DNA of 64,000 bases from Ulota crispa (taxonomy: Eukaryota; Streptophyta; Bryopsida; Orthotrichales; Orthotrichaceae): positions 12,372,539-12,436,538 of the forward strand of contig OY987248.1 of assembly GCA_963920765.1 (NCBI GenBank). Direction: 5' to 3'. A program made the translations under genes and the position numbers. Shown in pieces: positions 1 through 64,000 of the stretch. Under the pieces are notes generated by a model that was not told the DNA's origin, made no database searches, and saw only the letters and a list, made by a program, of their open reading frames with translations. How positions within the stretch are numbered: the first letter of the stretch is position 1; each line of letters begins with the position of its first letter.

Positions 1-904
1 AAAATGAAGTAAAGGACTCATCCGGACAACAAATTTGGTTAGTAGGAATTAGGTTAATGCATTTATAGTTCTGCAAGCTTCTATGGTTCATGAATTTGAA
101 TTATATTAGTCCATACATTATTAAAACTAGTTGTTATGAATTCTTTTAGGGACACTTTCAAGCGAGTTTTTCCATGTCCAATAAAGAACATTAAAAAATT
201 GTAATTTTTTTTTAAAGTGGCAGAAGCATGCACAAATACTTGTTTCTAGGTGCACATATGGTCAAAATTATTAAAATGTTAATAATTCATTTTAGGGGAC
301 CATTACAAACTACAAGTCAAAAAAAGTCTGGATCAGGACATTTGGGTTCTAATCACTTTTATGGTGTGAAAAAAGATCAAGAAAGTCCTTTGGATGGAAG
401 GAGCACTTTCTAAATGAATGTCTTAACGTAAGGAAAGCTTAAGAAAAATGTTTCATCACTTGCAAGTTCAAACTTTTACCTATACAAAAATAATCCAGAC
501 TCCTTAAGAAAGAGTCCTTTCCGGAGGTCCAATAGGCCCTTTCGGGGGTACCCTGATTGTGCCATTGCCCGATCTTGAGTCAAATTCCACAAACTTTGGT
601 CCTATCTTGGGCTTTTGAAAATATGAAAAGTCAACTTTAGATGTTGCAAAATTGAATGAAGGCAATTTTGCAAACACTATTGTAGATATTTGTAATGAGA
701 TTAATTCTTGACTCTTTTTTTTTGGTATAAGTTGGAGAACGTGAATTATTATGCGTTTAGAATTTTTGTTGTGGTTCCAAGCAACAAAAAAAAAAGTGCA
801 AAATTGTAAATGCACAATCTGATTTTCTAAGAAGAAAAACAGACATTCTATTTAAATTTATAGGTTTTGTATTGTTGCAATTACAATCATATCAAACACA
901 TGTC
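1..904. other. AT-rich intergenic DNA, nothing recognised
   Basis: Short open frames occur on both strands (228-413 and 504-815). They show no family resemblance, no splice context and low-complexity composition, so I treat them as chance. No repeat boundary could be drawn here. Confidence 0.5.
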
Positions 905-928
905 TATGTATGTATGTACATACATATG

Positions 929-974
<46 letters not shown>
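905..974. repeat. Microsatellite: TATG/TACA repeats then (TA)n
   Basis: A short TGTA/TACA tetranucleotide stretch runs into an uninterrupted (TA)n tract. It directly abuts the inverted-repeat element that starts at 975, so the element may have inserted into the TA tract. Confidence 0.9.
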
Positions 975-979
<5 letters not shown>

Positions 980-1337
980 AATTGCTAAAGCAACACTTGT
1001 GAGCATGCACTTTGAGAATTTAAAGCTAAATTCTTGATCCAAGTAGTCCATCATTCTTTTAACCATAACATTACTAATTTACCACCTCCTTGAAAGAAAG
1101 AAGAACAAACAAAAATTTATACTAAATCTTTATTGCAACTTTGCTATTTTAGTCTATTTGTTATTATGTTATATAATTCCAAAGTTGTATATTTTCAATT
1201 GCAAATTCAAGTACCTCCAAATTTTGAGGATATAACCCTATAATAGAAGAGGTAAACCAAATCAAAGAAGTTAACATTGAATCCTTAGATTTCATGCTCA
1301 AAGCACATCTTGGAGTATCGGTTTTAGTAATTCCCTA
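975..1337. mobile_element. MITE-like inverted-repeat element, 363 bp
   Basis: The ends are inverted: TAGGGAATTGCTAAA on the left and the reverse complement of TAGGGAATTACTAAA on the right. The similarity continues imperfectly inward (GAGCATGCACTTTGAG against a mirrored CTCAAAGCACATC block). There is no coding capacity. It sits in a TA-rich site, so a TA target duplication is plausible but cannot be told apart from the flanking (TA)n. The superfamily is not assigned. Confidence 0.65.
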
Positions 1338-3057
1338 AATATATTTAGATATGTATGTATGTGTCAGTACGCACTCATTAGAAGTATGATTTGATTTCAA
1401 AATCTTTTGACTTCTGGATTTTTTTTCTTATCTTGGACAACTAAGCGTAGAAGTGAAACTTTAACTAAGTAAACATAGAAGAGTTGACAAATCTGTATTC
1501 CAAGCAGTATGAATCCGTATTTTAGATGACGAACAAAGTACATTTGATGATGGCGTTTTGTTCAAGTAAATCTCGTTTATCCAATGTAGATTCTGAACCT
1601 ACAAAATCCAACCTCATTATGTGAGCACTAGTGATCCCTAAACTGGCTAAATTTTGCCTAAAACTACCAAAAAAACCTCTACGCTACATGTACATGCAAG
1701 AAATCTTAACAAAAACAAGAAAAAGAGCAAAAAATCATACTTGCGCAAGGGGGTGGTGGCGACGTGATCTCCTACATTGATGGGGATGTTACAGCTGTCA
1801 GCTAGGTGATATCTTGTCAGATCACTGAGGCTCGATCTGATCCGTTGCTAGCTCACAAGGGCGGCAATGCTGCAGCCATTCAATTAGCAAGACCTGTAGT
1901 GCAAGAGCAAGCTTTTTGCAGTAGTAGGGTCAGTTCTAGGACCACTAAACCTTGTACAAGTGTCTATCTGGCACTTGCCAATGCCTCTCACAACGGTCTC
2001 TTTCTTTGCTAGATTGCTAGCACGGTTGCGCCTGGCTGCCCTGGCACTCTAGCAACCTCAGATTTCCTTGGATTCCTTGCTGGCTCGCCGCGTGAGTTAA
2101 GGGTTTGGCGCGTTGGCCTTGGATCTTGGATCTGAGACTCGCCATCTTTGTTTGCAATGCATTTTCTTTGAGGCTCTTTGTTGTCATTGAATTCATTCAT
2201 TCTGTGCTGCTTACCTGCTCCTCCTGGGCTAGAAGCCGTTGTTTTTTGGCGCAAGTTCAATGCGGCATTGTGGCCCTAGCCCTGCCATTGTGATTTGATT
2301 TTTGTTGTTTTTTCCCTGGCCAACACAAGCATTGTAAGCTAGTGTGAAAATCTAGAGGCTGCGAGGCCTCAGGCATTCACTGCTCGTTTGAAATGCTGTG
2401 TTTCTGGGGGAATGTGGAAAACTTTGGAAATGGTGCGTAGATCTCTAACGGCGCCTACAAACTTTGCCTTCCAAGCCAGCCCCTTTGCTTAGTTGCTCAC
2501 ATCTGTAATTGTTAAATTGCTGCTGGATCTAGGTGGTGCAGCACTCAAACTCTTGCATTTCTCTTCAATCTTGCTGTTTTTTGAGCGTTACTGCGGTTTA
2601 CAATGCTTTCATCTTCATTTCAGCTTCAATTTGGTGCTATCAATGCTGCGTTTTGATCTTCTCATGTTGGATTTGTGTCCTATCCACCCTTTTCTTGAGA
2701 GGCTAAGGCTTTGAAAACAAAGGTTTCTATTCACTGGTGTAGTTTGGGAGGGTTTGTAGAGGGGGAATTGGAGAGTTCAACACTGAGGTTTCTGTTGCTG
2801 GGGATTAGAATTACGTAGGGTAGGCTAGGCGGCTTCTTGTGTAGGGGTTCATTGTCACTGTTTGCTACATCCAATCTAAGAGCCTCGGACTTGGGGGTAC
2901 GTTTTTTGATGCAAAGGTTCAATTCCATGGCACCTCGACCGAGACTTCTAGAGAACTTCCGGTTTTGAACCTTTGGGTCTAGCTGGAACAACAGTGGGAT
3001 TGGGAAATATTTATCAGCCCCTAGCGTCACGCATGTGTCTGAGACACGAGTCTCCAA
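1338..3057. other. Unassigned DNA upstream of the hAT pseudogene
   Basis: From about 1,740 the base composition becomes less AT-rich, as in the hAT coding region that follows. This stretch may therefore be the element's 5' part. No terminal inverted repeat, promoter motif or convincing exon was found. The open frames at 1806-2012, 2009-2260 and 2731-3057 overlap on opposite strands and look like chance. Confidence 0.4.
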
Positions 3058-6000
3058 TCTGGCGTCGCAACCTCTAGCAACAAGGGGCTGAGCTCTGAAG
3101 AAACCGCTGTCTTGCCGGATCTGAACGGCGACCTTAAAATGGTGGAGGTACTGAGTGATGGCAAGCTTGTCTACAGTGGGCGGAAGAAGACGAAGGCCTC
3201 TTATATAGCCAAGAAGAGAAGAAAAGTGACGGCCAGTACTCTAAACCGAAGCTGGCAAGAAGTGTGGGCGTGCAAGTATTCCTGGGCTGATGCTAAGTTC
3301 AATGAGGTGGGAGATCATACTGGCATTCTCTATCGGAGTTGCACTTCCATAAGTGGAATGAGGAAAGTGATGGTGCCTAAAGGTGATAACCTTGAAAAGC
3401 ACAAGGGGAAGAGGATATGCCGTGAAGATGGAGTCCCCCTTCTCCACTTGAAGAAAGGTGAAACCTTTCTTAGTGTTGATTGCAAGCACATATAGTACTG
3501 CAAGATCTAGGCAGCGCGTAAGCAACCATCAACTATGCTAGATCTACTTTCAGCAGGCTTGGAGGGTGAGATGAAGAGAAAGGGAGTTCAGTTCTCTACC
3601 TCTTTTCAAGTTTTATCACATGGACGCCCAATGTGTGATTATGAGCGTGAGCAATTCCTTCTCATGCATTTGAAAGTTAAACACTTGCCTAGAAAGCATT
3701 GGTCTGAAACTAGTGGGTGGGAGATGAGTGAGCATCTCCATGGTTCTGTTTTGTTGGCTTTGAAGAGTGTTGTTCAATTTGTTAGGTTTATCTCTATTAG
3801 CTCTGATGAGGTAACAGCCATTGACAACACATCTTGGATCTGTGTGCATGTATATACTATGCAGTCTTGGGAGAGAGTTCCTCATTTGTTGCATTTATCT
3901 TGTGTATTGGAGAGTGGGACAGCAAACCATCCAACCAATGTTATCATGGGTGCTTTGATGTGTGAGGAATGACTAACCAAGGAGGAAGTAGCATGTAAGT
4001 TGGTTTGTTTTGGTGCAGACAGAGTAAGCACATTTCAGGGCCCAAAGAATGGGGTTACATCACAAATAAGGGAGAAATGGGCTCCTTTCACCTTGGAGTT
4101 GAGTTGTGTATTCCACAGGGTGAATTTGGTGGTGGAAACACTTTCCATATACCCTCTAATCTCTCGCTTGGAGAGCATGTTCCAAGCAGTATACTCATAC
4201 TTTTGCAAGAGCAACAAGCGTCATGCAGAGTTGCAAAAGTTGGCTGACCTCATGGAGACTAAGGGCAACAAGATGTTGCGCAATGTGGATACTAGGTGGA
4301 TCCCAGCCCAAAGAGTGATGTCTGAATACAAGACATTGATGGTGAAAATGGGCTAAGACATGATTGGAGGGCCCAGCCACAAGGCCATTGCTGTAGCAAG
4401 GGACAACTTCGATTTCTTCTTAGACATTGAGGTTTTGCTGTCCCTTGCTTGTTTTATTCCTTTGCTGAATTCTATTCATTGCTTGGTGAAGTTATCTCAG
4501 GCTTGTGACATTTTTATCTGTGATTTCTTACAAGCTATTAAGTTATGTCAAAGTGAGTTGGCAAGACTTTTTGTTGATAGATCTACTTCTTACAACACTT
4601 CAGACTTGAAGACTTACAATGATCTGATCATGCTAACCTCTGAAGACATTCCTTTCAAATGGAAGGAGATGCCAGAAGAGATTGGTATGTCTTACTTGTA
4701 CTTTGATTTTGAGTTCACCCAAGTCTTTGCCCGTTGCCATGACGAAGAAAGTGGCTAGCACAAGTTCGTTACATGTGAGGAATATCAACAAATCCAACAG
4801 AACATAGAGCGGCAATTTGCAGGTTTGCACTTTTTTCCTTATTTTTGATTTTCAAATTATTGTGATGAATTGGTAGTTCTGTTTTTATGTCATTTTGTGT
4901 TCTTCTATGTAATTTTCTTCTAACTCGGAATGTGCTGATTTATTGGCAGGTGAGGTTCCATCATTGTAGTAGTGCATAAGATGTAGGCTGGTTTTTATTT
5001 TCAAATGATCAGGTTTGCTTTTCGTATTCTTCATGGTTTAATGTGTTAAATTTCAGTTTCTGTTCATTGTAACCGAATTACATATTCATCTGTTGCTGCC
5101 TTTCGGCTCCTTCTTTTCATACTTTGTCAGTTCATTGGTGTCTTTTGGTCAATTAGGTGATGTTCTTCAATGCTGATTGATACGTGCCTGTTGGCCTTGG
5201 TGGAGAAAAGGCAAAGTCCTAGCTTTTTTATTCTTAAACTTGCATGGTTTGTAACTGTTTCCTTTCTTGTTTTATTTTCTCTAGTTTAATCGTTTAGGGT
5301 TGGTTACTCTTTGGAAAAACAAATAGAGGCAGGGGGGCGGCAAATTACTGAAGTGGTGTTCTTTCAATCATTTTCGTTATTTGATGTGTAGTTCACTTTC
5401 ATGTTTGCTGTTCACCTGGATGCATGCTTGGTTTGCCTCACAAAAAAAGGTAGAGGCTGAAGGGGGGTGGGGGAATTCCCGAGTTGGTTGTTATTTTCAT
5501 TTCTTTCATTTTTCGGTTGAATACTTCACTTTCTGGTTTTCTGCTTAATTATTGTATTGCCGGTTTGCTTTAAGGAAAAATGGGAGAGGCCCGGGGGGAA
5601 AATTTCTGAGTTGGTTGTTTTTTTTTTTTTTTTTTGAGTAGTTTCTTAATTAATGCACTTTTGAGTTTGCTTCTGAATTATTTCTTTGCTGGTTTGCATC
5701 GGGAATTAAAGGGAGTGGCCGGGAGGGGGAATTTTTGGCTTGGAAGTTTTTTTCATTTATCTGATTTGTTACTTGATAATTTCACATTCAAGTTTGAATT
5801 TGTGCTTTGCTGGTTTGCCTCGGGGAAAAAAGGGAGTGGCCAGGGGGTGTAGAAATTTCGGACTTGATGTTAATTTTCAATTTTTTTATTTGTTTCTTCA
5901 TGAATTCTCATTCGAGTTTGGTGCTGAATTAGTGCTGTGCTGGCTTGCTTGGAGATAAAGGTTGAGGCTCTGATTTTCTGGATTAATGACTTGGTTGGGG

Positions 6001-6771
6001 TTCTATTCCTTTAACACGTTTCTGCTATAATTGTCTTTAATATTTGTTGTTCATTTGGTGTGTTGCCGGTTTGCCTTGAGAAAAATGAGTTACATGCTTT
6101 GGTTTTTTCTTTATCCTGATTTGGTTGGTTTCTTGTGAGTGTTTCTCTTTCCTTATGCAGATATTGCACAGAACCTTTGTGGCAAGCTTGACCGCAGATT
6201 CCCCCAACAAGAACTTTTAGATGCATTTGGCATCATTTACCCTCAATATTGGAGGCAAGAGGGGGCAGAGGAAAGTTTTCCTTCTCACTTCGAGATTTTG
6301 AAGAAATTCTATTGCCATGTCATTACCATGAATGGAGATTTCTCTGGAGGGCCATCCTACACTGTCCTAGAAATGCTTTCTGAGGCACACTTGCACAATC
6401 AACAAGCATTGTTCAAGATTACTATGAAGGCACATAGTGAAGTTGCTTGTGGCCCTCCTTTCCAGCAAAACCCAGTTGTTAAATTGTGGAGAAATCTCTC
6501 CCAATCACGCCCCTTGACCAAGCTAATTTCAGAGTATTTCAAACTCGCTGAAATTGGTTGTTGCATGGTCTTAGGATCGGTGGAAGACAAAAGGTGTTTC
6601 TCAACACTTAAGTGTTTGAAGTCTTGCCACAAAAATTGTCTTGGCATGCACTTACCCCTTGTGGTAAGAATGTTTGGTCAAAAATATTACACATTAGAGG
6701 GCTTCCCTTACAAGGAAGCAATTGACTCTTGGAGGAGTGCCATTAAGGTGGGATGCCAAGGAGATGTGTAG
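3058..6771 (+). pseudogene. Decayed two-exon hAT-superfamily transposase
   Basis: Exon 1 runs from at or before 3058 to 4822 and exon 2 from 6161 to 6771. The 1,338-bp GT/AG intron joins them in phase (G + AT gives Asp). Visible hAT features are an N-terminal basic region, a first catalytic-Asp segment (TAIDNTSWICVHVY, about 3,820), a second around CFGADRVSTF (about 4,010) and a C-terminal dimerisation block in exon 2 containing GSVEDKRCFS and LPLVVRMF. It resembles the ZNF862/KIAA1586-like branch of hAT transposases. Exon 1 keeps one frame over its whole length but has five nonsense codons (TAG 3493, TAG 3508, TGA 3970, TAA 4354, TAG 4756). No clear start Met or terminal repeats were found. 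It cannot make full-length protein as it stands. Confidence 0.82.
5431..6110 (+). repeat. ~128-bp degenerate minisatellite in the hAT intron
   Basis: A motif of the form GTTTGCCTC...GGAAAAA-GGGAG-GGC...GGGGG...AATTTC-GAGTTGGTTG recurs about every 121-132 bp, with unit anchors at 5431, 5563, 5692, 5813, 5943 and 6069. A weaker unit may precede it near 5,310. Copies have diverged by substitutions and small indels. The array lies wholly inside the transposase intron, and short open frames within it are by-products of the repeat. Confidence 0.75.
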
Positions 6772-7244
6772 ACTAAGAAGGTGGGATGGCATAGATATGT
6801 GGTAACCCTAAACCACATTTGTATCCTCAGCATGTTACATTTTAGTTTCACCCTTAGTTTTCATGAGGTCATGCCAGTTTTGCAATTCTAAAGTGGATCT
6901 TAACTTCAAGTTTTACCAAATTGGCCTCTACATGGAGTGGTGGATGATGGAGCGTGGAGTTAAAGGCATGCAAGACAACAAGTGGAATCTACAACAGCAA
7001 AACTCCTAACATAGTCTACTAATGTGTGCTTGTATGTCTAGTGTTGTGTGCAGATCACTAACATTGCAATTTGGGCAACCTTGCACCTTTGCAAGTTGGG
7101 TTCAATCCCCAAGTTAGTGACATGAGCTATGATGAATGTGCAAAATAGTTGCATACTTATTCATTTCTTCTTTGTCTTTCTTGAAATATGTGTATTTCTA
7201 TGTTGCCATAGTAAGACATGTTTTTGAATTTGTTTTCAACTTAC
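6772..7244. other. 3' flank of the hAT element
   Basis: No gene or clear terminal repeat was recognised. The element's 3' end probably lies here but I could not place it. Confidence 0.4.
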
Positions 7245-7615
7245 ACTTGAGCAGATTTTTTGCCATTGAGTTTAGACTGAAGCATGTTTGTTGCCATTGA
7301 TTTCCATCAAGTGTACACTAATAGTGTAAACTCAATGGAATTTGCTTGAGTGTAATCTCATTGGCAACTAAAATGCTTGAGCCATTTTGTTGCCATTGAG
7401 TTTACACTTAATCATATTTGTTGCCTTTGAGTTCCATTAGTGTTCATTTTTAGTGTAAACTCAATGGAATTTGCTTGTAAACTCAATGATAACAACTCCG
7501 CCCCAGGCAAATTCCATTGAGTTTTCACTCAAACCTTAAATTCAAATTTGTTCATTGACTTCATAGTTTCATACTTAAACAAGTTTTTGCCATTGAGTTT
7601 ACACTTTCTACTGCT
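7245..7615. repeat. Alternating-orientation short repeat (TTGCCATTGAGTTTACACT)
   Basis: The 19-bp word TTGCCATTGAGTTTACACT and its reverse complement (AGTGTAAACTCAATGG plus AATTTGCTTG) recur at least eight times in about 370 bp, in both orientations with mismatches. Neighbouring copies can pair into hairpins. It may be the sub-terminal repeat zone of a lost transposon or a locally amplified palindrome. Confidence 0.7.
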
Positions 7616-8444
7616 AATTCATACTTCATACTTCAGCAAATTTCACTAAATTTTTTGCAAATACTTCATCTCATATGGAGTCACTTATTAGTTTCATCTA
7701 CATCCGTTTAGGCAAATAGCATTGGATGATCTCCACAAATATCAGCAGGATCGCAACCTGCCCTATGAAATAAAAATAAAAATTGCAACTTGTGCACTAC
7801 CCAAGAAAAAGTAAATATGCAGAATTTTACTTTTTTTAAAGGCAAGTATCAGCCCTGTTCTCAATGGAAAAGTTGGTTCTAGCAATGACAGCTATTTGTG
7901 AAGGAGGCGTGTAGACCAAATGCTAAAAAAGGAAAATCAGTTCTGGGATCATTGGTGAGCACTTGAAGATTCTTAGGTAAATTAAATATTGGTACAGATA
8001 TATGTGTAAAAATGTGGGGAGTTTATTAAAGGATCTAGAAAATACATCTAAATAATTAACTACTTAAATTTCAAAAATCATAATAAATTGTTAAATATCA
8101 TGGAAGTCTTGTGCACAATACAATATTGCAATTTGTGTGATTTACATTGGGAGATGTGTGCTAAACATAGAAAGATCTAAGGTATGTACACCTTTCTTCA
8201 ACTTGTCCCGAAAGCTAGCCCCTACGATTAGGCTGCACTTGAGGTGTTCACCACTCACAATGAACCCAAAGTGGAGCAAGGAATACTACTTACACAAGCA
8301 AATTGTGCCACATGTTAGCTTAGGAGCTAGTTTGGGAGGGTTGGGATTGGGATAGTCAAGTTCATGTATAGGAACATATCCAAGCAGTTTCAAGGTTAGT
8401 TTAGAGTTGCTTTTAGGGACCCCAATGAGCTATAACTTTGTCCT
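7616..8444. other. AT-rich intergenic DNA, nothing recognised
   Basis: One open frame (8137-8355) is present but has no recognisable family or context. Confidence 0.4.
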
Positions 8445-9389
8445 TTAACCCCTAAAGGCCCAAGCAGTTTTCTCCGATGAAAGTCACTGTTAACTACCAC
8501 TTTGGAGGGAATGAGTAGAAAAGTAGGAAATAAAGTTTGTTTTGCAAATCTAACCATAGGATCTTGTCTTAGATTAGAAGAGATACTTATGGGGAAAAAT
8601 CAGGTCAATTTAGATGGAGTGGAGGGAGATATTTACTTCTAAAGTGCAAAAAAAGGTATCTTTTTGTGCTGTCCAAAAAATTTCAAAAGCCTTTGTCTAC
8701 ACTTACATGAAGAAAATTACTCTACACAAAGTTGAGGTTTATTTTTTCCATGTAGAAGACCAAGTTAGGTATGTGTGGAAGAATTTTCAAATCAATTGGA
8801 ACTATACAACACATGGGGGAAAATAGTTAGTAAAAAGAAGTAGAGAATGAGTCAAATCACTAAATTGTTAAGAATTTAATTATTAAAAAGAAAAATTGAA
8901 AATCCCAACGGTTTCAATATTGTGAGAAACAATCTACTTCCTTAGATTTAGTTTTTTTCCAAAATATTGATAATAGTGGAAAAAAAAGGACTTCAAAGTT
9001 TATTTTAGAGTAGAGAATCCATAACTGCCCACAAACTTAAACATCTCATAACTTTCATCTCATCGATTGAAGTTGAATGATTCAAAGCTTCCCACATTTT
9101 AAAAAAAAATCTAAAGAACCAATTTCAGATTTCTATTTTTAGAAAATACAAAATATTAAGAAGTTTTTGGGCTGCCTAGATTGCCCTCCCTCCCTCGGGG
9201 CAGTAGAAATTATTGCAATACTTTTTTGTCAAATGTCAAAATGACAAAAAAATTAAATTCCCGGGTAAGTCTTGGAATTCTCCACTTTTAATAAAAGTTT
9301 AAAAAAATCACAAAAACTAGATTAGCTATAGGTACATGCCCAAAATCTCAATTGTCCCTCCGGGAGATAGATGGGCCTTTAGGGGTTAA
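8445..9389 (-). mobile_element. TTAA-flanked non-autonomous element, copy 1 (945 bp)
   Basis: It has perfect 18-bp terminal inverted repeats including the flanking TTAA: TTAACCCCTAAAGGCCCA at the left, its reverse complement at the right. The interior is homologous to copy 2 (13,547-14,487) in the same orientation and to copies 3 and 4 reversed (for example the shared blocks AACCATAGGATCTTG and GAGATATTTAC). There is no transposase. A TTAA target with termini starting CCC(C/T) is the signature of piggyBac-type elements, but the superfamily is inferred from termini alone. Confidence 0.85.
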
Positions 9390-9686
9390 TATAAAATATT
9401 CTATAATATATTTTTTCACAGAAATGACTTTCGATGATAGCTTCTTGAAAGGCTAATCCTACAAAAACAAAAAAAAAACAAAAGACAAAAAAAACAAAAC
9501 AAAACAAAAATCATGAATTTTGCAAGACCGCGCAATACCCCCAAATACTTAAATGGTCAGGGATGGGTGTACATAACTTATATCCTTCAACATAAGAAGA
9601 TCTCCTTATGCTCTGCTCACAAAGTTCAAAATTAAGCAAATAGTCCACATTTAGTTAATATAGCATATAAAGGCACTAAAAAGTTA

Positions 9687-10059
9687 GGGAATTTATATAT
9701 ATACACCGGGGTTGATATTTGCACACCCCCTGCGGTAAGTCTTAGATTTTTAGTGTCCTAAATTTGAATTGAGAATTTTGAATTCAGATTTGGACTTAGA
9801 GACTATGATTTAATTTAGAATTATAAAAAAAAGTTGCAATTCAATAACATCTTATGAAAAAATTTATCTTTTTTTACAAACAAAAATAAAAGTAGCATTT
9901 TTCCCCTAACTAAACTTTTTCATTGGGTGTTGTTGAATTGCAATTTTTTTTTTTATGGTTGTAGACTATATCATGGTCTCTAAGTCCAAATCTGAATCTA
10001 AAACTTACCCCAGTGGGGTGTGCAAATATCAACCCCCTGGTGTGCATATATCAATTCCC
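9687..10059. mobile_element. Foldback MITE, 373 bp, long imperfect inverted arms
   Basis: The ends read GGGAATTTATATATATACACC... and the reverse complement of GGGAATTGATATATGCACACC. The arms extend about 150 bp inward, with mirrored blocks TTGATATTTGCACACCCC and ATTCAGATTTGGACTTAG against CTAAGTCCAAATCTGAAT. The whole element could fold into one long hairpin. It is noncoding. Confidence 0.8.
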
Positions 10060-11887
10060 AAAAAATTTAAAAGACACAAATGATAATCCTTATTAATGTT
10101 GCTATAGTGCAATAAATCATAAACCAACAAATTCTTAACCAAAAATGTCAAATAGTCACCAATTTTGAATGTTGATAACTTTCTTTGGCTAGAAATAACT
10201 CTAGTTTATTTTGTAAATTTTATCCAAAGACCTTCTTACTTATAATATATATAAAGAGTTTCACTTTATTAAGGATGATGCCATGAACAACACATATGAT
10301 TGTTAGGTCTTTGTTACTTTATGTTGTCTTACACCGTACAATGTTTTCAATGCAAGAATAGATCCATGTCTAACTTGTGATGATAAGTAGACGTATTTCA
10401 ATTTCAACTTCTAGTTATCAAATATTATTTTCTCTTTCTATTATAAAATGTTTCTTTTTAATATTAACAAATTCTTGGCCTACATAGCCTATCTTATAAA
10501 ACTTAAGAGCTTTGATTGCAAATTCGTCTTAGGCTATAAATGTTTTTACCCGTGTAAAGGCATGTTCTCACTTGGCAATATGAAGAATTGTTGTTGAATA
10601 ATAACATCGGCCCCTGTTTTTAGAGCATCAAGTTGGGAAACTTGTGAAGGGTATTTTTAGAGGTATTTACATAAGGAGTTTCATATACTGTAGGTTGAGA
10701 GCAGATTCGGCAGACCTCTGTCAAATTGTTTATTTTTTTGAGAAAAAATCAATTCGGCATTAGATTTTTTAATTTAATAAGATTAGGCACTTTTAGAAAA
10801 AGTTGTTATTATTTAGCATTCAATCAAAAAATTTAGTAGAATTAAGCTTTTTTTAAGCATCTTCCACTTTCTAAAATTAATCCTTGGTGTAAAATTTATA
10901 ATAGATTGAGCCCTCTTGGAATCAACCTTAATCTTCCATTGTTAATTAAGCTTAATGACTTTTATAATATTTAGCATTTCAATTTTTTGATTTGTTTGAC
11001 ATTGGACATTTTTGAAAAATAATTTATAAAATAATTAGGCAAAATTTTGGGGAATTATTTTATGCCAAATCTGCTCTCAACCTACAATAATGGCGTTACA
11101 TTCACACATATGGTGTGACGTACTTGATGGGATACGTAGGAAATGCCAGCAAGGCATTTTGGATCTGCTAGCAAAGTGGGAGGTCATACCAAAGAGTAGG
11201 ATTTTGCAAACTACTTCATAGTTTCACTGGATGGTAGTTGCTCCCTCACTTGCACGTAGTTGTTGTAGGCACATTCACATTCAAATTGCTTTGCAATTTT
11301 AATAATGGAATTGGATGTAGAAGCAATACAATTGAGATGGTGTTTTTTCAAAAGTTAGTGTTTCTTTCTTGTGAGCATGTCCGCTTATGGACATTCCTTT
11401 CATTTAGTTGTTGTGATTGTCTCTAAGCTAGATGAATAGGAAAGTTGTGCACATGCGTATTGAATTGGTTCTCCGTTGCAAAGGATTTCTGCAATTGTAA
11501 ACATGACCCAACATACAAACAATTTTAAGAGGAACTCAAATTTTACTGCATGTAAGAGAACAGTTGTGCAGCCAACAAGGAGCTGGTTCTTGGTTTCCCA
11601 CCCACAACAATCAATTTTCTGCTGCAGGTGCTCCAACTACATGTGGAATTCAACAAACCATGCGGAGGAAGTCCGTTCACGTTGCTCAAACTTCAAACAA
11701 TCACAACTTTTTCACATAATTTGGACTAACTTATATGCAAGATTGAATTCACAAAAAGCAAAGATAACCCGCCAAGAACTTTTTTTTATAGCAAAGTTCA
11801 ATTTTTATGAAGAAACTTGAAATTATGAATTGCAGGATTTCTAAAGACTATACAAACTCAAATTAAAAACACGGATACAACAAGGTG
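10060..11887. other. AT-rich intergenic DNA, nothing firm
   Basis: An inverted pair around 10,690 (TGTAGGTTGAGAGCAGATT) and 11,070 (AATCTGCTCTCAACCTACA, with one mismatch) suggests a ~400-bp inverted-repeat element at about 10,690-11,090. The open frames at 11,238-11,820 overlap on both strands and match nothing I know. Confidence 0.45.
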
Positions 11888-12015
11888 AGTCACTTTTTAT
11901 TTCCGGCACCAAAGTGCCAGTTTCCACCACTAGACTTTTGTCCCTCCAGTTTTGCTCGAATGTGAAGGGGACAAGTGGCACTTTGGTGCCAAAAAAAAAA
12001 GGGCTAAAGGTGACT
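11888..12015. mobile_element. Small hairpin element, 128 bp
   Basis: AGTCAC at the left pairs with GTGACT at the right. Inside, a perfect 15-bp inverted pair GGCACCAAAGTGCCA / TGGCACTTTGGTGCC (11,905-11,919 and 11,976-11,990) flanks a loop of about 56 bp. It could be a tiny MITE or a hairpin RNA locus. I see no evidence of function. Confidence 0.6.
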
Positions 12016-12142
12016 GATCCACAATGCAAAGAACAAACCTTCTAGCTCCAAAATGTGTTGTTGACAATGCCTAAAGGTGCAAGTATGTTTCGTTGCCCAC
12101 TTGCAATTTATTAAGCATTTGTTGTTATCCTCTTCCTGGTTC

Positions 12143-12376
12143 TTAACCCTTAAAGGACCATAGGCCATAGTATATACGCTGCCATATAATCAATATTTGC
12201 TACCAATAAGAAGTTTTAATTTGAGATCTCAAGTAGCTCACTAGAACCGCTTTGATCTATTCTTCTACTTCTTTGTTGATCTCAAATGTAATAAAGGTGT
12301 GGATCCATTTCAAATATAAGAAAAATACCCCATATTGTGCTGGTCGTAGCGGCACACTCAGTCCTTTAAGGCTTAA
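12143..12376. mobile_element. Short TTAA-flanked MITE, 234 bp
   Basis: The left end is TTAACCCTTAAAGGACCA. The right end is the reverse complement of TTAAGCCTTAAAGGACTG. These termini are related to those of the 0.93-kb TTAA family, but the interior is different and much shorter. This makes it a sub-family or an internally deleted derivative. Confidence 0.7.
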
Positions 12377-12848
12377 ACCCGCAATTGTTTTGAAGACATA
12401 CTGAAACATTCAAGAATTTTGACAGTGCTCTTTGATAATGGACCTTGGTATCGACAACATGGCATTCTTTTATTTTTTGCCAAATTACAGGTGTCAACTC
12501 GGCATTGCATAATAAATGAAGGGACTAATGCAGAATGGTGCGAATCTATCAATGTGTTGCTAGTCTAGCTCCAGTTTGCCAAAAAAAAATGCCTTGATTG
12601 ACAAGTATGAATCACCTCACCTACACTTCTGAGATGTTCTCAAATCTTCCTTTTTTGGTGGAAACTTTTGTAACATCGGTGTTTGCGGGCAGACTTCCCA
12701 GAAGTCACCAATTACTTTTCAAGTAACAGCGGCACTTTGAACCTGCCAGCTAAGCATCCATTTAGGCTCGGGAAGATACCACCGCTGCTAGTGTGAACTT
12801 CATCAATATTAGCAAGAACAACTTGCGTTGTTTTACCTGCCACGAGCC

Positions 12849-14755
12849 TTAACCCCTCATTGCCTAAGGTTCAAAGAGGTCAAAAAGCATCCTTGCTTTT
12901 CAAGTGTTGTAAATTTAAATGTAAGTAGAGTGTGAAAATCTCAACTGTATAATCTTGTAATGTGCATTTAGTAAATGATGTGGATCAAACTTAAGGTCAT
13001 TTGACCACATAGATTGAAAGATTATAATGTTTTAGTGTTGAAAAAAGATGTTAAATTTTCTCAAAAACTCATTTGGAGGTGAATTTTGATTTCTAAACCT
13101 ACTCAAATGAAAAAAGATGAAATTGTAAAGTGGTTCAAACCAATATACAAACACATTGGTGAAAAAAAATATCAATCAATATACTAATGATGTTTGCAAA
13201 ATTGTTTTGAAATGTCAAAAAACAGTGAAAAAGTAGCAAAAAATCACATCTTTGGCTAAACCTCCCACTACTAAAATGCTTCTCATTCAATCATAACTTC
13301 TTGGATTGATATGAAATTTTAACCACAATAAGTAGACTAATATGCACAATTTTTCCAACAACAAATACTAGAAATTTTTTATGAAGAAGTTATAAGCCAC
13401 CAAGTTCACTGTAATGCAAGAATGTGTAAATTTTGAACTTTGAGTTGCTCCTAAACATCAAAACAACTTGGATTGAAGTGAAAATCTTACCACAATTACT
13501 ATACTTTAAGAGAAATTAACCAATTTTTTTTGTTAAAAACAAATATTTAACCCCTAAAGGACCAAGCCATTTTTTCTGCCAAAATCACTAAAAACTGCCA
13601 CTTCTAGGAGGTTTAGTAAAAAGGGATTTTATGTTTTGTATTTGGGAAATCCAACCATAGGATCTTGCCCCAAACTAAAAGAGGTACTTGTGGGAAAAAA
13701 AATCAGCTCATTCCAAATGGAGAGGAGTGAGATATTTACATCTAAAGTGAAAAAATAAAAGTTTTTTTCTATGTTGCCTAAAATTTTCAAAAGCCTTTGA
13801 CCACTCCTATAACAAAAAAATTGCTCTACCCAAAGTTGCGCTTTATTTTTTCCATGTAGGAGATCAAGTTAGGTATGTGTGGAAGAATTTTCAAATTGAT
13901 TGGAACTTTACAAGACATGGGAAAAAATAGTAAATAAAAAGAAGGAGAGAATGAGTCAAAACACTAAACTGTTAAGAATTTAATTATGGAAATGAAAAAT
14001 GCTAATCCCAATAGTGATAATGTTGTGATAAACAATCTACTTCTTTAGGTTTATTTATTTTTCCAAAATATTGAAAATTGAGTAAAATAAAGGACTTTAA
14101 AGTTTATTTTAGAATAGAGATTCCATAAATGCCCTCAAACTAAAACTCCTCTTAACAATCATGTCATTGATTGAAATTGAATGATTCAAAGCTTCTCATA
14201 AATATAAAAAATTAAAGAACCAGTTTTAAATTTGTATTTTAAAAAGACTAATTTTTGAAGAAGTTTCTGGGCTGCCCAGACAAGCAGTCTTCCGCAAATT
14301 TTCATAAATTCATGCATAACTTCTTTATCAAATGTTGGAATGAAGAAAAAATTAGATGCCCACGTAGATCTTTGAATTTCCCACCTTCAATAAAAGTTTT
14401 GAAAAATCACACAAAACAGTTTAGTCATAAGTACATGCCCAAAGTCCAACATGTCCCCCAAAGGGACAATGGTCCTTTAGGGGTTAATGAAAAAGATACA
14501 AGCCCCCAAAGTTGTAGCCATCACAATGCAATGTGATGAACTCAATTTGACCTTGTGAACTTTGAATGACTTTCACAAACTCAATATGTCTTAGATTGAT
14601 ATGAAAACTCCATCATAAAAACTAGACTAGTATGCGCAACTTTACCAACAAATTTTATGGAATTTGGACTATAAACGCAAAAATTACAACACTTCAAGTA
14701 AGATTAATGGAATGCCACATGACACAAACTATCCCCTTAGGCAATGAGGGGTTAA
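12849..14755. mobile_element. TTAA-flanked element with different termini, interrupted by copy 2
   Basis: Both ends carry a perfect inverted repeat: TTAACCCCTCATTGCC... at 12,849 and its reverse complement ending GGGGTTAA at 14,755, about 21 bp each. It encloses the 941-bp TTAA element at 13,547-14,487. Removing that insert (keeping one TTAA) leaves about 970 bp, close to the length of the other family members. Internally a block like CTTGGATTGATATGAAA-TTT-ACCACAAT-A-TAGACTA recurs near 13,304, 13,470 and 14,590. There is no coding capacity. Confidence 0.82.
13547..14487 (-). mobile_element. TTAA-flanked element, copy 2 (941 bp), nested
   Basis: TTAACCCCTAAAGGACCA begins the element and its exact reverse complement ends it. 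It is inserted inside the element at 12,849-14,755 and so is younger than it. It is homologous along its length to copy 1 at 8,445. Confidence 0.88.
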
Positions 14756-15934
14756 CCAATAAGAATTTGTGTAAACAATTTCTAACAGCTAACAATATCC
14801 CATTCAGCTTTTTGGGGAGGTTTTGAACTTTTGGTTTATTTTATTACTTTCCGCTAATCTTGGGAGTGGCCGATTTTTTCAATCCTTCATTCTCTCACCT
14901 CTTTTGTCTCCCTATTTTTTTGGTCAGAAAACATGTCATTTTCCAACTGGCCTATTGTTTTAGATTCGAATTTTTGTTACTTGGGATTTTGGAATGCCAC
15001 AAAATTTCTTCTTTAGAGCTTGAAATATCGATTCTTATTCAACTTTGGAAAGAATCGGATTGCTTTTCTAAACACTTAAATCCAGCTTGATGTTGTGTTG
15101 AAAGTTTGACATTGAGTGTCAAGGTTGTTGTGTTACCAACAATGTGAATCCCTGAGCGTCCACGCCGATTTCACCAAAATCTGGGTTTTTGCAGACCGGC
15201 AACTTTGATGCATCATATCTCAATCAATTGGATGATCCATAAAAAGTGACCATTGAAAATAGTGGAACACCAGCTTAGAAGAAGGTCTGCAAATTTTGGG
15301 AACCGTTGATTGTGGGAGATGGGAGATTATAACATTTGATCAAACAACATGTGATGGCAAAATCTCATTTTTTGGTAAGTAGTTGCTATTTGATGATTTT
15401 TACAAAATTCTATAAGCCCTTGATTCATCTCAATTTTTGTAAATAGCAAGATTAGATGTGAATGCACACACTTGCAAATTATTGAAGATTGTGCTTCTTT
15501 TTATGTAAAGTTTTAGGGCTTCAAACTGCTATTGCACGGAAAACAATAACCAACATGGTTGGTGAGGATTGCCACAATAAGGGTATAGAACATGCTTGAA
15601 ACCTTGCCAACAAATTTTTCGGTATCACAAAGCACACACAAGGAAGCTTGCAAGGGGTATTAAACGATTGCAGCTTGTAAAACATTGCTTGCCACCACGC
15701 CTCATATGGTGTTTCACTTGGTCAAATTTTTTGAGGCACTTGTACAACATTTGGCTTGCCTTGCCATTACTCCATTGACAAGGACAACTTGAACCGTGAT
15801 AATTGTAGTTTATAGCAAGACCAGAAAATTAAATCCAATGCCTCAAACAAGCCTTTGAAATCATGCAAGGACACTTTTGGTCCTCTAGGGCATTCAAGGG
15901 TTTGAAACTTTGACCAGTTGTTTATGTGGTAAAA
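14756..15934. other. AT-rich intergenic DNA, nothing recognised
   Basis: The open frames at 14,860-15,090 and 15,596-15,778 have no recognisable motif or splice context. Confidence 0.4.
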
Positions 15935-16859
15935 TTAACCCCTAAATCCTTGAGTGTCCCCTTGGGGGGACAAATGAGATTTTGGGCAAGTATCTACAAC
16001 CTCAATTTTTGTTTTGATTTTTTGAAACATTTTTTGAAAATAGAAAAATACTTTAGCTTTTGGGGAATATATTTTTTATTCCAATCTATGCCCAAAGGCA
16101 AAAAGTTATGCCTAGATAAGCAAAAATTTATGGAGATTGGGCAGCAACATTTTCTTTACAAAAACTTCAATTTTTTGAAAATTCTTCTCATGATTTATAG
16201 TTTTTTCTACATTTGAAGCTTTGATTCATTCCATTAGGACTAGTTATGAGAAAGTTATAGACAATCTTGTTTTTTGGGCAATTCAAGCATCTTCTTGAAA
16301 AAACAACTTATAAACTTCATTTTTGAATGCCAGGTTGACATTTTTTCAAGAAATAACTGTTGAAGAGAGTGAAGTTTGCTTTTTAGAACAATCTCACCAT
16401 TGGGATTATTATGTTTTATTTCCATTGTAGGGTTATTAACAACTTAAGTTTTTGTTCAATCTCATACCTTCTTCCACCTAATGTTTTTTAAAGAATGAGA
16501 ATTAAATATTTTTTGTTTTTATTTTTTTCTAAAATTTCTCAACTCAATTTCCCACCATAAAGGAATAAACCTCAAAACTTTGTGGTGCAAAAAGTTTAAG
16601 TTAAAAAAGTTCAAAGTCAAATAATCTAATCATGCCAGGTGCAAAAAAGTTTGCTTTTTACACTTTAAACACAAATATCTTGCAATTTGGGTGGTCAAGT
16701 TTTGGAATTTTTTTCCACATTCTTATACTAGTCTAGTACAAGATCCTATGGCTAGATATGAAAAAAGACCAATTTTCAAGCTTTTTTACTCTTTGCAATA
16801 GAAATGGCAATTTTGAATGTCTTTTGACAAAATAAAGGTCCCAAGGATTTAGGGATTAA
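15935..16859 (+). mobile_element. TTAA-flanked element, copy 3 (925 bp)
   Basis: The ends are TTAACCCCTAAATCCTTG and the reverse complement of TTAATCCCTAAATCCTTG. The interior aligns with copy 4 (18,479): TTTGGGCA-GTA-CTAC and TTTTGGGGAATATA are shared. The terminal repeat has diverged more than in copies 1, 2 and 4, suggesting an older or separate sub-family. Confidence 0.82.
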
Positions 16860-16975
16860 ATTTCAATTGGGTTTTTTGCAATTTCAACCAGCTAACAATA
16901 CACTAAAATGCCGGTTATTCCAAACCTTGATCCACAATATTACTTGTATCAGGCCAAAATCCTAAAGTTTGCAAA

Positions 16976-17561
16976 TACTCCCTTTGTCCCTCTAAAAGCG
17001 TCCAAAAAGCTTCCTTGCAAAGGATTAAGTGTGTTTTTTGTCTTTTTGTTAGTGACACATGCATTCTTGAATCAATATACCATTTACAAAAGGTTCGCAA
17101 AATCTCTGATTTTGACGTTGCCATTTAGGCACCCAAATTCCATGCAAAAAGTATCATATTTGTGCATGGTTTGTGAATGTTGCCAATTCTTTGTTATTTT
17201 AGACTTTGTGCTAGTGACACATGCATTCTAGAATCAATATACCATCTACCATGTGTATGCAAAATTTCTAGCATTGATGTTGCCATTTGGACACCCAAAC
17301 TTCGTGCAAAAAATACCATATTTGTGCATGTTGCCAACTCCTCATTATTGATGATTTAAAGATTAGTAGCAATAAAAGTACCTCATATGGACTAGGCCAA
17401 GCTTGCTAGGAGAGGAATGCTCCCTAAGTGCTGAACTTGCCCCCATGAGATCATTGAATATGGCCAATGCTTTCTCAACATTTGAAATTAGTAAAAGGGA
17501 GCTTTTTAGTGGTACAAGAAATGTGCTTGATTTGGACGCTTTTAGAGAGACAGAGGGAGTA
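16976..17561 (+). mobile_element. Stowaway-type (Tc1/mariner-related) element, copy A (586 bp)
   Basis: It is flanked by TA on both sides. The termini are CTCCCTTTGTCCCTCTAAAA and an inverted TTTTAGAGAGACAGAGGGAG, which match the plant Stowaway consensus (CTCCCTCCGT...). Inside, a block of about 165 bp containing AGTGACACATGCATTCT and AATCAATATACCAT occurs twice in tandem (about 17,050 and 17,212). The same architecture is found in copy B at 47,804. Short open frames over it are incidental. Confidence 0.88.
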
Positions 17562-18478
17562 AGGTAGCACGCTCAAAAAAAGTTCGCTCATTTCAAACCA
17601 TCCAGTAGCTTGTTGTGAAATGGTGCATTGGTGGTTCTTACATCAGCCTCTTACAACTCATTGAATGCATAGAAGAAAATTTGTTTTTAATTGCAAGAGC
17701 CAATCATTCTCCTTGCTTCTTCAAATCTCTTCACAACTTGCAAGTGAACGATTCTTGGAAGGTTTAAGGTTAATAATAGGTACCTACAACACATGCATTT
17801 TGAGAATTCATAAGTAACTAAAAAATGCTTCAAAAAATATGAAATGACTTGTATTGCATTTAGCATCTATTTCTCTTTGTTTGAAAAATGAACTAAAAAT
17901 CCTTCTATCCACGGAAGACCATGAAAAAGAGGGATGAACCCTTAGATGGGCGGTTTTTGAGCGTACTACCCACATTAAATGCAATAACTGCTGGTTGCAC
18001 CCATTTCATGTAGCAGACAAGGATGTTGAAAGATATTAGTTATTGTACCCCAAAAGCAAGGTCAACCAAAAACATTTTAATTGTTTTTGCAGAAATTGCA
18101 AGGAAACTAATCACTCAAAGAATCTATATGTATAGAGAAGTAAAGAATCTTTTAATTTTTTGTAAAATTTTAGGAATATTTCATATGCAAAGCTATCATA
18201 CTATTAAATTCACAATGACCTCTTTAATATCTCATCTTGCCTTTTGTAATATCACGATTATCACATACATACAATTTAAATACTTACTAAAACTTCTATT
18301 TTGCATTCTATTTAACATATGAGATTTGTAATAATATTCTAATGATGAATGTGTAGCTAGCAAGCACCAACTGCTAGCGCTCTACTAAGAAAAAATATTC
18401 TTTTGCAGAGAAGTGCCCATCCTTGCCTTTGAAGAACAATATCAAAATGGCAAATCAAAGGATTGTTGGAAGAATTGT
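17562..18478. other. Intergenic DNA, nothing recognised
   Basis: The open frame 18,023-18,322 is hydrophobic and AT-rich without family resemblance, so it is regarded as chance. Confidence 0.4.
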
Positions 18479-19408
18479 TTAACCCCTAAAGGATCATTGT
18501 CCCTTTGGGGGACAAATGGGATTTTGGGCAGGTACCTACGGCTTCAATTTTTGTCTTAATTTTTTGAAACTTTTTTTGAAGATAGAAAAACACATTAGCT
18601 TTTGGGGAATATAATTTTTATTCCAATTGATGCCAAGGAGCAAAAATTATGCCCAAATAAGCACAAATATGGGGACGGGGGGCAGCAAAAAAAAATCTTA
18701 CAAAAACTTGAATTTTTTTTTTAATTTGTTTTCTTATAGATTATATCTTTGTCTACATTTGAGGCTTTGGTTCATTCCATTTGGACTAGTTATGAGAAAG
18801 TTATGGACAATCTTGTTTTTTGGGCAACTCAAGCATCTTCTTGAAAAAATAACTTGTAAACTTCATTTCTAAATGCAAATCTAACATTTTTTCAAAAAAA
18901 AACTGTTGCAGAGGGTGAAGTTTGCTTTTTAGAACAATCTCACCATTGGAATTATTGCGTTTCAATTCCATTCTAGGGTTGTTAACAATTTAAGTTTTTG
19001 TTCAATCTCATACCTTCTTCTACCTAATGTTTTTTTAAAGAATGAAAGTTAAGTATTTTTTTTTAAATTTTTTTCTCAAGATTCCCAACTTAACTTCCCA
19101 CCATGCAAAAATAGAATTCCAAACTCCATGGTGTAAAAATTTTAAGTTAAAAATGTTCAAAGATAAAAAATCTAGTCAAGCAAGGTGCAAAAATAGTTCT
19201 TTTTTACACTTTAAATGCATATATCTTCCAATTTGTGTGGTCAAAGTTGTTGAGTTTTGTATGACACATTTTTATAGTAGTCTAGCACAAGATCCTATGG
19301 TTAGATATGCAAAATGCGTGATTTTCAAACATTTTTACTCTTTGCCATAGAGATGGCAGTTTTGAGTGTCTTTTGACAAAATAAAGGCCATGGTCCTTTA
19401 GGGGTTAA
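18479..19408 (+). mobile_element. TTAA-flanked element, copy 4 (930 bp)
   Basis: It starts TTAACCCCTAAAGGATCA and ends with the reverse complement of TTAACCCCTAAAGGACCA. The block TTGTCCCTTTGGGGGACA next to the left end also appears, reversed, beside the right end of copy 2. This shows that copies 1 and 2 and copies 3 and 4 belong to one family in opposite orientation. Confidence 0.87.
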
Positions 19409-20260
19409 AGTAGTTTTACCAAAATGTTGCTTTGAATTAAACCTAATGTAAGGAGTGTTACTATTGACAGCTTAAAAAATTTACACACTCATTTTTGTTA
19501 GGACTATATGTGGAGCTTGGAGAGGTTACTATTTCAAAATTGAAAGTACCTTCATGCAACATAGAGTATATTATTGAGCCCAATATAAATAATCCTTAGG
19601 CATTTAAATCCACCCTAAAGTATCTAATTTATCGTTTAGTGACTAACAGTCATCTATAATATTTATATAACTCATATAGCATAATAGCTACCTTATAATA
19701 TATGTATGCAAATTTGATTAGTAAATTTGAAAAATAGAAACCATCCTATAATGTCACTCACAAAGTTTCTGCATTTTACCTTAATAAATTCTCTAAGATG
19801 TGGAGTAGTATGTGCTCACTTTGTGTACTATATAGGGTGTCAAAAAATAATAATTTATGTTTAAATTTTTAAGGCTTTGTATACAAAAAAACAAAAAAAA
19901 CATTTCTTACTCTATATAACTCAAGGTAACTCTAAGAAAATCAATTGAAAATATGAAAACATGATTTTGTGATTCCCATGACTTGCATTGTACACTCGTG
20001 GAGGAAGAAGCATCACTAATTTGAAAGAATATTGTAATCAATCCATATAATTCTTTTTAATGACCTCTATAAATGAGCTCAATTTTATAGTTTACGCATG
20101 TTGCTTCAAAATATAGTTTAAGAGATTAAATCGGTACTCACAACCTTCAAGTTTGGAAAAAACATCATTTGTTCATTGACTAAATACAACTAAATAGAGC
20201 TTTTCATAATTATAAAATAAAAAAATCAAACAAGGTGCAAGATGGTTCCATGTACCTTGG
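19409..20260. other. AT-rich intergenic DNA, nothing recognised
   Basis: No gene, repeat boundary or regulatory motif could be supported. Confidence 0.4.
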
Positions 20261-20261
20261 T

Positions 20262-23200
20262 TTTGGCTTTTGATCCATTCATTAGAAGAAAAATGGGAAA
20301 ATGGGATTTTTCAACTGCATTTTGTCAACTACAGCACAACTAAGCCGTGAAACCATTGCAAAACAACTGAAAAATTACATGGCAACTCACTGAAGTAGTT
20401 GAGCAACAAATGGGGAACCCTAACAACAATCCAGTTGTATTGTAGTTGTACATACAACTACAAAAAACATCTATACAACTGTTGAGGACAGAAAATCTTA
20501 TCATCATCAATTTACAATGTAGTCATGGAAGCTTTCTGTTCATATGGACTCTAGTAACCATTTAAGTACCACCGCAGTTGTTTTTGAGTGGTTTAAGCTA
20601 CTGTTGTACTACTAAAAAACAACTCCATTGCAACTAATGCAGTTGTTCTTACAACTGCGTTTTTGATCCACTCCATTAACATTTGAGGCTGCCCTTCTTT
20701 TGCTTTGGGCAGCTAGTTTTGTTCAAATACTTTTGGTTGGGTTTTACTGTGAATGCATATTGTAGTTGCTGTTGTATGGCAATTGCAAGCTGGTTGTTTT
20801 TGGGATTAGGTGTTACTATAAATCAACAAAAAAACAACTGCACTTGTTACATATTTATTTTTAATTGTTCTTGAATTTCCTTCATTACACATGTTCCTTG
20901 AGATCCCCTGTCAAGCCTTGGGGACTGTCAGGTTTAGAAATTATTTTCAAAGTTCACTGTGTGAATAGGGCCACTTTTTTATAGTTGAAACGCATCTGCA
21001 TTATAATTGTTTCTGGTTTGGGAACGACTGCTATACAACTATGTATCAACTGAAAAACATCTCACTCCTTTTCTTTCCGTACGATTTGTTTCTTTAAGAC
21101 CTAACATATGGTTTCCTTCTTTTAGTCTCTCATTTCACTTGATCTATTGCTACTATCCCTCATAGTCTTGCTATCAACTCATTTAGCTATTGCAATTGTG
21201 TTGTTGTTGAGAAATAATTGAGTAGTAGTTGACTGTAGTCATCTTTGAGTCGTTAGTGGATTTAGTGTTTAGGTTGTTTTATAGTTGTATGCTAGTTAAT
21301 TCTATTGAATAAATGACTAATTAGCTACTGCGTATCTCTGCAGTTACATTTTCAATGTACAGTTGTTTTTTTTAGGATACAACTATTTGACAACTGCAAT
21401 CAAGATATTTATGACAACAAGTAAGAGTTAAACTTTATTTGTGCAATGCAAGTTGATAGTTCAAAGTTCAAAAAATGATTGCAGTTTGTGATTTGTGCAA
21501 AACAAAAAAAAATCTCAAAATATCATTCTATTGTATTGATACACAATGTTTCCAAAAGAATCTCGTACAATCTACTTTGATCTCCATCAATACAACAGAT
21601 CTTTGCAACAGTTCTTCTTAATCATAGTTGGAGGCATCTAATTCACCTAATCCCTTCCAAACCTTAAATTTGAGTTCTTTACCGTGATCACTTGGTTGCT
21701 TCTTCACTGTTCTCAATAGGCACTTCTTCCTCCCTTTGCACACACAACAAGGTTAGTGGAAGTGCTATGTGTGAAAGAGCAATGCTATTTTGATTTCTCT
21801 AGTCCACTGCATTAATTTTGTCCCTTAAGCGTACCCTATGCACGTTAAGAATGAGTAGCTCATAGACTTTTATGTTCTATTTTCACATAGAAATGGACCA
21901 ACAATTGTTGAATTTGTATTCAATTTAATCTTAGAGTGTCGTCAGCTTTTATCTATAGAATACAAGTGTTGTGTGACTATAAAACAACTCATACATTACT
22001 ACAATATGACCTGTCAAATATAACTAATTGCATAACATTTGACATACAACTACTACATAATTGACAAATGTATGGCAATAGTAAAAATGATTGTTATACA
22101 ACTCAAGAAGTCAATTGTTCTTGAACTTAGGATATCTGAGACATCTTACTTGTATTTATTATTTTTCCCCTACTACTAAGCAAATTTGCGTGAACAGTAG
22201 TAATATAATTTTGAATAGGTATCTCTCTCTTCTATGGTTCCTCCACTATTTGTACTCTTCTTTTGGTGGAATCTGTATGCTCATTCTTGCTTGTGTCAAA
22301 TGAAGGATCTAGATTTAGTCTCTACACTTGCAATCAATCTAGTAATTGAAAACTACAAGTACAATAGAGAAGGAGAGAATATACTTACAAATTACTCAAG
22401 GATGCAAGAGTTGTTGAGTTTGTTTCTAAATTTGTGTCATTGCAGGTCGTAAGTGGAGAATTGTGACCAATTTTGTTTTTTTAAAAAGTAATTCATGTCA
22501 CAGTCCGCAATGCCATGCACTAACTAATAAATAAATACTAAAGTGCTAGATGACATCAGTTGTATTGGAGTCACGTAGTTGTTTTTTAGTGAGGTTTCAA
22601 TTATTTTTTGTTGCCACCATGCAATACCTAAGCAATAAATGCTATAACATTGCTACACGGCTTCAGTTGTATCTTAGTGGGGTAGTCATTTTTCAATTGT
22701 TCTTGAGTGGTGATGCAGTTGTTTTTTAGTAAGCTTGTAGTTGTATTACAGTTGTATTAGTCAATGCCCAAACCTTGACTTCTTCAAGGCAGCGTAGTCT
22801 ATATCTCATTTTGCACGTGATCCACAAGAGCTATGGTATTTGGAAATCCTTAAAGAGAGGTTGAATTGCATCATTGAGGTTAGGTTGTTTGGTAGTGAGC
22901 TTTGGTGTTCATTTGTGGTGTATATGAGTGCTTATAAGGGATTGATTTGCATCATTGAACTTAGGTTACTTGGTGTTGAGCTTTAGTTTTAACTTGTGGT
23001 ATGTATAAGGCTTAAATGAGGCTGATTTGCATCAATGAAGTTAGTTTGTTTAACATTGAGCTTTGGTACTGATATAAAGGTGATTAGAGGAGTTTAGAAG
23101 GCCAATTTGCTTCATTGAAGGTAAGTTGCTTGTCATTGAGCTTTGATGTTGATATTATGGTATTTAGAGGTGTTTAGAAGGGCTCATTTCTATAGTTCAA

Positions 23201-24500
23201 GTTAGGTTGTTTAACATTGAGATTTGGTGTTCCTTTTATGGTGTTTAGAGGAGTTTAGAAGGGCTTATATGTATCATTGAAGTTAGGTTGCTTGTTATTA
23301 ATTTTTGATGTTTAGATATGATTTCTGTAGTGGTTTAGAAGGACTAAAGACCAACATTGATTAGAAAGTGAAGCACACGGAGATTGGCTGCATACTATGT
23401 ATTGCCCTAAATTGTACTTTAATGTAATCAATCATGTAGCAGTAGAGAAGCCCAGTGTGCAACTACATTGCAATTGACCCTTGTATTAGGTATTTTGCCC
23501 TATTCATGTACAACTGAATCCCTATTGCATTATACTATTTAATCACTAATGTGCGACTGATGTACAACTTCTTTGCCACTACTATGCTATTACATTACAA
23601 CTTTGTGGCAAGTACATTATAACCAAATGATGACTAGAATGAGTTGTGTTTATGACTAGCTTGCAATTCTATTGCAACTAGAATACAACTAAGTTACAAC
23701 AAGAATGCAACTAAAATACAACTTTGTCTCTACTAGGTGAGAACTGCAATGCAATTGATAAGTGATAACAGAGTCACTGAAACCACTAAGATACAACTGT
23801 CTTGCTACTGCGTAGTTAGCAACTTAGTATGTAAGTTGTGAGGTCAACTTAGTTACAACTAAATTGCAACTATCAGTGTCAATCTACTGTACATTGCAAT
23901 TGTACTATAGTACCAAAAAAGATTGAAGGGTCCCTTATGTCTTGAACTTGACTATAAATTGATTGTATGACAACTGAAAAACAACTAATGTACAACTGAA
24001 TTTATAGGTGAACCATTTTTCTACTAAAACAATATAAGCAACTACAAAGCGACTACTTTACCACTAATTTACAATTGCTTTACAACTACAATGGACACGT
24101 GTCATTGTGGATTATCAATTTCACATTTCATGAAATTGCCTAAATTTGACGAGAACCTCTATAAATATGACAAGTGGCACCTGGTCATTTGTGTGTCAGA
24201 TGTGCATTAATGGAGACATTGGGATTAGAGAGAAAGATGGCTTCTAACAAAGAAGAAAGAAGGGCAGAGGGGGCAGGTTATTACCAAAATTTAAGAGGGG
24301 CAATGGATGAAAAGGTCGCAGTTGTTTTTGAGTAGATGGCAAATGTGACAGATTCACAATCACTAGCATGCAATTGTGGCCGACTAAAGTACAATTGCAG
24401 CTTGAGTAGTTTCATGCCATAAACCACTAAAATGAAATCGTTAATTGCAGTCATTTTTTTCCCTTTTTTTTACTAGTGATTGGAACAGAAAAAACAAAAG
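20262..24500. mobile_element. ~4.2-kb region saturated with ACAACT/AGTTGT words
   Basis: Words such as ACAACTAC, GCAACTA, TAGTTGTA and CAGTTGTA occur dozens of times on both strands from about 20,320 to 24,420 and drop away outside. The edges have weak mirrored similarity (TTTTTGATCCATTCATTAG near 20,275 against an inverted TTTCTGTTCCAATCACTAG near 24,475). The pattern resembles the dispersed sub-terminal transposase-binding motifs of some plant DNA transposons, spread over the whole element. No transposase-like frame was found inside. The class is unassigned. Confidence 0.5.
22855..23345 (+). repeat. 80-bp tandem repeat, about six copies
   Basis: A unit containing TTTGCATCATTGAAGTTAGG, TTGAGCTTTGGTGTT and GGTGTTTAGAGGAGTTTAGAAGG recurs with anchors at 22,868, 22,949, 23,029, 23,109, about 23,189 and 23,271, a period of 80-82 bp. 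It lies inside the ACAACT-rich region but lacks that word, so it has a separate origin. Confidence 0.85.
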
Positions 24501-26872
24501 TTGTATCCAAAGGCCAACCTTAAAGCTTGAGAACAAAAAACGGTATCGTGTGTCATCATTTTGCAATATAAGATTTTTTGAGAAATTTTTAATTTTTGAC
24601 CTTTAATGAAAAAATTATTTATGAAATAGTTTTTTGTATATTACCAATGTTGTTGTCAAAATTGTAAATCAAACAATAGTCACTATAAAAAGAATGACAT
24701 ATTCATCTCTCAACACAAATGCAGTTCAACATTGTTCACTTGATTGTGGCTTAAAAAAACAAACAATTGCTGTACATTGCAATTGTGTTTTTGCACAATC
24801 AAATGGATTTTTTTTTATCAAGCCCTTTTTTCTTTTTCTTTACCTTTTCCCTTTATTTCAATGTGTCTCAATGACAAAAAACAAAGTCTATTCATTTGCA
24901 TATTATGTGCATCATGTTGCTTAAAGTGAAAGCCTCTCAAAAGTTGGATACTAATATGTCAATAATGCAATGTTCAATTCTTAATTGAACATTATAATCA
25001 CAACTATCAAGTGTCAACCCTTATTCCCTAAATGTCCAAATACTTGCAATGTACTTACAAATGGTGACGTGACATGTTGCCTCTCATTTGTTTAAGAGTC
25101 AAGAGATAGTAAGTTATATTATACCTAAGAGTTAATGATATCAATACAATTCAAGTTGATAGTTGGAGGTTGTTCACACTACAATTTATTTCCCAAGTGC
25201 TTACATACCAATTCAACTCCATATTCCAACACTTGCTAGATTGCAAAAAGGCAAATATAATTGTAAAAAAACATGCTTAAGTATTTTAGGCCAATTCTTT
25301 CTAGGACCAGGTTCTTGAGTTGGATTTATGTTACTATATCCAATGTTTGTAGCAAAGCCCCACATGCTTGATGCCCAAAGTCCCAAAAAGCATGACCATG
25401 TAGGCATTTGTAAATGAAATAAAACGTTGGACATAGTCTCAAGCAATAAATCCCATTTTCAACCTCTCAATCAATCAAAATTTTGAATATTTAGTGCAAA
25501 TTTGGTCAAAAAAGATGGTGTGAACTACCCCTAATTGACATGTGTGTTTTTGTTGACATTTATAGGATAACATAGCATATATCCATAGAAAATTCATGCA
25601 TTGTATCACCCACATTCATGTCTTCTTTTAAGCATGTTTTCAATTATGACTTATATAGCTTTCTACATGATGTTTTGCATATTTGCATAGGTTTTTGTGA
25701 CAGATTTCCAAACCTACACAAATGCATGGATACAAGTTCTTAATTTTCAAAACTTGCAGCTATTTCATTAAACATGTCATTGAGTTTCTTGCTTAGTTTT
25801 CATTAGTTAAAGGCTTATTAAGTATCTAGGGTTACTAAGTATACATTTACAACTACAACTATGAAAGAACTCCATTTACCAAATATTCAAAGGGTAGAAA
25901 ATAGGCACTCGTATAAGAAAAGGGCCAAAATTTCATGCAACTGTTTTTATGCTTCTAACAAGGCTTCTAATGTTTATTTCAAAGTTGAAGGTACTATCTC
26001 AATTGTGTTGTTACCTAAATGCTCTATGACCCCATTGAGAGTGCCCTTACTGCATGATGTTTGCCATTGTTCTTGGGAAACAATGCAAAGAACAATACTT
26101 CTCTTCAAAATTGCCACAATACTGTTTAATAATTTTGAACTTATGCATCTAAAATTGTGTCTTACACAAAAAAAAATATAAAATTTCACAAATACAAGTG
26201 GAGTTACTAAATGAAGATTAGTTTTTTTTAGTGATTGTTTCTAATAGAAATCCCAAATTTTCTTCTTCTTACTTTGTTGGACTACTTCTAAATTGTGTAA
26301 GTGAAAATAATGATTGTGCAATTATACATTACATATGTAGCAAACTGATATTATAGTGTTATTGTTTACCTTTTATGACATTTCATAGTTAGGTTATCTA
26401 TTTTGAAAAGTGTAAGATGGAAATGTAGACATTAGAAAAAAAAACTAGAACTCAAAATTACACATTGTATTTCATTTTAATCTTGAAAATGAAATACTTT
26501 CACAATCAAAAGTTCATAAAATGGAAGAATTGCCTTCAAGGCAGATTTGAAATCACTTTGAGTGCCATGATTAAGCTCAAATACACCTAGTTTGACATGT
26601 GCCAAAAAAAATTGTGGAAAGAAATTCAATCATGCTAGAGAGTAATGAGACATCCCTGAGTGGCAACTACTTGATAGGGGCTAGTTTGAATAAATATTCA
26701 CATGTACCCTATTGACCTTGAAGTGAAAGCTAATAAAAACTAGCATTTAAAATTGAGTGAATAACTATCTTTTGTTTTTTGAATGACAGCTATAATTAAG
26801 ACTTTTAATTATCACCCATCATCATACTTTAATTGTTGTTAGTACATTTGTTGCTTTTGAGTGGCTCAGTCT
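24501..26872. other. AT-rich intergenic DNA, nothing firm
   Basis: Open frames at 24,634-24,929, 25,213-25,446 (-) and 25,861-26,189 show no known domain. No terminal repeats were found. Confidence 0.4.
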
Positions 26873-27384
26873 ACATACGTGGATGTGGGGCCGAGGTGGA
26901 AAACCTCAAGTTTTTCACAAAGAAGGTAATGGTAATAATTTGTCCCTTGTATTTGTATTGTTCAATTGTACCCTCCTCCATGCTCTAGACTAATGAAGTG
27001 TCACTGAATTCAAAATGAATTTTACTTTCCTTAATTCAATCACTAGATGGCAATAGTTAAACTCTCACATTTTTTTGGGAAGTGAAAAGTTTGAGGTTTT
27101 CCACCCCGGCCACACATCGGGGAATGCTATTTCATGAGCGGGGATCCATGAGCTGTGAGCCGTGATTTTTTTTCAAAATACTTAATTTTACCTATAATTG
27201 TGTACATAGGGCCCTGTAATTATACATTTTAAACTTTTGTCTTTTGATAAACTTGCCTTTTTTAGGTTTTATATTGATTCTAAAATCAAAATTGATTTCT
27301 GCTCACCAAATCTTGGCTCACCATTCTATGCTCATGAAATAGCGTCGTTCGCCCCACATCGACCAACCCCACATCAACGTATGT
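26873..27384. mobile_element. Inverted-repeat element, 512 bp, with internal second inverted repeat
   Basis: The outer ends ACATACGTGGATGTGGGG (26,873) and CCCCACATCAACGTATGT (27,367-27,384) are an inverted pair with one mismatch. A further inverted pair lies within: GGTGGAAAACCTCAAG (about 26,895) and the mirror near 27,090. Together with the inner unit at 27,122-27,350 this suggests one MITE inserted into another. Confidence 0.65.
27122..27350. mobile_element. Inner inverted-repeat element (~229 bp)
   Basis: GCTATTTCATGAGC (27,127) and its exact mirror GCTCATGAAATAGC (27,330) flank the unit, with extended weaker pairing inward (TGAGCCGTGATT against AATCTTGGCTCA). It lies inside the right part of the 512-bp element, so it is probably a later insertion. 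Confidence 0.6.
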
Positions 27385-28683
27385 GCAATAGATTGAGCCC
27401 TTTTGAGCGGGTTCAAGGTATTCAATTCTCTGTTTTTACCTTAGGGGTATTTCATAATGATTAAACAAATATCTAGCTATAACTAACTAAGCTAAAATTG
27501 AATGTGTGGTTAACTTCTAATTATGTTATTCAAGAACAATCTTTTTTATACTAGCTTGAATCTGTTTGTAGGATTTATAAACTTCTTATGTGCATTTTGA
27601 ATTTCTTCATTAAGCATTATATATCTCAAGATATATAAAAATGTCATATTTAACAAGTTTAAAAAATATTGGTCTCAATTTGAAACAAAAGTGAAGTGCA
27701 CTATGGTATATCAAAACGTATATTTTGTATTGACATATGTAATGTAAAATGTTGCATTTAACAACTGGTTCATAGCTTATGTGGTCAAGAATGACAAATA
27801 TTTAATGTACGTCATTTCCAATTTTGACATTTTCACAAATAAAACATTCTTATATAGTTTTAAAAGTCTAATATGTGTCTCACTTTTCAAACCTTAAAAT
27901 TCCAAAACATTGATCAATTTATTGCTTTTGCAAGCTCAATACACCAAAATTGGAAGCAAACTATGAACACCATTTGATTTTTCACTTCAACATATAGTTG
28001 TACATTTGGCCTCTATGCACATAGAAAACAAAAAAGGAAGTTTCAAATAGTAAAAGAAAGTAAGCCCAAAATATGCTCTTGATTTTGCTACACAATAGTA
28101 AAGGCACAAAATTATTAGGTAGAGTGATTTCTAAAAATATCAATTACTTTAAAAAAATCAAAAATCACAACTGCTTCAAAATAATTTAGCACAATTTATA
28201 CTCAACCAAGTACAAAACACAAATGTTGATTTTTGAGTTCTTATTTTATACAAAAAACTTATTTGTCTAGTTTAAAAATGAACATACAAAATGCAAATAA
28301 GATTTAAAAATAATAATTCTAAAACAAAACGTATAATTTTCAAAATGATCTAGACAAAAAAATTATTAAATATGATGTGATATTTTTGAGATTTTTTTTT
28401 CTATTTCATTCAAAATAATTAGAATAAGAATTATCAAATTTTTTATACATAGCAAAAATCTATATTCTTAACCTTGTCATCTTGTGTGTATTTGAAAACA
28501 TCTTTTGAAATTTTTTTATGGCTAAAAACACACTTTTACTCTCTTGCAAAAGGTTAGTATATTAAAAGAGTAAATGAAAAAAATTAAGTATATATTAAGT
28601 AAACCAAAAGTAAAAGTGTTGGTCATAGCATGTATCTATGAAAAACTAAAACTCCATTAAAATGGATAACTTTAGTCAAACTT

Positions 28684-28685
<2 letters not shown>
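27385..28685. other. AT-rich intergenic DNA, nothing recognised
   Basis: No frame longer than about 60 codons and no repeat was supported. Confidence 0.45.

Positions 28686-28745
<60 letters not shown>
28686..28745. repeat. (TA)n microsatellite
   Basis: An almost pure TA dinucleotide tract of about 55 bp. Confidence 0.95.
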
Positions 28746-29657
28746 TTTGAGTTGTTTTGAGATTATTTTGGTGGTACATATTTTTTAGGACAAACATACC
28801 AATATCTGGGTGTTTGCAAGAAACAGCGGTCCTATTTCTTGTCCCCTCCCCCTCTTCCGAGTACTTTTAGGGTAGTATCTTTTGCTTACAATGTCTTTTA
28901 GGGTAGAAATTTCATATTAACGTCAACATAGAAGTTACCAACGCTTACTAATTTTTTGGGTTTTTTAAAAGTTACTTTACTATTTTTAACTATGCCCCAA
29001 TTACATGTCTACCTTTGTTGTTTTTGAGGTTTTGAGTACTACTTTGTGCCGAGATTAGCAAATCTGAGACCATAAACAAGGAAAGTTGTTCATGACGTGT
29101 AGTTACAGGTATCTGGAGAAGGGTTTGACAAAATTCCAAATTCCATGGAGTTTACACTGCCTCAAAGTGGCCTTCCTATCTCCCTTGATTGGTCATTGGG
29201 AAACATGAATCTCAACAAACCAATTATACTAGCTGAAGGTACTACATTATGTCCACAATGGCCATTTTTTCCTTTAATTATTTATTATCATCCCCTAATT
29301 ACTAAAATTGAAAACATGACAGCCTACAAAATCCTGTAATTTTCTGTCTTAAGGCCTCCATAGCGGTCCTCCGGCGTTAGTGGCATTACGTAGTACCACG
29401 GCTCAATGACATCTACTCCAACTAGGACATTAAGTTTCATCCTTTCATAGGATTGCCGTTAATAGAAGTTGGCTTCCTATCGTCGCTTTATGGACAAGGA
29501 GTAATTACATCTAGCAGTTTAGAAATCATTGGTCATTTTGCCGCTTGTTTGTTCTATTGTTTTGTATCGTCAAACTTTGATTTCATTCTGTTTTGCAGCG
29601 GACATAATTCTTTGAGGAGTTTGTCAATATTGATGACCTCTTCCCCGCAAAGATGCA
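28746..29657 (+). other. Left flank of the large element, with an exon-like stretch
   Basis: From about 28,800 the sequence is visibly less AT-rich. An acceptor-like TTACAG at 29,102-29,107 is followed by an open stretch on the + strand to about 29,240 (containing DKIPNSMEFTLPQSGLP) ending near GGTACT. It reads like coding sequence but I do not recognise it, and it could be an upstream exon of the transposase gene or another captured exon. Another CAG acceptor at 29,597-29,599 precedes the transposase start codon. Confidence 0.4.
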
Positions 29658-32600
29658 ATGCCGCCACCAAGGGAGAAGCGCGCTGAGCCACGGACTCGGC
29701 TAGAAGCTGAGCACATAATCGATGAAAGGTGGTGGCGATAATGGAGGGAGAAGCAACGAGCATACCATGAGCGGCTGCATGCACAACAAAACATTGCGAT
29801 GGAGGGTGTGCACTCAGCGTCCTCCCGTGCAATGCTTCACCGACGTGCTGCAGAATTGTCCAAAGATTTGATTTACCACTTGGAGAGGTTATCGGAGGAG
29901 GACTTAAGAGCGGCCGTCCTCAACATGGTGTTCAAGAACCAGATTGTGCATATGTTGCTTCTAGACTACTACCCCACTCTTGAGGACATCATAGCTTAGT
30001 GAGATATTCTTCAAAATATCAGGCTGGATTTGCAGGCCATGAAGGTCCCTTATTGTAGTGGCATGCTCACAAGAAAGCGTGCAATCTTGGAAGCTGTTGT
30101 ATCAAATTGGAATTGTGACTCCAGCCGGATCCATAAGATCCTTGGAACACAAAAATCCAATGTGGACTCTGCCACGCTTAGATTAGTTGAAGCCAAAGCG
30201 GGAACATCCTTCCATTTCAAGGTACCAGGTCGCAAGAAACGCGACAGCGGGACAGGCGAGGAAGTGAAGGACGTTGTCATAGCGTGGTGGACATGCGAAA
30301 CAAGGATGAGTTCTAACTAGAAACAAGTGTGCAAAAAGAGGCTTGGTCGAATGCTGTACGAACGACATCCTGCACACTTGCTTATGGAGAGTTAGGTACT
30401 AACTACACTCATGCCCAGCTGCAGTTTTACCTTCATTTGTTAAAGATCAAGTTCCACTAGAGATTGGCATGACTGGTAGCATATACATATTGCGTATCTT
30501 TCCTTTACATTCTCCACTTCTGTATGGACTCCACTGCTCCTGTAGTTATTATTCCCTACATCACCTAATGCATGTATTTGATTACGGATTGCTCTTGTGC
30601 TTATTGGACGGAGCTGTCGTTATCAGTTCATGGTGGTTTCCAGTTAGTCCTTGCTATTCAAAGAGGTCTTCCTTGTGTGTCGTGAGTGCCTACTCTTTCC
30701 ATGTTTAGCATCATATTCCACTCTTTCTTGGGTGCGCTATGAGAATTCCATATTGGTAGTAATACCCGTCATATTACACAAGGAAAACTTGAGATACTAT
30801 ATACCTTAATGATATAGTTGCTTTGCCCGTCATTAGTACTGTGTCCACATTGCAGTACAATACGCTGAATAATATCGGTTAGCGTTTTAGGCAAAGTACT
30901 ACGCCTGTACTTCATGAAGCTCCAGTACCCTTACTTTGGTATAAGTATGCTGACATGATTCACTTAGACCTACGTAGCGTTGACAATAAATTTTGGGTGC
31001 ATACCATATATTGTTAAAGGTACTACGCATTTACTCGGACTACTTTCAGGAGTTCCTCATCACTTCGATCAATTTCATTACATTGGTGTTGGCACTAAGT
31101 AGTGGTACAATCAAAAATCCGAGTACCTAACTATGTGCATGTCCTACAATACTATTCACTGCTTTAGGAACCTAGTACGTCAATCTCTTACCTTTACTAT
31201 GCTTTAAACTATTGAGAACTCTAGTCTTATGATACTACCTAGTGGATGTGCGTGCTAGTACTTCCATCCCTTACTTTCAATATTTCACTTTATACTATTG
31301 AGAAATTGAGTCCTACTATGTATTGCTGTTGTGATTGCAAAATAGCCTTAGGTACCGATCCAGTATGTGGTGCACCAATGTAGTATCTAATTGCGGTACC
31401 AGTTTTGTTGTTTAATGCTGCCACACGAGTACTTAGTACTAGCACTACCATATGCATACTATGTAAGACTGTGACGACTTAGAACTTGTGCTCTGTAGTA
31501 CTGACGTATACTACGTGCACGCTACAGAGTACTTTGTCGCCGCTACGTCGCCCTTCCAGTACACTGTTTTATACTTAGTCCACCACGTAGTACTGCCCCG
31601 TTCTTTGACCTTGGATATTCATTTACTTTGCAGGCCGAATTATTCCAGCAATTCAAAGATGGTTTTCCTCTCTTCCATATCAAGATACGATCCTTCATCA
31701 AGCTCTGCAATTTCTTTGTTATTAGGTGCAAGGAGCAAAATGTGTGTTGTTGCTGTCACCACATTCAAGTCTTTTTTCTTCTGCAAGTGCTAAATGCCTT
31801 TTGCGACCCTCAATTAGGTGCACATGTTCAACTCCACTGCCAATGTTGGTGTGGTATTCGTGGTTCAAGTGTAGACAGAACATGCCACATCGGGGCGACT
31901 CAATTATCCGGAGTTACGCAGATGTGGATGTTCGTCATCTGTGCCAAAGAATAAGAATCCCTGTTTCACAAAATCAGGTGCTCATTTTGCCCACCAAAGT
32001 CGTTCATTGAGATTACATGACCTTCAACTACTGCCTTAGCCTCCAGAAATAATGACTAAAGTACATCTTCATCTCAGTTGCCTAACAGGGTTGTGTGAGT
32101 GGTGCGGGGTTTGTACGTTTCCATTGTATCCACTTGAGAGAGTTGATGGACCTCATCGACAGATAAAGTGGAAATAATTTGAGTACAAAATAGAGAAAGT
32201 GCCAGATTTGACCAAACCAAGAAAATAGATCAAGGAGGTTGAGCAGCTCACCTGTTTCTTAGCTTTCATGGAATTCCTTAGACCGATTTTACAAATTTTT
32301 GTCGTCCACAATTTTTGCGTACGCTGGCAAGCCAATCAAGCAAGGCTAGCAAATGAGTCTCTGCCTTGAGGCTCCATACTAACAAACATTGACTTTGCCG
32401 AAAACTACTCTTTCCAGATCCAGAACAAAATTTAGTCCATGTATTACCACTCCACGCAAGTTACAATAATGGTGCAAGTGGTCTACCACGTGGAGGAGGT
32501 GGCAGAAGAAAAGGAGTCTAACCCAATGCTCATACGTGAAATGCACTACTAGATTTCAGACGACAAAACCCACGACACACTATTTGTGCAGCACTGCATG

Positions 32601-34527
32601 CTTGAACACTAGCGGTGGTTGATAGATCAAGGATGCGTCCCAAATATGCACCTTGTCTTTAGTGAAGGGTGCACTACTCAATTTAAAGGTGCAAGATCTC
32701 TGTATTTTGTTGCAAGGTATTCTCATCTATGTCAACCCCGACCATTTCCCCTAAGTCATGTCCTTCTGTCCATCTAGGTAGCCGATTGATTAACGCCATC
32801 TTCATTTCTATGGTTTCAAGTATCCATCTTTGATGGGTGGCTGCCGAATGATATGGAACTTCTATGGTTCTGGTCTCGGTAAGGGAGAGTGGGATGGCGC
32901 TAGAGCTGTAGTGAAGAGAGCGCTGCGACAAGAGCAACTCCGGAACACAAACAGACCATTGCAAGATGCTCGGGATTGTGTAACATTCCTGGTTGGTGCA
33001 ATGGGGAGGCTTGTCCTAGTGCAAAATGGTGGGATGAGGTATGTCACACCAAAGCACGTCGTAACCTCTTGAATTAATTTCCTTTCCTCTGCAATCATGA
33101 ACATACAATTAGCCAGAATTTAATTATATTTCTTAGCGACAGATAAGCTGTCCTTAATGTTAATAGCATATGACATGGTTAACAGACAATTCAGTCTCAA
33201 AGTATTGTGTGCTAATAGGCCCTTCAGGAGGACAAAAACATTCTCTACCTCCAAAATAAACTTCCACTGATTAATGTAAAGAAATCATGAAATGCAATTC
33301 TACTCCCCATAATGTTTATTTTGGTCAACAATTATTAAGAGAGATCACAATATAAATAGTGTCAGTGAAATAGCAAGCGTGGCATTACATACGTCTAAAC
33401 CACTGTTTGCTATTTCAAGTACCTACTTATATTGTCCTAATACTGAGTATTTAGGCGCAACTAATTATTGACATGCACAATTGTGAGAGTCATATAGCCC
33501 CTAAACCGGCTCAAATTGGTGCATTTATCAATATTAGTGACTCATGAAAAACTAATTCAGAAAAATATAAATAAAGAGGTACGCGTGTATATTTATATTA
33601 TAAATAGTTCTTGCATTTTCCATTTGGTATACCCAACATGAACAAATACTTGTTCTTTTCATCATTGTCAACAGGACTTAGACTAATGAATACCTTCTTT
33701 TTTTTAATACAGGTTAGGTCAAACTTGCTTTCAAAATCTTCTTTGGTTACAACTTAGCGTGTACACTTTCATATTTTCTATGGTTCAACAATCCCAAGTT
33801 GTACCGTTACTTTCATCTAGTAGGCGTGGATGACGTAGACCAAAGCAACTCCCATGCGTGTCGTCAGGTACATGGATCTTCCAAGTTCTACTCCGTGTTT
33901 GCACCCGATTCAAGGGATCCTACAAAGGTCTTCGTCTGCCCCTACAGCTATTTCTGCAGACCATGCGTGGAGGAGGATTTTGGAAGCTGCAAGCAGCTGT
34001 CAAACGTCCTAGACTAGAAAGTCTACAAAATTTAACCAATAAATGTTACTTACGCATAGACTATTCTAGAAACTGAGGAAGACAATGGTGAAGGGAATTG
34101 GAAGTACAAAGCAGATGAGAGTAGCATGTTAGGGTTGGTACAACCAGGCGACAACTTTGCTATTCCAGTAGAACTAGACAACACAGAAGGAGTGTCCTTC
34201 TATATTCTCTAATGTCAATCCAAAAAGTATGTTGTCCAAGAAGACTTTGAATGTTCATGGGGGGGGGGGGAAAAAAAATTCAAAAGAGGTGACTTCATCA
34301 TCACGGCTACCTATTACCAGAAATGAGGAAGGCATGGAACTTACAACTACAAGTACTTGAGAAACTCTAGACAGGTGCATGTAGACGCGGATATTGTCCT
34401 AGCCTGCAAATTTCAAATGATACCAATATTACACAAAGTAAAGGGCAGTGATCATCTATACACATTGCCACTTGAGAGCGTCCATGTCAATACGTGCGCG
34501 CTAGAAGAACACCACAAGAACAATTGA
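29658..34527 (+). pseudogene. Spliced DDD/E transposase of a Sola-like family, broken by nonsense codons
   Basis: The frame opens at ATG 29,658 (MPPPREKRAEP). Exon 1 runs to 30,395, and a 1,238-bp GT/AG intron (30,396-31,633) leads to exon 2. Conserved blocks follow in order: WWTCETRMSSN and LYERHPAHLLMES, then CCCCHH, CEWCG, NIDFAENYSF (32,388), ISDDKTHD (32,553), VFSEGCTTQFKG (32,655), GLGKGEWDGARAVVKRALR (about 32,869), and a C-terminal part (33,799-34,527) with LVQPGDNFAIPVELDN and ATYYQK. The ordered acidic motifs suggest an RNase-H-fold transposase, and I tentatively place it near Sola. The frame changes once or twice (near 31,900, and at about 32,720-32,820 where an intron may lie). 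In-frame stops include TAA 29,739, TAG 29,997, TGA 30,000, TAG 30,318, 30,393, 32,037, TAA 32,175, TAG 32,226, TGA 32,367, TAG 32,433, 32,550, 32,610, 34,015, TAA 34,033, 34,210 and TGA 34,324. It is not functional as read. Confidence 0.78.
30396..31633 (+). repeat. Transposase intron rich in AGTACT/GTACTAC words
   Basis: Between about 30,720 and 31,600 words of the form AGTACT, GTACTAC, CGTAGTAC and ATACTA occur roughly every 40 bp on both strands. The same words recur at 34,730-34,830 and 41,760-42,500 and are rare outside 29.3-42.5 kb. They may be transposase-binding motifs of the large element. Confidence 0.6.
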
Positions 34528-35131
34528 GTGTGTTTGACTATGATCGACATTTTTGTCAACGTGGGTTACGTCTGTGAAGAATTTCCCAACATACACCTCT
34601 AGAAGAAGTCTCAATTTACAATACTGCCGTTGCACTTGTTTATTTCATACTTGATAGTACTAGGTGGGGCTTCAAACTTCTATGACGGCCTAAGATTATC
34701 CATACAATCCGTCAATTCTATCTCTAGTAATGAGGGGTACTACGTAGTCCCATGCAGTGAATCATGTCACAAATTCTACTATGCAATACCGCTTTAGTGT
34801 GAAATACTAAAATGTACTCAGTAGTCCTACATAATACAATATTGACTTTGAAGATGGTTTTGATTTAGAAGGTGCAGGTATGTGTAATAGAGGTTTAATC
34901 CTAAATGTCATAGTGGGCTTTGATGCATGCGTTCTTTGAGCTAGACAGTCCATTCCTACAGTTCAACAAAAGAATGGCTAGAAAGTATAGTTCATTCATA
35001 GTGTACGCACTTTATATCTACGCGTTCCTTCCGCAAAGAGGCTTCATTGATTTCCGTGCAAGAAGCTTACACCAACTTTTGACTCATTCATGCGTGAACT
35101 TGTAGTCAATGATGTTGCAGAACATAAATTA
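34528..35131. other. Spacer between convergent transposase and SET genes
   Basis: The transposase frame stays open after TGA 34,525 until TAG 34,600, so the true end could be either. A GTACTAC/CGTAGTCC cluster lies at about 34,737. The short frames at 34,920-35,105 (+) look like chance. Confidence 0.45.
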
Positions 35132-36490
35132 CTATTGCCTACAAAAACGATTGCAACAAGCGCAATTGAATGGGACCATCCCAGACTCTACACTCTCAAA
35201 CTCTACCCCGTAATCCCATGTCAACTCCTCCTTGGCTGCACTATCCCTATTAGCAAAGAAGGCAATCTGAATTGAAGACCACTTTGAGAAAAAATAGAAA
35301 CATTTAGAGTAAAGCAAGGCACTTGCTTCACCATTTTTTCCTAACCCTAATGAACAAGCAAATATTCTTACATGATGTAGCGTAGGATTTGTATTATCGG
35401 TCCAAACTGGCATCTCGCGTTGGCATTGTAGCACCTGCTAAATATGAGAAAATCAATGGTAGTATAACAAAGACATGGATATTATTCATTAGCAGTTGTG
35501 TCTGGTTACCATACCTATGGTTCATCCACCGAGCTATGTTAGTGTAATGCCTTGCGTTGATGCCAAGCAACTTGTCATCCCCCTTCACGGACTTGGATTG
35601 CTAATGTGCATCTAGTAAGAATGTGAATCTACCACCCTCTCCTTGTCTAATCAACACCTCGTTGGTGACAATTTTGCTTGCGCACTTAAATAGAAATGAA
35701 CCTCTGCAAATGGATTGTACGGACCTGATCCCCCAACCTTTCTAAGCATTAGCAAGGAAGACCTGCTAGCAACCCGGTCATGAGTAGTAGCGACATCATG
35801 TGAGTGTAGGAAACAAATATCAACAAATAAATATGATGAGTTTAGGTTATGTAATCAAACCTCAAATGGGTTCGTCATTCCTCTCTGCATCACTCAATTA
35901 CCGCATTTGGGGCTGCAGTGGCATTTAGAGGTGCATTCTTTAATGTATACACGTTGAACGTGACCTATGCAGGCCCCCCTCCAACAACCTTTGCATAGGA
36001 AGTCTCATGAGCAGTGGACCATTGAACTTGTGTCGCCGTCTCTGCAATCCAAAAACTATGGAAACAAACAGTTGAATTAAAATGCTAAGCATGGTCTACC
36101 ACTGCATGTTAGCACCTTATCACTTAAATGCTAGAATACAGCTTACAATGGTACCATTGAATCAAGTGAAACTCAAAATGCTTAAACAAAAACTGGAGGG
36201 CATTGGAGACATACCTACTGGATGAGCTGATCCTTTAGTCAACCATCTCTACCATACGCAAACCCTCCACTTACTACACAATAGCAGCAAGCACTAGTCT
36301 AATTGGTACATAAAGTAGTACAAGTGCATAGCGTATTAGCTGAAAGGGACTTGATTAGGGGTCCACACAAAATAGATGAATGTACAATGGGAAATTTCGT
36401 ATACTTGTACGAGGACACATCCCAGTGTGGGGCTTCATGGACGCTACCACATCGAGAGCAGCAAATGGGAATGCTCTCAACACCCTAGGA
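35132..36490 (-). pseudogene. SUVR-type SET-domain histone methyltransferase, decayed
   Basis: On the - strand the exons in transcription order are: a pre-SET part (about 36,490-36,215, with TLCTCTTLCTN and CCYCVVSGGFAYGRDG), exon 36,041-35,861 (CKGCWRGACIGHVQRVYIKE, CHCSPKCGN, VMQRG), exon 35,762-35,515 (KGWGIRS to GINARHYTNIARWMNHR), exon 35,434-35,372 (CYNAN, EMPVWTDN) and last exon 35,266-35,132 (IAFFANRD, EELTWDYGVEF, post-SET CACCNRFCRQ). This order is that of plant SUVR1/2/4 proteins, which methylate H3K9. The NHRCxxAN and ELTWDYG motifs of the SET cofactor and substrate pocket are readable. Breaks are stops at 36,299, 36,239, 36,005, 35,894, 35,742 and 35,601, a one-base frameshift within 35,372-35,434, and a phase mismatch between the first two exons. 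It is convergent with the transposase, about 0.6 kb away. Confidence 0.8.
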
Positions 36491-37309
36491 GCAGTCAATC
36501 TCGGTGCCTTCCTATGTTGGTAACTGATTCTTGAGACATGGGTACTAGCAAAAATATTCACTTGGACACAGCAAACCATACCGTTACAAAGAAGACATAA
36601 AAACCGACTACGTTAACACGTGTACAAGTGCCACTCAATTTAGGGAGAGCAAACCATAGCAATTGAACAAACAAGACTAGCAGTAAGGGAGACCGTGCAC
36701 GTCTTTCACACACATACTGAGTTCTTCAACTAGTATGTGAGAAGAAGTAAGTGGTATTAATCTTACTTCTTTTATCATTTCAAAGTAGGCCTATATGGCT
36801 GCAAAGGAATTGAACATTACAAATTTCTTATCCAAAAAATAGAAATAACATGTCACGACACTACACCATACATCTTGCGCGCCGAGGTACGTTTTGGTGA
36901 CCAGCCTCTGCATTGCATGATCATGCGAAGGTCTAATCTAACAACACACCGGACCAAGCTCACTTCTTCATTACCTTGCAATTCTTGGACCCACGTCTCG
37001 CTTGAGGACCCTCATCTTCGGCATCGCCGTTGGCTCTACCAACTACTTTGATGAACAAAGTGAATGCTTGCAGTCCAGAGATCTACATCCGCATGGTGCC
37101 AGAGCTACATCCCTAGTGCCGTCCTCGTTGCCTTTCATGCCGCTATACATCCAAGAGGGAGATGAATCGGCTACCGCTTGCGTAGCGGGCTCCTCATGCA
37201 CTACAAATTCAAGTGGTGCAACCTCTCCGCCCTTTCTTGAACATACCACGGAGACCCGAGTATTCAATATTCTAATAGAGCTTTCAAAAGAAAAGGTAAC
37301 ACATTCCAA
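36491..37309 (-). pseudogene. Probable N-terminal exon region of the SET gene
   Basis: An open - strand stretch at 37,309-37,043 contains TRVSVVCSRKGGEVAPLEF and a cysteine cluster PCGCRSLDCKHSLCSS that could belong to a pre-SET-like or linker region. It lies just upstream of the recognisable SET exons in the same orientation. Splicing between them is not established. It may be part of one larger gene that starts further upstream. The assignment is inferred from position. Confidence 0.4.
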
Positions 37310-38430
37310 TAGTTACTCAGTGTATTGGATAGGTGACTATGGACTAAACCGCTTTAACTATTCATTGAATGTTATTTTCATTAATCTTATGCTGAGAATT
37401 GTCTAAAACCAACTATATAAAGAGAATGTGCTATTCATGTACCCGACTATGTTATAATCGCAAAAGCAGAGTAATAGATAGAAAGGACTATATCCGTTGA
37501 TCACTCTCGCAGTTTAGTCAGTTTGCTCTACAGCGGTTTTAGGGTTTGCAATGAATTACAAATGCATGCAGTTAAATGAATTTGTTTAGATCATTAGTTC
37601 AAAGCCCAATTGTCAAGGTAGCACAGTGTATAAGAGTCTGACGGTAAAGAATGTATTATCGCAACTTGGTCAGTACTGGAGAGCAACCACCACTTGCAAC
37701 TTCTTTTCACATGAAATTGATATTGGGAGCATATTTGCTTATTTAAGTATTCTGTAATAGAGTATAGCACTATGGAATTTCCCCTCAATAATATATGATA
37801 CGGCAGAAGTGAATTGCGTTGAAAAGTAATAGACCACTATGCTTTGACCATGTAAGTCCTTATATTTTTTACTTTCGCAATTCAAAAAATGTACTCAGAT
37901 GTGTAATGATGTGAACTTTATAGCAACAGCACAGTAAAATCGCTTCAGTTCTCTTATTGGTCATGACTCCATGTATTGATTCAAACCATGTAAATTATGA
38001 TGCAAATTAGAAGGGGACCCCAATTCAAAGCAAATGCACCTATTACAAAAATTCAAAATCTCATTTAATGGTCAGTGCACTTGCCGAGGTTCAGTCACTG
38101 CCACATCAAATCTTCTTATCAATAAGTGCATGTTTTTGTATGCGAATTCATTCCGTGCACGGTTACTTACAAGTTCACGTATTTAGTGTGATTAGCGGTC
38201 CTTGCAAGACAACTAATAAGATCTACAAATAATATAGTGGATTACAAACAACAAATTGAGGGCACCTTAATCAGTTAGTACTACATAAGACAAATTATTT
38301 CCTTTCCTTGACAATTGTCATGCTACGTGATCTAGATGTGCAGTAAGCACACAATGAGGAAGTTCATGGCATTCAATGACCCCGTCGTCAAAGAACAAAT
38401 TAGTTACATATATTCTATACTTGCAATAAT
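37310..38430. other. Spacer or intron between decayed - strand exons
   Basis: No exon or repeat was recognised. AT content is higher than in the flanking coding blocks. Confidence 0.4.
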
Positions 38431-41400
38431 TCATAGACAATCATTGTGGAAGACATATCCGGATAAAATTAAGTAGAATATAACAACAAGAAATGCAAGG
38501 AAAAGTTTCTTACCGCTATTGAGTTTCTGCAAAACTCTAAGTGCCTCCTCAAAAAACTCCATATAAGCGTCTTTTCTCGGCTCCTCCCTACTAACTCCAA
38601 GAGCAGTTTTTGCAGGCGCAGCAAGACTGGATCCCCTTGGCATGCTGGCATTGACTTCTCCGCAAACCTTTTGATGCAAATAGCACGCAAAAAGAATATG
38701 CATCAGAAAAGATCACTTTGACGAGATTCCTTTCTAGGCAGCTAGAAGGACATGTGGCAAGGAGTAAAAACCCACCTCCATGTCATTATCTACCGGCTTA
38801 GTGTCTAAGACGGACAACTCCTCATCAGTAAGGTCTGTTGTTGCTTCAGTGTAGGCCAAAGGATTTTGATCGACCTTGCACTCTTTGTCCACATCCTCCA
38901 CCATAGACGCAACACCTAAACTACTCGCAATGCCATGGACTTTGTCGTCAGGAGCGTCAGTGCTAGAGGGGGCAACCACTGCACTTGGAATCGTCTCTAA
39001 AGACGGTGGGATGAAAGCGGGAGACAAGTGCGTGAAGTCGGAGGGGAAACTTAGTGACACACGCTTCCCTGGAAGACGCATTCCCCGGTCTTCAGCTTTT
39101 GCTAGGGATGTGGAGAATGTGATGTCGGATGCCGAAGCTGTACCCGCAACACCACTTGCACCCACCATGTCGATACCTGCCACGTAGAGAAGCAAGGATA
39201 TTGACGTTAATAAACCACACAAAAACCGGCCCCGTTGAACTCTAGCAAGAGTAGCTTAAATAGTTCATAGTTTAGTTCAAGAGCTGAAGTCATGGCTCAA
39301 AACATAGGATGAAACTACGCAAGTTCAGTACTAACCTAAATTTGGAAGACCTCCAGTGGGCTTCAGTTGAGCAAAGTCAAGTCTAGACCCAGGAGTGATA
39401 CTGTCACACGTGGCTGCACTTTTGTTGTTCTCGTCTACACCAGAGAAATTGCAAGCTTTGAGCCACATTGGAGAAACTCAACCATAATCTAAAGCCGCGT
39501 AGTCTTAGGATTCTCTAAACCAAGAAGTAGCGCACCACGGGTGGTAGAAGTGCTTGCAACTACATATCAATGCGTGCCAGTATGGAAAACCATTTGAGCA
39601 TAAAGCACAAGCCGGTGCAGGTGGCATTTCTCCAAAATTTGGCATTGAAAGAGTGTCAAAACTGGGCGTGGAAAGTGGCGCCAGATGCACAACGCAGCCT
39701 AGACGTCTCGACTGTAGAAGCAATTGCTCTTCATGCAGTGCAAGCAAGTACCAACTCAACAATTTTAGGCGTCGGCTAGTACGCACCTGCTCCACCTCTA
39801 ATAGACGCTTCTGCATCATGAGGTTTGCAAGTTTGTCCAAGTTGTTACGAAGCATGTCATGCATCTGGTTGTCCCCAACAACTTTTTGACGCCACCCTTC
39901 CATGTCGTCGCCGATGGGGAGATCAAATGTAGTTCCAAACTTTGCGAACTGCTTTACTAACTGCTCAACCATGGCTCTGCAAAAGGAAGACTCCTTGTCG
40001 GCATCGGCCAAACTTGTCGTGATGTCACCAAAGTCGTCAACAAGATGTCCACCTCTCCCTCGACTTTATTTAACACAGTCTCCATATTGCAGTTCCTAGA
40101 AAATACGCATCGTTAATAAGCGTTGGTCATTCATGGAATATGTGAAACTGTACATGCAAATGAACTAATAGGTTGGGTCAAAACTGAAAAGGGAATTCAA
40201 TGTTAAATACAGTGGATTTTGCGTTTACCTTGACAACAGCATGTCAAAGTCGAAGGTGGGGATTGTGAACTTCGAGTGAGGGGCAATGTCATCTCCATGC
40301 TGGTCCTCCACATGAAGTGGTTCTGCGACGGACCGGTTAACCGCTGCCTTGTTATCCTTCTCAAAGCTTCCTTGGATTATGGAGTTCAATTCTGACGCCA
40401 CATTGAGGTTGTTATCTTTTGCTGCTTTGAGTATGAGGAGCCAAGTCCTCATGCAAACCCTATAGTTGCTCTACTGAAGCTGGTTAGTGTTTGCCGCAAA
40501 GTCCGCCCAGTCAATGCTCTCACCGTGTTTGTGTTGTAAGACGAAACCCATCGCTAGTTCCTTTGCAATGTGATGGGCCGGGATTTCTTTTTGGTAACAG
40601 AGGCAGTAAAGAGACTCCACTTCTCGTCGCTCAGCGGTTGTTAATCTTTTTGCTAAGCTGTAGCCGTTCCAACTCTTGTCAGGGCCAAACACTGCCTCCA
40701 TTTCAATGACTGGGACGTGCTTACCAAGTTTGAGCTTGTGCGGGTTGATGCCGATGCTGCTCAGCTTGAACTTGTAGCAAAAATCTTCCTTTGACAGCAT
40801 GTGAGGGGGCCTTCTCAAAGGCATCTGCAGATCATCCAATGCCTTCCTGCATTGGTCGGCCGTGTACCTCTTCTTGGCATGCTTTGGTTGCTGGAGTTCA
40901 TACAATCAACAAAGGAGTTTAGTACACTGATCAAAACTAGTGTGACTATGCTGGACTTACTCAACAAGCATGCAGGTATTATATCTCTTAATTTTGCATG
41001 ACCCAAAAAAGGGGAAAAGTCTGGATTGGAGACTTACCTTGAACTTTGCTAGTCTGTCAAGGAGGAGTTCACGTCGTCGTCGTCGTCGTCGGTGTGATAG
41101 TCAGACTTGTTTGATTCATCTTTCCTCTTTGACCCCCCAAGCTTCACCGATGTTGACGGAGGTCCAGCCGATGGAGCAGGAGCTTTGTTGATATCATTGA
41201 CCTCACGATTGTTGGCCTCAGCAGTCGGAGGTAGAAGTTAGTGGACGCCATGCTGTTGACCGTCGCCGTCAATTGAACTATCTTTGGAGGTAGCACTCCT
41301 TTGCACCCGGGAACAATGTCTTTACTGCTCGCTAGGGTCAATCCAACATCCTTCTCCACCAAGGGGGGGCCCCCCTCCTTGGATTTCTTTCCTCTAGAAT

Positions 41401-41773
41401 GGAAAGTCCTCCTGTAGGTCGTCGGAGCCCCAGCGTCGTGCCCGTCAACTGCCAATTGCGGGATTGGTGCGTCACCGTTTCTCCCCGCTAATACAGCCTG
41501 ATGCGCAACATCTTGTAGACCACCCCACGCGTGCAGCTTAACTGTGTCAGGCTTTCGAAAGTCCCTAGATGGGGGAACTGGTCGAGCATCTTGGAAAAAA
41601 ATATGTTTATAGAATTCTAGAAAAATCAACGACAACAATGTCCTTTCATGAGTACATGTTGTGCGACGACAGGTGGGTTCAAGGTCTAATGGGTTGAATG
41701 TGAAGTCGTGCATCTCTTTCAATTCCAATAATGCAGTAGTAGTATTTGACGTCCTATATTTAGCACTATGCAA
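38431..41773 (-). pseudogene. Unrecognised zinc-finger gene of the large element, several exons
   Basis: The - strand coding blocks, in order, are: 41,595-41,030 (Pro/Ala-rich linker then an acidic DDDDDD run, donor at about 41,030), 40,888-40,230 (opens QPKHAKKRYTADQCRKALDD and includes PVIEMEAVFGPDKSWNGY and LCYQKEIPAHHIAKELA, one in-frame TAG before SNYRVCMRTW), 40,095-39,350 (helical region MVEQLVKQFAKFGTTF then a zinc finger CALCSNGFPYWHALICSCKH followed by YHPWCATSWF), 39,180-38,780 (Ser/Thr-rich, acidic) and about 38,690-38,515. The finger has C-x2-C, C-x-C, H and C spacing like RING/PHD-type fingers but I cannot name the family. The stops inside (for example after WFRES and after DYAALDYG) are one base from Gln or Arg codons. 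It lies on the same strand as the SET exons and may be the 5' half of one gene. Confidence 0.6.
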
Positions 41774-42500
41774 TACTCTATGAAATACTATTTAATACAA
41801 CTAAGTATTGGGATGTGTGGTTATGGGGTACTACGTGACGGAGGAAGCAATTGGAATTGCAACTACGGGACCCTCAACTCTTACTACTGGACCATCCTAA
41901 AACGTTCTTGGAAATGCATGTAGAGTACTAAATTATCCTTGAAGGAAGTCGTTAGTGTTACACCACAAAGGGAAGATACTAGGAAGTTGTATGGGAGTAC
42001 TAAGTGATGGGAGCTCATGTTCATACATTGACGCGGTAGATTTTGAGAGTATCTTCAAGTGGTACGGGGCATTGCCTAAATAGTGGGATCAGCAATGGAG
42101 GACTACGTAAGAGCTCAAGCAGTCTTTGGCAATGATTATAATACTGATAGATTTTAGTGGCTCCAACGGAAAGAGTTCCAAGTAATACTAAGACCCAAGA
42201 GTGCTAGTAGGATGGTCCTCATTATCGTTGTTTTTTGCAAACAATGACTTGCAGAGGAAGGGAATTGCGGGTAGTGGATGATGCAGGGGTTGTTACTAAG
42301 GACATGTAGGACTACGGGGGGCACTTCCGGCAGTTCGAGGCGCAAACTAAACATGTCAAAGGAGGAAAAGGGCAATAGAGGTGTAAACAAAGCAAAGTAA
42401 ATGGACTATGTAATGCACATGAGTACTATACAGGGTATTTACTAATGCGGGATTTAGCAGCCAAGTACAGCATGTGTTACATGGGATACTACAAACAACC
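41774..42500. repeat. Second zone of GTACTAC/ACTACG words
   Basis: Words such as GGTACTACGTG, GAGTACTAA, GACTACG and ATACTA recur about every 40-50 bp, as in the transposase intron. This supports reading 29.3-42.5 kb, or more, as one element. Confidence 0.5.
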
Positions 42501-43779
42501 TATACTATTGATTGGAGTGTTGTCAAGGACATGGGAAATAGATTCCCTTCTAAAAGTTGGCGCAGTGAAACTTGGAACGATGACCAGGATTTGAAAGTCG
42601 CGCGTATCCAAACTAAGGTAAGTTTGTGAAGAAGTTGGAAATGTGAAGTAATGGGGTGGGGGGGAGGGGGTTGGGGTTGGGGGGTTTGTAGGCAAATGGA
42701 TGGCTACAAAGTTGAGAATAGACCAATTCATTAGGCTATATTACCGAAGGAAGCCTAACCAGCCAGATTTTAATCTTGAACGTAATAATACAAAAGTATT
42801 ATTGGAAGAGAGAAATATTGAAACAAAAGTTCTTGTTGTTCATTTTCATCTGAGGACCCTGTGAAGGTGTTTGTGTCTTTGCTTGTTTAGACCATTGGTT
42901 CATGTCCTCGTCATGATTATTTTGAGTTCAATGAATGAAAATGTGAAGGGGATAATGTAAGCAGAAGTTCCATTACAAGAGAGGGAATCTTGAGATAATG
43001 ATGTCAGACACCTAACTTCAAAGCAATGAACAAGCCAACTCAATGGGAGGACGTAGGTAAGACGTGAGACCATATTAATGAGTGTAGAGTATGTATTGTA
43101 GTTTTGGAAAAGCTATGTGTAGAATTTTTTTACACTGGTTACCTTTATATCCTTATCCTTCTCCCTTGTGATTGTAGATGTTCTGAATATGAGTAGAAAC
43201 AATACTTATAGTATCTTGGTTTCTCATAGGAGCCCTGGTTCATTATAGTAGCAGTTGATTTTCAAGGAAATCTGAAATCAATGAAAGGACTGTTCATGGG
43301 TGGAAATTCAAATACTGACTATGAGACAACATTATTTTCATTGTAGTGAAGTTGTAGTTGATGAGACATATAGCTTGAGAGGACTTTGACTGTTTTTGGG
43401 GTCGGTTTCAGTGGATTCCACGTAAACTTTGTAGCAATGCAAAAATGAATTTACAAATTGCACGCAACTGAATTTAGTGAAGTTCCCATGCAAATCCTAA
43501 GCTCCTAAAGATAGGTACAGCTGAATTCAACTGAAGGAATTTTTTAATAGTTCCATGAAGGTTGTTTGTATGTGCTTCAATTCGTCTAGTTGTTCCATTA
43601 GGGCAATGGAGAAATTGGCTTATAGAAGTCATGGTAGCCATGTGCTTCAATATGAGAGGAATGAGGCAATGAATTAAAACTAATTAACCGAGTTAGGGAC
43701 AAGTGTAATATTTGAGTAATCCTTGTTTACTCCAAGTCCAAGGGAAGACCTATACTGGTCGTCTAGCCTCCTAAGCTTG
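42501..43779. other. Unassigned DNA, probable right part of the large element
   Basis: A G-rich tract (42,655-42,690) is the only notable feature. No exon or terminal repeat was found. Confidence 0.35.
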
Positions 43780-44610
43780 ATTACCCTAAATCTAGTAGTA
43801 GTTCAAGTAATATGTGAAGTATGCAACCGTGAACCCTAAACCCATCGGCGGTAAATCAGAGAAAGAGGAAAGGGTGAAATTCAAAAGGGCAGTAGTAACC
43901 AGTATCTTAAATCCTAAATCCAACCTCAAATGGATCTTTATGGAACTAATGAATGCCAAGTTATTTCAGAGAGAGTATACAACAGAAGTGAACCTCTAAC
44001 CTTCAGAAATACAATGTGATGGCTAGAAAAGTAGGGCCTCTAAAATAGAAGCTGAACTCCTGAACGCTGTGGCAAACCTGCTCAAGACCCCTACATTAAC
44101 TTGCCAAAATCATCTTAAGCAAACGGACATTGAATGCAAAGCCCTGAACCGTAAACCCTAAACCGCTTTGAAAGGAATGAACCCTGAACCCTGAAGCAAC
44201 GACAGAGAACCAACATGTGCTTCCCGTAAATAAAACCCTAAACGGCCACTTCAATATAAATGAGAAGTAGTGATTCAATGGAGACTTACGGTGGCCATGC
44301 TTTAAGCAAATGGGAGCGTCGAAGGTGAACACGCGCCTAGCAATCCCCAAATAGTCAATCCTTGAACTGCCTGCAGGGAGCTGATGGAGTTGGTCCTGAA
44401 ACTCCAACTTGCCGCTCCCTCTGTCAAAATACATGAACCCCAAAACTCCAAGTCCACGATGCCGTACCCTAAACCTAGTAATAGCAGACTACCCTCAGGA
44501 ATTAGAAAACCCTAGCACGAAAGCATGTGCACTGTAATTTTGCACTTGCGCAAGGTAACCCATGCCACACCCTCTGTTGCAATCAAAAAAACACGACAAA
44601 GGAAACCCTA
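43780..44610. promoter_or_regulatory. Cluster of telo-box-like AAACCCTA motifs
   Basis: ACCCTAAA or AAACCCTA words occur at about 43,787, 43,834, 44,155, 44,232, 44,463, 44,505 and 44,603, with variants ACCCTGAACCCTGAA near 44,180. Telo-boxes are known plant promoter elements bound by Myb-type and GH1-type factors. Here they surround a candidate first exon on the - strand. A regulatory role is inferred. Confidence 0.45.
44290..44443 (-). CDS. Candidate first exon, unrecognised
   Basis: An ATG at 44,443 opens a 51-codon stretch beginning MGFMYFDRGSGKLEFQDQ and ending FDAPICLKHGH at a good donor (CACC|GTAAGT, 44,290/44,289). It could be the first coding exon of the - strand zinc-finger/SET gene, but no linking exon was found in the 2.5 kb before 41,773. 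The encoded segment matches no domain I know. Confidence 0.4.
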
Positions 44611-45585
44611 AGCAGTGATCCTTACAATGCGGCAATGGAGACATTCAAAATCAAATGGGGCCCGCTTTTGCAGGGGATGAAAATTGTGTCAGTGAGTGAC
44701 ACGTGACGCGGCCTGCAATACACCGCACGCCACCATTTATAACACCCAACCTCTTGGCTTGACACTTGTTGCAGTTCCAAAAGATTTGGTGTGACATGGA
44801 TGGTTCAAATTGTCAATGTTAAGGCACTCTAGAGTACTACAAGTATTGGTAGCACTGCAAATGCTAAGCCTGGAAACAGCACTTTTGAGACAAAACCATT
44901 AAGTGTTTCTTGCAATCACCCATCTCCACTTTTTTTGAAGTTATTTTATTCTAGAAGCATAAAAAACATTCTATACAAAATAAATTTAAAGCAATAGACT
45001 AAAGTAATCATTAGCCTACAATCTCAACCAAACCTTGAAGGATCACTTTTTGAAATTTTAAGGTACATCTTGAGAAAAAGAGTCTTTTATTGAACCCCAT
45101 GCATATGGATTTTTTGATGTTAAAATCCACTCTAAGGCATCTATTATGTTTTCCTATTTTGATAAATAAAAAATACCTTGTAATAGTTAATTTGACTTAA
45201 AAAGTATTTTAACTACTTTGCCATATGTTTATGCATTTTTGCATTTTAAATTCAAAAATAGAAACCACCTTATAGTAACTCTAACATGATTTTTGAATTT
45301 TACACCAATGACCTTTAAGAACCAAACAAAATATGAAGGCAATTTCTTAATAAGATTTCACGTGCTCTACAAATATAATGATGCCATTATAAGAATGTTG
45401 ATGTCTTGTAAACACAATCACATAGTTTAAACATGAAAATGAAAAAAAATGTATAAAACTTAATTCTACCTTTGTAGGTAAAATATGCATATCTGTTATT
45501 GGTCTACTTTGTAATCTAGCATGTTTACTTGAACCTTATCTCTTACTTCATTGTAGGTCACAACTTATTGATATTGGATATGATC
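44611..45585. other. AT-rich intergenic DNA, nothing recognised
   Basis: Composition returns to the AT-rich background. The large element therefore probably ends near 44.6-44.9 kb. Confidence 0.4.
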
Positions 45586-45599
45586 CATACATTCCATTA

Positions 45600-46030
45600 G
45601 AAAAATTTGGGCCCTCAATAAGGCCCTGAGTTTCCAAGCATGGGAACCTTAGGCCCATTACACCAAACTCTGCACATGCGCAATCTGACGTGGTACCAAT
45701 GGTGCCATGTTTCTAATTTTTTTCTAAGACTTTTATATATTATTTATATTTGTATATATATACTAGAAAGGAGCCCATTGCAATGCAATGGCAACACAAA
45801 TATGATGAAATGATGATTATATTCAAGCAAAACTTGATGCATACAAATTGTAACCATCTGATCTCAACACAAATAGTAACTCCTTATCTAGTTCTACTCT
45901 CAAGATTATGTTCAAGTGCAGTTAGGATTACAGTCACTAAGTAAAGACATGGGAGCGATGAAAATAATTGGATGAAATAATTAGATGAAAACGTGACTGA
46001 TTTTGTGAAAGAGGGTCATGACACTTTGCA

Positions 46031-46102
<72 letters not shown>

Positions 46103-46180
46103 TAGCCACTAGCAGCGCTGGTTTCCACATCGGGAACAAAAAATTTAAAGGCTTTATTGAGGGCTCCCATTCTCTATAAT
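45600..46180. mobile_element. Possible inverted-repeat element containing a (TA)n tract
   Basis: GGGCCCTCAATAAGGCC near 45,610 is mirrored by GGCTTTATTGAGGGCTCCC near 46,150, giving a ~560-bp unit. A pure (TA)n tract occupies about 46,034-46,101. The pairing outside these short ends is poor, so this is tentative. Confidence 0.4.
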
Positions 46181-47108
46181 GCATGTTAGCTATCATTATA
46201 TCTCCGGTATCAATTACACTTCAAAACATCAATTTCCCACAAAATAACCTCACAAACTACTTGATACAAACCACTTAATTTATGATAGATTTTCTTTTGG
46301 TATCCATGTATTTAGTCATGGCACTCCTTATCATTAGCACTAATAAATTTCATATGGTACCCATCTCCTAACTAGGATTTTTGTACATTTATTTGATGAC
46401 TTGCAAATTAGAACTTATGCACTAAAATCTATTCTTTACAAGTAGTTGAGATCTCAAACATCACCAATGAAACTCACTCTCCATAAATTAATGAAATCTC
46501 ATGCACTAAAAATAAAACACATTTTTTGTTAGTAAGAGAACTCATTTTTCATTAGCCATTGAGATCCCAAACATCACTACTAGAATTCATTCTTTGTAGG
46601 TCATTAAGATCTCAAAAGTCACCTAATTGGTGTCAAAAGTTGCACAAAAATATCTCATGGCGCAATGAAGGTTGCAAAGGGGCTTCATCACCTCAATGTC
46701 CTATGAGATAATAGAATTTATCATAGCACCATGCAAGAGTGTGGAGGAAACCATTCCTTTTCATGCTACTCTTTGCAATCTTTGGTAGTTTTCCTTCCTC
46801 TCTACAAAGTCTAAATGAATTATTCCTTGAGGATGTTTTTAGAATTTTAAAATTAAGATTGTGAAATGAACTACTTACAAATGAAAACTTAAAATTTCTC
46901 TTTAGATAGAAGGTTATATTATGGACAAATTTTATCCTAGTGGTTCTATAAAGTACTAGTCAATATAATATGCATTTGAATAAGACAACCAAAAATTTAT
47001 TACAAAATTGATAGCCCAAAATTATTGTAACTAAAATTCTATTTTTGAATGAAATTTGATGCTTTCAAGACTTATGATTAGTACACATAGGAGAGTAAGA
47101 GAGTTGTC
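46181..47108. other. Intergenic DNA with a short dispersed motif
   Basis: GAGATCTCAAACATCAC / GAGATCCCAAACATCAC / AAGATCTCAAAAGTCAC recur near 46,450, 46,560 and 46,608, each followed by an AATTCATTCTTTGTAGG-like or AACTCACTCTC-like block. This suggests a ~110-bp then ~50-bp spaced degenerate repeat. No gene was found. Confidence 0.4.
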
Positions 47109-47232
47109 ACTACAAGGAAACTATGGTTGAATCTACAAAAAAGTTGACAAAGATTGTGACCTAATCTATAGTATATTGTAGATTAGGTTACAATCTTTGT
47201 CAACTTTTCTATAGATTTGACCATGGTTTCCT
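47109..47232. mobile_element. Long perfect-type hairpin, ~57-bp arms
   Basis: The left arm (47,114-47,170) and right arm (47,178-47,232) are nearly exact reverse complements around a short loop (ATAGTATATTGT). AAGTTGACAAAGATTG and CAATCTTTGTCAACTT form the core. The left end reads CACTACAAGGAAAC, close to the CACTACAAGAAA terminus of plant CACTA transposons. The right end does not mirror CACTA exactly. It could be a CACTA-derived MITE or a hairpin small-RNA precursor. Confidence 0.65.
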
Positions 47233-47803
47233 TATTACATGTAATAAGGATGTAAACAAAGCAACTTGTGTTGGTATTGCTTAATATTAAGGTCATTTAA
47301 ACTTCTAACAAAATAAAAGAACAACAAGTAAATTTACAAAACACAATAAAAATTTGGGTATAGGTAATTTGCATTTTATTTCTTGCCACAAGTGACACAT
47401 GCAACCTAGTGAGAAGAACCCAAGCCCTTAAAGTAGTGATGAAAAGCACCATCTCCTAAAGCAACCAATTATTTTACAAAATACCCAAATATCATATTTC
47501 ATTTTTCCCTAAAATGTGAATCACTTATACATGAAGTCATCACACAATGAACAATTCTCAGTATGAGGTGTTTTTGTGTCCCTTATCCTAGTCTAACATG
47601 TCACAACCATGTACAATAAAACTCCTCTAAATCAATATCCTCTGAACTGATATCCTCAATAATCTGATACATAACACAAATCTCAATGTCAAACCATATA
47701 TCGGTCATAAACCAAAGCAATTAATTCAATAGTAATAATGCTCCTTGGTGCTATCTGGGCACTAATCTCAAGGTCACTTCATTTACACTTTCACAAAATT
47801 AAT
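47233..47803. other. Intergenic DNA, nothing recognised
   Basis: No gene or repeat could be supported. Confidence 0.4.
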
Positions 47804-48386
47804 TACTCCTTCCGTCCCATTATAAAACTCCAAAAAACTTCTCCATGAGGGATTAACTGTATTTTTAGTCATTATGCTAGCAAAAAATGCATTCTAGAAT
47901 CAATATACCACCTACCAAATATTTGCAAAATCTCAAGTTTTTATGTTGACGTTTCGATATCCAAATTTCATGCAAAAAGTACCATAATAGTGCATACTTT
48001 GTGAAGGCTGCCAGCTCCTCATTGTTTTAGTCTTTTTACTATTGATACATGTGTTCTAGAATCAACATACCATCTACCAAATGTGTGCAAAATCTCCAGC
48101 TTTGATGTTGTCATTTAGGCACCCAAATCCATGCAAAAAGTACCATATTTGTACATGTTGCTAGCTCCTCATTACTGATGATTTAAAGATTAGTAGCAAC
48201 AATGGTACCTCATATGGGCAAGGCCAAGCTTGTTAGGAGAGGGATGCTCTTTAATTGCTTAACTTGCCCCATGATCGTTGGACATGACAAAAGAAATTTC
48301 AGCAATTGAAATTAGCAAAAGGGAGCTTTTTAGTGGACAAGAACTATGCCTAATTTGGAGTTTTATATTGGGACTGAGGGAGCAAT
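47804..48386 (+). mobile_element. Stowaway-type element, copy B (~583 bp)
   Basis: It begins TA then CTCCTTCCGTCCCATTATA and ends with the mirrored TATATTGGGACTGAGGGAG. The interior aligns with copy A at 16,976: the tandemly doubled block containing AATCAATATACCA, CCATGCAAAAAGTACCATA, and the unique GATGATTTAAAGATTAGTAG are shared. The right TA target copy is shifted or mutated. Confidence 0.85.
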
Positions 48387-49348
48387 AACTTACTTAAATT
48401 AATCTAGTTCTTGGGGTCCCAACCATATCAGTTTAGAGGAGTTCTACTGTACCTCAAACTAATTAATGAATTTACTTTGAGATCAAATCTCACTTTCATA
48501 AGAGAAAGTAAGTGATGCCAAGGCAACTTTTTTTTGTTGATACAACTCAAACTAATTAATTGATTCACACTATAAAATCTAGACATATAGTTTACTTACA
48601 AATTTACTAATAAAAAAAGTCAAACATGTGAATATTAGTGTGTGAGTAGGGCATATACTAGTGAAATATGTAGGGTTTGACAATCCATTTGACAAAAACA
48701 CTCACTTGGATAACTTTTCTTCAACCTTATAAGCAAAAAATGAATGCATGCATGCATGAGTGGCCAACAATTTTTATGGACGAATTCTGCCAGAAGCTTA
48801 CCATACTTTGAAACTAACACCTCATCACGAACCAAACTTGAGTGAAAAATGCACAAAATGGCCAATGCCCTCTCAGAGAAACATTAGGTTTGCCACTCTT
48901 TGGATGAAGTCAACAGCTAATTTTTAGATAAAAATTATGAGCTAATTTTACAAATGAAAACTAAGAGCGATTTCATGGATGAATGTGCACTCTGGATCAT
49001 TTGTTTCATTTTTATTTCACATGTAGAATGGTGTGCGAGTGGCTTGCCCAATGAAAAACTAATAAAACTTCCCAGGTGCAACTTTATTGCTTCTGGGAGA
49101 GAAGAAAATTCGTCCAGGTTGATAAGGACTCCTAGTTCAAAACAATGTTTTGGCATGGTTGGAATTTGTTTATAACTCTAGGTATGTTCACACTTGATGT
49201 TAGGAGAGGTATTAGCGATATGAATGTAATCTCAAGGTGTGTCCAAATGCATTTAATTTTTCTGGGCTAGTAAGGTAGCAACATCCATAAGTGCTATGTC
49301 CCCATGGCCGTCACCTGACAGTGGCAGGGGCTATCGAAAAAAAAACAA
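48387..49348. other. Intergenic DNA, nothing recognised
   Basis: Overlapping opposite-strand frames (48,635-48,865 and 48,935-49,175) do not resemble known proteins. Confidence 0.4.
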
Positions 49349-49427
49349 ATGGTTGTGGGTGATTGAATGATGGTTATGGGTGATTGAATGATGGTTATGG
49401 GTGATGAAGTGATGGTTGTGGGTGACT
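49349..49427 (+). repeat. 21-bp tandem repeat, four units
   Basis: Units of the form ATGGTTRTGGGTGATTGAATG start at 49,349, 49,370, 49,391 and 49,412. The last unit is partial. Confidence 0.85.
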
Positions 49428-50833
49428 AGCATGAGGTTTTGAGTACCCATCTCACTATTTAAGAACCAACAAACCTTTTGTTTAGCATCTCTTACGCATG
49501 GTTCTTACAATTTCAATGATTTTGAACTTTGAAAAATCTTTGTGAACAAATGCTTGCAGTTGAAACCTTGAAATTGATGCCAATATTCTTGGTTTACACT
49601 TCTTACAGTATTTTTTTCAAAGTTAGTAAATTGTTTTACCACTCCAAAACCCTTATTAACACGCTTATGGGTGCGCCTGCCTTACCCCTTCTAACACCAA
49701 ACGTGAGCATACCCTTAGGGTATGTGGGGCTGGGTAAGGTGCTTTAGAACGTTTACAACTGTGCTGGCAAGCCCCATTCAAAGATGGGACATGCAAAGAG
49801 ACGCTGGCTTCATCTGATGGCGAAGGGTTTTATAGTAACAAGACGGTCAATTATTGATCATCAGAGTTCCTTGGTCTAGTCCCAGGAAAAAGGATAGACT
49901 GATGTCTAAGTGGGTCACAACATCATGACCAAGCTTCTGTGGACACGTTGTTGCTGAGAATCGAAGCAAAATGTGTGCATAAGGTGAAATGTGTTGGACA
50001 CCCTTTCTTAGGGTTGTAACTTAGCTCCCAACTTGAGATACATCCCACTAATCCCACCTTGTTCAGGGGACATTCATTCCAAGGGTGAATGAAAAAGTGA
50101 AGTATAAAACATGACCTAGCTTGTTCAGGAGAGATCGAAACATAATTCATGTGACAATACCCCTATAGTTGACAGCACATTCCCACAGAGAGGAGAGAAA
50201 GGTAATTGCTAAGGGATGTGCATGCATGGAACGAAAAGATCCCACCCTCCCCTTGGGGTTTAAATATTATCACTATTTTGAAAATTATAATCGCATGGGA
50301 GCAAATCACAACCCTCACAAGTTTAAGATATGACCTATCAGCCGTATCTATCAGCCGTGTCATACGCCACATTGGCTCAGGGTGAACATTACACCCCTTA
50401 GGCCAAACACTTCGAAACCTGAACTTCATAAGCTTAATGCTTTCTTCCTCCTGTAGGAATGTACCCTTGGTAACATTGCATCAACTAACTTACAAAGCAT
50501 TGCAATTCTAAACATACTATATCTTGAAATGGCTGCTCAACCACTGCATTACTTACAAACATGTCAATCCATCACAATTCAAAATTTCCCCACTAGCCTC
50601 AAGCATATCTACTTCGATATTTCCTTGGTTTAGCCCCCTAGCACTCTAGCACCAGCCTCCTCTACCTTATCTGCTCCCAAACCCTTGTGAATCAATTTGC
50701 AGCTAAAGTCCCCCTAGCATGGACACAATAAACACACACACATATCAACAGTCACCACTAGTCAGTCCAAATATTTAAAACTACCCCACCAAGCCCAAGT
50801 AGAGACCCCAACGCCTCCAAAAAGGCAATCTTC
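49428..50833. other. Intergenic DNA, nothing recognised
   Basis: No coding or repeat feature could be supported. The frames at 49,529-49,747 (+) and 50,163-50,429 (-) have no family resemblance. Confidence 0.4.
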
Positions 50834-51045
50834 AAGCCAAAGTAGAGTCTATCTTACAAAAACGATCCCTCCCTCAGCAAATTCAAATCCTAACCAAAAC
50901 TTAAAAAGGCAGGGCACACATGTTTTTAAAACTACACCACCAAGCCAAAATAGAGTCCATCTCACAAAATCGATCCCTCTCTTAGCAAATTCAAATCCTA
51001 ACCAAAACTTAAAACGCAGGAAAACACATACATGTTTTCACCATT
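50834..51045 (+). repeat. 108-bp tandem duplication
   Basis: A unit starting AAGCCAAA-TAGAGTC and containing CGATCCCTC, TTAGCAAATTCAAATCCTA and CATGTTTT occurs at 50,834 and again at 50,942. The two copies differ by a few substitutions. Confidence 0.8.
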
Positions 51046-51339
51046 CGTTCCAAAGGTTTGAAAATCAAACCAAGCCAAGCCAGACCAATTCAATTCAAAA
51101 AAACTCCATCCATGTGAAGGTTGTGGATGCACTTCACTTCCCTGCAATAAATCCCTTCCTTACCAAATGTCGAAACCCTTGCCAATCAAATAGTGCGCTC
51201 TTGAAACTCGTTCATCACCGCTTGCAACTATTCAAAACCAAAACCTTACCAAACTTTGTGCATGTTTCTAGGGGAGACCAGACCTAGAATTTATTTCCTC
51301 CAGGAAGCGAAAGAATATAGATAGTTGTCAATAATGAAT

Positions 51340-52796
51340 CAGCAAAGCCAGGAAGAGAGGAGAAAGAAAAAGAGCGAGAAAGAGAGAGAGACACACACAA
51401 CGGCATCATGGACGGACCATGGACGCCGGGGATTTTTTAGAGGGAGTTTTACAGGGCCGTAATAATAGTAGTACCGTGGTAGGAGGCTAGCCAAGGGATC
51501 ACGGCCAAGCCAAAGCCAAAGCGAGAGAGAGACAAAGGAGAAGAAGCCGAGAGAGAGAGAAAGCACTCAAAGCAGTCGCGTCGGGGCCGTGAGGCTCCTT
51601 GCGAAGAGGTTCATATACTCGTGGAATAGGTTTTCGTGGCATATTTATCTCGAGCTTGCAGACGCCAATTGCAGCTAACGAAACATCGCTCTCACTTTTA
51701 AGTGCGCCTAAGGAGGCCTGGGGTTTCGATTGCAATTTTTCTGGTCGGAGTGCTCGGATAAACGAGCTGTGCGGCTTGTGCGGCTTGTACTGTGCGTTAG
51801 GCAGCGAGCGCTTCATGCTTGATTACGGCTTGCCTATCGGCTTGAAGAATCTCTCGCACTTTATGTGAGAGTCGAAGGTGGCGGCGTTATATGCTTTGAT
51901 TACGGCTGCTTACTGGCTTGAAGAATTCTCGCACTTTATGTGACAATCTGAAGGTGGCAGAGCTACATGCTCGATTACGGCTTGCTTATTAGCTTGAAGA
52001 ATCTCTCGCACTTTATGTGAGAGTCGAAGGTGGCGCCGGATCTGGAAAAACTCTAGCGCGCGCGTTCGTTCCTGCATCAGCAAGATCTCATATCGCAGGT
52101 AAGCGTTTAGATGCAGCTTGCGTTGGTTGTGGAGTTATTTAACATTTATAAGTTTTCTCTCGACGAAGATGTGAACTAGAAATTCATGTAGTGCCGTGTG
52201 TGTGGTTTCCGGCATGTGAAGTTAGGAAGCGCTGCTCTGTGCTGTGCTGTGCTGGATCGGTTTGAGTGCGGCTCGGTATTTTGGCTGGAAGTATCTCGTG
52301 CATTTGATGTGAGGTGAAACCACCTGTTTGAAATAGTTATAGTAAGCCTTGTCCAGGCCTGGCTTGGTTTGAAATAGTTCTACCAAGCCTGGTCCAGGTC
52401 CTGGCCTGGCTTGGCTGCATCAGCAAAATTTTGCATGGAAGGTTTGTGTTTGGATGCAATTTGTATTGGCTTTTTTTAGTTCTTTTGGAACATTTATAAT
52501 TTCACTCGATGTGGTGCATGAATTGTTTCGTAAGTATGAACTGAGAGGATGTTTTCGATCGAACTAGAACTGTACTGTTGTTGCAGTGTTATGTCGAGCA
52601 CGGTCATATTGCGCTTTTTTTGTGTTTGGAGTGTTTTTCTAGGTGTGCGCGAGGTAGAGGCTCTGTGTGTTAGATTGGCTAGAAGATGATACATGGTTTA
52701 TAGACTGTCATCGTTTATAGGGACAGGCAGATGTGCTGTTGTGATTTTAGGGGATATTTGTGGAGATAAGTCAATGCTTAGAACATGTGAGGACAT
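51340..52796 (+). promoter_or_regulatory. 5' region of the JmjC demethylase gene
   Basis: A purine-rich GA tract (51,357-51,392 and 51,521-51,560) is followed by GC-richer sequence with three 76-bp repeats (51,816-52,037), then a candidate 5' donor CAG|GTAAGC at 52,097/52,098. This looks like promoter plus 5' UTR with a leader intron ending before the coding exon. Two copies of a GCCTGGTCCAGG-type block lie near 52,350-52,420. No TATA box was placed with confidence. Confidence 0.5.
51816..52037 (+). repeat. Three 76-bp hairpin-bearing repeats in the JmjC gene leader
   Basis: Units start at 51,816, 51,892 and 51,968. Each has TGCTTGATTACGGCTTGC, GGCTTGAAGAATCTCTCGCA and CTTTATGTGAGAGTCGAAGG. 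The segment CTCTCGCACTTTATGTGAGAG can fold into a short stem-loop in units 1 and 3; unit 2 is weakened by mutation. A partial relative occurs at about 52,280. Confidence 0.85.
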
Positions 52797-52874
52797 GTGC
52801 AAAGGTACTTGCTTGTGCTAGACGCCTTCGTTCCGTGGAAAAACATCTCCTTTGAAATGTGGCTGCTGTTGAAT

Positions 52875-55800
52875 ATGGATGCAGAAGCTGGAGAAGCCGA
52901 AGTCATGTCACAAGTCGTCGTGGTAGCAGACAGCACGTCCGAAGATGAGAAAAAGCATATGTCAACTGACGGTTCACCTGTCAAGGAGAAATCGAGCACT
53001 GTAAATGGCGCTTCAAGGAAGAGAGGATCATCCTCAGTTCTAGTGAACGATGATTCTCAGGAACAGTCAAATGAAGGGAAAGATAGTAAGAGTGAGGTCC
53101 AAGCTCGAAGTCTTCGCAAGAGGACATCCAAGGTTAGTTATGCCGAGAAAGAGTACGACGACAGAATCGATCGCCGCAGGACTCCGAGTAAGAAAAAACC
53201 TGTCAAAGAGAAGACTGGTGAGGACAAAGTCGACGATGTGAAAGAGAAGACGCCTCAGGATGGTGTAGAAGATTCTCCAGACACAGGAGATGATGTTGCT
53301 GGTGATGCTGGTGATGCAACTGGAAGTCGATCGAGCCGTAAAGCACCAAAGCGGAGGGCCGCTGTTGACTCAGAGACGACGAAAGATCAAAAGAAACTAG
53401 CTTTGGAGGCTGCACTAAGACTCAAAGAGGTCAGGCTTCCTTTTGGTGTTCATGCAGAAAAATTAACGGTTCTACTGTGGTTACGTTGCCTCATTAGTTA
53501 TACAATAAGCTCTTTGCATTCTTTCGAGAACTTTACATTTATTATTCTAGTATGTGAAGCACTCTATGTTTGAGATCCTAAGATTTAATTCTCCTGCTTG
53601 ATTACTCATGGGTTAATCACTTCACAGAGACCCCTGAAATGTAACAGGCTTATCAGATAAAGTCATTTGGGAATCAGCCTCAATGTTTGTCTGGCTTGTT
53701 TAAGATCTAGATTTTTTAAGTTTAATACTCTGTGTTATCCCATGCCCTGTCATACTTAAAGATCTCTTGTGCCATGCTGTATTTGGCAGATCAAGCATGT
53801 CAAGGCTTGGAGTCATGTCGAGAGAGAAGTGACACCTGCTGGTGCTTTAAGTAGGATGTGTCACCAATGCCAAAGAAACGATAAACCTCGAGTGACCTAT
53901 TGCTCTCAGTGCGGGAAACGATTCTGTACTCCGTGTATAACATGGTAAGCATTTGCGCTGAAATGGTACCGTTTCAACTTTTGATATCGACGTATTTTAA
54001 GGAAGAGCTCAAGTGAAAATTTCTTTACTAATCGAGAGCTTGGTATATAGGTACCCGAGTCTAACGGAGGAAGATGTACAGGAGAAATGTCCTCACTGTA
54101 GAGGATATTGCAACTGCAAGAACTGCCTTCGAGAAGTTATCCCATTGAAGGTGAAGGTGGATGTTTCCTGTTTTCGATTTCATGTTCGTTTTCCTTCTGT
54201 TTGGAAGATTTGTACTGAGAATTCTTTTTGGTGCTGTTTGGTTCTGGAGAGCAGAAAGTGAAACTATCCGAAGAGCAGAAGAGCAAGATTTATAAGTACA
54301 CGCTTAGGAAAGTACTCCCTTATTTGAAGCAAATAGAGCAGGACCAAAGAGAGGAGCTTCGACTTGAACGCATGACACAAGGTGTTCTCTCGTTAGCGAA
54401 TGCTGCTATTGGAAATTCTGTCTGACTGAAGCCCTGTTCAACAATTGAAATTAATATCGGCTATTTTTGCAGGGAAGGCAGACATGGAGGTGGAGCGTGC
54501 TGACGTGGAGTCCAAGGAACGAGTGTTTTGGTAGGCCAGTGAATTCTGAAAGATGCTCTTTTATTCTAGATTTTTAAGTGCATTTGTAGGCCATATGTTT
54601 GTGGTCTTCTAGTGGGAACTGAGAAACCGGCTTGACCATCGATCGGTTGACGATTAACCTGCTGGGCTTGTGCAGTAATAATTGCAGCACATCAATTGTG
54701 GATTTCTTCCGGAGCTGCGAAGGCGGTTGTGAGTACGACCTTTGTTTAACATGCTGTCATGAGCTACGATCAGGGCATCATCCAGGAGGAGTGAATGCCG
54801 ATACTAATCGGTTGCATCTAAAGAAAGATAAAGATATATTAGATCAAGATCAAGAAGGTAACCTTTCTCTGGGCCCATCTGAGCTGGTGAATGGAGAATT
54901 GGGAGCAGAAAAATCAACTAAGCAAATCAATGCAACTTCTACTCCGCCGGAGACTCCGATGAACGAAGACAACATGGGCTCCCAGTTGAACCAGAACTCG
55001 ATGAAGTCAGAGCAGACTGAGTTAAAGGCACTGGGCGTGGAAGGTGAAAACCAGATCTCACAACAAGTCGATTCAGCAGAGCAGGTCGCCTCAGAGGAGT
55101 CCAACGGACGACACACACACCCCTTGGATGTTGAATCGATGGAGATTCCTGCGGACTCAATGGCGTTACCGCCCTGGACAGTGCTTGAGAATGGGGCGAT
55201 ACCCTGCCCTCCTGAACTGAGGGGAGGTTGTGGAAAGCACCTGCTTGGATTGCGGACGTTGTTTGAACCAAACTGGTTGGAGGAAACAATTGGTCAGGCT
55301 GAGGACCTGCTCAAGTCTGATGCGGAGGACAAGACAGAAACGCATGACCACTCCTGTTCATGTAATGGTTTGACTGACGAATCGTCCTCAAAAGTTCGTT
55401 TGGCCGCTCATAGATCAGATGGTCGTGACAATTATTTATATTGTCCGACTTTTTTAGAAGTCGACAGTGAGGGGTCGTCGCACTTTCAAAAGCACTGGAG
55501 GCAAGGTCATCCAGTCATCGTTAGGAACGTTGATGAAGGGTCGACAGGCCTCAGTTGGGAGCCAATGGTCATGTGGCGCGCAGTTCGGGAGATAGCTGGC
55601 TCCCGACGGACATTCAAAGAAGACACTCAATCGGCCTACGCAGTGGACTGTGCAGATTGGAATGAGGTAAGGGAAAGTGCTGTTTAAAATGTGAGATATT
55701 ATGTCGTGTAAGATTCAGAAGCGAGCCCATACTTACTGGAGAGGTTGCTGAAATGCAGGTCTACATAAATCTGCACCAGTTCTTTGCTGGATACAAAAAA

Positions 55801-58246
55801 GGGATAATAAATGACAATTCCGGTTGGCCTGCAATGTACAAGCTGAAGGACTGGCCACCAACGAACTTTTTTGACGTGCGACTTCCACGTCACGGATCCG
55901 AATTCTATGCTTCATTACCTTTCAAAGAGTACACCAACCCGAAGGCAGGAATCCTCAATCTAGCGACCAAGCTTCCAAAGGAAGCGATTAAACCTGATTT
56001 GGGGCCGAAATCTTATATTGCATATGGTTTGCGAGAGGAGATTGGATATGGTGACTCCGTTACAAAGTTACACTGTGACATGACTGATGCGGTATGTCCC
56101 GCAACAGACGATATATTAGCTTGATCCTGCTGACTATTTGTGTTTGCAGTTTAGATTTGATCCCGACTTTCAAGTTATACAGTGAGAAATGTTTCTGGTC
56201 ACTTGACAAATAATTACTTGTCATGTTGGATGTTGCAGGTTAATGTGCTTTCTCACACGCAAGAAGTCAAACTTAGTTCACAGCAAAGACAGAAGCTAGA
56301 TGTTGCACGGAGGGATTACCGAGCGAGTATCAAAGAGCGAGAAGCCAAGATTCTAGCTGGAGAATACTCTGCGAAGATGGATAATTCAGGCAATGGCACA
56401 GCAGCTGCACTTGAAACCAATGCCAAAAGTGCATCTAGCAAGAAGCCAAGAAAACGTAAAATCAAGGACAATATTCAGGGAGATTCAAATACAAACGGGT
56501 ACGACGAACTTCTTCAAGAGCGCTATGATCAGGCTGAAACAGTGGCGAATGACTCTGAAACAAACGCAGTGAGAGATGCAAATGTGAATGAGGGTTCTTG
56601 TTCCGAGTCAACCTATGGAGGGGCTTTGTGGGATATATATAGGCGAGAAGATGTCCCCAAGTTGAAAGAGTACTTGTTAAAGCATATGGCGGAATTCCGC
56701 CATTTTGACGACAAGCCCCTTGATTGTGTAAGCGACATACTGCTTTTAATGTTGGTTTGCTTTCAATATCGGTTTGTGCGTAGAGTATCCGTTTCTTTGG
56801 TTACAGTTTTCCTTTCTTTTCTTGAACCTACATCGGAACTTTTCTACATCGGAACTTTTGTGCTGCAGGTTCACCACCCCATCCACGACCAAGTCTTTTA
56901 TCTGGATGAGGAGCATAAGAAGAAGCTGAAAGAGGAATACCGTAAGTTTCAAAAATCTAGTGCACGTTGTTAGTAAGGTAGCCAATACTTGAATCAGAAT
57001 TGTATGGCCTGAGGGAGGATTTTGCACTCTTTGGTTGATTCAGATTTATGTCTGTTGCTGACTGAGAGGTTTTTGGAGGTCTTTCTTAACTCTCATTCGT
57101 CTCAAGTTCTCTGCACATATACGTAGTAGAATATTGGGAGCTACAAAGTGTGCTATAAGACTTGCCACAAATTGACAGGCTTCAGACCATTTTTTATCTC
57201 CAATTTAGAAATTAGTTAAATTTTTCTCACACTGGGGTCTTGCTTTCCAGTTTTTCTTCTGCAAAAGCAGTTGTTTCGTGTATGAGTCTATGTTGATAGA
57301 TACCTAGGTTTGATTGGGGACTGGACAGTTTCGTGAAGCATTCCATATGCTGTCTTGATTCTTGATTGCGCTCCTTTGTATAAAAATTCTTTGGTTAGTA
57401 GTTCATTATTATTACTAGAGGTATACCTGGCCTTTTGTTTATCAGTGCTACGTTTGACGCTGTGTAGAAGTTGAGCCATGGACTTTCGAACAGCACGAGC
57501 AAGAATCAGTGTTCATCCCAGCTGGTTGTCCTCACCAAGTACGCAACTTGAAGGTAGGATTTTCTCACCTTTAATGTACTCTATGAGGCTTTTGTATTAC
57601 GGATGTTCAATATGAGAATCATTTAGCATCTTCAAGAAACTGATGTAATCGACTGTTTGGGTGATGCAGTCTTGTATCAAAACGGCTTTGGATTTCGTTT
57701 GTCCGGAGAACGTAAAGGAATGTTTGGATTTGACAAACGAATTTCGCCTCCTCCCTGTAGACCATCGAGCAAGGGAAGACAAACTGGAGGTGCTTCCTCT
57801 TACTTTTCAAGTCGCTTCGTTTCATGGGTACTATATTTGAATCCAGTTCACTTAGCAAGTAATAATTTAAGGCATTGCTCACATTTACTCTTGTGCGGCT
57901 ATATTGCAGGTCAAGAAGATGATACTTTATGCAACTATGGAAGCTGTCCGTTATCTCCAGGATGGGATAGAGTGAGTAACATACTCTCTGAATCACTAGG
58001 TCTCTCAAAAGCCAAGAAGTTTTAAATGGATGATGTTGAAGTGTGGTGATTACTTGAAACTGCACGTATTGCTTTATCCTCCTTTTTATGCTGAATTTTC
58101 TGCATTTCTGATTCTGTTTTTTTTCTGGCAGAGATGAATCGGACGATGAACCCGCTTGGGCAACTAAACCTAAAGCTAAACCAAAACGCCAGCCAAAACG
58201 CCAACCGAAAGTTACACCAACCAAATCGAAAAAGCGCAAGTCGTGA
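52875..58246 (+). CDS. KDM3/IBM1-like JmjC H3K9 demethylase, 13 exons
   Basis: The exons are 52,875-53,429, 53,790-53,944, 54,051-54,150, 54,255-54,381, 54,473-54,530, 54,676-55,666, 55,759-56,091, 56,239-56,727, 56,869-56,941, 57,468-57,553, 57,670-57,789, 57,910-57,971 and 58,132-58,246. All junctions are GT/AG and the phases close exactly, giving about 1,087 residues. An in-frame ATG at 52,797 would add 26. Residues 1-185 are basic and acidic low complexity. A RING-like finger follows ([30 protein letters not shown], about 208-280), then a Cys-rich segment ([14 protein letters not shown]), and JmjC from about 584. The iron ligands appear to be His767 and Asp769 ([10 protein letters not shown]) and His983 ([10 protein letters not shown]). 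A basic insert (KKPRKRKIK) lies inside JmjC and the tail is Lys/Arg/Pro-rich, probably nuclear targeting. Family members remove H3K9me1/2 and protect genes from silencing. It appears intact. Confidence 0.93.
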
Positions 58247-58869
58247 TGGATTTTTGAATTTTTTGGAAGGAAGGGTGTTTTGTTGTGATGCGAACTGTTT
58301 CGCTGGCTTTTCATTTACCTTTGGCCTTCGAATTTTGCCTTTATTTTGTTATATGCCACTTGGGTGAGAGTGGAGAGTGCAGATGTGCAGTTGCCGCGAG
58401 GGCAAAACTTGGCAGGTGAAACCGAATTTCATTTTTCTTTTTGTATTTAGTGCCGTTAAACTGTTATTACTTAAAACATCTTTTTTGGACGATCTTTTTT
58501 GAACGCTCAGATTTGAACATCATTTTGTTGGATCAATCAGGCCTTCGGGCTGGAGCATACTATTCATAAGAAGACTGTATTTTCACGTTAGTGAATACCG
58601 GACATATCCCCATCGTTGGACACAAGCATGCTTAATCTTCATGCATAATATCTTAATGTCCATCTGTACAGAACTGGCCTCCATCCAGGTTATGTTCCTT
58701 TGCCTTCACAGACCTTTCCCCAAAATTTGCGCACCTAAAATATAAGCATCAGTAAATATGTAATCATGTTGTACGAACCTGATATTCTGTGAATCGGAAG
58801 ACCCAGGGTGTTACAAGACTTTATTTATGTGTTGCCTCAAATTCGACTCCCAAGTCCCAAGACAAGTTA
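58247..58869 (+). other. 3' region of the JmjC gene
   Basis: AT-rich sequence downstream of the TGA at 58,244-58,246. No single poly(A) signal can be chosen with confidence. Confidence 0.4.
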
Positions 58870-59200
58870 ATATTTAGGGAAAATTTGATGCTCCTGAAGT
58901 TTGCGATATTTTTGTAGATGCCCTTAGTTTTCTAAATATTGCACAGATATCCTTGGACATGATTTCCAGGGTTTTTTTTGTTGTGCTCATCTCTTCTTTC
59001 ATGACCAATGTTGAAGCAAAGAGTACAATAGGACTAAAAAGAAGCAATATACACATAAAAAGAAAAGAAAGTGACATACACGATATAACAAACATCTAAA
59101 AATTATAATCCAAAAATATTTGTGCAATTTCTAAAAAATCAGGGGTATCTGTACAAATATGTCAAACTTCAAGGGTATCCATCAAAATTTCCCATATTTT
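58870..59200. mobile_element. MITE-like inverted-repeat element, ~330 bp
   Basis: The left arm starts ATATTTAGGGAAAATTTGATG and the right arm ends with the reverse complement of AAATATGGGAAATTTTGATG. The arms continue imperfectly for about 85 bp (GATGCCCTTAG against GATACCCCTGA; AAATATTGCACA against GAAATTGCACAA). It is noncoding and lies about 0.6 kb past the JmjC stop codon. Confidence 0.75.
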
Positions 59201-59529
59201 CAGTATACTCAACTACTAAAACAGTTTCACTTTATCAACGTCAAAAGACAATATTCAACAAATTAGCAAGATAAGAAAGCACGATTTGACCAGAGTCCAT
59301 AATCATGAGGTCGTTGAATGAAAACAGTTTGAATAGAAAAAGGGTCGTTTACTCTACCTTCCACCTTGGAACTTCATGAGAAGTTCATACAATAATAAAA
59401 AAATAAAAATGCTTTTGTTTGGTCACACAACATATTTAGCTCTTGTGCTCAAACAACCCTTCATAACTTTATACATTTCCCAAAAACCAGACTGGTGCAT
59501 ATAAGTGACAATACTCAAAGTGATGAAGA

Positions 59530-61111
59530 TACAGTGACTCAGAAAACCGAGTCAAAGTTTACTATTACTAAATATAATTTGCCATATCAATTGCATTAAT
59601 AGAAATCTTCAAATATCATTAAGGGTAGATTCAAGGTATCTAAGCATCTACTATTACATGAAAATTTAATGAAAAATCTATAAAGGTATTTCAGATATTT
59701 CATTTCAAAAGTGAATCACTTAGTGACTCAGTTTTAGTATTGCATGTCTATCTCCATCTCCTCTCTACATTGGCAATACCTTGTAAAATTTAAATTTAGC
59801 AAGGAGTGTTGTAAGTAAGAGAGAGTGTTTCTTCTCCTTTTCTAATAGAATATTGAACTTTTAATAGTTCCATACCATGATAAGGCTATTGTTTTTTGAA
59901 AAGCAAAATAGTATTGTATCATTTCTACAAAATGGGTGAACCGCAAAAAAAAAAGCCAAATGGTTTGTTGTTAATCAATCTAGTGATGAGAGATTTCAAA
60001 AAAATCATCTTTTTGATGCTAAACTATCTATATGAGGAAAATCAATTGTAATTTTAAACCACTTGGGGAGGACATATGTGTGAACAATGACAAATAAATG
60101 ATCTATTATTGCTACAAAAGAGCAAATTAGTTAGGCAACAATTTGACAATGAAATGAGTGTCTAGACAATGCAACGCACATTCAATCTTGCAAGTTTGAA
60201 GGCTTGTGTGAAGAAGAAAGAACCTATTTTTTCACAAAATATGATTTAAGTTGGTTTAGATTTTGTTGAAACTCAAGAAAATTGAGTTGTTGCAGATTGG
60301 AAGCAAGTGGTTTTTTCAAATGAGACTAAAATCAATTGCTTTTGCTAATGGTTGTTATTGATGTTGGATTGAGAAGGAAAGGGTCTTATAGATTATATAG
60401 TGGAGAAATTAGTGAAACATGGAAGAGGTTTATAATTCTGAGGTTGCATGAGTGCAATTTAACTTGGTCTGATTTGTGAAATAGGAGGTAGAATAAATTA
60501 GTATGTTTATTATGAAATATTAGAGGTCAATCTCTATGCTATTTTTTAAAAACATGGCAAAGATGCATTTAGAGTCATTTTCAACATAGTAACAATCCTA
60601 AACATACAACAAAAACAATGAAAAAGTAATAATTTATACAATCTTTCAATGTTTTAAAGTTGCGTGCTTAATCATCCAACTTAAACCGCATCAAATACCT
60701 ATGGGCAACTCTAAAACAAAAGCTCAATTCTTAACCAACACCTCCAAAGGACATTTTAGAATTATGAGTGTGTGTTTGAGACTTTCCATTTTATCACTTC
60801 CACAAAGTGTAACAACATTTAAGAGAGCATGCCACAAAAACAAGCACAATCCCTTATGCAAAGGGCAAGTAGATTGAAATTTGAGTTTGTATAGATACAC
60901 AAGTCCAAAACTGACTCAGTGAGGGGTTTGTTTCAGAATTTTAGTGCTTCCGTATATTATGTGTATTTTGTTTCTATTTTCATATGAATAATCAATAAAA
61001 CTTCAATTTTCTACAATGACTTTAAGTTGTTGAATTGTTCACTCCATGTGCTAATATTACTTATTTACTTAAAAATATCCAAACATTGACTCGGTTTTGT
61101 GAGTCACTGTA
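59530..61111. mobile_element. TA-flanked non-autonomous DNA transposon, 1,582 bp
   Basis: The termini are TACAGTGACTCAGAAAACCG at 59,530 and the mirror of TACAGTGACTCACAAAACCG at 61,111, about 26 bp with one mismatch. A TA duplication with termini beginning CAGT fits the Tc1/mariner (IS630) type. Related sub-terminal words (AGTGACTCAGTTTTAG near 59,722 and CTGACTCAGTGAGG near 60,910) lie inside. No transposase frame was found. Confidence 0.78.
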
Positions 61112-61474
61112 GTATCCTCTACTGTACCTTACTCTAGTTCACTACACTAGTGATAGAACAAAATCTGAAATGTATTAAAATGCCTAAACTACCAAACAGT
61201 AGAGCATATATTTATAACAAATACCAAAGGCATACATGTAAAAAAAAGAGGATATTTTTACTGTACATCCATAGCTATCAGATTTCAGGTGGTAGTGCTC
61301 ATACAATTTATACAACATAGAAGCACAGAAAGGCCTCGATTTTTTTCTGATTCCTAATTCTAGTAACATTAGCAACAATGGCGGTAACATTACAAACCAC
61401 ACTTTGCATCCACTTGTCAGTCGAAAATGTGAAAGCCCATATTTTTGCGGTCAGCCTTGTAGAATTTAGAAAAA

Positions 61475-63198
61475 CTAATGCTTTGCAAGCTGACCCTCCA
61501 AGTCTGCCCTCCGTCTGTGCAATTCCTGCAAAAAAACAAAAAACGAAAAAACATTAACCAAACATGAAAAAGGCACAAAGCAATGTGTATTGCACAATGT
61601 GGACACCTGTTGGAGGATTCCAAAGATTTTTAACTACCTCAAGGAGGCCATTTGTGTAGAGGTGGCACCTAAGCATTGGATACAAAGTGCAAAGTTACAT
61701 TACATAGTCATAAGACCTAGTTCAAACTGGGAATTGGACAAGACTTAGGATCAACTCATTGGCCGGTGAGAGGGTTTTGTCTAGCGCAGCTTTCAAAGTG
61801 AAGCAAACAACCATTAGGTGTTAACGCCATGTCATCACTCACTCCAATCAAAATTGAAGAGGAGTTCACTTGTAATGGATAAGATTTAAGGTCACCTCCC
61901 AAGGTGACCCCAAATCTTGTCCATTGGACAAAACACTCACTCTCAATTCATGTGAGGTGTGAGGTAAAGACAAAATCATGTCAAGTGGGAATAGAATTAT
62001 AACTCCACCAAACATCTAGTTTTCAGTGTGAAACATTTCACCAGACAAACAAAATCAATGATGACACAACAACTTCCCACCAAATGAAGGGGGACAAGAC
62101 ACTAGACAAAGCGTTTTGTCCTCTAGGCCTTATATCTTCTTTAGCGTCACGGTGCAAGATAACCGGTTCTTGCCTAAAGCTTGCAAATGTAGCCCTCATT
62201 AATCCCAGAATATTGGTTTAAAGATGGTAATCAAGCGTTGCACATGCAAGAGGATGTTGAAAAATTGCAACATATACCAACAAATACTATCCATACAACC
62301 ATTCATGAACTAAGTTTTGGACAAAAAAAACAACCAATTATGTATCCTAATGAGGTTCTTGGCACATGTTCTTGCCCATGACCAATTTGACTTGACTCAA
62401 CCCATCTTAGGGTGCCAACTTTGCATGGTCATGCATGTTGAATCACAACCAATAACTGGCTCCAGAAAACCCATTGCCTAATATTTTTTGGACATTTCAT
62501 CAAGCATGTGCAAATCTAACAACAATTAAGGTTTTCTTAAGTAAATAGTATAAAGATATAACATACTTGGACCTTCTTGTGGCTCAGTATATTATTTCTC
62601 AGGTCAAAAGTCTTGTTAGTTTCAAATTAAGTAGTCCATAAACCCACAAAAGGCAGCAAAACGACTGCAACTTTACATTCAAATAAGACCGACAATGAGC
62701 GCAATACAAAAGACTGAAGAAAAGTGGATGAGCCTTTTTACCTCAAGATCCTTCTGAGCTTGTTGACGCCAGTTCTGCTTTTTTAAACGGTTACTTTTTA
62801 TGCGTCCCAAACATAACAATCCCTGAAAACGAATCCTGGTTTTTCTTAGTAAGCTCAAATTTCAAGTCAAACCACTGCATGTACTGGAAAATCAACAACT
62901 AGCAAGCTTGTCTGTCTCAAATAGACAAAACTGACGAACACAAGAAAATGAAGGGAAAGGAAATCAAACAAATCATCCTTTTTTTTCTCCATAATCCAAG
63001 AAGAGCAGGGCAGTTGACCCAACATGAAAATGAAATGGCACTCACAGCTACAATATACAGAATTCCACAGGCAAAAAGCCACCAGCTGGCAATTTCGTGA
63101 AGCAAACCCTCAGCTGAAGTCTCTCCACTTGCTCTCTTCAACACCCTTGTCAGCACTGCAACACTGAAAACCCATTGAATTGTGTCAGATACTCTAAA
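61475..63198 (-). CDS. Last three exons of an unrecognised membrane-protein gene (partial)
   Basis: On the - strand: exon 63,198-63,046 (51 codons), exon 62,822-62,742 (27 codons), exon 61,525-61,475 (16 codons plus stop TAG). All boundaries are AG/GT and all are phase 0. The reading starts FRVSDTIQWVFSVAVL, holds one hydrophobic segment (IASWWLFACGILYIVAGLLC, spanning the first junction), and ends in a charged, probably coiled tail (LKKQNWRQQAQKDLE then ELHRRRADLEGQLAKH). It looks like the C-terminus of a small helical membrane protein with a cytosolic coiled tail. I do not recognise the family. The 5' exons were not found before 64,000. Confidence 0.7.
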
Positions 63199-64000
63199 CT
63201 GCAATAGCACAAAAGCTTAAAATGAGTTTCATACTTTTAAAATGAAAAGCGAGGATCCATCCACCTGCCCCATTAAAAGAGCCTAAAACAAAGTTAACTC
63301 ATTTGTACAAGTAAACAAACTCTTGAAGAAGAAATGGGGACAAAATGATGGTCATCCAAGGATATGTACCCACAAGAAGTTGTGGTAGTAGTTAAAGGAT
63401 TTGGTACAGGAGAAGTATATTTGGAAAAACGGTTTGTCTAGCTATTAATGGAGGAGGCTTACTTAGTTTATCATGTGAAACTTAGTGGCGTTGTTAGTAG
63501 CACTTTATGCACCTTTGGAGGTAAAAGCTTCATTAAAGAACAAGTAGAGTAGAATTGAGTTCTTCAGGTTTTGTTCAAAGTGTAGATCTTCAGATTGTTC
63601 TTACTCAACTCTAGACTTAAGGACACACCACTTTCATCCTCCAAAAAAATCGTCATTCTAAAAAGTATCCAAAAACATTTATCTCAATATGCTTTGTTTG
63701 CCATTTTCTATTTCTTTTAATATATATTCATGAAACTTCAAAAAATAAAGGACAGGAAAGGGTTGATTTTAGCCATAATCCTCAAAAATAGTATTCTCAC
63801 TCTATAAGATTCTCATAGGCTTCCTTTCACCACACACCCAACACCACTTATTCTACCTCAACCTCCTACAATGGAAGAAAGAGAAAATTTGATCTAAAAC
63901 ATTTTGCTCAACTCTTCTCCAGAGCAAGCAAAAAATTATTCAATTTGTTAAAAAAACCCACTGCTCTAATCCTATCACGAAATGCTTTTGAGCAATTTCT
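63199..64000. other. Upstream intron or flank of the - strand gene, nothing recognised
   Basis: This should hold an intron of the - strand gene. No further exon with matching splice phase was found up to the window edge. Confidence 0.4.

Follow-up and report, generated by a model that had tools for sequence, protein, structure and literature searches.

The results presented here reveal that the analysed stretch of Ulota crispa DNA (64,000 nucleotides, the window) contains a transposon with an integral SET-domain cargo gene. SUVR proteins are plant SET methyltransferases that act on H3K9. The element is best explained, with a probability of roughly 0.8, as a decayed member of a large and old Sola-like cut-and-paste family, in which a SUVR-type SET gene and a coiled-coil/RING-like gene are stable cargo.

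The transposon is complete but decayed and spans 16.1 kb (28,808-44,921, + strand, taken as the strand of the transposase), as defined by the start of homology and by terminal repeats at both ends. Homology of many copies with the window begins at 28,807-28,809 on the 5' side. The 5' terminal inverted repeat (28,808-28,825, + strand) pairs at 17 of 18 bases with the 18-bp repeat at the 3' end (44,904-44,921, - strand), and both are flanked by a perfect 4-bp target-site duplication, ATCT, at 28,804-28,807 and 44,922-44,925 (+ strand). The original prediction had placed the element at 29,100-44,610 and had called for its ends and target-site duplication to be defined; the element is there, with its true ends a little outside that interval. 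The terminal 75-145 bp or so of the 3' side match many other places in the genome; the 3'-end search, whose query ended at 44,921 and which is blind to a stop in homology, served only to locate the 3' ends of two copies. The transposase would be expected to cut at the GGGTGAT ends.

The ends are abundant in the genome. A 21-base terminal repeat, with up to three mismatches allowed, gave 2,335 matches versus none for the reversed control, and many of these matches belong to small derivatives that have the same ends. Two derivatives have terminal inverted repeats of 22 bp and about 57 bp. Among 19 small derivatives, picked from 41 matches for a full-length match and excluding three derivatives read first, 83% of the 4-bp flank positions match, versus 34% with shuffled pairings, and the 4-bp duplication is perfect in 10. 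Duplication lengths of 1-3 and 5-10 bp were at background level in the derivative flanks. The three read first (two derivatives and one nested in copy L016) match at 1, 3 and 3 of 4 flank positions, none perfectly. All three SET-carrying copies for which both ends are known have perfect 4-bp duplications: ATCT in the window, CACA at C7:6.89 Mb and CTAT at C1:15.8 Mb.

The element differs from its flanks in composition. G+C content is 42.1% inside, versus 31.3% in the left flank (10 kb) and 31.5% in the right flank (4 kb). The predicted less AT-rich composition is thus true relative to the flanks but is not specific to the element, as the window regions at 2-6 kb and 49-58 kb are equally G+C-rich. 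The predicted GTACTAC word bias is real: GTACTAC/GTAGTAC occurs 12 times in the 16.1-kb element versus 3 times in the 47.9 kb outside, and under a first-order Markov model the mean is 1.4, with 8 as the highest of 300 values. AGTACTA/GTACTAC has 29 starts, overlaps counted, between 29,035 and 44,834, and 28 of them lie outside the hand-marked coding-homologous stretches. Sites of AGTACTAC crowd the non-coding DNA of the element.

A transposase had been predicted on the + strand at 29,658-34,527, and homologous stretches were found from 29,661 to 32,970, together with a C-terminal block at 33,794-34,531. The N-terminal exon (29,661-30,419, + strand) has stops inside and was detected by tblastn with the metagenome homologue P0001 (E 3e-20); a search with the group B copy L057 as query gave 36 homologues of it. 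The catalytic part (31,628-32,970, + strand), which also has stops inside, is supported by alignment to homologues and by tblastn, the homologous stretches being 31,628-31,981, 31,917-32,729 and 32,806-32,970. It contains a Cys/His block and the motifs IDFAENY, FSEGCTTQFK (SDG in homologues) and GKGEWDG. The C-terminal block (+ strand) presumably belongs to the transposase; of the 18 other group A SET loci, all but L020 keep it, and it has no Pfam match in copies L019 and L013. Searches of single transposase fragments against Pfam gave nothing above the cut-off, including no Harbinger and no MULE match. The predicted structure of homologue P0048 is an RNase H-like model. Foldseek searches with this model returned weak matches, one of them with E < 0.001; the top matches were mostly Argonaute-type RNase H folds, and no cut-and-paste transposase stood out. 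Group B transposases are 24-35% identical to that of the window.

The remnant of the SUVR-type SET methyltransferase gene lies on the - strand at 35,132-36,542, as defined by sequence conserved across copies. It includes a SET-N exon (35,508-35,738), a SET-C/post-SET exon (about 35,135-35,269) and an upstream conserved stretch, presumably pre-SET, that extends to about 36,542. The SET exons had been predicted on this strand at 36,490-35,132, and the predicted distance of about 0.6 kb from the transposase was also found. Pfam cut-offs are passed by Pre-SET and SET in copy L028 and by SET in copy L013; the window SET exon falls below the cut-off (18.4 versus 22.4 bits). For L028 alone, with exons joined and X placed at a stop, the closest PDB matches are the H3K9 enzymes GLP/G9a (E 6e-29). 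The group A SET copies that were read have stops or frame breaks, and of 20 copies read by eye, 19 retain the catalytic tyrosine, as do all four copies of subgroup B1. Like SUVR4-type H3K9 methyltransferases, the element SETs have Pre-SET, SET, an LDADW insert, NHRC, ELTWDYG, post-SET and a shared intron; likeness to SUVR4 itself is presumed, the comparison having been made with a host gene that is taken to be a SUVR. Unlike the SUVR1/2/4 type, they lack a detectable WIYLD domain; identity to the host gene, in the copies compared, ranges from 38% (window) to 58%. The genome has one WIYLD (PF10440) match; it lies at C1:30.107 Mb next to a pre-SET match, with no element hit in the vicinity. No WIYLD was detected near the element SETs in the genome search, which is weak across introns and can miss domains split between exons.

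The SET gene was acquired as genomic DNA, since a phase-2 intron is at the same position in the host SUVR (L135), the window SET and L131. The SET of L028 is 58% identical to the host SUVR versus 40-46% to other element SETs, which suggests that capture may have happened twice. Of 16 pre-SET matches in the genome, at least 7 are in element copies (two of these 7 under the Pfam cut-off), and counts of host SUVR genes could therefore be inflated.

A second cargo gene encodes a coiled-coil and RING-H2-like protein, with conserved blocks at 38,525-40,902 on the - strand and the RING-like end at 39,508-39,609. This is the zinc-finger gene predicted on the - strand upstream of the SET exons. The RING-like finger scores 18.2 and 16.3 bits against a Pfam cut-off of 27.3, and its model is weak, with blocks at about 48-69 pLDDT.

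The arrangement of the cargo is conserved across the genome. At 41 of the 46 transposase loci (the window included), a SET match lies 4.4-11.9 kb downstream of the transposase, on the other strand; at 37, both SET and the RING-like gene are present in the same order and orientation. Random placement gave a mean of 0.12 and a maximum of 2 in 1000 runs. Within 14 kb, none was misplaced. Recurrence at the same relative positions had been proposed as a check, and outside the window the SET block is present at 40 of 45 loci, with the zinc-finger block also present at 36. Compared by eye over 40 bases, the sequences that flank 16 other copies on the 5' side are different, and the alignments to the window begin at the repeat. 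The proposal that the element carried or captured a chromatin writer is thus supported by the recurrence of SET in order and orientation, and by the three copies in which it lies inside inverted repeats and perfect duplications.

These data bear directly on other origins of the SET block. The window SET is broken and shares 38% identity with a host SUVR at C1:31.49 Mb, as would be the case if an ordinary host SUVR pseudogene or a segmental duplication adjoined the transposase by chance. The original prediction had named a host SUVR locus with matching flanks as one observation that would overturn it. Instead, the same order and strand at 41 loci, the differing 5' flanks and the perfect duplications around three SET-carrying copies rule out such an origin by recurrence between common ends, leaving it a negligible probability. 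An endogenous large DNA virus or Maverick-like element could have the large size and host-derived chromatin genes, but is scarcely credible given the short terminal repeats, the 4-bp duplication, the more than 2,000 terminal repeats and the small derivatives. No viral Pfam family was above the cut-off among 20 fragments (sub-threshold phage and coronavirus models had E 0.087 and 0.2), and no relative turned up when prokaryote and viral contigs were scanned for the pattern of the transposase N-terminal alignment. Plant transposons are well known to capture genes (PMC13317346), and a SUVR gene could have been picked up by chance, Pack-type, and passively copied without function. The 5 of 46 transposase loci without a SET match and the broken group A SETs fit such a capture. 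It is nonetheless improbable, given the kept catalytic tyrosine, the retention of SET in both deeply split groups (A and B), and signs of purifying selection on SET in one subgroup, similar to that on the transposase. In all six pairs of four B1 copies, SET dN/dS is 0.33-0.47, and the transposase exons of the same copies give 0.19-0.84; nominal Fisher p values for three SET pairs, based on approximate site numbers, are 0.003, 0.025 and 0.086. This analysis covers subgroup B1, and the window belongs to group A. Transposase and SET distances correlate over 12 copies (r 0.96, 0 of 2000 permutations) and in group A (r 0.46, p 0.03, 8 copies); within the four B1 copies there is no significant correlation (r 0.27, p 0.36).

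The element probably belongs to the Sola superfamily, as the duplication fits and the transposase may do so, the comparison with Sola being by description and not by sequence. Sola elements are described in part of PMC10741241 as having a 4-bp target-site duplication, a DDD-type transposase and inverted repeats, with some exceeding 15 kb, and Sola1 is listed in the moss Physcomitrella in part of PMC9033089. Like Sola, the element has a 4-bp duplication and terminal inverted repeats of variable length. Unlike Sola, it carries SET and RING-like cargo, none being mentioned in the Sola passages of PMC10741241 and PMC9033089. Membership in HarbingerS was rejected, with a duplication of 4 bp, lengths of 1-3 bp at background and no Harbinger Pfam match among the fragments. 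Harbinger elements generate a 3-bp duplication. MuDR/VANDAL membership was likewise rejected, as lengths of 7-10 bp were at background and no fragment had a MULE Pfam match; the duplication of that group is 7-12 bp according to the corresponding passage of PMC10741241. In the oomycete Phytophthora, a SET histone methyltransferase is encoded by families of HarbingerS and MuDR, as stated in part of PMC12730594. Like them, the element is a DNA transposon with a SET gene; unlike them, it has a plant host and a 4-bp duplication. According to the original prediction, this cargo is not known from any described plant DNA transposon. None was seen in the openly licensed literature searched, and the terms histone, methyltransferase, SET domain, Sola and moss never occur in the main text of the review PMC13317346. 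The cargo therefore appears new for a plant but is not absolutely new, given the oomycete cases in the pertinent part of PMC12730594.

The SET protein has about an even chance of acting on the chromatin state of the element itself. Action on host or rival chromatin, or on a non-histone substrate, is possible but rather less probable. The captured protein would methylate H3K9, or compete with the host enzyme, on the chromatin of the element, and the putative H3K9 methylation would tune silencing of the element or its compatibility with the host. It is also conceivable, though doubtful, that SET is a decoy that counters silencing by blocking or misdirecting the SUVR/SUVH pathway of the host, for instance through competition, instead of silencing the element. 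No host-type WIYLD was found near any element SET, which would suit a decoy, but the weakness of the search across introns reduces the value of this point, and the catalytic residues, which are mostly kept, would be superfluous in a pure decoy. In favour of a decoy, AGTACTAC fills non-coding DNA (28 of 29 sites) as do the target motifs of VANC, the anti-silencing protein of Arabidopsis VANDAL elements, which are dense in non-coding DNA according to part of PMC5735166. Like VANDAL, the element combines a family-specific short motif dense in non-coding DNA with an element-borne putative chromatin regulator. VANC lifts silencing and does not belong to the SET enzymes, whereas this cargo resembles a writer of silencing marks. 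In a more speculative and unlikely scenario, the element would be an epigenetic parasite that addresses itself, as a mirror image of anti-silencing by VANDAL/VANC: a protein encoded by the element would read the AGTACTAC arrays in its non-coding DNA and recruit the element's H3K9 methyltransferase, possibly aided by ubiquitin from the RING-like partner, so that the element sets its own chromatin state. SUVR4 is reported to respond to ubiquitin through its WIYLD domain, a domain that the search did not find in the elements.

H3K9 methylation is a means by which plants silence transposons. With a family that has retained an H3K9-type writer of its own despite deep divergence, the use of silencing marks by parasites becomes testable. 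Possible uses include self-restraint, hiding, cutting off rivals and jamming the host. The two deeply split groups, the many copies and the small derivatives that share ends and motif are natural replicates for tests of aiming. The finding suggests that these elements may seek to regulate the chromatin they lie in.

The SET and zinc-finger genes are integral to this transposon family. Whole-genome protein searches (SET query, window 35,132-35,437, E up to 1; transposase and zinc-finger, E up to 0.01) returned at least 61 SET, 50 transposase and 72 zinc-finger matches, which correspond to at least 58, 46 and 68 loci, respectively, once neighbors are merged and the window is counted. A SET match lies 4.4-11.9 kb downstream of the transposase on the opposite strand in 41 of the at least 46 transposase loci, and SET and zinc-finger genes are both present in 37, the window being included in both counts; the recurrence at the same relative positions that the original prediction asked about is observed. 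None of the 46 loci has a SET match elsewhere within 14 kb, and random SET placement on the same contigs produced the observed arrangement 0.12 times on average and at most twice (1,000 runs). The transposase loci lacking a SET match are at C1:17.20, C11:5.82, C6:18.66, C8:4.89 and C9:6.10 Mb. Conversely, 17 SET loci lack a transposase match; in nine of these a zinc-finger gene lies on the expected side at a distance of up to 26 kb, and the other eight have neither gene, among them a host SUVR (C1:31.49 Mb) and an open frame of 598 residues (C9:6.93 Mb).

The transposases fall into group A, which includes the window (42-74% identity to the query), and group B (24-35%). A second zinc-finger match occurs approximately 9-13 kb further on in 12 of the 46 loci, every one in group B, and the zinc-finger match of one group A locus is split across 4 kb. 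Contig C11 (6.3 Mb, 2.3% of the genome) holds seven of the 46 transposase loci, all group B; it could be a small chromosome, or a sex chromosome, on which these elements accumulate. Two of its group B copies (C11:5.56-5.58 and C11:6.12-6.15 Mb) have near-equal match statistics in SET, zinc-finger and pre-SET searches and are perhaps a recent duplication.

The window spans C7:12,372,539-12,436,538 of the 275-Mb genome. The SUVR-like genes, the chromosome-sized contigs C1-C11 and the resemblance of the family to moss Sola suggest a plant host, probably a moss. When it was aligned to 88 fetched loci, homology started abruptly at 28,807-28,809 in many copies. The sequence GGGTGTTTGCAAGAAACA is found at this start, its inverted repeat with one mismatch is at 44,904-44,921, and ATCT is present in both flanks. 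The inverted terminal repeats and the ATCT pair therefore place the element at 28,808-44,921, supplying the ends and target-site duplication that had been left to define. The element is less AT-rich than its adjoining flanks, as originally noted (G+C 42.1% versus 31.3% and 31.5%), but this is not a specific mark since other parts of the window are equally G+C-rich. In four copies of subgroup B1 (L051, L053, L054 and L055), homology starts with GGGTCAT or GGTGATTGCA-like 5' ends. Judged from sequence, a GGGTSAT-like terminus is common to both sides of the deep A/B split. Elsewhere in the window, the plus strand has long open frames at 50,718-56,970, which we take to resemble a JmjC (KDM3/JMJ25-type) histone demethylase gene, and broken frames at 3,043-6,768, which look like a hAT-type transposase; Pfam searches with three frames of each gave no match.

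Segmental duplication, raised originally as an alternative, is not borne out by the flanks. Sixteen other copies have their 5' end at the same repeat or at most 6 bases away, and their flanks are dissimilar over 40 bases by eye (read in transposase loci; two further loci were too short to reach the end). The 21-base terminal repeat has 1,159 forward and 1,176 reverse matches genome-wide with up to three mismatches, compared to none for its reversed control. Many of these lie in small derivatives of approximately 730 bp with common ends. A derivative search, in which 40 of 1,729 first-look candidates were scored, gave at least 41 matches: the query matched itself at 100%, 39 others were 90-92% identical to it and the last was 74% identical. 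Across both flanks of 19 full-length derivatives, 4-bp flank positions agreed at 83%, versus 34% with shuffled partners (maximum 54%, 500 shuffles); the duplication is perfect in 10 of the 19, and lengths of 1-3 and 5-10 gave background levels only. Three other derivatives agree at 1, 3 and 3 of the four positions. Two further SET-bearing full copies with known ends also have perfect 4-bp duplications, CACA (C7:6,890,187-6,905,985) and CTAT (C1:15,795,039 upward). Another copy has a 726-bp derivative, bounded by these same terminal repeats, nested beside its SET exons (L016:2141-2866). From the observed ends and duplications, we infer that the transposase would act on the GGGTGAT ends and would also move the small derivatives.

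The suspected GTACTAC word bias is real: of the 29 AGTACTA/GTACTAC starts within the element, 28 fall outside hand-marked coding-homologous stretches (9.1 kb) and one inside (7.0 kb), versus five in 47.9 kb of window flanks. GTACTAC occurs at 1.36 per kb in the element portions of 15 group A transposase loci and is absent from 5.6 kb of their flank. Group A SET loci have 0.61 occurrences per kb, group A zinc-finger loci 0.11 and a set of 13 group B loci 0.47, and three small derivatives have 2, 3 and 2 copies. An excerpt of PMC5735166 describes a similar short motif in VANDAL21, YAGTATTAY, which is bound by VANC21 and likewise lies mostly in non-coding DNA. In the present family the word could instead serve the transposase as a binding site.

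The SET cargo appears constrained in subgroup B1. SET dN/dS is 0.33-0.47 in all six pairs of four B1 copies (Fisher tests on three pairs, with approximate site counts, gave p of 0.003, 0.025 and 0.086), and the transposase of these copies has 0.43-0.84 in exon 1 and 0.19-0.47 in exon 2. Transposase and SET distances correlate across 12 copies (r 0.96), largely reflecting the A/B1 split, and within eight copies from group A (r 0.46, p 0.03); no correlation was seen within the four B1 copies (r 0.27, p 0.36). In the zinc-finger protein, a predicted coiled coil precedes a C-x2-C...C-x-H-x2-H-x2-C finger that is RING-H2-like but under the Pfam cut-off, and five metagenome homologues were found.

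L028 passes Pfam cut-offs for Pre-SET and SET and L013 for SET, whereas the window exon fails; the joined L028 exons best match GLP/G9a (E 6e-29). L135, a host gene taken to be a SUVR, has the same layout as the element SETs (LDADW...NHR|C...ELTWDYG). L135, the window and the B1 copy L131 agree in the phase of the intron that follows NHR, which indicates capture of a genomic copy. By eye, 19 of 20 element SETs retain what we take to be the catalytic tyrosine (L027 has lost it) and 17 retain the NH pair (L013, L020 and L022 have lost it); among the four B1 copies, tyrosine and NH are kept in four and three, respectively. In a tree of 15 SETs (eight group A including the window, four B1, L028, host and human GLP), A and B1 come together (87% support), and L028 falls separately with the host SUVR (66%). 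L028 (C7:12,235,160), approximately 165 kb from the window element, has a SET 58% identical to host SUVR and 40-46% to other element SETs. It may represent a separate, second capture, gene exchange or slower evolution.

SET-bearing DNA transposons are already known as a kind, from oomycetes (HarbingerS and MuDR, cited in PMC12730594); the literature searched showed no plant DNA transposon with SET cargo, no Sola-like case and no RING-like pairing. Most simply, the SET protein would be a putative H3K9 writer like SUVR4. As excerpted, PMC7218100 reports that SUVR4 deposits H3K9me2/me3 and responds in vitro to ubiquitin via WIYLD, and that SUVR1 and SUVR2 have no in vitro activity. No WIYLD domain was found at the elements, the single genome match being elsewhere. 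There is about an even chance that the SET protein acts on the element's own chromatin, and its role could be self-restraint, hiding or jamming of a host pathway.
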